Source: Hymenolepis diminuta
Taxonomy: Eukaryota > Platyhelminthes > Cestoda > Cyclophyllidea > Hymenolepididae
DNA: 64,000 bases
Assembly: GCA_900708905.1 (NCBI GenBank)
Contig: CAADRB010000025.1
Location: 317,838-381,837 of the forward strand
Reading direction: 5' to 3'
The position numbers were made by a program, and so were the translations under genes. Below, one piece after another: positions 1 through 64,000 of the stretch. How positions within the stretch are numbered: the stretch's first letter is position 1; the number at the start of each line of letters is the position of its first letter. The notes under the pieces were generated by a model. The model was not told the origin of the DNA. It saw only the letters and a program-made list of their open reading frames with translations, and searched no databases.

Positions 1-3000
1 ATTATAATTTGATTTTGCTTCCAAAGGACTTGGATAGCTACCGGGGTCGTTCTGATGAGAAGCTTGCATTCTATCTTCCCTTCTGGTGAGCAGATTTGCA
101 TTAAACTTTCATCAAACTGTTCGTGATGGTAAGAAGGTACATAATGATAACTAACTATTTAATTAAATCCGATTAGTGAGGAAATAACCTTATCCAGAAT
201 CATAGGGATCAAATAATAAAGACTGACCTTTGAAATGTTCCGATTTTACAGCTTTATGCTTCCGGAATTCAATTCCAGCTTAGGACTCATCGTCAACAAC
301 TAGTTCAACCTCGTTTTATCCCTTACCAGAAGAATTTTCACTCAACTTTTTTGCTTTGTCATAGATAAAAATAATTTTTCTTATATGTTTATTCAAAATA
401 AGATGAGTTGTTAATCGGTAAGTATGCAACTTTCAGCCTAAAGAGAATATTTATGTCCTGTCCCTCATATGACACTTAACTCTATAAGTAATATCTAATG
501 GGGATCAAGCAAAAAACCACCGAGAGGAAAAGGGAGTTCCTGAAACAAAAAACTGACGGGGAATTTAAATTATGCCATTTATTAATGCCACATAAATTAC
601 TATTCCTTCATTGAAATTAATCATTTCCAGCCAATGTTGAAACAATGGATTCATAATTAGTAATCGGCAAGAAGCATCTAAACAGGCGGAACAGAGAATT
701 AATGAAAAAATGACCAAGAGTATATTGTTTCTTGTGAATTTTGGAGTCATAAAGTCATTCACCTTTTGCTTAATGAATGACACTTTTACTGTGTCATATT
801 CCAGAGTTTCATAGGTCAATTTGACCCCAAAATGCCCGGATGAGTTTATATTCGGCGGTTAATTAAATAAAGTGGTTGATAATGCGATTCCGATCATTTT
901 TAACCTGTAATAGGCAGCTAGGTGATGCTAAAATGATTTTAACATGGTACAGCTCACTTGTCTTCATTGAGAATGGACTGTGCCTTGTCTGATTGTTCTG
1001 TATTTCATACAACACAATTTAGTCCTTGGCTTCCTGGTTCATGACTGCGCTGTGTGCAACATTTATTGACCAAGTAATTTAATTGAGTGCTTGGTTAAGA
1101 TATTTCGATTAATTTATCCCCTTAAGAAGGATTGAGCAATTTGTTGATACCACCAGATTTGAATTCAAATTAGCAGAGCACACTAAGAGTTACGCATAGA
1201 TAGATCAAATAAACTTTAAATTCTGAATTGTGATATAACACAATTTGTAGTAGAAAAAGCAATGTTTATAAAAGTGAAAGATATTACCTTTTTAGGCGAT
1301 CCATGATGACGTAAGATATTCCATAAGCACGGTCGTTTTCATATCTATTCGTTTTCAGCTGAAAGCCATGTAATAAATTTTACACTATATATCCCCTAAA
1401 CGTAGGGATGCTAAATAATCATAAAACGCATATTTAAAGTGGGTCGGCTCCATTTAAGAGCGCTCACTTTTTAATGACAATTCGAATGTCATTCCACAAA
1501 TTATTGCCAACGGCAAATTTTATTGAGGGAGAATTGACACGCATGGGAATAATGGAGGTTTGTGCAATATCAGCTTCATCATCACGGCGTTCTTTCTATT
1601 GTCGTCTGGTAGACGTGAGCCAGAAGAAACATCCGGTCAAGCGCATATTCTGACTACCGTTCTTACCAGAGGCTACGCTTTTCCCCTGGGAACTTTAATT
1701 TAAACGCCTACTAAATAGGCACAGTGGCAATAAGACACCAACAAAACATACATTTCAAGCACTGCGTTTGTGTGTAATTCGGTGGCTTTAACATATTTCG
1801 TAGCCCGTGCAATCTCGTAAGATCAAAGGTTCCGCCAAACTGGCTACATCAAAGGAATTGACAGAGTGGTGGGGGAGGGGCGGATGAGAGACGATTTCAG
1901 GCCAGAGAGGGGTCATATCTTTCTCATTTCCACCCTCCCTCTCTACCCCATTACCTAATAATAAAATTAATAGTTTTCTTCTCCTCAAATGTGTTACAAC
2001 AGGGGTGCTTAATGACCTCACCTTCTCCTTAAAAGAATTATGTGGGAGGAGATATATTGGAAAATGTAAGATATTTACTTTTCCTCGAAATAGATGGATG
2101 CTTTTCTTAAGTGCTATTAAAAGAAAAAACGATGAAATCATGTCAAGATGGTGATGTCGGTGCTACTTAAGCTATTGCCATCTAGTCGATTTTATTACTT
2201 TAATTTCCGTCAATCAAATATAAATTCGGCTAACACAAGTCGCCTTTAATAAAATCAATATTAAATGAGATAGGTGATAATAAATAAGTAATTGTCAGTC
2301 TATGTTTAGTGAAATTCATCATGAATGAACACTTAATGAGCTCTTCTGTGCTCAAAAATCATCTGCAAATCTCATTTAGCTACTCTTTTCTGTTAGAAAA
2401 TACAGACGAACCAAACCGGCATTATCAACCAGTCAGTTAGAACAACTGGCCAATAAGCACTGAATATAGCGGACATGAAATTAAAGGATGAATCCCTGTG
2501 CGTTTTTGCATCGTCTTTTAGGTCTCTCTCAAACCTAGTTATCTCAATCTCATAGTGGTGCGTGAAGAGTTTAACCCTGTTGCGGTGACCTCAAATTCCT
2601 TGTAGAGAACCATCGTGTTTCCCCAAGTGGTTCATTTTAATTAGCGGGATATGCTAATCAAGTGGACCTTGAATGAGCATTGCAAGAGTTCAGCATCTCC
2701 GATCAGTGATGTCCGGAACCATTCCATCTGTTTATGGTACCCTTTTTCTATGAAACCATATGAAGTCCCCTTTTATATACACACAGAGGGGAGGGATAGA
2801 CACACGCTTGTCACTTGCCACTGGTTCCTACGTTTCGCTCTCATCTCTTTTTCTCTTTCTCTCTCTTTTTACCCCCTTCAATCCTCGTCGCAGTTTGCTC
2901 AATAAACTTCGGGCATGCACAGTTCTCTTATGCTCTACTTTTAGAGCCGTCATTTGTTGTTAATAGGTGCCAGCTATTAGATTTTACTCCGACAGCTCAC

Positions 3001-6000
3001 ACAGTAACCCGAGGAACATTTGGATATTAAAAAGCGAATTATTGCCCTTTTGAGAAAGATAAAAAATCAGTAATATTATGACTCTTCATATTACCAACTT
3101 CAGTGAATATTTCCTTTCCGCCTTTCTTTTGATCCCTTACTTGACCATTCCTCCATTCCTCGGGATTCAGGTGCCTTCTCATGATTAAATCGTGTGAAAG
3201 CGCATTGTGCTGCTTTGATTGATGGTGGAAACAATTTTCCTACCAGAGATTGTTTCTTCAAATTCGGTTACCTCAGTTTGTTTGAAAAATCTTGATCAAG
3301 TCCAAATTCTTATTTATATAATTAAAGAGGAGATTATAAATTAAAAATTTATTTTGGTATTATAAGATGCGGTTCATTGCTTAGGGTTTTTTCATTGCAG
3401 GCTTTTCGGAAAATTTGATCGTTCACTTTCGAACATTTTGTTACCTACACCAAAATGTTGAAACCAATCCTTTCGCCTCATTTTATTCCTTCCGACAAAT
3501 TGTCGCATTTTTTCCTTTCACAATTCCACCAACCAAGGAATGAAGAATTGAAATAGTTGATTTTAATCTAAAGTAACTTGAAATTAATTTTAATTAATAT
3601 GGAGCCTATAATTCAAATTATGTATTGTTAATTATCTTTCACTTTCCACCAAACGTCAATTTAATCCGAAGTCGTATCAAAGAGGTTTGGCCTTTCAATA
3701 AAATTTTCAAAGAAGGGAAGGAGAAATAGACTTAGGGGATTTCATTCTTAAGACCTAGAATTTCTCTATTGCTTGAGTTGGTATTTTTGCCTCACTCATG
3801 AGGCTCTCCATAGCTTGAGAGAGTTAAAAACACCTCGTTTAGTAGTTCTTGAAGGTGATTGGATGTTGAGATGTTGACTTATGAAAGCGAGGATTTGCGT
3901 TCGCCTGATTTTCTTTAATTTAGCATTCCATGCCGGTTGAACTTCACTTGATGGGTAAAGGAAGCATACCTTAAAAGATTGGGAGGTGGTATTGTTCTAT
4001 CCATCTATTCTTTTATTTAACAAGCTAAGATTTGCCGTCAGCAGAAATGGGTTCAATTTAGCTGGACTCAACTTCAATATGTTTACTGTGACCTTAATAA
4101 AGGTCTCTAAAGCAGTGACTCATGTATTTCGCATAAATTATCTTACTTTTTGATTATAAAGTCTCCCTTACTTAACTCCGGAGCTGAGTAAAGACCTCAA
4201 AGGGAATTTAGAGGACTGAAATAGGTTATAATGTATTTAGTTCAGAAAAACCTCTTTATTGTTTGAAACAGGAATAATAAATAAAGTCCATTTTACAGAA
4301 CGGCAGATCTCGGAGGATAATCCAATATCTCTGACCCCATACGTCCACAAAGCTTTAAAAATAATGCTGGATGGTATATAACTACTCCTTCCAGCTCAAT
4401 AAATCTGAAATGAATGTTCCAATCCCTCTAAGATTATAACCTCATTGAATGGGATGCACATCAAAAGGGTGGATACCTTGCACTATGGAGGAAACTTTGG
4501 TTATCACACTACTTATTTGGCTTACTGGCAGAATAAATGTGTCCTTAAAATGTTGGTGAGAGATAAAGAGAAATGGCGGCGCCTTTGTTCTTTGCAAAAT
4601 TTCATTCCTCCTTTTCTTTACCGACAACACCACACCCCCCACCCTCCCCCTCCCCTCGGCAAAGTAACTTCGATACATCTTGAAATTTGACCACAAGGTC
4701 CGATTAGAAACAGAGAGGGAGAGAGGGCATGTATGCATGTATCTCTTTGCCGAGGGTGAATATTTGTTGGGTACGTGGGTCAGATGATGAAATTCGCCGC
4801 GTTTCGATAAGACACAATACCGCCTGTGATGCGGTACTCCTTTGAAGTGCCAGACCAGTCACTCGGTCCCACTCCCTCTCCTCTTTAGTTCAGTCCTAAC
4901 CCCTCCCACCCCCAAATCCAAGCTCCGGCTGTCTACACCAACTACTCGCCTTTTCTGTGTGTCTAACCCGACCGAGTATCACAGTCTGAAGCCTGCCATT
5001 CCTTAAGTTCTAAGGTTTCTGGGAGAGGGGAGAGTGGAAATTTCAGACTTTTGTCGGCAAAATTGACTCTAGAAGTGTAATGTGATGTCACCTTAATAGG
5101 GTCAAATGCAAAATTTTGCTGAGGGGCAGGTTTCATATTGAAAATTGTTTAGTCAGTTTAATGCGATTTCGAATTTTGAGAGCTAACGAATAAGACATCA
5201 GTTAAATTCGATAGAGGAATTCTCAATTCAAGCAGTTTTTCAGGTAACTGTCAAATAATAAATGAATTGGTGAAAAGATTTCCTCCTTGTCAACTTTCCT
5301 ATATTAAAAAAGTTTATTTTGTATAATTTATTACTAAAGGTCAACTAGGAAAAGAGTATAAATATTTCCAATATTTCAGCCCGGAAACTGATCCATTTTA
5401 AACAAGGATGCTAATACGATCGAGAACATTATTAGAGAAGACGATAACGAATTTAGTTAATGTTAAGTTTGAATGGATTTTAATAAACTTTAATGGTCCT
5501 TTTGTTTTTAATAATAAAGTAGACTAATTCTATGTTATGTCCATAAGTTCAAGTGTAGACAACTCCGAGCTTGCCAAATGTCGAAAAGTAGAGTATTTTC
5601 TAATTGACGCACTTTCAACTACTACTCGATATAATTGCCACTTTCGTTGAAGCTTGGTTGCAGGACCTCCAAAAGGATCCTGTGGAGCTAGGTCTTCTGC
5701 GAGAGTGCAACTCGGAGTATCAAAGAGAACTTTAAGCCTCTTATTATCAGACACCCCTAGTACTGTTTTGGAAAGGCCATACTAGAGGATCGGTTCGACG
5801 AAGACTTCTATGTGTCTCGCTTTTAATTTTACGGATAATTGTGAACATTTCAAAATGGATCGGAGTCTTCCGAGTCCCATTACTCAATTTTGTTTTGTCC
5901 TTACTTCAAGGCGATTCGATAATAGGGAGGAAATAAGGATTTTATTCTCTTAAGGATTTCATTAAAATAGTTCCAAATGTCATTTTAGAAAAGGAGCTCA

Positions 6001-8450
6001 ATAAAAAGGATTAAAAAAATTTAATAAAATAATAATAATGATAATATATTTCACGTCAAAATAAAAATTTATTTAGCAATTAAATATATGATTAATCAAT
6101 GAGATATTTTCGTTAGTGTTCTCAAATTTGTTTGTTTATCTGAGTAACATGTTATGACAATACAGAGAACGATTTGAATTAATGTGGGATTTGATTACCC
6201 AGACGGGTTCGTAGATCTTCAAAGCGAGAGCCTAGGCGACTGATGCATGAAAAGTCCAGCAAATAGTGACTTCACAAAATTGCCATGGACTGTGTCAGAG
6301 TTCTGTTGTTCTGTTGGCGCTTTTCCATTAATTTCCAATTCTTAAAAGGCTATTCGAACTAATTTAGCATTTGAATTTTTGACATTAACAACGCTCATTA
6401 TTAATTTTTTTCACTCGAGCATTTGGTGATATTAATCTTATGGCCTGTTGATTTCGTCTAACAACAAAGCTTGCACGTGTGTATAGACAGTGTGCCAAAT
6501 TAACAGGGGGTTAGCAGGAAATTGAACTGAAGAAGTCTTTGGAAAGACTTTGGAAAAAGACGGTGCCTGCTTGCTTGCGAGCCTAAAAAGTATAGATGTC
6601 GGTTAGACGGAAGTGTAATTAGTCATGTCTACAAAGGAGACATTCATGTGATCACTGGTGCTGGTTTCTGTCTGGTGGTGGTCTGTCAGACTTGTCTGCC
6701 AATTAATTTCTCAGGTCCAATTAGTTGGGGGTATACCAATTAGGGCTTTTAATAGCCCCTATTGTGTACGCAATTTCCGAAAAAAAGGACTACCAGAAGA
6801 TGATTTGTTTGAACCGGTACACCATTAGTAAATGATCATAGCTTAGGGAATATAATGAGAACAAGTAAATGACTTGGACGGAGAATGAAATATCACTATA
6901 ATGTCTTGTGAACAATTTTTTGCCCTGATTTCATTAGGTTCTCATTACAATGATCATCTAACTCAGCAACTGGAAAAATCCTAGTATTTCTAATGGCAAA
7001 ACAGGACAATTAAAGCCTATTCACTTAAAACTCTTATATTATAATTTTGATTTAAAATCTCATGAATCAGATAAGATTTGCCATTTCTAGGCGTCAGAGT
7101 TTATCGAACTGCGGAACCACTGTCAATCGCCAAGGCCTTATGACCATGTTTACATTGACACTTCTTTCAAAACCCCAAGGAGAGTTAAGTGGTCATCAGA
7201 TAACACTGTCCGCTTTTCAATTTACGAAATGGGTTGTCGCTACCTTTTAACTTTTTTAAATGTATTTGTTGAATCTTCTCTTTCCTATATGTTTCTCTCT
7301 CTCTGTCATTCCGGTTTCCACCGCACAGCTACCCGGCTCACTTCTCTCCGACTTCTGCTGGCCAAATCCTAAAGCCATTTCTTATCTCAGCTCCCTTCTG
7401 CAACACCTCAAATGTCCTCTGCTTTTCTATCTCTCGTTCTGCTTCTTCTCACTAAAGGCCATATCTACTGTTTTTCCGGCAACATATTCCTTATCCTAAA
7501 TGCTTGGCTGATGAATATTAGAAAGATATAACCTGAAAGGTTAAGAGGCTCCTTGGAATATCTTCATGACGAAAAAAAGAAAAAGCGCCGAAATTCGAAG
7601 AGCTTAATTTTTACTCAAATGTGATTGGCGAGTTATGAAGACAGAATTCCATATTGTTGGTACCCAGTCCCCAGTATCTGACTAAATGAATAAGCCTCTT
7701 TGAGTCACGTCAACATGTGTATAAATTGACTTTCCTCAAATGTTAAATATATCTGGGTTATCAATTTAAACATTTGCAATTGACATAATAAAATAAAATT
7801 CGAACTAGTTATGCCGGGTTTTCATTGGGTCTTTGTACTTATCTTCCAATTGGTTATACATTTGACATACTGGAACTGAATTTAATCCTGTTCAAGCGAG
7901 TTAGTTGCGAATATTCAAAGACCCTTCCTGCTGTTAATGGTTACTTTCGTAACAATGTGCATGTTTTTACAAATAAATCGTGAAATTTGCCCAATTTTGA
8001 TATCTAAACCGCAGCTTGAAATGAGGCACCTTCAGTTAAATTTCACACTCGCTTTCATTCACAGGTTTTTTAAGATAACCATGATTCATACTGCAATCTA
8101 ATCAGATAACGGGTTAATTAACCGGATGAGTGGGGTAATCCCGAATTTCTTCCCGCCCCCAGGCTCCAGGGTAGAAGCCTATCCTTTGAAGTCTTCACGC
8201 GGCATACCGCCTAATTGACCGGAGGACGCACATAAACTCGCTTTATATGCATATCAGGTGTCTCTCTCCCTCACCAAGATGACATGGTAACCAAATCTAG
8301 GTGCTTGTCTTTCACTCCATTTCTTTCCCACCTAGTACAGAACTTTGCATAACTCACTCGGTATGATATAAAAAAGGGTATTAGAAAGAGAGAATCATAG
8401 AATCTGATAAGAAACACGAATTTTAACATTCCCATTTATCAGCTAGACTT
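1..8450. other. Gene-free AT-rich stretch
   Basis: No ORF here resembles a known protein. Those present are short, biased in composition, often mirrored on both strands or lacking an ATG. The most protein-like is an open stretch at 5530-5784 on the minus strand, which ends in a stop and has no ATG. Pyrimidine-rich blocks occur near 2830-2890 and 4860-4960. Nothing else could be supported. Confidence 0.5.
2755..2915 (+). repeat. Pyrimidine-rich block with TATA-like and AATAAA motifs, possible LTR relic
   Basis: A TATATA-containing string near 2775 is followed by a long C/T-rich run (about 2835-2900) and an AATAAA near 2901. The same order recurs at 51680-51925 (TATAAAA, then a similar C/T run). 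The verified gypsy LTRs of this window also have an upstream A/T box, a C/T-rich middle and a terminal AATAAA. An old solo LTR of another family is possible, but no partner copy or target duplication was found. Confidence 0.2.
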
Positions 8451-8454
8451 GATC

Positions 8455-8550
8455 GATGCTGTCGACCATTCAGTCCACTGGATGGGTATCAACAGGCATC
8501 GAACTCACGACTTTTGACTTGGTATACATACACGTCGATCACACATTTTA
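8455..8550 (-). repeat. tRNA-like SINE relic
   Basis: On the minus strand a B-box-like string, GTGAGTTCGATGCC, follows a degenerate A-box/anticodon-arm-like region at typical tRNA spacing, and then a non-tRNA tail (CCATCCAGTGGACTG). This is the usual make-up of a tRNA-derived SINE. The acceptor stem does not pair well, so a working tRNA gene is unlikely. Confidence 0.3.
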
Positions 8551-11500
8551 ACTGTGAAAAATTAGAAATTGTGTAATTTCTCAAAGTTTTTACTTCATCA
8601 CAGTAACTAGGTATGTCCTTATTTTCAGCATTTCAATGTAGTCAAGATCAATATTGCTAAGGTATCATCATATATTATGTATTTAAATTGTTTACTAAAT
8701 GCTCATAACAGACATAAGGCTCTTTTAAACAATGCGAGGGAGCTAATCTTGGGATTGGGCTCTCACAAACCAATGAAATGTGAACGTATTCATAGAAGAT
8801 ATATAATGATTAAGCGCCAACGAACGAGTTTACGCCTTTAGACTATTGCGCAAAGTCTTTCCAGTTTTGTTATCCTAAGACCAATTTCGAGGGGTTTTAA
8901 GGCCAATAAGGACAATATGATCGAAACACCGCATGTCAGAATGTCATCCACAATTCTGACAACAAGTATGACGCAAGCCGATTCAAAGAACCTTTCGAGA
9001 GAGCCGCAAAAATAACACCATCTATTCATCGAAGGTGAGTATTGAAGAAGTTAAACCCTGTTACTCATGAACAAAATCTCCACTAAGCTTATCTTCAGGT
9101 CACGGGTTCGAATAGTATTATTTAAACTATCTCAATAAAGAGGTCATTCAATTAATCCGTAACATTTGAATAAAGAAGATAAAGAATTATGATTGGTAGG
9201 TGGCAATAAGAGAAATAAGAATAATAATTTTTCTCCAATCAGAACTCAGTTCTGCAAATCAATCGACATTTCGTAATTGGTCCTTTTGTTGAAATCAAAA
9301 TTAATCTCTTACAAAAATCATCACTTCGCTTTTCCCCAAAATAAGATTTCCCGTTTTGCTTTACCATATATTTGATGGATGATTAGGGAAGGCAAACGTT
9401 TAAGAAAAGGAGGAAACATATCCGAAAGAGGTCCATTTTCCGCAGAAGATAGGCCATCCAAAAAAATCTCGTTAAATGAGGAATGAAAAACATGTCAAAG
9501 GGGTAGAAAACCGATCTGCCAAGAGAGACAGGGGAAAAAAATCAAAGGGCTCTATAGAAACTCTCGGTAGCAATACCGCACCATTTCCATGACGAAATGT
9601 AAAAAAGAAGGTGATGGCGTTAAGATGTGATTCCGCAGTTTCCTATCATGTTACATTTTGACAAGGAAAATTGTGTCATGATACCTTTATCTACTACAGA
9701 GGATAAGGGTGTAGATCAAAGGGAATGGCTAATTGCATCTCCACGGATCAGAGTGAGAGAAATGGGAAGCGGCTTCTGGCACGGGATGGGCCGTCTTAGA
9801 GAGGAAATAAGTCTCTTTGCCTTGCAATGAACTTTTAAGCACCTCACGTACCGCAAAGTGGAATGGAGTGAGGAAGATCAAAGCAAAAGCGGCCTTTAAT
9901 GGGGACGGCTTCAAACACGTTGCCGTCTTACTTCACCCACACCGGATAAATGAGTTGTAAATTCTACTAATTTTGTGGTTTTATTTTAAATAAATTCTTA
10001 AAAGGCAAAATAGTGCCATTTTGATAATGGAGTAACATGTATTAGATTTCATTAATTAGCACAAATTCTTGAATAAATTCGCTTTTTACTGTGTAAAATT
10101 GAGTTTCATTTATAATGACAGTAATATATCTGCAAATTTTAGAAGACATCAAACTTTTCCTGCAGCTTTCAGAGGTTGTAGTCCTTCTGCCAGAGAATTC
10201 CTTCCTATTGTAATCGCTTGAATAATAGTTTACGTTTTATTGGTGGATTTCATTCCACTTTAACAATTGTGATTGAGCTATTAATTTGCTCCAGAATGAC
10301 GAACAAGGTGGAAATGTTTACATATATAGAAGTAATAAGACCTGGACTATTCTGTAGACTATATGCTTCTAATCTCTACCAAGCTTTTCTACAATGGCAG
10401 GATAGAGAGTGACACAGTCAAGAAGAAGGAGTTTATGAGAGTGGGAGGAGAAGGTCAAGAGCGGCGAAGTAGTCTGTAAGTAATGGTGATTGCGGTGGGG
10501 AAGTAGAGATAGAGGGGGGTGACAAGTATGTTTACGAAAGGGGCCTATGTTAAAAAAGATAACACTTCTGAAATAAACCATTGAAGGAGTTCAGGATATG
10601 GCTAATATAGAACAATGGCAGATTCTGCACAATTAAGCGTAAGACTCTCGAGCAAATTCGTCACGGTTTCACGTTTTCAGTTGGGTGGTTGGTCACTCAA
10701 GTTAGAAATCATCAGCGCTTCACAAATGAGGGAGCTCTAGGATATCTCCTCTTTACCAAATCAAGTGTTGTTATTCCATTTTGAGGTAATAGATAATGTT
10801 TGGAATAAAACACCTACTTATACTTTAAATTGCAATTAAATCATTCTGATAGACGAATTCATTCCGACAATGAGCTTGAACATGATCGTAGGTGATCTTA
10901 GCGAGATCTCCCATATCATTGAAGTAAGGAGCTATTCTTATAGGAGGAAATACTGAAGAGTTGAAGTCTATTTCTTTTCAATGAGAGCATACTTTTCTGA
11001 TTTTGATAAACTTATTAAAACCATGTAATCGTCGAAAGCTTTTTATCCTATAAGTAACTATGAAAATCCCAAATTAATCGCCCGTTCTTTCAATATTCAG
11101 ACAGCAAGACATGCTTTTTTTTCGAAATCTACAACTACGAAAAGCTTTTTTTTCCACTCCCTCTTTTTCTGCACGAAGTCGTCCCACCACGGGTTGAAAT
11201 TAATAGATGTCATTTCCAGCCTTTGATCTTGTCCAACACCTCTACCTCCGCTTTTTTCGACTTCCGAGCCTTGTTGCATGCATACTTATATACAGGGCCT
11301 ATGTAGGAAAAGTTTTCGGCTCCAAAGCGGTTAGCACTGCCTTTGATCAAAAGGCGGGAGATAGAGGATAAAAGAAAAAGAGCATACATGTGTTTTTCTG
11401 CTTTTCACTATGCAAATTGACGATTTGATAGACGTCTACAGGACCGCCTTTGCCGTGAGTTCTAGGCTGTCTCGTTTTTTTGAGTCTTATTTTTAACCAT

Positions 11501-14500
11501 TAGTGGCCTTTCATCTCACCCGTACAATCGAAATATTTCAGAGGAGATTTAGAGAACACTTTTTGAATTTAATTCATTCTTATTTTCACAAGATTTTGTT
11601 ATTTTTCTCGGAATATCCTTTTGATCAAGAAAAAGTGAATAATAATTATATTATTTCGCCTATAAACTATGGGATTATTCTCACCGAGACCTTTAATTCC
11701 TGCCCATTCGGGGGTTTCCACATGAACCTGGCTGTCTGCAACTAAATTTCTAGCCCCATACTCATCTCCTCCTTTTCTTTCAGGTTCTTTTTTATCGAGG
11801 CTGAACCTCCTAAAAGCTAGAGTTGATTGGCATGGCCCAAATCCCACCCATGCGGGACATATATATATATCTTCATAAATATAGAGACATATTATTGATC
11901 AGAAGACGTAACCATCTTTCACAGTGTTGTCTGACAAGACTACCATAGAATTGAAATTTTCTTGCCCATATTTTGTCCTTACAATGACTCATCACCACTC
12001 GGAACCGAGATGCCGATTGACCGCTGTCCTGAAACGGAGCGTTCTTCAACGCAGACTCCCACGCCGTCAGCAGTCACCTTCTTCTGATGCCCAAACGCCG
12101 CCGCTACAGCTTTTAGCAGGCGGGAATTGCCTAAACATGAGTTTTCCCAGAAGCATTTTGTAAATGCAAAAATATATTTTCTTTCTCTAACTTATTTTTA
12201 ATCAAATTTTATCGCTTACAATTTTCATGTGCTTTTCGTGAAGTAACTTAAATTTAAATGAGACACAATAAGATGGACTTTTCAACTCAAGACTCCTAGA
12301 TTAGTACCTCGTAGTTAGTCGCTACCCAAGTAGTCATTATTATTGAGTTCACCTTGATAAAGCTCACCATGAGCAAACTGTGGTTAGGATTTCAATATTA
12401 AAACAAACCGCTGGTAGTTTCATCTACTCGCTATTGGCTGCGACGAAAACCTAGGTGGTACGGTCAATGGCAGAAACAAATCAACAGCTCAACGATCACT
12501 GGATATGGCGTACACAATCTCACTAATGAATCGGGAAGTTAATTCAAGAAATCCAGACTCAGGACGTTATAAAGTGTATTATTCTCCTTAGGAGAACGTT
12601 AATAACTCTGTACTTCGATAATTCAAAGTAAGACTCTTGAGGCTTTAGCTTTATTACTAACTTCTCTTCTTGACCCCTCCCCCCCCCTCCCCCCCATATT
12701 TTCATACTTCATTAGTCTCAGCTGCTGTTCTCCTTATTCAAAATTTTTTCATACTTACAACTTTTTATTAAAATTAAGGACAATTTTTATTACTGTTACG
12801 AGCTAGTTATGGAAAAACGGAGGAACAGTTCAACAGGGGTGAAGCGGAGAGACTGAAAAGAAATTAACTATGAAGACGGGATAACAAAAGTCGTACTTTG
12901 TTTAAATTGAGGATGCGTTAAGATTGGATTGTATTCATGTCTGTGATATTTAGAGCTTGTGGAGTGGTTTATATAAGTGTTAAGTGGTTAATTATGCCAT
13001 CTCAACTCATTTTTATCCTCCAACATGTGGAACATAGTAAGACTCAATAGAATTCATTCCAATTCCAATAGGAATGGCCAGTGCCAACAAGATATCAACC
13101 GTCTTTTTCGAATGTCCGAATGCCGACTTTTGTAGAAGCGAGTTAGAATGATTCGGGCTGTCAGATTAGCATTTCACAATTTCTCATCTATTCACTGACC
13201 GACATTAACCAAGCTGTCAGCCGCAATTTTGTAAATGACAAACACAACCTTTGAATTTTGGCAGATGGGAATTGCCTGAACACCAGTTTGGCCAGAAAAT
13301 CTTTTGTATTTAATAAAAAACTTATTACTTGGGTTATTTGACCTCCATTTCAAAAGAAAAAATATATTTCTGATAGATTTCAATCGCATGTGGCGAAATT
13401 CTTACCTGATGATTATTTCCTAAGAGTCGAAACCACTCGCTGCAACTCTTAATTAAGAGGATGGCTGCCTAACCCCATCTATTACGAGAGAGGTGGGAAG
13501 TTATCAACTTCTGGATTTCCACCTAAATCCAGAGAATGTGACAAAGCGTTTTAATCTCGCTTCGTTTCGTCTTTATAGTCGAATACAAAAACGTGAGAAT
13601 GGGGTTGTATTTCTTGTAAAATCTAAAATACCTGAGCTCAAACAGGAACAAGTATTTTATGGAGGCCAATAAAAATACATGGGTTGGTCTAACAATTTGA
13701 ATCAGATTTACCTAAATGGAACATCTTCAGGATCAACTTGACCCAAATTAACACTCTGCAACCTCTGAATCCCCTAATTTCAAATCTTGCTAGATATCCC
13801 TCCTTTTATCCCCTTTGGTATACTTTACATTACCAAAAGTACACCACTTCGTCAGGAGTATTTTAAAAATACGATTTCTTATTTGACTTCATTTCACTTT
13901 TTGTGAATTAAATCATACTTTTAATGGAAATGCTAACGCGAAATTTACTACTCAAAAAGAAATGAGCCATTATTAAGACCTCAAAATTAGTATTAATACA
14001 ACATATTTTCTTCATTGGGTTGTTTCAACTGCGAGCCTATCGCTTGGACTGTTTTAACTATCATTCCAAGTGTTAGAAACGTTTTCTATTTGCTATCTTG
14101 AACGATGTCTATCTGAATGAAAAACTTGAGAGATTGGTGTTTCCAGTCACTGAATACGCGACAATATGTCTCAATATCTTGCCATGTACACAGTTCATTC
14201 CTATTCTACTAGTGCAATTAGCAGCTCTGAATAGGGGAGTGACACTATCACTCGGTCAATTTGCGTGTACGCTTTCTTCTAAAATCCGACAGATCTGAAC
14301 TAAATGAGATTAAGAAAGTACAAATGAATGGAAATCTTCGTTCTTCTTGTAAGGCAACATCCACTTGATATGAAATCTTATCTCTAATCTAACACTCTCA
14401 AAATCTCAAGAAATGAAAATTTTGGGAGTGAAAAGGCCTTAATCGATACTGGGCTATGTAGAAATCTTGGTTTCAACACCGACATTGCCAAATTCTTCTT

Positions 14501-16989
14501 CCATCAGTAAATGTTATACTGAAAGCTGGACATCCATTGTCCTAAGCGTATCTCTGACATGACCATCGGATTAACCGATTAGATTCACCGCCGAAATGAA
14601 CCAACATAGAAGACGCAAAAGAATTAACTTAAAACTTAACTTTTATTGTCCGTTTTCTTAAAATATTTACTCGTTCACGTGCAGTACTTTCGTTTCAGTG
14701 TTGATTCCAATGCAATTATAACTGAAAACCCGACAATATAGAAATCGGAAATATGAAGCAGCTGTATGGACAAAATTTTAAGAAGTTTCGAAATCTGCTT
14801 CTTATAACCAATTAAATTTAGTTAACTACAAGAGTAGGAGGGGGAATACAAAATATTGAAAAGTGATCTGTAAACTTAAATCACGTTCAGTTCCATTAAA
14901 CTACAGGGGTCAATAAAAGATAAAAAAAGGATTTGAATTCGAGCAGCAAATGAATTGTTTGTCATAGCAACAAAAAGTAGCGAGGTTGATATGATAAATA
15001 AAATGATGAAAAGCAGGCTTATTTACCAAGTTTTTAAAAAATTAATAATTAATTCAAGATTATGCATCAAAAGTATAAATTTTTTGATTGGGCTCTTAGA
15101 AGTAAACGAATATAAGACAAAGTTCAACAATTTTTTGCAAAGTTAAGAAAAAAGTACGACAGAGCAATTGAATAATCGTCTAATACTGATGAAAAGTTGA
15201 AAATTCCTGGCATACTTTAGCGTCTAGATGTTATACAAGAAAACCTGAAAAAAAATTCCAGAAAAGATACTTTATCCTTAATGTCCCGCTAATATGTCCT
15301 TAGGTCAGACACAAAGCGAGATTAATTAAATAAATTAATGGGGGCCGGTAATTCCATAAAATACAAAAACGCGAAAAATAAAAATAAAATGCAAATGTAC
15401 TTTCTACTTAATTGTTGTAAGTAGCCATTCTAGATAATTGTCAAATCGAAAGATTTAAAATTTAGTGCTCTTGTATTAAATAATTGAGCTTCCACCCTAT
15501 CATTTGGCAAATAATTGAAATATAATCGATCTCGACTTGAATTTTTTAATATTAATATGCCACTATTGAACAGGTCAAAATATTGTCGTCATAAAGTTTT
15601 ATTAAATTGTTTTCCGACACTGAACAACTTTGTTCTCTATTATGTGATTTCAATTTCAAAAATATGCAACTACGCACCTACTGCAGAACTCAATAGCTTA
15701 ATTTCCAGGTACACCGTCGAGTGATTTATTTATATTTGAAGTGCCAAGCCACTTATATGATCTGTAGCATTCCATAAGACGTATACTGGGAGACATAATT
15801 CTGCGCTGACTTGATTGTCAGATGACGATTGCTTTTGGTTGTCCATCTATTGAACAAGGAATGCAAAATCAGTTGTCTCTCTTAGCGAACTGAAAGTGAC
15901 CCGAGAGGAATCGGAGTTTATCAGAGAAAAGGTACGCAGCATAATAGAATACAAGTGCCTGAACGTAGCTATCCTGAGAGAGAAGGGAGCACGAGTATAG
16001 CAGAAATCCCAAGCAGTTCGTGTGCCATTGTTTGCTTATTTGGGCTCCCCCCACGGGACCTTGGGCACTGATTAACTCTTCTTCCATGTTAATTATTCAT
16101 ACAAGGTTGAACATGAATGAGTGGTTAAATAAAACAGCCATTCTGATTAGCTGGTGAAATCATAAACTTAGACCGTCCTGGTTTATCATGGCGGTCCCCA
16201 TGCATACCAATTATGGCACCTTAATTCACCCTCTATCACAACTTCATTTCCACTTGATCAATGCTGACACTCCCTTCCCAAGTCCCAATTCCTCTTAGTT
16301 CTTCCTGTTTTACTTTCTCGTTTCTTCACGATTATCCATTAAACATGCTACTTCAATCTTAGTATTCTCATTTTGAAAGGATTCTCGTTTCCCATTTACA
16401 TTTAGAAAGGCCATTAGACTGTGAGGGATTATAGACTACAATTATAGGGTCCAAAAAGTAGCTCTATTGGTTGGATTACAGCTACTTTAAACTCCTTGGG
16501 TGATGGTTGTTAAGTCTCATTGTCCTACACGACTCTCCTACATTTGTATCCTTAGATTTTTACAATTGTTATGTTATCCTTTGAACCACATATACTTCTT
16601 CTGTATACACACACAAGACCGTCGCTACCTCCACTTTATCACCAGCACCTTTGGACCGCCTCATTGTTTTAGGTGTTCTGTTTGCAAAAATACCTGTTAA
16701 TAGATCTGCTTCAGTGAAGATACACAGAAATTGGAAGGTATAGCCTCCAGAATAAATAGAAGCTGAAATCAGTTACATAGTTGCATGCCGCAGAGGTAAG
16801 TCTAACAGTTGAGCATTGAATTAGACGAGAATTGATACTTCCTACATGGTATGGTAAAGGCTTGTTGGATGAAGAAATCTCCCAACAATTATCCTTAGTA
16901 AAGAAATGCCAATTCGAAGCCTCTCTACTGAGTAAAGATTTCTCTTTCTGTCACCACTCTATATTATCGTTAGTGATTTAACTAATAAT
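8551..16989. other. Gene-free AT-rich stretch
   Basis: No convincing coding exon is visible. It holds a C-rich tract at 12674-12695 and an (AT)n tract near 11862. ORFs of 60-80 codons show no recognisable domain. Confidence 0.5.
12674..12695. repeat. Poly-C low-complexity tract
   Basis: A run of C interrupted by two T residues. It is simple sequence in a gene-free region. Confidence 0.8.
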
Positions 16990-17055
16990 TTCAATCGCTG
17001 GTGCCGATCTCGTGACCTCCAACTTGTGAGAGAGGCACATTGTCACTGTCAATTG
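16990..17055 (-). repeat. tRNA-like SINE relic
   Basis: On the minus strand, an anticodon-arm-like stretch (CTCTCTCACAAGTTGGAG) is followed by GGTCACGAGATCGGCACC, which resembles a T-arm/B-box. The order matches a tRNA-derived SINE head. The acceptor stem is not intact. Confidence 0.35.
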
Positions 17056-19585
17056 CTTGAAAAGTCTCTTACAAAGGAATTGCACCACGTTGATCGCAAT
17101 CTAACGCGTGAAATGCATGTTCTCATGCCTTGATTTACTTTTCTTGCCCTTTTAACAATTTTCAAACGACTATTGATTTCCTTCCAGAATATTATGATCC
17201 ATTTAGTTCTTTACATTTCAAAAAAGTTCCGAAATTTGACACCTCAAAAATGTCAGCATCTAGCAACTCATATTTAATTTATTCAGCACTTCACTTAAGC
17301 ACCATGTGGTGTAGAACAATTAACGTTCTTGAATCCATTAGAAGTTGAGTTAACAACAATTTAGAATTCACCTTGAGTAAACTGCAACGAGCTCTGCTTT
17401 ATTTAAAGCATCTTTGAAGGTCTCATCCACCTGCTTATGGGTTAAAAAAATGCAAACATAGACGATGAGTCATAGAGATATGATTAATCATTCGATCAGA
17501 TCAACTCGTCGACAAGCTCCAAAACATCACGGAGTTCATTTTTGCCTTCTTCTATGACAAAAATAGAGAGGGGATATGAAAACAATATCGATGGATTTAA
17601 CGTTCTCCGTGAATGACCATATTAGGGAACTGATCAATCATCAGCCATTACCGATTGAACATGAGTGGCAGAGACAGTTACAATTTTAAATGCATATATT
17701 TTAATCAACAGATAGTATCAATGATACAATTTCAACAGAGGGGATAAACCTTCAATGATGCATTTGCTAGGAGAGGATGAAAGTCAAATGTGAAGATTTC
17801 TGTCCTGATACCTAGATTGTGGAGCTCTACTCACGGCTATTTTGAGATATTTTGACAGCATTCTATTTAGACAAAGTTGATTGGGCAAAAATAATACTAG
17901 AGGTCTGTTTTCAAGGCGTCGGCTTCAATTTATATTTTACTGAGCCAGCACTTCATAAGCCCGCTCGAATTCATCTGGGAGAGGAAGTGTATAACCGATT
18001 CAATCGGCTCAAGAGAATGGGTGTTAAAGTAATTCTGCAAATACTTCTTATACTGTAGCGGTGCTTCTTATCCTCAAGTTAATTAGTACTCTTTTGTAGT
18101 CATAACTTATCTGAATTGTAGCCAATACTCAACACCAAACCTTTGGTCGATTGATTTAGGTGCACTCCTCCAAAGTGCATGGGAAACATCAAAGCAGCCA
18201 AGATTCCACTCTTATTATTTTGTATCCTCAAGCTGCCTGTTTCGCACAAAACTACATTTGCCGTCCTACATAAACAGCCATGTACACACATTCTCTAGTG
18301 ATCTCTGGTCCCCTTTCAATAAGCTCTACCCTCCTTTTCTTTGTCCTGTTGACGTAGTGAAGATCGATAGAAGATGTAGCGTTAAGATAAGACTAGCTAA
18401 GGGGAAATCAGATACCTTAGCCACTATTAACCCTTCAAAAATACTTTCAGTCAAAAAATTGGGTCAATTCCAAGTCACAAACTTAACCGCTCCACATCTT
18501 ATCCAAATCAGTTACATTGGACTGTAACAGGAAACAAGTGAATAGTTTCGATGCTCAAAGCAAGGTTCTGTAACAGCCACATTAGCGACTAACCCCACAC
18601 GTGCCAAGCTATAAAAATGTTACACTATCTTAATAACTGAGCTATTGAGTCACGAATCTCCTATCTTCTTATTGAATTTAAGCGGCTGTAGGCACACTGC
18701 AATTGAGTCGGTAACTGACAATATTGACATTTCACCTAGACGGACTAATAGCGATAGGCACTATCCAAACTCTTAATGAATAAATTCAACCGGTACCACA
18801 TCAATAAACAATGAACAAATACAATTAGAGTAACATAACCGCAAGGAATTTAAAACCGCCCACGTGTGACACTAAGCAGCATCATTTATTATCGGAAATA
18901 ATGGAATATCTACTTACAACTAAGAGATCAAATACACAACCCTCCGGAGAAGAAACTATTACATTTTCATACAGCAATGTAAACTAACAGATATGTGAGC
19001 GAAAATCTTCAGAATTTTCTATTAAAACTAAAGAGCGAGCTCCCAGGAGAGGATTCTCAGAGCATTTAAAAAGGTGTAAGTCGAAAAAATCTATCAGAAA
19101 CGAATCTACCTACGGAAACCAAAGTAAAATGCAAAAAAGTGCACATGAAAGCAGGAAGTTGTTTGATTTTGACTGGCAAGTCTTGACAATACGATGTCCA
19201 AAACATACGTGTGGAATACGCACAAGGTTGAGTGCTTGATCAAAACAAGTAGGCTAAACTAACAAAATGGCAATATGAGGGCAAAACTATTACGATCAGA
19301 GCAAAAGAGGTAATGATTCGACAATTTAAACCGAGATCACAGCATTCTACGCTAGTGGCTAGATTAGCAAGCTCTAAAGATGTTACCTGAGTAGAATTTT
19401 CCAGAAGTGAATGAAAAAACGTGCATACACAGGTGCATAATTGGACGAGAATAAATATTAAGATTGCGAACTAACGAGTAAACACAGTGCGCATTACAGA
19501 AATCTTATTATAAGCATTGTCATCATCATCAAAGAATTTTCCGATTTTGTGTTGTGGGAATTGGATAGGAGAGGGGAAGATAAAT
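17056..19585. other. Gene-free stretch
   Basis: No recognised gene. An open stretch at 17871-18058 (plus) is bounded by a TTTAG and a GTAAT and reads in part KPARIHLGEEVYNRF. It could be a stray exon, but no neighbouring exon was found. The rest is AT-rich and unremarkable. Confidence 0.4.
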
Positions 19586-20528
19586 TTAAGTTGATTCCTC
19601 GGATTGACTTGGATTTGCATATTTGCGTGTCCATTCACAGGCTAAAAATAAAACAAAAGAACATAAATTATGACATTTTTTAAATTTAGAAACAAAAATG
19701 AAATGACGATGTCGGCTCTTCGATTTAACCACCTGATACAAATATGGTAATTTCGATTGAGCAATTTGTTAACTGGAGCCACAGATTACCTGTAATTTAC
19801 GAAGTCCCTCATAACTCTGAATGTAAGATAAGTTGAATATTAAGTTTTATCCGCAGTGATAATTCGGCTTACATTCTACATACCAATCTTAGAAGAAAAT
19901 ATATCCGATAAAAGCCTCCAAATCTTTGTGTTATCACAGACATACACCTTTTTTAAAGTAACTACATAAATCCAACTCGAAAATAGTGCCAAAAAGTGTG
20001 CAAAGGTAGACTACAATGTGAATAAGCCAATAAACTACCAATTTTGATAGCTTGAGCTTCGTCGGACTTCCACTGGCTAGCGACATCGTTTGCAAGTGGA
20101 TCATCTGGATTAGGCGCACTGAGAAGAGCCTGAATCGATAGCAAAACAGTGCGAATCTGAAGAGCGGGACTCCATTTCTCTAAATTTACATTATGTCTTA
20201 GGGAAAACAAGCGAACCTTTTAAGATGTCTAAGCATATTCGACCAACGTTATCTATATTTGGATGATAGATTTTTGTTAAAAAAAGACATTTAGGTGCTG
20301 TCATTGGATACTCCTCCGGAAGGAAAAGTTGCAGTTTGAAACGGCCACCTTCGTATGGACTATCTTTCGGTCCGTTTACGATGACATGAAAAAAGCGTGC
20401 GTTCGTTTCATCAATTTCCACTTCTATTCCATCGATTGGCTCAGTTTGGAGCCTCTGTGTTTCCTAAGCCAAAATATAATTATTAACAAACATACTTTAA
20501 TAATCCTCGGAGAAAGCGAACTGCTCAT
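19586..20528 (-). CDS. UBE2N: Ubiquitin-conjugating enzyme E2 N (Ubc13-like), copy 1
   Basis: A four-exon gene model: 20496-20528, 20217-20463, 20039-20179 and 19586-19641, with GT..AG introns of 32, 37 and 397 nt. All phases join into 158 codons plus stop; human UBE2N has 152. The protein starts [16 protein letters not shown] and carries YHPNID with the catalytic cysteine in GRICLDILK (Cys88). It continues with [10 protein letters not shown] and NPDDPLAND, and ends WTRKYANPS. By family knowledge, Ubc13 pairs with a Uev partner to build K63-linked ubiquitin chains in DNA damage tolerance and signalling. The RING-contact methionine (EEYPM) and the SPA loop are kept. The Uev-contact Arg70 of human Ubc13 appears as Leu. 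The start is chosen because it gives the conserved first helix. A second copy lies about 2.6 kb upstream on the same strand. Confidence 0.93.
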
Positions 20529-23157
20529 TACGCGAGATAACAACAATAAGCGACGTTTTGAAAAATTTGCGTTTGTTTGGCCCATTATAAAAATTCTGAT
20601 TTTGTGAATTCAATTCGGGATGGAATAATATATTTGCATTTGGGTTAAAATGTAGGACTGAGAATTTTATATCCTTTTATCTACCGAAATATTGTCCTTT
20701 CATCGTCTTTGCTCGTAATTGATTTACTGGGATAAATAATTGCTTCCTATAATATATTTGTTAATAATTATATTATTTTCCATTATATTCTTATAATTGC
20801 CTAATCAATGGTCGCCGAACCCACAAATATTTCATTCCTCTCAAGTACTTTTTGGTTAATTACTTGTATTGTTTTTTTCAATCTTAACAGTAGACAAATT
20901 TCGGCTTCTGAATTTAGATACTGATACATAATAGTTGACGCTGCTTCTGCAGTAATAGTTTGAGTCAAGTTGGTCCAAATCAATCTCTTCTTTTATACGC
21001 ATTTAGTAATCATTAAAAAGATACATGGGCCTATTTAAGGAAATTTAAGATTCAACTTATATGCTGGGGTATGATATTTGCATTAGACTTTGGAATGAAC
21101 GGAGTCTGCCGTACTTTTTGTTGCAACATCATCTGTGGATGCAGTAAATCTGATTATTGTTGCCAGCAATAATTGATCATCTTCTTCTACAAGTAAATTC
21201 AATATTAGATAATGTATGTTTTATTTATAATGCAACTACTCACTGAATAGGGATTACATAGTACTCAAGAATAGAGATCTAAAGAATTGAATAACGAAAT
21301 AATGTGCTGAATTACTAGATGACGTACATGAATGAATAAGTGATACTGTTCGACTGAATGAATTGAGCAGGGACTCACACATATAAAAGAATCCATATAC
21401 TCAGGCACTGCTATTGTCAAGGTATGACAGTTCTTAATTGGGGAGTGGAATTAAGATAATGCGTTCAATAAAAAAAATTCAGTAGAATGACTCGGTTGAA
21501 TAGAGAGTGATAGGCGTAGATGAATGACACAACTGGAATAAAGTCACTTGAAAAATGAGACACAAAAAAGCAGAGAAGAATTCAACTTAACACTCAGCAA
21601 TAGAAATTAAATTAGATATGTCTATATTGGTCCTTTAAAAATTACTTTCTACTATAAAATAAATGTAAAATGCTTTAGATTTCGTCATGTTCGGATAGTG
21701 ATCTTCCTTTATGTTTTAATTTAAAAACTTAGGAATAAATAATTTTGAAAGAATGTTTCTAAATATATGGATTTATGATGATAAGTGTGACACCCCGTTA
21801 CTACTTCCTGATCTGTGGATCTATCTTCGAGATTCTGAGTTTCAATACTGGCACTTCAGTTTGCTGTGGATTAAATTGACACGTGATATTATTACGAGGT
21901 TCTTTATATTATGGTGCTCAATAATAAAAATAGCAGAAATGAAAACTTTGAGTTTCCAGTAAAACCTACTAATCCACTTTTTCTCTTTTTCTTCATTTAT
22001 ATAAAGGATTCTAAACTATCGTCATAAAATTCCGAAGATATAAGTGGAAATAAAATATCAATTATCATTTTTTGATAATAAGTATACATATCGTCCTTAT
22101 TTGTGTAAAAATCTGAGAGAAGATACACGAGAAAGCCTTGAGGGATCTAAAAATAGTAATTTTAAATGAAAGGGAATTGATGTGACTGTTCGATAAATTC
22201 TGAAATCTCAATAATTAAACGATTGAAATTGATATATTTGTAATTATAAGAATATTTTGCAACGGCAACCATGACTACTCGTTTGTCAAGCATATGACCG
22301 AGATTCCGATGTTGAAACATCAGCCTATGAATGCACAGCAGTTAATTTTGATATATCGACATCATTGAGTGGATTTGAGGGATAGTGCTTTGAAAATTGC
22401 TATAGCCACCAAATGCAAGATCTCCACTATAGTGTCCACAGGCAGTCAAGCTGTGTGTTCGTGTGTTTGCACATAGATACCGAGACACCGACAACGAGAC
22501 ATGACTGACGTTTAACGAAGAAACAGTCACATATTGATGACCATTGTTACTGCTGTTAGTTTTTGCTCAAACAGCAAACAAATCCCTTAATGATTCTTGT
22601 TCTTCCCTCCCCACCCTCATAGCACTTTCATTTCGCACTTCTGTACCTAGATGTTCTTTAAAGGTTCTTATTTAGGTCTCACTCTCTACAAACACTCAGA
22701 CAGTCCTCTTATCTTTTGCTAAGTGTTACTTTCAACTTACAGCGTATGCACCCACCCCTTACATGGTTATCCCAACACTTGTGAAACCTATTATTTTAAC
22801 CCATGCAAATAATTAGTTTGCGGAGATAAACATGTCTATATTTCCGCACAAGGCTGACATACATATCTAATACACAAAAATCTTAGGAAACCAAAAACAA
22901 CATAGACAAATGAAAACGGGTCTATTTAATGTACTTCCATTAGGAGGCACAGAACTAATCCCGAATTTGATTACGCGAGGCTATCGGGTACTATTATCCC
23001 TCCATTCACACAAACAACCCATTCAAACAATTTCCAAATGGTGGCACACATACAAAGTTTCCCAAATATATGTTAAAGAGCTATCTAAAAAATATTTATT
23101 ATTTCAATCAAAAATTACTACAATAGGACTTTGAAAGTAATAAGACGAGAAATGTAA
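20529..23157. other. Spacer between the two Ubc13 genes
   Basis: AT-rich sequence of about 2.6 kb. Short ORFs on both strands have no recognisable domain. No transposon terminal repeats or RNA gene were seen. Confidence 0.5.
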
Positions 23158-23875
23158 CTAAAAAAAGTTAGAAGTATCCCCCAGGTCTCTTCTTGAGGCA
23201 TATCTTTGAGTCCATTCTCGAGCTACAGACAAATTGTCAGTTTAAAGTTTTGGTTTTTCAATTAAAACTAAATTTCTGGGGGTCTGAAAAATTACCAGTT
23301 TGAAGAGCTCCAGCCTCATTTTGTCTCCATTCAGCCGTCACATGATTTGCAAGAAAATCATTTGGATTAGGGGTCGCAAGAAGAGCTTGAATCGAAAGTA
23401 ACACAGTTCTGACATGTAGAGCAGCACTCCATTTCGCTAAAGTCAATAAAGAAGAGATCACTTGGGCCAAAATCCAAAATATCACGACCTTATTTATTAA
23501 AAAAATTATAAAAAAGCAAGACAAACGAACACTTCAAACTATCCAAACATATGCGTCCGATTTGGTCGATATTAGGATGATAGATTTTGGTCATGAAAAG
23601 ACACCTAGGAGGTTTATGAGGATAATCTTCAGGCAGAAAGAGCTGAAGCTTAAAGAAACCACCTTCGTATGGGCTATCCTTCGGGCCTTCAATGATAGCA
23701 CAGAAATATCTATTATTCGACTCATCTACAGCTACCTTGATTCCTTCAACCGGCTCTGTAAGAAGCGTTTCTCTCTCCTAAGATAAACATAGTCAACTTA
23801 TCGTGAAAAAAAGTACTACTTTACACTGAGCAATAATCTCCTTACCTTATGGATTCGTCTAGGTATATAATTCAT
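23158..23875 (-). CDS. UBE2N: Ubiquitin-conjugating enzyme E2 N (Ubc13-like), copy 2, diverged
   Basis: A four-exon gene model: 23846-23875, 23531-23777, 23296-23436 and 23158-23222, with introns of 68, 94 and 73 nt. It gives 160 codons plus stop. Internal exons of 247 and 141 nt match copy 1 exactly, so this is a DNA-level duplicate, not a retrocopy. The protein starts [16 protein letters not shown] and keeps YHPNID and the catalytic Cys87 (GRICLDSLK). It differs at E3-facing positions: the EEYPM segment reads EDYPHKPP (Met64 to His) and the SPA loop reads SAA (WSAALHVRT). The NPDDPLAND segment reads NPNDFLANH. The ends are REWTQRYA plus a short tail. The frame is open throughout, so it is probably functional but specialised. 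The donor of intron 2 (GTTCG) is non-consensus, as in copy 1. Confidence 0.9.
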
Positions 23876-24736
23876 TTTGGTATATTTATACGACGAAAAA
23901 AGGACGCGAGCTTAAAATCGAAAGTGAAGCGCAAACAAGGTTCCTCCAAGGACACTATAGTTTTGTCGTAATAGACATGTTAAACAAAGCTAATAATTTT
24001 CCATGTTAATTTATTTAATACTCTAGTTTAATCAGTAATTTTTTTCTTTTTTTCATGGATCATAAAATATTAACTTAGGCCGAATACTACCGGTTGATTG
24101 AATAATAATTGCACCAAGAGAAACATGATAAAATACGGATGGCAATAATTTCTTAATTGAACTTCAATAAGTATAATATGTAGTAAGTGATCATTTCAAA
24201 ATCGGGATGCGTTGACTTGAAATAAAGTATTATCAAAAATAGCTATAGGATGGAAAACTTAGCGATTCACATTAAATCCATTAGTGGGATTTATTTCTAT
24301 ATATAAAGTAATTGAACAACAGGTCATATAATTTAAGGCATATTTTGTCATACCTAAATACAATCACTGATTGCTGACTATTAAATTTGCGCTTTTAGGT
24401 TGTCAACTTTTTAACTTGGACAGGACACACGAATATGTTCTCGTCATTAGATTTCGCCATTCCGTTGTTTTGAGATGTCTTACACTAATTAAATGTTCTA
24501 GTAAAGTTTTTAAAATTATTGCATAATTTGTTACCAATCAGTAGAAGATTGATTCATAATGTAACTTATTTTCTTATTTTCGTGTCAGAAAATGTATTGC
24601 ACCTTACGAAATGAAATTATTAAGTATATGGGCGATAATAAAAGTTTATAAATATATTTAGGGATATTTCGCGTTTGCAACATACTTTAACGTTTAACTC
24701 ATTTGTCACTGCATCGGTACCGATTGGTCGGAGACA
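23876..24736. other. Upstream flank of Ubc13 copy 2
   Basis: AT-rich sequence with no ORF or repeat I can name. The core promoter of the minus-strand gene should lie just above 23875. An AT-rich TATAAATATA-like string sits about 10 nt upstream of the ATG, too close to be assigned as a TATA box with confidence. Confidence 0.35.
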
Positions 24737-25100
24737 TGTAGCTGATGCTACACCAATAAACGTTTTTGCTACACCTACGCAATCCTCCTAGCAGTCCTGG
24801 AAGCGTCTAGCAGAGTCTTCTATTATAAATTTGCTCCCGAAATTAGCTAGGCTTCTTCCAAAGTGGCAAGAACAAGACAGGTGTTGAGTAGGGAGGGTTC
24901 ATTTATCCGTAAGCGATGAGATAGTAAGAATTTCATTTTATGAACAGAGCTCCGTATGGGATGAGATAGCAAGAATTTTAAACGAACAGAACTCCTTATG
25001 GGTCGCTGTTCATGAACTTATATGCTAACAATGCTATGCAGCAGGAATATTGATTGCTGATTGACTGAGGAGGCCTCTGCAAGCGAACTCCACAGACACC
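24737..25100 (+). repeat. Dispersed repeat family A, copy 1
   Basis: Begins with the near-palindrome TGTAGCTGATGCTACACC and runs through shared blocks such as CTAGCAGAGTC and GAGGAGGCCTCTGC. Other copies lie at 30913-31228 (minus), 40625-40950 (minus), 48525-48875 (plus) and 53238-53609 (plus). No coding potential is shared, so it is a non-autonomous element of about 320-390 bp, of MITE or SINE kind. Confidence 0.8.
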
Positions 25101-25744
25101 CTGCTGCATATAGCCTTTTCAAACTAAGTTTCGATCCCTACGCTCTCAAAAATATAAAAAAATGTATCCAAAATTCGTAACACAGTAAAATACTCAGTTA
25201 TCAACGATTATTTTCTTTAAAAAATTATTTATTCGATGATATATTATTTGAAACAGCCTTTTCATTCATATTGCATTACAGATGGAAGTAAACTATGGTA
25301 GGGTATCAAAAATCCATAAAATATTGCTCAATTATCTACTTTGTTAATCATGATTAGCAAAAGTTTTGACAGTACGTAATTGAAGGCTATTACTAGAAAA
25401 AGCCCGTGGACAATATCAAGAGGGAGATATACCAAATGTATAAATAGGATTTGATTCACTTCGGCAAACCCTAAATGAACTCTTAAAGCTAAAACCTATA
25501 AACTCGTATCAGAAAGAAAGGCTGCGGAAAAATAAATAAGAAATAATGGTGAAAAAAATTGCCAGAGAGATCAGGAAATTTATACATTGTTTCACACTTT
25601 GATCTGATATGCAATTATTAATATGTATGATATATGCATAACCATACATAGACAGAACAAATTTTTACAAATTAAATATTTGGTATTTTGCAAAATTTAA
25701 GGTACTTCATAAAAGTAGGCTTTAAAGAGGTAGATCATTGAGGC

Positions 25745-26123
25745 GCTAGTTTTATTGCAGTCACCTTTTTTTCAGTTAATACTAACCTTCAAAAGACAAC
25801 TGTTAATATTTCATGATATTCTATTCATTAGTTTGTGAGTTATTGTGTCAAGAGTGACGCTACTTTTGTTATTTTCAAAACAATGGATCAAAAACAAGCG
25901 AAGCAATGGCTTGAAAAGTGTTATGGGGACTCCGCTCCATCAGAAACANNNNNNNNACGTTGGTTTGCTGACTTCAAACGTGGTCGTAGAGACACCGATG
26001 ATGCAGAACGCTGGAACGATTGCGTTGCTCTTGATGGAGATTACGTTGATGAATAAAGCTAATTTTGGACCAAAAGAACTGTGTTTTCTTTGTTAGGTCC
26101 GGGACTTTTCAGCCCATGTGTTA
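25745..26123 (+). mobile_element. Internally deleted mariner element (irritans-like)
   Basis: A non-autonomous mariner. The 5' part has the mariner leader (TTATTTTCAAAACAATGGA) and an ATG at 25883. The reading frame gives KQAKQWLEKCYGDSAPSE, an 8-N gap (25949-25956), then RWFADFKRGRRDTDDAER. It then jumps directly to WNDCVALDGDYVDE and a stop at 26056. In full-length irritans-type transposases those two parts are separated by roughly 250 residues holding the catalytic D,D34D triad, so the core is gone. The right end keeps a terminal-repeat-like GGGACTTTTCAGCCCATGTG. The left terminal repeat is not clear, so the left border is approximate. Confidence 0.85.
25883..26056 (+). pseudogene. Mariner transposase remnant, head joined to tail
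   Basis: 58 codons including 3 unknown ones. The N-terminal helix-turn-helix part and the last 14 residues are fused in frame. The fusion point lies between DDAER and WNDC, and full-length relatives have a similar residue pair (E-R / K-R) at both sites, so a short microhomology may have guided the deletion. The product lacks all catalytic aspartates, so it is not an active transposase. Confidence 0.8.
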
Positions 26124-26339
26124 TCGTAAATGATCTTAAGGTCTTCACCGAGTAGTGGGTTATATTTTGATTCTAATCAGCATTTCCATCAATAGGGTTT
26201 TTTATTTTTATATGTTTTATTTTAATATTAAAGCTCTCTTTGACTTTTGCAGTTCTGAAAGTTCATTATATGAGGTTTTATTATTGAATCTTCTTTAGCT
26301 GCTTATATTTAAGCAAATGTTTCTGCCAAAAATTTAATA

Positions 26340-26370
26340 GCATTATTTTTATTCTTTCCATTACTTTTAG
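26340..26370 (+). promoter_or_regulatory. Candidate trans-splice (or 5' UTR) acceptor of the POLDIP2-like gene
   Basis: A T-rich tract ending in CCATTACTTTTAG stops 2 nt before the ATG at 26373. This is a strong 3' splice site with no in-frame coding exon upstream. It could be the acceptor of a 5' UTR intron or of a spliced-leader trans-splice; the latter is common in flatworms. Sequence alone cannot separate the two. Confidence 0.45.
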
Positions 26371-26372
26371 AA

Positions 26373-29300
26373 ATGCTATTCAGACATGCTTCCTTTGTCC
26401 GTCGGCTTCCTCTCATCAAATCTTCACAGCGCTGGAAATCTTATTTCTACGAATTATCGTAACCGCTATTTTGACTGTTAACCTTGTTAATAGTTTTTGC
26501 CATATTGGTAAATTACAGCCAATCCAGGAGAAACCCTATGAACCCGGTCAACTTGTGATTAATCGCCTTTTCGGCTGCAGGGCAATCGTTATGAAATATT
26601 GGAATGCAAAACTTGTAGAGAAAAATTTGGCCCTCGGGAATGTTGATATTCCCAAAGAAAAGTATGTTCCATTTTAAAATAATGTATTTTTTATTTTAAA
26701 GCGATAACTTTGATGCACAGCCGCAGTCAGAATCAGATCTGGAATCGTTGGCTAATCCTCCTGGACCAAAATCATATATTCATGGCTACTCTTTGTTGTT
26801 GGATATGTCGGATGCCACAAGTTGTGTAATTTGACCTTCGATTTATCTGATTTTCTTTCCAGAACTACTACTATTCCGGAAGCACATATATCCCTGACCC
26901 CGACTTGAGATCCGAAATTAGAAATGAACGAGGTTATTTCATAAATGTATTTTTAATGATAACATTATTTCGGTTAGTTGACCGATTATTAATTATGCAT
27001 AGGAGAAACCGATTTGGGTCCCATTATGGTACCCGGTGTTAGTGAGCGTAAAAGTCCACAGCTCTGCAAACGTTAAGGCTGATGAATGTGATACGCTTTT
27101 TGGATTATTTATTTTTAATTCTCTTTTTCTTCTGTCTCAGGAATGGATTATGCGTTTCATGAGGATCTTATTCCCTATACCAGCTTCTCAGTTGTTCCGC
27201 TGAAAAATCCACTATTGACAGAACTCTTTCACTTCCATCCGGAGAGAAGTAAGTTTGAAGTATTAAATTCTTGCCTTCTTTCTTAATATATTGTTAAACC
27301 TTTTTAAGTAAGAGTTACTTAACACTGATAATTATCTTATAAATGATATACTAATTTAACAGAATACAATTTAAAAAGAAAAATAATGTTTCAAAAGCTC
27401 ATTTTGGGCAAAGAAGCGGTTAATTAGTTTAGATAAAGATTTGTGTTCAGTTCAGCTCAACTTAGCTCTTCATTTTGCTTTATCCATTTAATCGAAAGGA
27501 AGTGTTCTTACCTAAAATTTAAATTTGACCATGAGATTTTACGTTTAACGAAGACGGATAAAGTTTGAAGAACTGGATCTTAATAGATAGATAATTTTAT
27601 GAATGAATGACCTGAGAGTTTTATGAGATAGGCACAGTTTTAGGTGATGTCGATTTTAATGAAGGTTTAAATTCGCCTCTATCATTGCTATTACATATTG
27701 TACATACCTGTTCTCTTATTTGATAGTATTGTTAATTGAGATAGGATATTTGTGTCACCTCTTCCTCTTGCCTTAACTTTAACCACTTTTTGAGTCATCT
27801 ATTAAATAACCTGGGAAAATTACTAGGTCACTTTTTTTTGGTGCACATTTTGTAATGGGCTTTGCCCTTACTAGTCAATTAAGTCAGTCATTTTATTGGA
27901 ATTAATGATAGTTGTTTATGAATGAGAAAGCATTATCCTTCAAAGATCCTCTTTACTCCCCTACAACCGTAATGAATATGTGCATACTTTTACACAAATC
28001 GGCCTGGGTGGTTGTGATTATCTGAAGGTGATTTGGAATGATTTACCTAAATAAGACGCGTTTTATGAAAGAATTGCCTGCATCTTATTAGGAGTAATAT
28101 GTTATACGGTATGGTCTCGGACTGGTATTGAGTGATCGATAGTTAATCGACAATTATTGATATTTGACTGCTGAACGATATTTGTAGTTGCTTTGGCCGC
28201 ATTAGGTTGTCATATAATGACGGAAACTGATGTTCAAATAAACCTTTGATGTTGGTTATACTATATTTTGAGCTATTACGGAGAGGCATGGAGAGCAAAC
28301 CTTAACTTGTGTACGCTAAGCCACCAAGCATGTTGCTGCTGTAGAACTAGAAGTAGTCTAAGCTAGCGATCTCACGAACCAGTTCGAAAACCGGTAAACC
28401 AGTCAGTATAACATGGAAGCAGATCGTGGACTAATGAGTAGTTAGCCTGTTAAGATACACTCAATGTCAGGTCCCATTCTGGTACTGAGTACATCAGCCA
28501 TTGTGTCATGGCATTCGTTTCTCCCACATTTCTACCCATTATTCTTTTTGGCCCTTTCTTGAAGATCTGCACGTCCTTTCATTTTATATCGCCCCATCTA
28601 TATGATGTTTAATAAATATTTAGACGACGATTCCTATACTAGACGTGGTGAGTCTTGATTATGACGAATCACCTAACCGGTAGCTGAGTCTGTGAAAGTG
28701 CCGACAGTGAGGAATGAAATGTAGAAGGACTTGATATTAATACGTCACAACTCCTCTTTTTTTACTTTCTACCTTTTCCTCTATAGGGAAATACCTCCCC
28801 TCTGTAGTTTTGGACGATTTCATCCTAAGTCTCAAACCAGCACTGGAAATGAGGACAGTCTATCGACAGACAACTCATGGTGTACGGGTTACTGTTGTCC
28901 CATTCTTTTTGGGCGCAATAGACTCCGATTTCTACGTAAGAATGAAAATCCTCTCCTGTTCTCTACTTAAGTCTGATTTGAGTAGTTTACCTGTTTTTTA
29001 ATATTTATTTAGTGGCGTTATACAGTCCGCATCGAAAACTTAACTTCTGAACCCCTAACTCTACGAGAACGGTTTTGGAAGATCTATTCTATGAAAGGGA
29101 AACTTGAGACAGTTTCTGGAAAAGGGGTAATTGGAAAGGTAAATTTACGCGTCTACTGAAATGTATTTAAGTAGGGTTATTCATATATTTATTCCGCTTT
29201 TTTAGGAACCCGTACTAACTACAAGTACACCAGTTTTCCAATATCACAGTCACACAATCACTAGAATACCTAGCACTTATATGTGGGGCGTTTTCAGATT

Positions 29301-29424
29301 CCAGAAGCCTTCTGGCGCAACAGTCGATGTAAAAATTCCCAATGTTGCGCTGAAATACGCCCCGGATGAAGAAAAGGCGTCAAATAAGGTCCCTGAAACT
29401 GACCCCGAAACTACTGATAAATAG
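26373..29424 (+). CDS. POLDIP2: DNA polymerase delta-interacting protein 2-like (YccV + ApaG domains)
   Basis: A nine-exon model: 26373-26458, 26494-26661, 26702-26825, 26863-26932, 27003-27035, 27141-27248, 28787-28935, 29013-29138 and 29206-29424. Every intron is GT..AG and the phases join into 360 codons plus stop; human POLDIP2 has 368. The first 28 residues (MLFRHASFVRRLPLIKSSQ...) are basic and hydroxylated, like a mitochondrial presequence. The YccV-like part has YEPGQLVINRLFG, then HGYSLLLD and MDYAFHEDLIPYTS. The ApaG/DUF525 part has VRVTVVPFFLGA, WRYTVRIENLTSEPLTLRER and MWGVFRFQKPSGATVDVKIP. By family knowledge POLDIP2 binds polymerase delta p50/PCNA and acts in mitochondria. The first five introns are 35, 40, 37, 70 and 105 nt, while intron 6 is 1.54 kb and carries a SINE-like relic. 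Confidence 0.93.
28428..28495 (+). repeat. tRNA-like relic inside POLDIP2 intron 6
   Basis: GTAGTTAGCCTGTTAAGATA resembles an A box/D arm and GGTCCCATTCTGG a degenerate B box, at roughly tRNA spacing. It sits in the only long intron of the gene, which fits a decayed SINE insertion. Assignment is weak. Confidence 0.25.
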
Positions 29425-30912
29425 TATTTTTCGCTTATTTTTGTGAGCCTTGTATCTCTGATTTTAGCTAGATGAGATCATTTTTTATTGAAGTTTACTG
29501 ACTTGCATATTTCGCATTTCTTCTAGATGTGTCTGAAATGCGGAGAGTTTAGGTAATCCTTTTTTTGGTAATATGCGTATATTTAGTCAAGTCGCTTATT
29601 TATTTTGTATGGGTATAAATAATGAAAGTGTTAAAGGAGTACCAATCCTATGAGTAAAGGTAATTTGAGAGTCTTACCGAATTAGGCTTAGAGATATCGT
29701 CTTACAGAACTATTGATCTTCCTAAGGGCTAACAGGATACAATGTGTCTTCTCAAAGTAGAAGATCAAGAGTTAAATATAACCATATGTATATTGAGTAA
29801 CTGTAAAAAAATAAAGGGGAAAAAGAGAATAGTATAGAAAGTGGGTTAGGGTAGGCGGAGAGGAGTTGACTTCTTTGCCTTCTTTGACCTTCAAATGAGT
29901 AACCAAATAAAAACGCTCATCATTTGACAGTTAAGGCACTACATAGTTTCGAGTCAACACAATGAAGTGCTACAGGAGGTCTAAAAAATATATTACTGAA
30001 GATTTTAATCAAGTTTCTTCTTTTTCGAAACTGTTTTTTTTTCGAAGGGAGGTCATTGGAATTAACCATTTTTGCGCTGAGCAATTTGTTCAGGTAGATT
30101 TTTACGTATATTATTAAATACCTGTCCGAGTTCATTAAATAACGTGTTAGCAGTAATTAGGTCGAATACCTAGACCTACTCTTTCTCGAAAATCACCTCC
30201 CCTCGTCCCCCTTTTTGACTAGCGTGATTGAGCGGCACCGATGATTGTTGAGCTTGTGATATCTACTAATTGATTTAAGTAGCAAACTGCAGTTTAAATC
30301 AGTTTTTTGATGATTAGCTCAGTAGACGGTAGTACGTATTCTATCCCTGTAATAAGAATGATTCCATTTTTTGGGTATTTAATACTTATCCCCCTCTACT
30401 AATCTGGTGAATTCGTGAAGGCCTAGGAATACAGTTCAAGTACTATCCAGTATTCTAAACCATTAATTATTATCCATCCTTGTTTTATATTCAACTTAAT
30501 TTATTCACGATTCCTTAATTATTTGGTCACATTTTTTACATAATTATCCCGCTTTTCAAGAACATAATTATTCATAAAATTACATTCATTTAAGATGCTC
30601 CACTTTACTTCAAACAAAAGCACATAACTTTTTTCTAACTCTATTAATGATACTATTTTGACATGATTATTCTACTCATCGGGAATATTTAGATATTTAT
30701 CTAAATTACGTGACCCGTAGCGCTTGTAAAGCTGAAATTTGTCTCTCTGAGTTCAATTTTCTCGTTATGAAGCAACTCGATTGAAATATTCTCTTAAATA
30801 ACTGCATTTCTAAATCTAAATACCTTCTGTTTCCAGCCGTTTTCCATATCACCCGGTGTATATTAGAAGCATGTAATTCAATATCCACGTAATGTGTTCG
30901 CCTAGATTGTTC
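29425..30912. other. Intergenic stretch 3' of the POLDIP2-like gene
   Basis: AT-rich, with an AATAAA near 29905 that could serve the upstream gene. A tRNA-like string lies at 30308-30370. No coding exon recognised. Confidence 0.4.
30308..30370 (+). repeat. Degenerate tRNA-like sequence
   Basis: GATTAGCTCAGTAGACGGTA is close to a tRNA A box/D arm and is followed by an anticodon-arm-like stretch. The T arm is poorly preserved and the acceptor stem does not pair. It is a tRNA pseudogene or SINE fragment. Confidence 0.3.
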
Positions 30913-31228
30913 GCGCTAACAAGGCTAATTGAATAACGTGCGCTAGAACTTTCTGGAAAGTGCGGTATGTAACCGATCGCGTAGAGAACAAGTGCAAACG
31001 TGCGGACAGTGACCTCCTAGACGAATCAGCAATCAAGATCTCTGCTGCCTAGCTTGGTTTTGTATTTAATGACACACATAGAAGTGAGCAATAAATTTTC
31101 TCCACTCAACATCTTTCTGGTTCTTACCACTTTGAGCATAGTCTAGCTAATTTGAGAGTAACGTGATAATAGAGGACTCTGCTAGAGGCTATTTGAACTG
31201 CTTAGGAAGATTACCTAGGTGTAGCATT
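30913..31228 (-). repeat. Dispersed repeat family A, copy 2
   Basis: Reverse-orientation copy. On the plus strand it reads GTGCGCTAGAACTTTCTGG near 30938 and GAGGACTCTGCTAGAGGC near 31172, matching the copies at 48.5 and 53.2 kb. The TGTAGC terminus is shortened (GGTGTAGCATTTC) and lacks the second arm of the palindrome. Confidence 0.75.
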
Positions 31229-31565
31229 TCTCAATGTATCTGAACTTTGCCATAATCTGTCGTCTTCTATTTTGGATTGTGGTGAAGATATTTATAATCT
31301 AGAAGAGTGATAACTCGGCTCTATCTTAGCACTCTGAAATATCGACCTTGAAATCTGTATCAATATGTCCTAATTGTTAAAATTAAGCAAATAAGGGGGC
31401 AATTTAGAAAGGCGGTTAGAATTGTCCCAATCTCTATAACACTGACCCTGATTTAACTCTTATTTTTTGTATAGTGTATCATTTAGGAAATTTTAAAATT
31501 GACTAACAATCTTGATAAAGAGGCATTAACATCAAGACATTTCATGCATTTCTTATCTTTTATTA

Positions 31566-32198
31566 TCAGGAACATTGTATCTTGTTTCCGCAGGTATATC
31601 GCCTACCTTCTATAACCTTTAGCGACCTTTTCATTTTTCGTTTTTGGGTCTTTTTAATCCCCAGTGTCGAATTAGCTAAGTAAATAAAACAGCTTGTTAA
31701 CATGAAGGTTGAAATGTCCGAAAAATCATAATCTTCTAAGAGTCAGCTTATACCTGAATTAACTTGAGACTGATTGGCTAAAACTATCAATTCATTTTCA
31801 ATATCGTCAATGAATTCAATAGATCGAGTAACTGAATAGAGCATTTTCATACACTCCCTGTCAACAAATTGGTATACATGCAACAAGTGTCCCATCATTG
31901 TCTTAATATTTTCATCCAGAGCTTCACCGGCACCATAATCCAACAGTAATTTTTCGTGTAAGTCTTGGAAGCACTTTGACATCGCATCAAGAGTTGGCTT
32001 CAATTTATTGTTTTCCTCTACTTTCATTCGCTTATTGGGTGGTTGAAGTTGACTCGCGTACAAGTCATCGTGCTCTAATTCTCGCTTTCTCTTACCCTCG
32101 GGCCTGTGCCGTGGCGGCGAATCTTTCTTAGCTTCAGAGCTTTCATCATTGGAAGTGCTTTCTGAGTTAAATCTCTTCTTTTGAGTGTAACGTCCCAT
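31566..32198 (-). CDS. Unknown basic/helical protein, 184 aa (divergent pair, left)
   Basis: Two-exon model: 31754-32198 and 31566-31675, intron 78 nt (GTATAAG..TTACTTAG), phase 1, 184 codons plus stop. The N-terminal 65 residues are charged, with likely nuclear-localisation clusters (EGKRKRELEHDD, NKRMKVEE). Residues about 67-145 look helical and less charged (LDAMSKCFQDLHEKLL, IKTMMGHLLHVYQFV, IEFIDDIENELIVLA). Splicing replaces a short read-through end with a very basic tail (KKTQKRKMKRSLKV). An AATAAA follows the stop within about 5 nt. I do not recognise the family. A small nuclear or chromatin-associated protein is a guess from composition only. The gene upstream on the plus strand is head-to-head 648 bp away and has the same two-exon plan. 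Confidence 0.7.
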
Positions 32199-32846
32199 CG
32201 ATTTAAGATGTCGGTATTCTGGTAAAAGGTTAGATTTTACCTCCCAGTCACGTGATAATCATACAGTTTGAATGACAATGTGGCTCACCAATGTAATAAT
32301 TTTTTCCAAATGTTTCACTCACATCTTTTTCTTTTGCTGTTGCTCGCTCTTCCTCCTGAATTTCAGTCTGTAGCGTCATTCTTTCAGAGTCTTGACAAAG
32401 CTAGATATTTTTTAGCCGTTTTTTTTCCGGAAAATATTTATTGTGATACTGATACTTTTGTAACTATTTCACTTATGACCAAACCATGTATTTAGATTCC
32501 GAGAGCCACCTTTTATTAAAACGTCAGCGTCGGTCCAGCAAATTTAACTTTGGACTCTCATTTAAATGCTAAGAAAGTTACACTTCTTCCTAGCCTTCTT
32601 AGCAATAGACGTGTGGGTTTACCAAGATAGAGAAGTAAATAAAAGAACATGCTTTGAATACCGATAATTAGCACGTGGATTAAAAGAGAGCACATGAGAG
32701 GTTGGGTCCTGTGAATGAATTAAAGCATAAATGCTCTACTAACTGAAAGTAAGTAGTTGCGGTAATTTAATTTGTGCGTTACTGATGCGTCTTTGACCTT
32801 GAAAGAAGTCAATAACCACGTGTACCTTCATTCGGCTGGAAATATA
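32199..32846. other. Shared upstream region of a divergent gene pair
   Basis: 648 bp between two outward-facing start codons, so it probably carries both promoters. No conserved motif could be named. An ORF at 32268-32495 (plus) is hydrophobic low-complexity sequence and is not called. Confidence 0.4.
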
Positions 32847-33429
32847 ATGTCTTCATGTCGCTGTAAAGCACTCAAAAGTAAAAACAAGAGAAAGGATACA
32901 AAAAAGAGAAAATTTTCGAATAACAGTAGTTCAAAAATACCGCAAAAGTTAACAGAAGTAAAAGCAATTGAAATTTCGGACGAAGTAGAGGGGAGGAAAT
33001 ATCGATTCGAAGATGATAATTTGGAATTAAACCCTCTGAGATTTTGGGAGAAGCGCGATCTAGACATATCCAGGATAGAAAGAAATCTATTTGTGAATAA
33101 ACCAGATGAAGAAATATACATAAACGGAGCAGAAACTGTAGCTATGCTTAGAGATCAATTAGTGGAACTCCACGAACGGTTAGTGAATCAAATTGATGGT
33201 GCAAAATTGTTGGCCGACAATTCAGTTGCTTATATGGAGTCGTTTAGGGATATTTTATTATCGACTTACAAAAGTAGGTTCTGACTAATTTAACAATTAA
33301 TTTGCATTAATCCAAGGCGATTCAAATCCTACGCGACAACAAAAGGCACCACAAAATACAGATGTACTGCAATCAAACACAGGTAACGTATTTGGTTCAA
33401 AGGGAAGAGCACGGAGAAAGAGATATTAA
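32847..33429 (+). CDS. Unknown basic/helical protein, 179 aa (divergent pair, right)
   Basis: Two-exon model: 32847-33273 and 33317-33429, intron 43 nt (GTAGGT..TCCAAG), phase 1, 179 codons plus stop. The open frame extends upstream, but the first ATG is at 32847. Residues 5-35 are Lys/Arg-rich (KSKNKRKDTKKRKFSNN), followed by an acidic stretch. A helical segment near residues 94-140 (AMLRDQLVELHERLVNQI) precedes the intron. The second exon supplies a basic end (GSKGRARRKRY). The family is not recognised. Length, intron phase and position, and the basic-helical-basic order parallel the neighbouring minus-strand gene, but direct residue similarity is too low for me to claim paralogy. Confidence 0.7.
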
Positions 33430-35293
33430 CAGTCTGGATCACTGTTGAATACACTTCTCGATGATAATATGTCAAAAGTTTTCTACTGCAAATGATCCTA
33501 TAGTTGTACCATTGCCTGGGAAAGCGCAGAAAATCTGATGGTGTTCTGTGGTTCAGATTTCATTGACTTGACCGTAAGATTCTTGAGGAGATTATGTCTA
33601 CAATATTCAGATCCTGTAAATCGGTTTAATTAGATCCATTGTTAAACACATCACGTCGATTTATTTGGTCATTTTGAAGAGTACGTGCCTGAGACCAACA
33701 GTGTTTTTTGACGTAGCAAAATGGAAATCACTAATATTACTCATAAGAAAGCTTAGAAATTTCCAGAACTTCAGAAATGAACTGAAAATATGAATACCTG
33801 GCAAAATAGTGATTAAGTGGAAGTTGTAAATGAAGAAAATGCAGAGAAAGGAGTCTGGGTATCATTGCAAGGAGGCTAAATGTCGTGATTATCGTGCAAA
33901 AGTGCACGGCGCATTCAGAGTGTTTAAATTTCTCCCCCATGTGGGATCAACAAACTACAATTTGAAATTAACAACGATAGATAGGCTCTTCTAAGAACAA
34001 GTTATAAGTTTATTTTTAAGACTTTGAATCCTTCTCGGATCCTCATTGGTTCTTTCTGAGAATAAACGTTCACCTTTGGTACAATGAAATATGCTTGCAG
34101 GTCACATTGAGTGTACCAAAAATTACGTTCTTGCACGATATGATCAATTGGGTTTTGAATATCGGTTCAAGACAAAAAAAAATCCTGGCGTGATTGGTTG
34201 CACTTCCTGTCAGGAGACGAATTATTGACTCCTGTCAGCTATTGACGAGTGATGTATAAAAAGTTCCCACTGAATTATAAAGAATGAATTCCTGAAAATA
34301 TTTCTTTACTTTGTTTCCACTTTTAATAAGATCCGTTAACAATATTTTGAGCTAACGCTTTCCAGATCGACTAGTGTTCTTCAGAAAAGGGGACAATAAC
34401 TTACCTTACTATGATTAATTTTCTGTCAGCATAAATTCATAACTCTCTGTAATGGGCAGAGACGAAATTTTGAGAATGTGGTAACATAACATTGAGCAAA
34501 GCGAGTGGTATTCATGAATGTCCTGTACAGGTCAATTCTTTAAGCATATATATATACATATAAATGAGAAGTATCCATTTTCGTAAAAATCTCGAAGCGT
34601 CTACTTAATTTATCAGTATAGACGTGAGACTGACTCCCTTGCAGTCCTTCCTTCCAATGTGAATAAACTAAGGAATTAAGCGGAAATATCAGTAGACATT
34701 ATTAGTAATATCACTTTCTTTTGATAAAAATGCATCCGAGGCTTGTTTACAACTATTCAGTATAATCAAAATCGCTTTAAAACAAATCTCCAGAACGTGG
34801 TTTTTACATTTTGATTCGTGTCCGCCACCTAAAAATAGATTCACTGGGATTTTTCGTGCTCCAAAACTTTGGATGTTATTTATCGGGGCGTTGGTCTGAA
34901 TTGAAAACACTTAGCTTACTTAAGTCGGGATCTTGATAAAACTCCAGCCAACCACTCCAACAAAGTGGTATAAAACTAATTCTGAGGCAAAGGAGTAAAG
35001 TCTGTAAAGGAGTAACAGTCTCTTGACCTCGGTTCCTTCAGATTTGCGTTTAAGCCCTCCCTCTGCATGCAGATATCAACACAGGCAAAATCTTATTCAA
35101 ACCTGATTATCGTTATACTAAAAATTTAGAGTTATTATCGCTTTCACATAGATTTGCTTTCTAAAGTCTCAATCGCAGCACTTCTTTTTATTACTGGTTG
35201 AATTTCGTGACGTCGATATTGTCATTAAGCTCAAGCCTAAAATCATATATAATCAAACGAATACGCAACATCACATTTAGAACTGCGATTAGC
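33430..35293. other. Gene-free stretch
   Basis: AT-rich, with a short (TA)n tract near 34547. No recognisable coding exon or transposon end. Confidence 0.45.
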
Positions 35294-35835
35294 ATGACTT
35301 CCGACAAGGAAATTCGGTTTCAAATCATTCCTCGTAAATGCGTAGTCCGTTTGAATAGGATATTTTGAGACTCCATCCGATGGTTTGCATTTCCCAACTG
35401 TGATGCCGGATTGAAGTTATGTCAAATTATTTCTCACTAGAGGGGACTAAATAGACCGCTTAATGTAAGCTCTTTCAAGTATCCATCTACGGTATCCTTT
35501 CTTGCATTTTAGAAATCAGCATCTTAGCCCCAATTACATCGACGAAAACCCCAAAATAGAACTGATCTGCTTAAGTACAACAGAATCTCTTGAAAATATC
35601 TAAAGCGTTTTCCTGGACTGACCGCCATTAAAATTGAATCCAACTAAATCATTGTCATAGTTGCCGCAAAGCTACCTCATTTGGAAGTAGCTAGAATATC
35701 TGCCCTGGTTTCCTTTGTCTGCCGTAGAGATGAGTGTAAGTAATTGGAATTCCAGATTGACTTAACAATTTAGTTTATACGGCTGCGGGTTTAATCGTTC
35801 TTTGCCAATTACACACTTTGTTTAATAAATTGTCG
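35294..35835 (+). pseudogene. La-motif family copy D, degenerate
   Basis: Relic of the family whose intact members lie at 44942 and 50181. Exon-1-like: an ATG at 35294 and EIRFQIIPRKCVVRLNRI, which matches the TIxFExV..IAxxLxLN block, then stops. Exon-2-like: acceptor ATTTTAG at 35512, body 35513-35735 (223 nt against 224 in intact copies), donor GTAAGT. It ends with readable KLPHLEV and FVCRRDE, while the La core before them has stops and a frame shift. A tail-like TACGGC segment and an AATAAA follow near 35800-35828. The preserved splice sites and exon length show an original spliced gene copy. Confidence 0.75.
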
Positions 35836-36249
35836 GATATTTAATCTGATTTCACAAAAAATGCCCATATTAATTAATATAAGTAACCACTAGTATTGCA
35901 TAAGCAAGTATACGGTTTTTCAAACTAGGTTCGATAATTTGAAAGATATGGGACGAAAGTAATGGTTGCGTTGAGCCAATAGGTTGTGGTGGTGATAATG
36001 AAGCAGGGTAAGACTAGACTCATGTACTAATAGCTTCGGGGAGGAAACCAGCTGGACGTTTATGGGTAAACGTAAGGCGATTAGTAACTAGCTAGGGAGG
36101 AGGATCTAAATAAGGGGTTCCGTGAAAATCTTACAGACAAGGCAAGATATAATCGCGGAGCTTAAGAGATTGTATGAAAATAAAGGCTATAAAGGTAAAC
36201 AAAACATAATAGAGCTTATAAGTAAAAGGAAGTTACCATCTTGCCACAA
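35836..36249. other. Spacer, possibly decayed retroelement
   Basis: No ORF. It lies between the La relic and the gypsy fragment and may hold unreadable 3' sequence of that element. Confidence 0.3.
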
Positions 36250-37640
36250 CAACTCCTCCCGTCTAAGCAACGCTTGATTGTGATTGAGCAGAGTCGTGTT
36301 GTCCTAGTGTACGCCCATTTTGTCCTGGTTGTTCTGCGAGCTGGCAAATATTTCCTATCCGCTGGGAAAATTACCAGCTTAACCCACCTCTAATTCCTCA
36401 CCAGCCTTGCCTTGGTGGTATATTGTAGGAACATCAAGAAAGTGTTTAAAAAGGAGCGAAGCAGGGTTAAATTAGTTCACACAGTGAGTGACCCAATTGG
36501 TTTCTATGCTTGGTCCAAATGACATCATTTACCTGGATTTCATAGATGACTTTTCACCGTCGTCTAGGAGTGAGTGATTCGGAAATCACAAGCAAACATG
36601 GGATCATCAGCATTGAACGCACCTATTTTATAACTTTTCTCTGAGTCGTTTGTCCTGTCCATGGGTATTATAGCCTGGTTGATGATTGACACCGTTCGTC
36701 CCATTAGTAGTTCTGTGGGCGATTTATCACCCAATACCGGATGAGGCGCTGTTCTATTGGTCAAAAGGAACTTTGAAACCTCCTCTTTTATTTTCTCCAG
36801 GGTTCTTTTGAATGTACCGACAAACCGCTCTGCCTGTCTGTTTGCTGTGATTAGTAGTATTTTGTCTACATCATTCTTCGAATTGCGACCAAAAGAACTG
36901 TCTTTCAGTGTCCAACAACAGAATTTCCGGGAAACCATGCGGTCAAGGGCACTGATAGTCACTGCACTACTTGATGACGGCATCGAAGTTGCTTCCGACC
37001 ATATGGAGTATGAGTTAACTATTACTAAGAAGACAATGTCATCGATGGGACTGACAAAATCAACGTGCACTTTACTCCGTAGATTCTTCGTTGAACACCA
37101 AAAGCATTGGTAATTCACTTGGAGGCATTTGGCAAGATTTTGACATTTAAGATAGCCTTTGACAAGCAACCCTAAGCCTCCGTCTATTCTCGGCCAATAT
37201 GCGTATTCTCTGACCAAGGTTTTCATTCGATTTATCCGCTTATGAATAGAAAACATTTTTACATTTCAACCAGTGTTATAACATGCTCATGAACATGAAA
37301 CGGGACTCGACAATGGGTAATACCTTACTTCGATGGAATAGATCAAATAGGTCGCCTTTTAAGGATGAAGATGGCCATTTGTTTTCACAAATTTCATGAT
37401 TTTCTGATGATCGAGTCTTTCACTGAAGTGCACTTTATTTCCGCAACCGTGACAGGAGTATTCCGGACAGAGTCGGCCAGAATGCAGCATGCGTTCTTTT
37501 CTGGAGATATTCCGGCGAAGATAATTTCTTCTACAGGTGTTTATTGACTTGCTATTAACCGTGATAATCTGCCAACTCGTCTGAACTCAGTGGTCTTCCC
37601 ATATTTCATTCCGAAATCATGTCCTGTCAAAATTATTGCC
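36250..37640 (-). mobile_element. Ty3/gypsy pol fragment (RNase H end + integrase), decayed
   Basis: On the minus strand, 37640-37260 carries the end of RNase H and the linker (GKTTEFRRVGRLSRLIASQ, then PVTVAEIK) with several stops. An open stretch at 36564-37256 carries integrase: a zinc-finger remnant (MKTLVREYAYWPRI), VHVDF with the first catalytic Asp, and QAERFVGTFKRTL with the catalytic Glu. It ends with the TPHP..GKSP-type segment, here APHPVLGDKSPTELLMGR. The region around the second Asp is missing, and one zinc-finger Cys is lost. Nothing from gag or reverse transcriptase is adjacent, and no LTR borders it. It is a dead fragment, perhaps extending to 36250 as shifted sequence. Confidence 0.85.
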
Positions 37641-37778
37641 CGTTTGCTAACAATACAAAGTTAAATATTAGTTTTCTCCTGATGGGTGACTATAATTTTC
37701 ATCCAATGTTTTAAATTTGGTTAAAATTAGGGCCGCAGTTTTGGCGGTGCCCGCTCGCTGACTGTTCTACCGAAAGCT

Positions 37779-38350
37779 TTAAAATATCATTTGACCCAAC
37801 AATTCATCGGTGGAAGCAACAATGCTGTAAGCAGCAGAAAATTAAACAGATGATACTTTTTATATCAAATGTTTTGAAAATTTATTTAGGCCTACTTCTG
37901 TCCCTTCTAGAAGTAAAAATTCCTGAAGGTCCCTTATCAACAACACTCAAATGAGGCGGCTTTGAATTGACCGCATTCATGATTACGTCACCTTGAGTGT
38001 TGATGGTCGACAAACGAGGAAAACTCATTAGCGCTCCAACAGACATCCCCTTCTGCTGGATCAAAAAAGGCCGCATTTCTTGATCTTTAATGGTGTTGCT
38101 TACGCTAAAGTAATGAATCATAAATGAGATGGAGGGTAGTTAATTTAACCTCTACAATAACTTACAGGCTATATGGACTTCTTTGGCAATGCATATTTTA
38201 TAATAACTTTTATTAAACCTTGCAGCCGCAATGTAGTGATCATCCGGCAAAGATCCACAATGGGGGAGTTAATTGGAAGGTACGTTTAACCCAAGTAGCT
38301 GAGCCACAGTTTCACCTCTCATTGGATAGTATTTGGAACCGTCTCATTTT
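37779..38350 (-). pseudogene. La-motif family copy C, recent pseudogene
   Basis: All three exons can be placed. Exon 1 (38156 to about 38350) reads GETVAQLLGLNVPSN, a stop, then LPHCGSLPDDHYIAAARF. Exon 2 (37896-38119) is exactly 224 nt as in intact copies, fully open, with IHYFSVSNTIKDQEMR, LMSFPRLSTINT and a SRRD end. Exon 3 lies near 37779-37824 (STDELLGQM in a shifted frame). Defects: an in-frame stop and a small deletion in exon 1, and AT instead of AG at the exon 2 acceptor (38120-38121). A one-base frame conflict also occurs at exon 3. The intact exon 2 frame points to a young loss. Confidence 0.85.
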
Positions 38351-39667
38351 GAACCCGTCGTGGTATCTGCGGGTTCCACTTCGAATCGTATATTTATAGA
38401 AAATCCAGTGTCCTGAAAATATTTAACAAACTTAAATTATAGCAATATTTTGTGAAATTGTTTTAAAATTACGCTGTTTTTTACATGACCTCGGAGAACA
38501 CGACTCAAAGTTATTGAGATATTCACTTCACTTTTGTTTAATAACATAACACGATATAATATTTGTGGTTTTTTATTGATAACAGGATTTATTCTACATT
38601 TACACTGCACATACTTTCAACACATCTCGATTGCAAACGCCCTGATGGGAGGCGGAATGTTAAGGCTTCAAACTTTATGGTCAAATCTTATGCTGGAATT
38701 CCGATGAATATATAATATTGTTGTGTAACTTCAATTCACACAGTTTGGTTTAATCAGCTCATTCTAGAACATTATTAATACCTCTCCCAAGCTCTCGCGT
38801 TCCCCCACTTCTGAGTCTTGTATATTTTTGATGTGCACCGAATCGGATCATTACAGATCTGATCAGAGCTAAAAGTTGACCAGTCTAATAGTAAGATTTC
38901 TAAAGGATACTTGCCAATCTCAAAATTAAAGATAAACTTGATGCACTTTGACAAGGACTTGAATCTGCGTTCGTGAAGGAATAGTCTCACCGCAAATATA
39001 GTTGAAACACATCAAGGATTCTTTCGTTATGACGAATTTGAAAAGATTTATGTATAATTAATAACAAGAAGCAGACTTAGTGTGGTATCCCCACAAGAGC
39101 GACAGCCATTTTTCAAAATACGGCAGATGAGAATGGACGATAGCATCTCATTAGAGAGATCTGAGGTGATATTGACACCGCTTGCAATGTAGCAAAGTAT
39201 ACTTCCAGAAGAAGTATCCTAACATTGATGTTCAACATAAATGCGCTTGAAGTATTGTAAAGGCTGACTTGATTGTCCGCATCTTCGGGACCCCTATGGA
39301 ACTGCTTGATAGCCCCCTATGAACTTTCCAGAACGAAGTACAACCGCTGGAAACGTAATTCCTGTATAATGAGGCAAAATCGGCTGAAGCTACATCTCTG
39401 TCACCGTATCAATCATTTTCATTCAAAAAACAAAGTGAAATCTTTTGAGGGGAAAAATTTTTCATTGTCATTTTGAGGTATCATTTCCATATGCAATCTC
39501 TATCTATTAATTTCCACTCAATTAAAGCTTTATTTCATAGAAATGAAATCGAATTTTTATTATAATCTAAAAAGTAGCCACACTTTCACCTTTTTTATTG
39601 AATGACGTAAGATAGCTTAATTGCACAATCATGTAATCGAAAAATCGTCTCCGAACTCGGATTATTC
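38351..39667. other. Gene-free stretch
   Basis: AT-rich. The ORF at 38775-38990 (minus) has no recognisable domain. No transposon ends seen. Confidence 0.4.
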
Positions 39668-39866
39668 TGCCAGGCGAAACGAGACTCGATGAGGTCGTTG
39701 GGAAATGTTGCATGCTTTGTTCATTGATGTGTAGCTGACAGTTGAGGGAGAAGTGGGAATCGGTAAGCGTGCAATACATAGGGTGACGGAGTGTATATGT
39801 ACTACGAATATAATGTGACCTGTCAAAATGGCCCCTTTTCAAATTATCTTCCCTTCGCATATACAT
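39668..39866 (-). repeat. Dispersed repeat family B, copy 1
   Basis: About 199 bp, the reverse complement of 57072-57268 with few differences. It includes GGGCCATTTTGACAGGTCAC and CACCCTATGTATTGCACGC. The frame on the minus strand is open but the plus copy diverges into another frame, so coding is not supported. The high identity suggests recent spread. Confidence 0.85.
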
Positions 39867-40351
39867 TGTTCATGTAAGCTGCACAAAATATCTAATTACC
39901 GTCAAATTAGGTATTTTGAATTGTAGCCGCTAAAGCCTTACTAATATTAATGATACTGCATACACGAATTGATTTATAGTATTAATGTGTGGAAATGGTA
40001 CATAACATGCACTTGGTGTGATTCAGCTTGACAGAGATGTGATAAGATCTGTAATAGATTACTGATTTCACATCATTAAACTTTGATATTTCTAGATGTC
40101 TATGATTATTGCATAGCAATATCACAACAACTTTATGTGAGCTCACTTTGGGTGAAGACAGCTTACGGAGACCTGCCAACTTGCAATTTTGATCTATCTC
40201 AAATTTGATTGGCTAAAGTTTTAAATTGTCGAATATCTTGCAAGATCATTTGCATTCTCGGTTATTGAAAGGGAGAAAATTGCAGTACTAAAACTGACAC
40301 TTTATGATTAAAGTAATACCGATTTTACTGACAAAAGGCTGACATCCCAGT

Positions 40352-40426
40352 TAGGAAGAAGGAAAACACAAATTCTCGTTTGCTAAAGCGAAAATTTATT
40401 ACGGTTAGACTCGAACTATGTACAGC
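40352..40426 (+). repeat. Dispersed repeat family C, copy 1
   Basis: Shares GGAAAACACAAATTCTCGTT and GCGAAAATTTATT with 42414-42488 in the same orientation, with small indels. Short fragment of an unknown element. Confidence 0.65.
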
Positions 40427-40624
40427 ATAAACTAATTTATAAGAGTTCCAATATATAATATAGGGGATGAACATCGTTTTCAATAATAATGTGAAGAAGA
40501 TAGAGAATAAATATTAACTTTGTCAGGGGAAAATATTTCAAAATTATTCATAATTATATTTTCATTCTGACATTTTCTCTTTGTAAGCCATGTATTCCAT
40601 GTAGGACTTCTTCGAGTTTGCTTG

Positions 40625-40950
40625 AAGTTTGTGGCGTTTGCCTGCAGAGGCCTCCTCAGCCAATCAGCAGTCACTATCCCTGCAGCTTAGTATTGCTTGT
40701 ATTTAGGGACCAAGCTTGTGGACAACGACTCATAAGGAGCTCTGTTCGCTTAAAATTCTTTCTATCTCATCGCTTACGGATCAATGAACCCTCTCTACTC
40801 AACACCTTTCTTGTTCTCGCTACTTTTGGAGCGGCCTAGCTAATTTCTGGAGCAAATTTCTAACAGAGGACTCTGCTAGACGCTATCCGGACTGCTTAGG
40901 AGGATTGCGTGGGTATAGCGAAAAGGCTTATTGGTGTAGCATCCGCTACA
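40625..40950 (-). repeat. Dispersed repeat family A, copy 3
   Basis: Reverse-orientation copy ending in the intact near-palindrome (minus strand TGTAGCGGATGCTACACC). It is closest to copy 1 at 24.7 kb: both share GTTGAGTAG.GAGGGTTCATT and the GCGATGAGATAG segment absent from the 48.5 and 53.2 kb copies, so two subfamilies exist. Confidence 0.8.
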
Positions 40951-40966
40951 AGTTCTTCTGTTGGTT

Positions 40967-41239
40967 TCACATTTCTTCATGTCCACTTATTTCTTTTTCA
41001 ACGACGTTATTGGGTAATTGATGCAGCTTCGATCTGCTTCTTCTTCCCATTTGTATTTCCATAGGATATTTTCCAGCAAGCCTCCAATAAGCAGCCGTCC
41101 AGAAGATCTCAAATACAATCTTCAAATTTCTTAGAATGGCTCTCTCTCCTTTTTTGTAGGACCTGTTCTTTACCTTCCTCTTGGTTCGCTTTGAAACAGA
41201 ACACTGCGTTCGTCTTTGTTTTCGGAGAAGGATCTCCAT
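40967..41239 (-). CDS. Unassigned 90-codon basic ORF
   Basis: ATG at 41239, open to a stop at 40967. It is rich in Lys/Arg in its first half (KRTKRKVKNRSYKKGERA) and has an aromatic segment (IFEIFWTAAYWRLA-like, read as IVFEIFWTAAYWRLAGKYP). No domain is recognised. It abuts repeat family A copy 3, so it may be part of a repeat or a chance ORF. Confidence 0.25.
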   Translation of the reverse strand: MEILLRKQRRTQCSVSKRTKRKVKNRSYKKGERAILRNLKIVFEIFWTAAYWRLAGKYPMEIQMGRRSRSKLHQLPNNVVEKEISGHEEM

Positions 41240-42107
41240 GCCTTGTCTTCAGACAATATCCACTTTTGATACTGGTTTCAATTCAATGAATATTGCAGAA
41301 ACATGTTTAAAATGCTGTGTCCTTTTCCCCTTCTTTCAGATCGTTTTTGGAACACGTTTGTGGAGATTATTCTGAGGCCTTTCATTTTGCATTATATCCT
41401 AATTCAAGATGGCTGTCACCTGACTGAACATTTATTTATCTTTCTGGATGACGCTCTCCTTTTTGAGTTCTCCTTTTCTTCAGTACATTGTTTCCTTATG
41501 TCTTTTTTTGCCACACACGTTGTGAATATGAGATATGTAGGGACAAAATCGGATCAAGCGCGAATTATTACAAAAGCCGGTACTCACTTAGAGATTTACG
41601 GAGAGTGAAAACATTCCGGGACTCGTTTGACAAAACTGGACTCATTAGATTTCATGCCACTGTCAAACTTGATATTCATATTTATGTATTCATTAACAAA
41701 AATATTCATTACATGCTTTGAGTATTCGGAGAATTTGACAAAAGACCTCAGTTTGACAAGGCTTTCGAAGACCACTCGGAATTGTAGACATTTTAAATGA
41801 TCCTTCTAATCGCAGAGTTCAAAAACACTGGCAATGCACCTAGAAACAGTCACTCAGTCTCCATCATATTCTTTGGTGAGGGAAAGACAACTACGATACT
41901 TTCAAAATTCAGAAGACCTTCAACAAATAAATCAGGGAAAATCAAGACAGCTTCGCCGAAAGTAAGGTTCGAAGGAAACTTGAGATGCAGGTAACCTTAG
42001 AGCTTTACATTTTCATCCGTTCCCAACCTCCACAACGACAGTTCAACTTTTGAATTGCCTGAAATACCAGTGAGATTGTTTCTTGAAATAACCTCACATA
42101 TTTCAAC
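41240..42107. other. No recognised feature
   Basis: ORFs at 41303-41608 and 41797-41994 (plus) have no domain I know and no clear splice partners. Confidence 0.35.
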
Positions 42108-42329
42108 CTAGTTAGCAAAGGTTCGAACTACTTCTGAGTCATAGTGAGATTCATTAACTTGTAGAACCAGAGAAATCTGTAGATAGTTCGGATAAGGAAA
42201 TGCCCAAATTTCAGTTTTCATGCTTAGAAATTTAGAAAACTTTTCTTGCGATAATTTGTGATGCTCCGGCTGTTTCTTCAGAAAAAGTTCATTGTTCATC
42301 AGGAGAACTCCAAATTCATCAATATTCAA
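42108..42329 (-). CDS. Unassigned possible exon, 74 codons
   Basis: An open stretch without an initial ATG in its first ten codons; Met11 is the first. Composition is protein-like (PEHHKLSQEKFSKFLSMKTE, YLQISLVLQVNESHYDSE). A possible donor (GTAGTTC after HYDSE) and a downstream acceptor (TATTTCAG near 42065) could join a short second exon. Family not recognised, and it may be chance. Confidence 0.22.
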   Translation of the reverse strand: MNIDEFGVLLMNNELFLKKQPEHHKLSQEKFSKFLSMKTEIWAFPYPNYLQISLVLQVNESHYDSEVVRTFAN

Positions 42330-42413
42330 TTAAATTATTGCGAATATTCAAAAGCTGAGTTCTTTTTAGCCTTGTGTTGCCGACTTTTACGACCTACAAG
42401 TCGATATACCGGC

Positions 42414-42488
42414 TAGAGGAAGGAAAAACACAAGTTCTCGTTGTCATTAGCGAAAATTTATTGTAGTTCAGCTCAAACCATGTAGAGT
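42414..42488 (+). repeat. Dispersed repeat family C, copy 2
   Basis: Same orientation as copy 1, about 2 kb downstream, with GCGAAAATTTATTGTAGTTC against GCGAAAATTTATTACGGTTA. The pair may mark the two ends or two insertions of one decayed element. The 2 kb between them contains repeat A copy 3 and unassigned ORFs. Confidence 0.65.
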
Positions 42489-43415
42489 TCGGTGAAATTC
42501 ATATTAATTAACATAAACAATGTTCAGTGATAGATGGAAAGGCGATATCAAATAAAATTTGATTTTGACATGGGAAAATGTTGAATTATTTTTCAAAATT
42601 ATACTTTCACCTTTTCAGCTTCCTTTAGAATAAGGAAAATTGGAAATGCATTCTGAAATAAGAAGTACATGAAGGCAAACCGAGCAGCCATCCTATTTCA
42701 CCCGCTTGACAATAATGCTTACCCTCAACCAGACACTCTCAAGAATGTCAAAGCAGTTTTTACGAATAGAGATTCTAATCATGACCAAAGCCATGCAGAT
42801 CATAACTTTTTGGTAAAATGATCAAGATTTTTTGAGCAATAGGGTGCTAGGGATAAAAAGGAGGAAAAATTAGCTCTTGGTAAATCATTAGGCTCTAGAC
42901 GACATGACATAAGCAATTCAATATTTTCATTCCTGTTTCTAATACCAAAAATCAACCAGTGACTCCAATATGAGCACTAAAATATAAAGCCCTTATCTAC
43001 CAAATTAAGCAAAATGTTCTCCGAAAACAGTGGATTGCTTCTGTAGTTTAGACTGAGTCATTGTTTCCTTGGCAAAGTTTTAAGCGGGGATAGTCGGTGA
43101 CAAATCTACAATTCAGTAAATATGTCTTAATATTTTCCCAATCTGTCTTTGGCATTTCCTATTTCATATTTCGCTGCTCGAACGACGTAGAAATTGGTGA
43201 ATATATTCCAGGTATTCAATTTGTAAGCCGAATGGCTTCATTTCAACATTTGTTAACATTTTTTTAACATTTATCGTCTATAAAAATCGCTGTCGTATTT
43301 TTCGCGTTCAAATATTATGAGTTTGCAGTGCTTTCTGTCGCAATCAAATGTTGAATTACTGTATCTAATAGTTATCTCTGAGGTTATGAGGAAAAAAATC
43401 TTGTCATTATCTGAA
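42489..43415. other. No recognised feature
   Basis: AT-rich sequence with no coding exon, repeat or RNA gene that I can support. Confidence 0.4.
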
Positions 43416-43494
43416 TGTGACAGAAATTCTGTCCATTGTTTTAATTTGAATTAAAGTGAACATTTCGTCAAAAATACATTTATTTAGTGCTCAA

Positions 43495-44713
43495 CACAGT
43501 CACCATTTTCATTAATCACATCTTTCCATCTTGCCACAAGCTTTCTCATTCCTTCGTCATAGAATTTAGCCAGTTTGAAGTGAAGCTAGCTTCTTCATTT
43601 CCACCTCTTCTCGTGAGGTAAGCCTTTGTCCCATTGAATGAATCTGCAAGCTGCTGCAAGCTCCTGTAAGCTCCTGAAAAGATAAAAGTCGGTTGGTGGA
43701 AGAGAAGATGGGGAGAATATGGTGGGAATATGGCGGATGATGCATGACTTGCCAACCAAATTCTTCAACAAGATTTTTGGTTGCTCTTAAACTGTGGAGT
43801 CTGGCATTGTCATGGAGCAGAATCACTCCTTTTCGATTCATCGAAGAAGGCCCTGGCCTTCTTTTTCCTGCCCTTAACTGCCTTTGAACGAGTTAGCTGC
43901 TGACTTCAACAACTTCAGATATTACTATTTCATTATCACCCATTACTTCATAATAAACAATTCCCTTCAATTCCCTTCCCACCATACACACAAAAGAATT
44001 TCTTTCTTTCGAGTGCAGTCCCGAACTGTCTCGGTTGTGGAATTGGCTTTGGACCACTGTCTTGACCTAGCCACCGTGTTTTGCGCTTAACATTGTTGTG
44101 AAGGTTCCACCACTTCACAGTTAGGCTGTCAGTTATGATTCGGTGTAAAAAGGTGCCTCAAATTCGGTTCACGAGAACGCATTGAAACACAACGGGTCAC
44201 ACACACACACACACACACACACCGTTACTTGTTGATTTCTGACAAATCGTGTGGAGGGACGCATTTCCCAGCCTTTGAGACTCTCCCAGCCAAGTCTTTT
44301 CATTTCCCCATATATGGCCATATGGTCATATGGCGGCCTACGTCCAAGATTTTGCTCAGTTCTCTAGTAGTGCAAGTTGCATTTCCATCAATGCCAACTT
44401 GCAACTGCTTAGAATTGAGTTCTTTTGAGCATCCTGCTCTCGGTTCGCCTCTCTCCCGTCTTTCTGAATGAGGTCGTCCTTTTGAAACCACCTGCGGAAA
44501 ACTACCTGTAGAAAATCACCTTCTGTGGGTCTTTTCATTCACAACATCATTTCCATAGGTGTCTTTGAGTGTTTCTACTGCTGCTGATGCTGCTGCTGCT
44601 GCCGCTGAGCATGACGTATTTCCTTCATGAAATTCAAACAGTGAAATATGCCTCCTATGCTCTCTTGTTGGAGTGTTGGAGTATACAACAGGGCTAGAAA
44701 TAATTATCAACAA
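43495..44713 (-). pseudogene. Mariner transposase pseudogene
   Basis: Head and tail lie in different frames with stops between, so no single product is possible. The head carries a run of alanine codons (44579-44608) inside the first helix-turn-helix region, where relatives have only two or three Ala. The catalytic centre is incomplete: the first Asp region (VTCDE in relatives) is not readable, the second is present and the third is replaced by His. Dead element. Confidence 0.85.
44198..44222. repeat. (CA)n microsatellite inside the mariner
   Basis: Twelve uninterrupted CA units. It lies between the transposase head and its catalytic part and disrupts the frame. Confidence 0.95.
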
Positions 44714-44941
44714 CGATAATCATCACACAATCTCAAAAAAGAAGGAATAATATACTATTAAGCGTCATAGATAAGCACACAACATTAACGAGTTTAATTG
44801 AAGTTATCGTGTCCTAAGCACAACTCAAAAGTTGGACAGAACTTCTGTTACAACCTGATATTATAAGGATATTATAATTATAAGGACGCAGTATATATTT
44901 GTATATAATTGAACTAACATGGAAATGAGAGCTGTAAATCA

Positions 44942-45545
44942 ATGGCAGTAGTCCCGAATACTATCCATTTTGAGATTGTGTGTGGTGAAGACATCGCCCG
45001 GAAACTGGGACTGAATCGGTCCGCACGTCAACCTCCGGCTTGTGGATCTTTATCTGATAAGCAGTACTTCGCGACTGCAACATCTAGACGAAGTCAATAT
45101 AGATTATTCCGCACTAAAGTGGAATATATCGCATATTTTTTGTAAGCTATTCAAAGGTTGTCTTAATCTTCCCTATTTTAATTAAGAAATTATTACTTTA
45201 GCATTGACAACACCATCCAAGACCGTAGAATGAGACCCAATTTGCTTAAATACAAGGGGATGCCTGTTAAGGATCTGATGAATTTTTCTCGTTTGGAGGC
45301 TGTTAATACTAGATCGGAGGAAATCATCAATGCGGTCAATTCGAAGCTGCCTCATTTGAATGTAGTTGAGGTAGAATCATTGGGACTTTGTATTTGTCGA
45401 AGAGATGAATGTAAGTTTGGAACAGTTAGCAAATATGATTTCACCTTTGATAGTACAGTTAAAACGCATTTTTTTTCCTGTAGATTACGGCATTAATGCG
45501 ACTTTCAAGGAATTATTGGCTCGAATGGCAAAAAAAAATTTGTAA
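44942..45545 (+). CDS. La-motif protein with unknown N-terminal block, copy A (intact)
   Basis: Three-exon model: 44942-45141, 45187-45410 and 45484-45545, introns 45 and 73 nt, 161 codons plus stop. The acceptor at 45186 was chosen over a later AG because it restores NYYFS, matching copy B. Exon 1: a block of about 65 residues with PNTIHFEIVCGEDIARKLGL, PACGSLSDKQYFATA and SQYRLF, which I cannot assign. Exon 2: a La-type winged-helix motif with YYFS, a D at the N..xxD position, LMNFSRL, then IINAVNSKLPHL and CRRDE. The Gln of classical La motifs is not seen. Exon 3: short tail (GINATFKELLARM). No RRM follows, unlike typical La proteins. RNA binding is an inference from the fold. An AATAAA overlaps the stop region. 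It lies 85 bp from the mariner end. Confidence 0.8.
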
Positions 45546-48524
45546 ATAAATTTTTTTAAACAGGAGTGTTATATTTTGATTCCTTACGCCCAAATCTCTG
45601 TTGACGTCGCTTTTCAATGACAGATTTTATGAATATTTTGAAATTTGAAAGCTACAGAATCAAACGTGGAACATTTTTAATAGTCTTTGAAAATGTGTCT
45701 ACGACTTATATCTTAACTGGAACGTCCACCGCATTAAGTGGTACACAGTGGTACACTAACTCATCATTCACCAAGTGTTACTAAATTTCTAGCCCTAATA
45801 AATGCACAGAGAGAGGGAGGGAGAGTGACGTGAAGGATGTTTAATTTGTACAAATTTTTCGTTCTGGTCGACCTATCTTGACGTGATCTAAACTGAATTA
45901 GGATATAGTTGACAGTAGTCTGGTGGTTGTCAATTGAATTACTTGTCATCAATTTGAATAGTGAATTCAACTACGTTCTCGCATAAACTATCCTACTCTT
46001 CCTACCAGAAGAGTAAATACCTAGAGGCCAAAAAGAGGGCGATAAACTACGTAATATAAGAGTTAACTGGAAGGAAATGACCTTACCGCGAAGTGTTGTT
46101 TCCATGATTCAAACTGTCATCACTGTGGAATTCGAAAAACAGTAAATTATTCTCTTATTGGGGTCTTGAACCATGTGTTTTTGCCATTACACTCTGGTAT
46201 TTGTAAGAACAAGAGGAAGTGAAAGACTTTGTGTAGCAGCCCCAAGGCACGGTCCACTTCGTTGAATCTTGGTCGCAGTATTCCCGAGAGGAATTCATTG
46301 ATCTAGCTCCTCACATGTTATGGCTCTGCGGGAGCTTAATCGTAAGTTCAATTATTTTTGAAATATGAAATATTTGCTATCAAATAGCATTAATATTATA
46401 ATTGAAAGGTCGAAATGGATGAGAGGCTTTGCAAAGATCTAAACTGATAAGTAGGAACATATCTAAAGGCTTGTAGCAAGGGTTGTTGGGGCCAACAAGA
46501 ACCGAGGTCACCAATTTAGGCGTTACCAAATTGTAGGAATCAGATCTTGATTGTAGAAGCAAAGACTATAGCTAACAGCTAACAGCAGCAACAACAGTTT
46601 GAGAGCAGAAAACCAAGAGCTGACTAGGCTAGAAGGTTTTGAATAGATCACGATGAGGATTCAAGCGGGTGGGGGAGAGAGAGAGACGAGGAACAAGGGA
46701 GATGAGAGGGCAGCGTATGAGCCGGTTAGAGAACAAGCGTGCGTACGATTGTGTACCGTATGTATGAGGTGGAAATACAAACACAACTAATGTAGGTCAC
46801 TTAGACAAGTACACGCGTGCTGTGTGAGTCCAGTGTACTTATGGAAGGGGGGAAGGGAAGAGGGCATCGAAAAACACTTTCAGACATGACAGTTAGGGGT
46901 TTTAAGTCATTTGAACATAAAGATATCACTGCTGCATCGTGTATTTTCATAGAAAATGTTAGAAATGCATAAAGAATCATCCTTCAAGCTTATGAGATAG
47001 TGTTTGGTTCAGCCGATGTTTCAAATAAATTTACTAATGACGAATTTAGATTTGGGAAAAGATTTGCATTTTAAATTTTACTATGCCCAATAGGTATCCG
47101 TCCTGTATTTTATCCCTTCCAACAAACATCTACATAGATTCATCGATAACCGTCAGCTTATCACTCCTACCTAGTACCTACATGTGTACATCTAATATTT
47201 ATTTGAGCCGTCATGCAGATATCATCGCTCTGCTAAAATACGTCCAAGGTTTGAAACTCTGCTTATTGTCATATTAATTGCCGGATATTCTTCTATGAAT
47301 GTGAAATATGGGATTCGATTGGACTCTTCAAGATTTGCCGATTACCATAAAATAAAATTTTAATATCAACCGTGCTGCAGACAAGTTTCAACTTGAATGC
47401 TTTGTCGAATGTTCGCTTTTGCAGATATCAATTGAGTTACCCAGCACGAACATCATGTACTGTTCACCTAATACAACCAGGTGATCTATAACGTCCCCAG
47501 ATAATTTTGCATTTTGTTCTGGAAATTTGATTTATTTATTACATAAACCAATCACGTAGAGTCAATATTAAAAGTTGAATATTTGAAGCTGATAGCAAAT
47601 TCTAAACTCAATATTATCGTATTCATAAATCCGGTAATGAAATTCATGAAAGAATACAAGTTAGATGCAATCCGATTAAGGAATATGACCTTTTCGTGGT
47701 GTATATCAGCAACAAGTTCCTAACGAAATAAGATGAGAACCATTTAAGACTGCTCATCAGGTAGTGTTTTGATAAATCCCTAAGACACTTTGAAATTTCT
47801 CCCTGCAATTTGATCCTTAGAGTTCTACCCTTTTCAAGGCGTTCATTAGTACCTCTTCCCGACTTAGAAGTTTGCAAGTGACACTAAAAAACTCGTCTCT
47901 ACTCAGCGCATCTCATTTTAATCCTAAACCTGTTATAAATGTATCCCAGGTAGCTACACTTTATTTCCCTTTTTCATAAAAGAGTTCGAATCGAACCCAT
48001 TTAGTACTTAGAGGCAAGTATTACCCTAACATTATTATAAATGAGCAATATTGCTGAAAAGGTGCAAAATTGGAAGAGAAATAGTTAAAAATTTATGCAA
48101 ATTCTTTTCTTTATAATTTAGCCGGAAAGTTGCTTATATCACTAGCCAATGGCAGAGGTGAAGCCAAAACTTAATCTCCTGGAAGGAATTTCAACCGATG
48201 AACCATTATTTCGCTTTGAACCCCTATTAAAAATACAATTGATCATAATGAGCAACAAAAAACCTTTTAACTTATTAAAAATATTATCACAACGCTGTTT
48301 AACTTAAATATACATTTTTGCCGGTCATTTAGATTGATAAAATTTCAGCAACACGTCTACCATTCGTGACATGGATAACCATAAGCGTTGCCAGTAAGTC
48401 AGAAGACGAAGGCCTGCTGCATTTTCTATCGTGAAATTACCTCTATTTCATCCCTTCTAGGTAAGATTTGCCGGTCCTTTAATTCTATCCATTTATTGCA
48501 TACAAACAACAACAATCGAGTCTA
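45546..48524. other. Gene-free stretch
   Basis: No coding exon recognised. It contains AG-rich simple sequence at about 46668-46700. ORFs at 45764-45970 and 47644-47877 (minus) have no domain. Confidence 0.4.
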
Positions 48525-48875
48525 TGTAGCGGATGCTACACCTAAGTAATCCTCCTAAGCAGTCCGAATAGCCTCTAGCAGAGTCCTCTATTGTCACTTT
48601 ACTCCCAAATTAGCCAGGCTATGCCCAAAGTGGTAAGAACCAGAAAGATGCTGAGTGGACAGGGTTTCACGATCACTTCCTTGTTCACGTGAGTCAAAAG
48701 CTTAGTCATTAAATACGAAATCATGCTAGACTGCAGGGATCTTGATTGCTGATTGGTTGAGGAGGCCTCTGCACTCACGTCCGCGCTTGTTTTCAATGCG
48801 ACCGGTTACATACCACACTTTCCCAGAAAGTTCTAGCGCACGTAGTTCAATCAGTCTTGTTAACATTGTGAACCG
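48525..48875 (+). repeat. Dispersed repeat family A, copy 4
   Basis: Starts TGTAGCGGATGCTACACC and ends near AATCAGTCTTGTTAACATTG. Nearly identical to copy 5 at 53238-53609, but lacking about 22 bp just after the palindrome (copies 1, 3 and 5 repeat a TGCTACACCT-type string there). Confidence 0.85.
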
Positions 48876-50180
48876 CACACCTTTGACACTTGCGCTGACA
48901 GACTTCAAAGGTATATTAGAAGAAAACACTGTAGAACTGTGATAGGTTTGTTCCGGTGTTGTCAATCGTTGAATATAAATGGATTTTGTAATGGAGAGAA
49001 ACAAGTACTGTTATAAGTAAGCAATTGAAAGGAAGTAGGATTTGCTGAAACGATTATAATTGTCCTATTTTGCATCCATCCGAAATTTCTATTAAAATAA
49101 TTGTTACGAGGAAAAGAGCACTTAATATAACGATATCCAGGAAAAATCGTCCAATTTAGGAAGTAATTCATTAATTCGGACCAATGATTTCATGATTAAA
49201 CATTATTCTCAAAATGTCAGGTAAGAAAACATTAAATAATTATTAATTTCGCCAACAAAATATATTTAATAATTTCCATATTCTCTTTTTCTCCTCGACA
49301 ACTTCGAGTAAGATTCGATCTGATTAAACGGCAAACTTCTTGGAAAGGTCCGGTAACATAAATGTTCCCCTAAGACGGAGGAATTTCGGCTTACATTGAG
49401 GATAGAGTACGTCCTAGAACCTTGAATGATTTTCTAGTATCTGCTAAAACTTAGTGAAATTGAGCTTCTACGCGCAAAGTCCTGTCTCGTGCCTTAGTTA
49501 TAGATACGTTTTCAGTTACTCCTAGGTTTCCTGCCTTTGGGATAATTTACTGACCTGGGATGATGGCTTTTTGACATTTCAGGATTTACGGTTAGTTGCT
49601 TACTACTGCGGGCATCCTAGAATCAACAGACGGCTCTACTTATGCCGCTGAAATATGTTGCACTCTTATGTTTCATAAGGTTTATATGGATAGTCTATTG
49701 CGAATTTTATTATCATGAGCCGGATCTTCCCTCTGGAATGGTATAAATGCCTGAATTTGTCCTGTCCGAGCACTCAAATGGATCAGTCGGTCAATACAGA
49801 GAGAATATTGCCGATGTGATCTACATCTTGAACTTTGTGAATGAAACATATTTTATTCCCTAATATGATAACATTAAAGTAAACCTCTTAGGAGATAGTG
49901 ATTAACTCCTGAAGGTCTGATTTAATTACATACGTCAGCACGAACTACCTTCTTGTGATTTATCTCTTGTCGAATATTTTTAAGACGGAAAAAAAGGTCT
50001 TCAGCCATTTCCATGGAAATAGAAATAGATCTGGAGGTTCCACGTTGTTATCCCTCTAACCAGAAGGAATGTTTGGAAATAGAATTGAAAGCAGCTGTAA
50101 ATCTCCTCGATTTGCAGCACAAATCAATGTATTTAGAATGGTCATAATGATAAAAATAAAAAATTATGCTTGATGAAATT
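48876..50180. other. Gene-free stretch
   Basis: No recognisable coding exon. AT-rich. Confidence 0.4.
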
Positions 50181-50795
50181 TTAACAGTTAGGATTCAAAT
50201 ATAGTTTCCGTGCTAAAAAATCCTCGGAAGTGTCACTGTTTCCGTACACTAAAAGAAGTATGAAAAAGTTAAATTTCGTGACTTTCATTAAAGCTAAATC
50301 AGCCAATTTCTAGATACTTACTCTCATCCTCTCGAGCGACAAAGGTCACATTAGATTCGTCTGTAAATATTTTCAAATGGGGTAGCTTTGATTTGACCGC
50401 ATTCTTGATTTCTTCAGGTGTGGGACTGACTTCTGCCAATCGAGGACAACCCTTTAGGTTCTCTATGGGCACTCCCTTAAAATTTTGTAAATGGAGTCTA
50501 ACATAGGGGTCATGACGAATATTATTTTCGCTGAAGTAATGATTCCTAAATGCGTAATTGTCGAAGTCAATTTACAAATAACCTACAATAAGACTGCAAT
50601 ATAATCAATTCGGGAAAGGAAGAGTCTGTATCGACTTTGATCTACCGTTGCTGTCATAAAGTATTGATCATTGGAAAAACGACCGCATTGTGGTAGCTGA
50701 CCGGGAGGAATGTTCAATCTCAGGCATTTCGCAATGTACTCTCCACTGACAGTCTCAAAATTAATAGTCTCCGGAATTATTTCATCAAATATCAT
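50181..50795 (-). CDS. La-motif protein with unknown N-terminal block, copy B (intact)
   Basis: Three-exon model: 50587-50795, 50322-50545 and 50181-50248, introns 41 and 73 nt, 166 codons plus stop. The second exon (224 nt) and second intron (73 nt) have exactly the lengths of copy A. Exon 1: PETINFETVSGEYIAKCLRL, LPQCGRFSNDQYFMTA and SRYRLF. Exon 2: NHYFSENNIRHD, then PIENLKGCPRLAEV (the La-motif Phe is Cys here), IKNAVKSKLPHLKI and VAREDE. Exon 3: MYGNSDTSEDFLARK. All frames are open and every splice site is GT..AG. Divergence from copy A is high at the protein level, while exon borders and key positions are kept, which favours selection. Function unknown; RNA binding is inferred only from the La-like core. 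Confidence 0.8.
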
Positions 50796-52378
50796 AGTGG
50801 ATCCTGGTGATTTATTAATAAGCTGTCAAACCAATTTGTTTATATACTGGAATTTCGATGCTGTGGCATTTCCGGACTTGATATAAAATGAAACATGTCA
50901 TGTACTCGGTACAATTAATAATATAACAGTTAAAATTAAATTTAACACTGCCAAAAATTTACCCCCGTAATGTCACGTTACAAACATAGATACGGCCTAG
51001 ATCATGGTCAGTGAATTAAACAGGTCAACTCATAACTTGATTGAAAGTACATCAGATATACTGGCAGCAAGTTATGAGAGTGATTTTCATACTTTGTATT
51101 GCATATTTCAGGAAGATTTTTCACCAGCCGAATTGATGGTGTTTTCAAGCTAATGTACTGACGAAAAATTGGCATATTCGGGTTATAAATACTTCTAACA
51201 GTTATTCATGACCTGACGAAAATCGGTCATTTTCTGCAAAACTAATGAGTAGGCATATGAATGTGCTTTCAAAAGTCTTAATTTGTTATGATTAACACCT
51301 AATCGTCGCCTGAAGTATAGCTCGAATACGCAATACTTGTGTATTCTGTCTTACAGTTAGAATATTGAGTATTTATTAGGAATTCCCTCTCTTTTCGAGT
51401 TCGTTGAAACCATGCGAAACAGACTCTCTTTTCGTACCTAATTAGATAGACGTATCCGGGCCCTTCCCGGCTTACGGACTTTTGATGAAATGCTCTGACG
51501 GCATGGGATGTTTGGGTTTTAGTAATCTCATGTTTTACGCTTTGCAGATTGAAGATTGACTCTTAATATATTCCAGAATTCTCTGTGACAATCCTTCGGT
51601 TTTTCGTCCCCGAAGCTGTGCTGACGTCTTTTATATCCTTAGGACGCAAAACCCCTATTCCGTAATGTCTAAACGCACCTATATATTCCCCCTCTTGTCA
51701 AAACAACCTAGTTTCCTTTAAAGGAACATCTCCTCTTATGTTTTCGCGCGGCCTTACCCGAGTGACTCTATAAAACTGTCTTTGTTTTTCCACTCATAAC
51801 ATAAAGCACGCGTTTCAGTTACCGAATGCTGCGCCCCTCTCTCATCTCTTTTGTCCCTCAGTCCTTTTCTCTTTCTCTCCCTTACTCGCTTCAGTCCTCA
51901 TTGTAACTTCCTTGAATACATCTTGGTCCAGTCAACTCTTGGTGTTCTGCTCCACAATTATTTTTAGCTAATACTCAAACATCTACGAGTTGGTGACTCG
52001 TTGCTGTTGATAGTTGTCAGCTGCCAACCGTTAGTTCTTAACTCCACCAAGCTAAATACTGGGAGGATCCCATTATATCCGTCTTGACTGACCCAAAATG
52101 TGTATATACTTGCAAATTTTAAAAATTGAGCCTTCTTGTTAAAATTTGCTGTCATTTAGATACCAGCGTATTTATCATATTATTATAAAGTGAAATCTTT
52201 GATCCACTCAAACCCATATTTAAAAGTATCTTGTTATATTGATCAAGTTAGGAAAGAATTCTAAATTATATAGAAAATTGTTGTGAATGTAGCAATGCAG
52301 GTGGTAAAGGGTTATATAACCACATCTATTATGGACGTTGAACACAGAGATAGGGTCGTTAGATATTATAAGACAAGG
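50796..52378. other. Gene-free stretch with a pyrimidine-rich block
   Basis: No coding exon recognised. The block at 51680-51925 is annotated separately. Confidence 0.4.
51680..51925 (+). repeat. Pyrimidine-rich block with TATAAAA, possible LTR relic
   Basis: A CTATAAAACTG string near 51769 is followed by C/T-rich sequence (51835-51900). It resembles the 2755-2915 block in order and in strings such as CTCTCATCTCTTTT. Not proven to be an LTR. Confidence 0.2.
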
Positions 52379-52776
52379 TATAGGGCGCCGCCATTCATGG
52401 CGACGAAACCGAAACTAAAATTTAAACTATCCAATCATTTTTTTCTTTCCTTTGCATACAACCAATCACAAGCCATCCCATGGAGGGGACCAATGAAGGC
52501 CAACTTGGAAGAGTCAACCAGCTGGGCGCCCTCCGGAAAAGAAGAGGAGTAAAGCCTGGATATGAGAACAAGCTAGAATATCACGTTCCGGTGCATAAGC
52601 AAGTGTCCTCTGTCTGTGGCCTCCATCGCTACCCTCCTCTCCGACAACCCTCACTCCTACCTTTCTTCGTCAAACCGAACCTTTCCCAATCAACCCTCAC
52701 TGCATCCTATTCGTTCATAATAAATTCTCATTTTAACTGGCCTTGACTCTCCTATCGAAGTCCGGCTGATCTTACA
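52379..52776 (+). mobile_element. Solo LTR of the gypsy family found at 60.1-63.0 kb
   Basis: 398 bp, nearly identical to the LTR at 62610-63007 and similar to the one at 60107-60485. It starts TATAGGGCGCCGCCATTCAT and ends GGCTGATCTTACA. An AATAAA lies near 52718. GTAT occurs just before AGGGCGCC and directly after the end, a possible 4-bp target duplication if the LTR begins at 52382. No gag or pol flanks it, as expected after LTR-LTR recombination. The high identity implies recent activity. Confidence 0.88.
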
Positions 52777-53237
52777 GTATGATAAGGACATATGATCGAA
52801 ACACATAGACATGGGGAACCAGACGGGAAAATTTTCACAACAGGATATTTCGGCCTGGAGTGTTGGTTCAGAATACGATATAATGGAAAATTTTTCATGA
52901 GGAAGATCTAGTTAACTATAATTGCCGTATACCTATGGAATGCTCCAATTTTCAGAACAGTCTGTTGATGAGAAATACCATGATATTTCAAATGTACAGT
53001 TATACACATGTGCATTTCATTCGTAATTAGCTAACTTCATGCTAAAGCCTGATTGAATACGAATCGCAAACTCTTTCATTTTCTGTTAGCGAAAATAAAG
53101 CATACAATGCTCTCCTGGAATTAACCAATCAAAGTAACATCTTGCTTTTTTTATATAAGATTTGTTTTACGTGATCTTTTCGTTTAATTTTCATCCTTAG
53201 TAAATACTGAACGAGGTGCATTGAAATGACATGGAGG

Positions 53238-53609
53238 TGTAGCGTGTGCTACACCAATATGTCTTCTTGCTACACCTAAGTAATCCTTCTAACCAGTCCG
53301 AATAGCCTCTAGCAGAGTCCTCTATTGTCAGTTTACTCCCGAATTAGCCAGGCTATGCCCAAAATGGTAAGAACCAGAAAGATGCTGAGTGGAGAGGGTC
53401 TCTTGATCACGTCCTTGTTACCGTGAGTCAAAACCTTAGCTATTAAATACAAAACCATGCTAGACTGCAAGGATCTTGATTGCTGATTGGTTGAGGAGGC
53501 CTCTGCACCCACGTCCGCGCTTGTTCTCAACGCGACCGGTTACATGCCACATTTCCCCAGAAAGTTCTAGCGCACGTAGTTCAATCAGTCTTGTTAGCGT
53601 TGTGAACCC
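53238..53609 (+). repeat. Dispersed repeat family A, copy 5
   Basis: Starts TGTAGCGTGTGCTACACC, then carries a second GCTACACC about 22 bp on. Body and 3' end closely match copy 4 (GTTCTAGCGCACGTAGTTCA). Confidence 0.85.
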
Positions 53610-53872
53610 CGCCAAGGTTCTTGATCCTTATATGCTAACGTTCATTTAATCACTTGTTTTATTTGAAAATTTTCACTTTCTCTTAGATCATGAAATTGCA
53701 AATTGTCATTGAGGCGGACATGTTTCAAGCTAATTACATTTTCTAGAGCAGAATATGTGCTCTTTAGGGACGTGTGGGCTAAATTTACTAATATAGGCGA
53801 TAATGAACGAAAAATTTTCAATTCCTCATCTACCGGAAAAATGCCATTCATTAAAGTATCGGATAGCAACTT

Positions 53873-54301
53873 TTGCTAACTCGTCTAATTAAAGTAAATG
53901 GAAGAATTCTCATATTTGGTTTCCGAAGTAGAAATTTGGGTCATCTGGATCTTTACCCTCTAATCATTACTTCACATTCGCATCAACAGGTCAAGATCAA
54001 TAAAGGGAGTTCTCTCCCAGAGAGGGTTACACTGCATACTTACAGTAAGTCATTCAAGATTTCTCTCAATCAAATTTCATCCTATTTGATAATTGCTCAT
54101 TTTATGCTTTTTAATTTTCTATTGCCTTTAGTTAGGTCCTACAATTTATCCGAGATCGGACAAAGAACCCACTTCAATGAACTACATTCGTGGTCATTTA
54201 TTGATGACGAAATTGACGATCCCACCAAATTTAGGGTTTATTACTGCGTAATGAGAATGATTCATTATAACTTCAATGGAAATCTTACTGAACGGGAATA
54301 G
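53873..54301 (+). CDS. Unassigned gene fragment, up to 142 codons
   Basis: An open frame without an ATG near its start. A consensus donor (GTAAGT at 54045) and an acceptor (TTGCCTTTAG ending at 54131) allow an 87-nt intron to be removed in frame. This joins VTLHTY to RSYNLSEIGQRTHFNE. The end part (WSFIDDEIDDPTKFRVYYC, NFNGNLTERE) looks protein-like. I do not recognise the family. An upstream exon supplying the start codon was not found. It could be a real gene's 3' part or an open pseudo-exon. Confidence 0.35.
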   Translation: MLTRLIKVNGRILIFGFRSRNLGHLDLYPLIITSHSHQQVKINKGSSLPERVTLHTYSKSFKISLNQISSYLIIAHFMLFNFLLPLVRSYNLSEIGQRTHFNELHSWSFIDDEIDDPTKFRVYYCVMRMIHYNFNGNLTERE

Positions 54302-54399
54302 ATGCTGTTGCATCGTTTAATGCGGATGACGATAAATTAATGGTATCTAAAGGAAACAAAAGTTATTCTCAGATGCATCGCAAAATCTTGCCTTAGTAT

Positions 54400-54561
54400 G
54401 CAATATAGTCCTCCTTTCGTAGAGAATAGTCTCTACTGACAGTTGATTTGCTTTTGCCGTTGTGAAGTACTGATCATCGGGCAGGGATCAGTGAGGTAAA
54501 AGTTGAATTTTTGTGAAAAGCCCCCATGTTTAATGGTTTCAGTGATTGATCTTGGAACCAT
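54400..54561 (-). pseudogene. La-motif family copy E, exon 1 relic
   Basis: On the minus strand an ATG at 54561 is followed by VPRSITETIKHGG. After a frame shift it reads DDQYFTTAKANQ, which matches SNDQYFMTATVDQ of copy B. No exon 2 La motif was found downstream, so only a decayed first exon remains. Confidence 0.65.
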
Positions 54562-57071
54562 TGAATGGAATTAAGTTATTGCTTTGATATTCAATCACAC
54601 CTACTATTAACTCTCACTTCTCTTCATATGCAGAGTGTATTTTAATATTATAGCAAGCACATATACAGACCGCAGATTCTATGCATTGTCCCGAGATGAG
54701 AATTTTCAACCAGCTATTTCTACATCACTGACTCTCCTTATTAAAACGAGACCACATTCTGCCCTCGCCAGGCTGAAAGCTGCTACCGGTTAAGTTATGG
54801 ACATATCGGCAAAGTTAACACCACTGTAACTTGTTTTGGTTGAGGTAATAAATTGTATTGGTGTAACTGCACTTATTAAGTTTTCTGCCTGATAACCTGA
54901 AATAGATGTCCTTCACAAAACACACCTAATGATAACTTCATTTTAATTATGTAATCATTAATTTTTTTCCTAACATGGGAAAAATACGAAGATCATTTTT
55001 TGCAAGAAGAGATAGTGGTGGATTTAATCTCTGCGCGTTTTCTGGGGGATCTGATTGGTCCACACGAAGAATTCAAAGGACAATATTCGGTGGCATATAT
55101 TAAGTATCCGTTTACTCAGTTGTCATGCCTCTTTTATCAGGCTTTCTAATAAAAACTTATTTATCAATACTACATTTTATTATTGTCTCCCCATTCTTAC
55201 CTTTTTGTAAATATTTTATTAAATTCGACACAATTTGAAAAATTACTCGATAATTTTTTATTACAAATCATCATCTATAAAATAATTTATTTGTCTGTAT
55301 TGACGAATATATTATATTAAGATTATTTGTAAAATGATATAATGTTTCCCTGAAACGAATGCTTTTATTAATTTATCCAATTCCTCCTACTCCTCCCCTC
55401 CCCCTCCTGAATCACTTAGAAAGTGTTTATTTAAGGGTCAAGAATATCCTTGCAATCATCAGAAGACTCTTATGATAATGTTTGTCAGAGCAATACTAAA
55501 TGACTACGTTCGAGACGGAGAATGTTTAAACTTGCGGCTATGATTGCGCTGTAATATCGGTTGCGATTCCCTCGGGATATGGGTTACCAACTGGTGCCTG
55601 CGCGGCACTGAAACTTTTGACCGTCACGTCAACATCCACATTTAGAGGGTTTATATTGAGAATGGAAGTTTTCATACGGGCGTTGAGAGTAAGAACTGGA
55701 CATTCAAATGTGAACTGACAAAAATTCTTATTTAAAAGCTCACTTTCCTTCTAGAAGTCCATAGTGCGATTTCAGCATGATGTTGACAAGTGAAGTAAAA
55801 ATTCCCGATTGCAGTAAGAAGAAAATTACCCTAAAATGGTGCAGGCAATTTTTCCCCAATTACGCGACGAATGCTTCACGAAATATTGGTCAAAAACTTA
55901 TCAGGAAACCCCAAGAAACGATAATATACGTCTACTGTGGAGAATGAATCGTATTTGTTCAAAACTATAGCATTTTTCAGCTTTTTAACTCGGGATTGTC
56001 CTTTCATAGTTAGATTCAGCATCTGGCAAGAGATTAACAGGCGAATATCGGTATATAGCAGCATAATATTGAACAAAGAGAGGTGAGTTAATTCATATTC
56101 CAAAATGTGAAGAATAAACCTATTTTCTGAGTTATAATCATTTAAAAGTGAACTGCCTTCATCATAATTTGGACTTTTCAATTTAAAACTAACATAAAAT
56201 GCCAAAAGGCTCATCGCCAAATTTCGTTCGAAATACCCAAATGACTGTGTAGGAGCTAAGACCAGGAGCTGTCAGCTACAGTCTCACAGATCCCGAAGAG
56301 AGAGTCGAGGGACAAACAGAATTTAGTGAACGGAAGTGATTAAGAAATTTCGATTGCTAGCGAGAGAGATAGAGAGAGGGAGAGAGCACGAGAACTGAGC
56401 GTCTGCACCACAAATCTTGAAATCAACGTGCGTTAGATTTTGCAAGCATCACAGATCCCCATCAATTCTCCTTCTACTTTAAGAAATGTTGTCTCCAGTC
56501 AAATCATTTGATTTCAAAGGAAATGTCTTTGCCAGATTATAAAAGTAGAATTAACTGGGATTGGCAGTTCTTTATTGGTGAGCGTACCATTGGTCTTCAA
56601 AAAGTTTGCAATTTTTAACTGTGGGAAACAAGTGACATTGAATAACGATAGGTCAAAGGAATGATTTAGGAGAAGGAATAAAACTATGCAGAGAGCAACG
56701 TAAAAGTATCAGAAAGTCTCATTTCACTTAGTTTTGGGACTAGAGTTGCATAATATTCACTAAATGGACATTTTGAGCTGCGAAATTGAACTGCCAGGAT
56801 ACGTCACTTGAATTGTAGTATATGCTTGTATACGATGTTCAGTGCTTATTGACCGGTATCATTTAATCAGGAAGGGTCGGTTTTACGCCTTCAACTAATT
56901 TTTCCCCTTCTCTGATTGAGAATGCAAATGAACCCATATGCTGTTCTGAAATTTACAGCTTTAGAGGATACAATTCGACATACAACGCAAAGGTATCAAT
57001 TAATAGTCATATATGAAGCAAGAGTGAGTACCGTTGTAAGGGTTTTTTGTGCGGCCTTATTTAAAATTACA
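54562..57071. other. Mostly gene-free stretch
   Basis: Contains an unassigned ORF at 55876-56220 and GA-rich simple sequence near 56362-56388. An open stretch at 54951-55149 (plus, ending LSCLFYQAF, followed by AATAAA) has no clear splice acceptor and is left uncalled. Confidence 0.35.
55876..56220 (-). CDS. Unassigned 114-codon ORF
   Basis: ATG at 56220, stop at 55876. Leu/Tyr-rich with protein-like segments (SENRFILHILEYELTHLS, VYYRFLGFPDKFLTN). No domain recognised, no partner exon and no repeat copy in the window. Possibly a real single-exon gene, possibly chance. Confidence 0.3.
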   Translation of the reverse strand: MAMSLLAFYVSFKLKSPNYDEGSSLLNDYNSENRFILHILEYELTHLSLFNIMLLYTDIRLLISCQMLNLTMKGQSRVKKLKNAIVLNKYDSFSTVDVYYRFLGFPDKFLTNIS

Positions 57072-57268
57072 CATATGTGAAGGGAAGATAATTTAAAAAG
57101 GGGCCATTTTGACAGGTCACATTATATTCGTAATACATATACACTCCGTCACCCTATGTATTGCACGCTTACCGATTCCTACTTCTCCCTTAACTGTCAG
57201 CTACACATCAATGAACAAAGCATGCAACATCTCCCAACGACCTCTTCGTGTATCATTTCGCCTGGCCC
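57072..57268 (+). repeat. Dispersed repeat family B, copy 2
   Basis: Plus-strand partner of 39668-39866, with only scattered differences over about 197 bp. It ends abruptly at TTTCGCCTGGCCC, as does copy 1 at TTTCGCCTGGCAG, which fixes that border. Confidence 0.85.
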
Positions 57269-60106
57269 TAACATCTGATTTGCTCTCACCCACTCCTGAT
57301 ATCTTCCTCTCTCCACAAAAACCCTCACCCTATGCACTCCTCATTTTCTCTCCCTTTCAATTCCTATTGTCTTAAACGCACACATTCTCACTTAAATGTT
57401 GATCTGTTCATTTGGAAAAGGCCTTTTTTCCTCACTGCTCTGCGAAGTAGAAGTTCCACAAAGGAGATATTCGGTCTAACTTGAGTGACTTTTCTCAGGA
57501 TAACTGCTACTTTGCATCTCCGTCGCATTGAGTAGCACAATTTTCAAGTCCCAAAACAATCATTGTAAAAACGTGTAAAAGGTCAACCAAATTGTATTCC
57601 ACACTTGACAAATGGGATGTTGTAGAACGAGACCAAACAACCAAATTTCTGAATGTGTTACTGTAAAATTAGAAACCCTTCAATGACACCCGATGCAGGA
57701 CCGAGAAGCTGATATTTACGCATTAGGAAAAAGAGTAAAGAAGTACTTCAAATATTTGTCCGATCAGATAAATGGGTATTCTTTTAAAATGTTACAAATG
57801 AGAAGTATGTTCTGGTTACATTCTCATGAGTTGTTCACGACTGACTACTCCAGGTTATTTGGGTTGGTTTTAGGACAGCAAGGCGACCGGTGAAGTCGCT
57901 ATCACTCGAGGAAACTAATACCGCCATGTCAAAAGTTATGCTGGAGTGTGAACGATGTTTGAAGTCAAAATTTCACCAGGATATACATTTACACATATAA
58001 ATTGTAATCAGTAACTGGAGCACTGCACGATTTGCAATGGCATTAAACGCAAAGGCCTCCCTTCATCTGAATATTGACGGTAATAATAGATTGGCAAATA
58101 ACGTCATATGTGACCGGCGATTATCTGGATGGAATGGTCATCATTACTCGCAACGGATACAGGGACAGAAATTCACTAAATACACCAATTTATATGATCA
58201 GTTATAGAGAAGAATAGAACAGCTACTTTAATATTCAATGAAGTAATTATCATAAAATTAACATTCGTTTCCATATCGTCAGTGGTGAATGGACGTCCGT
58301 GGAGGGCAAATTGACTGTCTATGAGAATTTCGTTCATGCTTCCAACTAAATGGATACAAAAAAGCTGATTAAAACAGCTTATTTTTGATGTAGCGCAACT
58401 GTGAGGTAGGAACAGGGTGTGATTAGGATACGTAGGTTAAATAAGTAATAAATGACGCGCTTTTTAAAACATCAACAACAACTGAAAGGTTTGAGAAGAA
58501 TAGAAGTCCGTATTTATAGTCGGTTTGGAAATTTGTGTGAGATGAGAAAGCTCTGTTGAATAGACCTTTACGATTCCACAGACAATCCACAAATCTGCAG
58601 ATTTTTCTGTTCTGTGGAAGGTCATTTTAAGACATGCAATGGAAACATGCGTGTTAATGTCACCTAGACATTCACCATGATGACAGGAAATAGTTAACAT
58701 GGAGATTTCTGAAGTTAGACCTTGTGAAGGTTTAATTCCTGACTTACTTCTAATTCCTTAAACTATTTCTACGGACATTTTTCTCAGATGCTCCACATAA
58801 TTGAACTTTAAAAATTAATCTGCATTACTATGGATATTATTAAGAGTATAAAGCTGGGTAAATTTTCAATAAATGATAATATTCGCATAAGTCCTGCAAG
58901 TACCCATGACATAAACTTATGCAACACCGATAAGATCAGAATAAACGGGCGCGATAAGCGTTGACTAAAACAAGGACAGTGGAATTATGCACTGGTATGA
59001 TCGAAGTTCAAATGTATAAGCGAAGTTTGTATTGAAATACGACGAGGAATGGTGTTGTATTTTGATTGTTCATGGTTTGAACTGCCAGGTGCATTGTCAA
59101 ATTTTGAATGAAATGAAGTGCATTTGATTGGTGATTAAAATGCATAAATTAACCACAATCGTTTGAGCATAAATTCTCTAAAACTATCTCTCATGAGACG
59201 GTAATTATTAATCCTGATATATCTAATATAATTCCAGCCAAAGTTCTCAAAATTTTCACAAAATTGAAGCAGAGAGGAAGGAGAAGGCAAAGGTAACACT
59301 GTAGAATCTCATATAACGATATCCGGTTATTTTGGATAAATTTCAAACTGTACAAGGTTATTCATTAGTTCAAGTAATGTTCAATCTACTAATTAAGCAT
59401 TATTTTCAATATAAATGAGAATAAAACTTAAGGTAATATGTTAATTGCCAAGGCGGACCTTCATTTTCTCCTTAATGACATCGAACTCATTCCCATTGGT
59501 TCACAAGAAGGCCTCTGAGCGCAGTAAATAGTGAACAACAAAACTGATCGCAGCTGAAGAGAATTGACAAGTTGACGTGGAGATTAAATTCAGATCACTG
59601 TTTCTTGATTTTATACCTATCTTTGCTAATGAGCTAATGATCAGAGTCTAAATTGAGCGCGTGATAATTCATTTGTTAGATATTGGACTGTTTCATTAGC
59701 CAGGTCATTAGGTCATTATATAATATTATACCAGTTACAAGGGTGATAAGATAAGTATAAACATCAGAGAGCAAGATGAGGTCAAGAGTTTACAACGACG
59801 AATACACCATATTGTGTTTAGAGGGTTCTCCATACCAAAAAGAGACCATCTTCTCCTATAAATGTAATACAGTTTATTCACGTTAGCTGTGGAATAAAAT
59901 AATAGTCTTTTTCTTAATCTAATTTATTAAAAATGGTAATATGATACACTGCTCAAGGTCACTATAAGTAATCAGTTAATTTCATTTCATTCATTTGTTT
60001 ACGTTAATTCAGTGATTAATTTGGGAATAATTCAGCAAAGATTTTGAAGGGTTAAGTTCCATGATTGCTAATATATCAATTATCTGAGGTCGCGTAAGGC
60101 GGAAGA
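57269..60106. other. Gene-free stretch
   Basis: AT-rich. ORFs at 57693-57893 (plus, ATG present) and 58464-58700 (minus) have no known domain or supporting splice partners. Confidence 0.4.
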
Positions 60107-60485
60107 TATAGGGCGCCACCATTCATGGCGACGAAACTGAAACTAAAATTTAAACTATCCAATCATTTTTTCTTTCCTTTGCATACAACCAATCACAAGC
60201 CATCCCATGGGGGGAACCGATGAAGGCCAACTTGGAAGAGCCAACCAGCTGGGCGCCCTCCGGAAAAGAAGAGAATAAAAGCCTGGATACAAAAACAAAC
60301 TAGAATATCACGTTCTGGTGTACAAGCAAGTCCATCGCTACTCTCATCTCCGAAAACCCTCACTCCTACCTTTCTTCGTCAAACCGAACCTTTCCCAACC
60401 AACCCTCACTGTATCTTATTCGTTCATAATAAATTCTCATTTTAACTGGCCTTGACTTTCCTATCGAATTCCGGCTGATCCTACA
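60107..60485 (+). repeat. 5' LTR
   Basis: 379 bp. Contains GAATAAAAGCC (TATA-like) and a terminal AATAAA near 60428. It is shorter than the other two LTRs because of small deletions, including loss of the GTGTCCTCTGTCTGTGGCC segment. Confidence 0.9.
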
Positions 60486-60503
60486 CTGGTGGCAGCGAAA
60501 TAT
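60486..60503 (+). other. Primer-binding site
   Basis: CTGGTGGCAGCGAAATAT directly follows the LTR end. The TGG pairs with a tRNA 3' CCA. The exact tRNA was not determined. Confidence 0.6.
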
Positions 60504-60520
60504 AAAGTAACTAGCTGACA

Positions 60521-61513
60521 ATGAACTCTTGTGATCCTCAGAATATCTTTACCAAGACAGCCACTCAGGACACCCCAGATATGCAGTCATCGGTGCAAGG
60601 CCACTCGAACCCTCCTATGCCCTACTCCAATGCCTACCCACCCTGCTCCTGCTACCCTCATGCCCGATCCACCCTTACCCCGCCCCTACTCACACCCTAC
60701 AACCCCGCAACCTCCTTCAAACAGTGGTTCCTCTTCACGGACCTGTGTCTCGCCGACTATCCCAGAGCGACAAAAATGAAAGCGTTCCTATCCGCCCTAC
60801 CGAGGGACACCAGGTTCCGGCTCCAGCTCAAAGGCATTACCGAGGTATTGGACTACGACTGCATTAAACCAACCATACTTAACGTAATGAATGTGACGGA
60901 AAAGCCAAGGACAATGAGTGACTTCTTCCAACGAAAGCAACAACCCGGAGAGTCCTACGCCCAATTCGCCATGGCACTAGAGACAATACTTGTGGAAGCT
61001 ACGGGGGACAGATTCTCCCCAGAAGACCAAGAATATCTGGTCTCAAATTGCTTCATAGCGCGAGCTTATCCGCCCTCCCTACAAACTCAACTCTGGAAGT
61101 TAGAACATGCCAGTATCGTGGAGCTAATCAAAACAGCAACGCATCTCTCCACAACCCGGGGCAACCCCAACCACCGAGAAACGCCATTCCGTCCAAATAT
61201 CCCCACGCAACCAAGGACCTGCCCCCACAGACAACCCAAACCTTCACGAGTCATCCATGGTAAGTACGAAAGTGTACGCATGTATACTTTAAATTCGGGG
61301 AACTGTCCAGTCTTAAAAGTGACGATTGTGACACAGGCACACAAATACCTAGTAGACACACGGTCAGCAATCTCTATTGTTAAACCATGGACCATCCCTG
61401 CTAGGCTAAGGAAGCAAATAGACCGAAAACATATAGTTATAATGGAGGCTGCGAACGGGTTAACCTTGAAAGGTGAAGGTTCATTTAACTTACAGTTCAG
61501 GTTAGGGAATTAA
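60521..61513 (+). CDS. Retrotransposon Gag with start of protease, 330 codons
   Basis: ATG at 60521 just after the primer-binding site, open to a stop at 61513. The N-terminus is Pro-rich. A capsid-like part follows (FKQWFLFTDLCLADYPRATK, then SDFFQRKQQPGESYAQFAMA), as in CsRn1-type Gag, with no CCHC knuckle seen. The last 75 residues begin an aspartic protease whose active-site triplet reads DTRS rather than DTGS, so protease activity is probably lost. The base composition is GC-richer than the surroundings, marking it as inserted DNA. Confidence 0.85.
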   Translation: MNSCDPQNIFTKTATQDTPDMQSSVQGHSNPPMPYSNAYPPCSCYPHARSTLTPPLLTPYNPATSFKQWFLFTDLCLADYPRATKMKAFLSALPRDTRFRLQLKGITEVLDYDCIKPTILNVMNVTEKPRTMSDFFQRKQQPGESYAQFAMALETILVEATGDRFSPEDQEYLVSNCFIARAYPPSLQTQLWKLEHASIVELIKTATHLSTTRGNPNHRETPFRPNIPTQPRTCPHRQPKPSRVIHGKYESVRMYTLNSGNCPVLKVTIVTQAHKYLVDTRSAISIVKPWTIPARLRKQIDRKHIVIMEAANGLTLKGEGSFNLQFRLGN

Positions 61514-62609
61514 CAGTTCCGACACAGAGTACATATATCCTCGGTCATCAACGGTGCCGGCTTAATAGAGATGGACTTCCTAGGAAAACACTAATCTAGA
61601 ATCCACCTAGACAAAGGCAGGCTGATACTCGATGGCATCTTCGAACTAACACTTGACCGAGAACGCTCCTCTCTGGCCTCATGTGTAGTAAACGCAAGAG
61701 AACCTAAGATCCTGAAGAATAATAGAGCAGGAAAATTGCTAGACGAACTAGGCGACCTCCTAGAGGAAGTAAAACCATTCTTAATCGACAACGAAGATAT
61801 CTTTGCCCTAGAAGGCGAACCCACCGGCAGGTCAAACATTATACAACACATAATTGACACAGGCGACGGGTTTAGCGCTAAACTCGTCGCCTTGGGACCA
61901 CGAAGAACCCCAGGGCAAAACCAGGGGTTTGTTAGAGAAGAGATCACCAACTGACTGAAAAATAAGATAATTAGGCCTTCGTCGCCCACCTGGGTGGCAC
62001 CCATAGTGGTAACTAAAAAGAAAAATGGATCCCTTCGGCTCTGTATGGACTACCATAAACTCAACGCAGTCACTAAAACGGGATCAATAGTCCATGCCCA
62101 GGATCGATGGCGTTTTCGACTATTTGTCAGGGTCTCAGTATTTCTCTACATTAGATCTAAGATCCGGGTGCTGGCAAGTAGAGGTGGACCCAAAATCAAG
62201 GGAAAAAGCAGCAGTCTTAGTAACAACGGGCCTATACGAATTCGAAACTATGCCATTCGGGTTAATGTAGGCCCCCGTCTCATTTCAACGCTTAATGCAC
62301 CAGGTATTACGCGACCTCATCCCTACACAATGCCAGGTTTACCTAGCTGACGAAATAATTTTCTCCCACACGATTACCTAACACATAGTCAGACTGAAAG
62401 CCGTATTCAGTATATTAAGAGAAACGGGGCTCAAGTTAAACCCCAAGAAATGCAAATTCCTGCAGACCACCGCAACATACTTGGGACATATCATATCGAA
62501 AGATGGGGTCCACACAGACCCCCGAAAAACAACGAAAATACACGAATGGCCAACCCCTCGCAACACAGAGGAAGTTCGCCGATTTTTAGGTCTAGCCGGA
62601 TATTAAAGG
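61514..62609 (+). pseudogene. Pol remnant (end of protease, reverse transcriptase)
   Basis: Frame shifts and stops break the region. Readable RT landmarks: PTWVAPIVVTKKKNGSLRLC, MDYHKLNAVT, LDLRSGCWQVEVDP in a shifted frame, and the polymerase box near 62334-62366. That box reads VYLADE where active enzymes have YxDD, so one catalytic Asp is lost. The frame ends in RRFLGLAGY at the LTR border. Dead. Confidence 0.85.
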
Positions 62610-63007
62610 TATATGGCGCCGCCATTCATGGCGACGAAACTGAAACTAAAATTTAAACTATCCAATCATTTCTTTCTTTCCTTTGCATACAACCAATCAC
62701 AAGCCATCCCATGGAGAGAACCAATGAAGGCCAACTTGGAAGAGTCAACCAGCTGGGCGCCCTCCGGAAAAGAAGAGGAGTAAAGCCTGGATATGAGAAC
62801 AAGCTAGAATATCACGTTCCGGTGCATAAGCAAGTGTCCTCTGTCTGTGGCCTCCATCGCTACCCTCCTCTCCGACAACCCTCACTCCTACCTTTCTTCG
62901 TCAAACCGAACCTTTCCCAATCAACCCTCACTGCATCCTATTCGTTCATAATAAATTCTCATTTTAACTGGCCTTGACTCTCCTATCGAAGTCCGGCTGA
63001 TCTTACA
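62610..63007 (+). repeat. 3' LTR (or a second LTR fused to pol)
   Basis: 398 bp, closer to the solo LTR at 52379 than to the 5' LTR of this element. It is joined directly to pol coding sequence with no polypurine tract, so it may come from another insertion or from recombination. Confidence 0.88.
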
Positions 63008-63424
63008 GTCGTTAGATCGATAAGCCTTCAAATTATCATGACGAATTTTGGAAAATAAAGTGGCTAATGAAACTTTTCTAAGGCTTTGGCAATGTTGAAT
63101 TATCTCGTGACTTGCTTGTCCAAAAACCTTCTGTGGGGCTCCAAATAGGAATGTTCGGTTGGAACAAAGAATGTTATATTTCTTGCAAAATTTTGTGTTT
63201 TTTAATGGCAACTGCTAAATTGATTTCACGGACTTAAATGCGTCAATTGAATTTTTTGAGGAAGAGACAATAATAAACCTCGAAAAAAATTTTACCAGAT
63301 TGATCTTAAATATTTGATGGAGGATTTTTGAAAAAATTTTGTAAATGAGTCTTCTTCTTTCTTATTAGGTCAATTTACACTTCGCCATGATCCTACTTGC
63401 CTATATGATCACTTTGGATTGCAT
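63008..63424. other. No recognised feature
   Basis: AT-rich spacer between the gypsy LTR and the mariner terminal repeat. Confidence 0.4.
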
Positions 63425-64000
63425 CAGGTTGCAACAGAAGTTCTGCCCAACTTTTGAGCTATGTGTGTTTAGAGCACGATTTCTTCAATTTACCCTGTTA
63501 ATGTTGTGGGCTTATCTATGTATATTTAGTATTTAATAGTATATTATTCCCTCTTTTTTGAGATTGTGTGATAATTATCGCTGTTAATAATTATTTCTAG
63601 CCCTGATGTACACTCCAACACTCCAACAAGAGAGCATAGGAGGCATATTTCACTGTTTGAATTTCATGAAGGAAATACGTCAAGCTCAGCGGCATCAGAA
63701 GCAGCAGCAGCAAAAACACTCAAAGACACCTATGGAAATGATGTTGTGAATGAAAAGATCCGCAGAAGGTGGTTTTCTGCAGATGGTTTCGAAAAGGACG
63801 ACCTCAGTCCGAAAGACGAGAGGGAGATGAACCGAGAGCAGGATGCTCAAAAGAACTCAATTCTGAGCAATGGCAATTTGGCATTGATGGAAATGCAACT
63901 TGCACTACTAGAGAACTGAGCAAAATCTTGGACGTAGGCCGCCATATGACCATATGGCCATATATGGGGAAATGAAAAGACTTGGCTGGGAGAGTCTCAA
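63425..64000 (+). mobile_element. Second mariner copy, truncated by the window end
   Basis: Starts CAGGTTGCAACAGAAGTTCT, matching the right terminal repeat of the 43.4-44.9 kb mariner, and follows it in parallel in opposite orientation. The readable head includes KEIRQAQ-like sequence, alanine codons (shorter run than the first copy), NEKIRRRWF in a shifted frame and TTRELSKILDVGR. Frame shifts are present, so it is a pseudogene too. The catalytic part lies beyond the window. Confidence 0.85.

Follow-up and report, generated by a model that had tools for sequence, protein, structure and literature searches.

The window analysed here, a stretch of 64,000 nucleotides of Hymenolepis diminuta DNA, holds five copies of a gene related to the La motif (LaM), the winged-helix RNA-binding fold of the RNA-binding protein La. 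Two of the copies are intact genes of three exons. Copy A (44942..45545, plus strand; exons 44942-45141, 45187-45410 and 45484-45545; introns of 45 and 73 nt) is predicted to encode a protein of 161 aa with a pI of 9.5, and copy B (50181..50795, minus strand; exons 50795-50587, 50545-50322 and 50248-50181; introns of 41 and 73 nt) one of 166 aa with a pI of 5.6. All introns of both genes are GT-AG, and the predicted spliced frames are open. The first-pass annotation had proposed that the copies share an exon plan, with a second intron of 73 nt in A and B. Splice reconstruction confirms this intron length, and the common plan consists of a phase-2 intron ahead of the YYFS core, followed by an exon 2 of 224 nt in both A and B; the homologous stretch measures 224 nt in copy C and 223 nt in copy D. 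Copy B matches the annotated H. diminuta protein P0001 (named partial), and its exon 1-2 junction is the same in the database proteins P0001, P0003 and P0004. In P0002, from H. weldensis, an in-frame acceptor 15 nt downstream leads to the loss of five residues, including the YFS core.

The remaining three copies have decayed, so that the initial count of two intact and three decayed genes holds. Copy C (37779..38350, minus strand) is a pseudogene whose exon-2 stretch (37896-38119, 224 nt) is open across the 73 codons compared and scores 65 bits in a protein-profile search; its exon 1 is interrupted by a stop in the homologous frame and falls seven bases short at the 3' end, and there is no AG at the aligned acceptor positions of exon 2 or exon 3. 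Copy D (35294..35835, plus strand) is an older pseudogene, with an exon-2 stretch (35513-35735, 223 nt) that is one base short and has two stops within its matched part, and an exon 1 that is hardly recognisable. Copy E (54400..54561, minus strand) is a frame-shifted relic of exon 1 only. Its protein-profile score of 4.9 bits is at chance level (three DNA shuffles, top score 6.1), and thus its membership rests on DNA-level similarity to A and B (Smith-Waterman scores of 58 and 52, with null maxima of 36 and 35). When the Smith-Waterman scores of the ten copy pairs were compared with 200 dinucleotide shuffles, nine exceeded every shuffle (z 5.0 to 56.8), C-E barely so (43, shuffle maximum 42), and the D-E pair did not score above the shuffles (z -0.5). 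An Rfam search of the whole window gave no match.

That these genes carry a La motif, as first proposed, is upheld by profile and fold searches. A and B match PF05383 (La) significantly, at 21.7 and 24.4 bits against a curated cut-off of 37.1 bits; among P0002, P0003 and P0008-P0013, only P0008 (38.0) and P0009 (37.7) lie above the cut-off, as do three of the six family loci among the matches listed in a genome search. By fold search, the AlphaFold model of B (P0001) has a LaM fold; the remaining four AF2 models of P0001 have mean pLDDT values of 72-74. Pfam profile, PDB sequence matches and fold search together rule out an absence of La similarity. Pfam detected an RRM in none of the proteins scanned (A, B, P0002, P0003 and P0008-P0013) at E <= 1, a threshold that a diverged RRM could escape. 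The DM15 domain of LARP1 (PF21071) has no match on the window's contig (C84) or on C56, a contig with further related loci, and matches only on C87, C110 and C5.

Ahead of the LaM lies an extra N-terminal module, and the phase-2 intron falls within the first LaM helix. Against Pfam, the module gave no credible match (one family, E 0.2, in one of 11 members), and against PDB sequences it gave seven at E <= 1, the best of which (0.015) is an unrelated designed repeat. The idea that it is an internal duplicate of the LaM found no support: hhalign aligned only the six overlapping residues, or 15 columns (E 0.042, probability 1.3%). With their last 14 residues cut, the modules of C84 and C56 show no significant sequence likeness to each other (hhalign E 0.04). 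Both AF2 models were built from the same 13 sequences, and that of P0008 is poor overall (pLDDT 46.6), with values of 46-85 per ten-residue block in the module. LaM matches fill the fold lists of both models and none covers the module well; the lists establish for its fold neither novelty nor identity with a known one.

The first-pass annotation described a local family of five genes, of which the homology stands and the limit to five does not. Four more loci with both exons lie on C84, at 392, 404, 438 and 447 kb, and the exon plan, with its phase-2 intron before the YYFS core and its 224-nt exon 2, recurs at all four; five related loci lie on C56. The copy at 447 kb matches the annotated P0011, a protein of 690 aa with a low-complexity tail, and at locus 392 the second donor departs from the usual GTAAG/GTGAG kind. 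In five family-query searches, every match at E <= 1e-3 falls on C84 or C56. A sub-threshold match (E 0.014) was seen at C8:1025557-1025679. Two stretches of C84 (309960-310112 and 453068-453127) with weak exon-2 scores of 9.6 and 9.4 bits (top of three shuffles, 4.4) were rejected as unconvincing by eye in the three frames of the matching strand.

Beyond H. diminuta, copy B has relatives in three other hymenolepidids: one in H. weldensis (86%), one in H. microstoma (63%), where it is named 'expressed protein', and one in R. nana (60%). A search of the database proteins of searchable length with a profile that included A did not turn up A's own product; it is not exhaustive, since it also missed the known relative P0004. 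Between A and B, dN/dS is 0.19-0.25, a rough value because dS is near saturation (1.7-2.2) and one that, being pairwise, cannot separate A's constraint from B's; it is accompanied by a third-position excess. The comparison of A with B shows constraint, most evident for B, which has relatives in other species; on these grounds, the view that all copies are dead was rejected. The apparent restriction of the family to hymenolepidids could reflect the word-based search method. Among the literature matches listed, none describes a La-motif family in tapeworms.

To place the family, a LaM tree was built from 11 family rows and 11 references, including La, LARP1, LARP6 and LARP7 (82 columns of a short domain, unrooted). 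The family rows form one group (support 99/96) apart from the La, LARP1, LARP6 and LARP7 rows, and within it A and B join 392 and 404, not 447, with moderate support (83/84). These fast-evolving genes apparently make up a separate, undescribed branch of La-related proteins. Conservation of the LaM pocket residues is reported for all LARPs except LARP4 and some plant LARP6 (PMC7928032). In the family, the pocket glutamine Q20 is lost from all 11 rows while kept in 11/11 references, and the other pocket residues are lost variably: position Y23 is Y or F in 6/11 family rows versus 11/11 references, Y24 is kept in 9/11 versus 10/11, D33 is kept in 10/11 family rows, position F35 is aromatic in 5/11 versus 11/11, and position F55 is F in 6/11 versus 10/11. 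To judge from these residues, canonical 3'-end binding is probably weakened, and some RNA binding by the family LaMs is plausible, given the retention of D33 and Y24. The same retention would suit ordinary, fast-evolving LARP1-type paralogues that tolerate the residue changes and whose LaM has kept its hold on poly(A) 3' ends. So would the failure to detect an RRM next to the LaM in the proteins scanned, which agrees with LARP1, and the presence of the LARP1 LaM among the better profile and fold matches. Yet we consider this unlikely: Q20, Y23 and F35, whose losses are given above, are reported as the positions most critical in LARP1, DM15 matches are absent from C84 and C56, and the tree sets the family outside the LARP1 rows.

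Alternatively, every short copy, even A and B, might lack a function of its own and be no more than a decaying offshoot of the long 447-type gene, a reading consistent with three dead copies out of five in the window and with the failure to find A's product in the non-exhaustive database search. We give it little credence, since B is intact and has relatives in three other species, A and B bear the marks of constraint given above, and both group away from 447. The first-pass annotation had spoken of gene birth and death in a transposon-rich locus; the former is supported by intact, half-decayed and fossil copies side by side, and the latter is weakly supported by dispersed repeats near several copies. 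One repeat pair (48534-48874 and 53268-53608, 92%) lies 3' of B (~1.3 kb) and of E (~0.8 kb). However, this repeat also occurs at sites with no La gene within 2 kb, such as 30914-31227, and in one blastn the other flank matches do not correspond in position and no terminal repeats were seen around the copies. Five ORFs scanned, of six in the 130-aa ORF listing, contain no Pfam family above cut-off. Because they keep introns, the copies are not retrocopies. That the copies are cargo of transposable elements rather than local duplicates would explain the repeats close by, and is scarcely credible in view of these flanks, the retained introns and the confinement of family matches to C84 and C56.

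The reading that we favour, with a probability of roughly 60%, is that A-E are the window's share of a divergent, so far hymenolepidid-only La-related family with an altered pocket, which is duplicating and decaying locally. One ancestral LARP-like gene would have given rise to the whole family, and local duplication would have spread it into the two clusters on C84 and C56, leaving compact copies (A and B, ~160 aa) beside the long P0011 on C84. Decay stages may stand side by side because redundant local copies are easily lost. Most likely, the proteins would serve as intracellular nucleic-acid or RNP adaptors on a LaM scaffold, with a changed pocket that would have cost them the canonical grip on 3'-UUU-OH or poly(A) 3' ends; other contacts could come from the N-terminal module, joined in long members by the low-complexity tail. 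More tentatively, and at somewhat less than even odds, the family may be a separate hymenolepidid LARP subfamily in whose common ancestor the LaM lost its 3'-end pocket and gained a new N-terminal module and a new RNA- or protein-binding role, and which is now radiating in two clusters, with proteins of ~160 residues that consist of little but this double module. With Q20 lost from all 11 rows compared and at least one member conserved across species, the family offers a natural test of the roles open to a LaM that lacks canonical 3'-end binding. Because rodent tapeworms serve as laboratory models, expression and function are testable, and the locus is a clean local example of birth and death within 20 kb.

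Among known systems, the LARP1 LaM (e.g. PDB 7soo) shares with the family the LaM fold, the DYI...YYFS register of the first helix and the lack of a detected RRM adjoining the LaM. Unlike LARP1, the family has no DM15 match on its contigs, has lost the Q333 equivalent in 11/11 rows, has an aromatic F348 equivalent in only 5/11, and possesses both the extra N-terminal module and an intron that interrupts the first LaM helix. The family departs from genuine La (PDB 1yty, 2voo) in its altered pocket and in having no detected RRM. LARP4 and LARP4B carry an RRM. The family profile matches LARP4 (PDB 6i9b) and PDB 2cqk, which we take to be LARP4B, more weakly (E 7.8e-4 and 2.8e-4), and neither is in the tree; LARP4, like the family, is reported to deviate from the usual set of pocket residues (PMC7928032). 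Of the PDB sequences, the family profile matches S. pombe Slr1 (C1527.03, PDB 9cb2) best (3.9e-10), but this protein retains all six pocket residues. Two H. microstoma proteins are relatives of individual family loci: P0009, 'RNA binding protein Lupus La' (603 aa), is 75% identical to C56_1128, and P0012, 'expressed conserved protein' (685 aa), is 87% identical to C84_447. Both are long proteins, whereas A and B are compact.

The La-motif genes of the window are local members of a larger, divergent LARP branch in which the pocket is altered and a further module accompanies the La motif. The first-pass annotation had described a local family of five copies (within 35294-54561), and both the gene family and its La name proved correct; what did not stand was its local extent. 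In the rat tapeworm genome searched (170.6 Mb, 203 contigs; window, G000:C84:317838-381837), four further loci with both exons and the same plan lie on the same contig at about 392, 404, 438, and 447 kb, and five lie on a second contig, C56, at 920, 941, 953, 1128, and 1135 kb. These locus counts are lower bounds, because the best candidates alone were scored.

The two intact copies, A (44942-45545, plus) and B (50181-50795, minus), have GT-AG introns and encode spliced products of 161 aa and 166 aa, respectively. Exon 1 is 200 nt in A and 209 nt in B, and intron 1 is 45 nt and 41 nt. As had been claimed, A and B each have a 224-nt exon 2 and a 73-nt intron 2, and the stretch matching exon 2 spans 224 nt in decayed copy C and 223 nt in D. 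The same exon 2 length of 224 nt was measured at 6/6 C84 loci (A, B, 392, 404, 438, and 447), and intron 2 lengths, measured at five loci, are 73, 73, 73, 74, and 63 nt, with junctions placed by eye; the second donor of locus 392 is unusual. A and B each offer a pair of in-frame acceptors spaced by 15 nt (45187-45202 in A, 50545-50530 in B). Use of the downstream acceptor in A or B would delete the YFS core from the La motif (LaM), and the annotation of P0002, a Hymenolepis weldensis relative of B, uses it. The C56 loci keep the first intron directly ahead of the YFS core, after which the exon continues longer. Two of them, at 941 and 953 kb (L041 and L042), are near-identical in opposite orientation (differences in 1/73 exon-2 codons and 0/69 exon-1 codons), with reading frames that diverge downstream of the La motif; the pair reflects either recent duplication with inversion or an assembly issue.

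We placed 11 family members in an unrooted LaM tree of 22 rows and 82 columns, together with seven PDB sequences and four canonical H. diminuta loci, leaving out C, D, E, the duplicate 953, and any LARP4. All 11 family rows fell on one side of a single branch (support 99/96), which, with the grouping of 447 and 438 (99/92), alone reached the mark for strong support. At lower support, the C56 rows grouped together (92/92), as did A, B, H. microstoma P0003, 392, and 404 (83/84). B joins P0003 before A (85/87, below the strong mark), in which case the A/B split would predate that of H. diminuta and H. microstoma.

Ahead of the LaM, the predicted structures of P0001 (the database match to B) and P0008 (another family member) have one strand, at least one helix, and three further strands. 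Confidence over this N-terminal module is high for P0001 (block means 84-92) and uneven for P0008 (46-85), whose model is poor overall (46.6); the two models are not independent because the same 13 sequences lie behind both. By topology, the modeled module may be half a winged helix; a test for internal duplication as its origin gave no support. C84 and C56 modules show a weak sequence likeness (hhalign E 0.0017, 27 columns at the module end), which is not significant without the last 14 residues (E 0.04). The exon-1 profile scored at most 6.5 bits in four canonical La loci, and the module had no credible match in Pfam or PDB.

Pairwise dN/dS between A and B is 0.19 for exon 1 and 0.25 for exon 2, figures that are rough because dS is 1.7-2.2 and that do not show constraint on A alone. 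Exon 2 differs at 23, 24, and 41 sites in codon positions 1, 2, and 3 between A and B, and at 23, 20, and 26 between A and C (dN/dS 0.40). B matches the database protein P0001 ('unnamed protein product, partial [Hymenolepis diminuta]'), and has relatives in H. weldensis (86%), H. microstoma (63%, 'expressed protein'), and R. nana (60%). The product of A had no match among database proteins of searchable length, even with A in the profile, in a search that also missed the known relative P0004. Three word-limited database searches gave no named match outside Hymenolepis and Rodentolepis (matches P0005-P0007 are nameless).

Pairwise DNA alignment placed 9/10 pairs of copies A-E above all 200 dinucleotide shuffles, C-E narrowly (43 vs 42); D-E was not above them (z -0.5). 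In a six-frame scan, A and B, themselves profile members, scored 89 bits each for exon 1 and 99 and 106 bits for exon 2. Outside the profiles, C scored 32 bits (exon 1) and 65 bits (exon 2), and D 26.5 bits (exon 2). E is supported by DNA similarity alone, since its top score of 4.9 bits is no better than that of shuffled DNA (6.1, three shuffles). In C, the homologous frame of exon 1 is interrupted by a stop, the exon ends seven bases short, and AG is absent from the aligned acceptor positions of exons 2 and 3, yet exon 2 retains 73 open codons. D has two stops within a matched exon-2 stretch one base short, and E is exon 1 only, with a frame shift.

Dispersed repeats occur close to the copies. 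Repeats noted in the window are 52375-52778, 60103-60485, and 62606-63009; 48534-48874 and 53268-53608; and 44275-44859 and 63423-64000, the first of this last set ending 83 bases upstream of the A start codon. Pairs are 87-99% identical across the sets, so some are recent. When 3-kb flanks were compared with the window in a single blastn, matches beyond the genes were repeats also present elsewhere, one of them located 3' of B and also of E at differing distances, and short pairs whose positions do not correspond (48107-48258 with 34128-34284, 70%; 42416-42487 with 40355-40425, 76%); no duplicated unit exceeding gene size and common to the copies was therefore seen. Of the six listed ORFs of at least 130 aa, five were scanned with Pfam, and none had a family scoring above cut-off. 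ORF 60521-61513 (+, 330 aa) adjoins recent repeats, is gag-like by eye, and matches DUF5726 below threshold (E 0.0018, 19.1 bits vs 25). ORF 36564-37256 (-, 230 aa), adjoining C, is integrase-like by eye, and its sole Pfam match, PSI_integrin, is below threshold. The adjacent ORFs 31743-32198 (-, 151 aa) and 32772-33284 (+, 170 aa) are small, charged, and lysine-rich, vaguely alike by eye, and have no Pfam match at E <= 0.01.

The family is not LARP1 proper: matches to the LARP1 region DM15 (PF21071) are confined to contigs C87, C5, and C110, outside C84 and C56. They mark three separate LARP1 DM15 loci in H. diminuta; two of these share contig and strand with a canonical LaM, about 10 kb (C87) and about 2 kb (C5) away, and there is none for C110 among the matches listed. 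No RRM was found in the family members scanned. The pocket itself differs from that of the reference rows. Q20 is kept in 0/11 family rows vs 11/11 reference rows, Y23 as Y or F in 6/11 vs 11/11, an aromatic at F35 in 5/11 vs 11/11, and F55 as F in 6/11 vs 10/11; Y24 is kept in 9/11 vs 10/11 and D33 in 10/11 vs 11/11. The family's biochemical role is one that we infer. PMC7928032 names these six pocket residues essential, and in LARP1, according to PMC9458460, Q333, Y336, and F348 are the most critical, with loss of Q333 causing a 20-fold loss.
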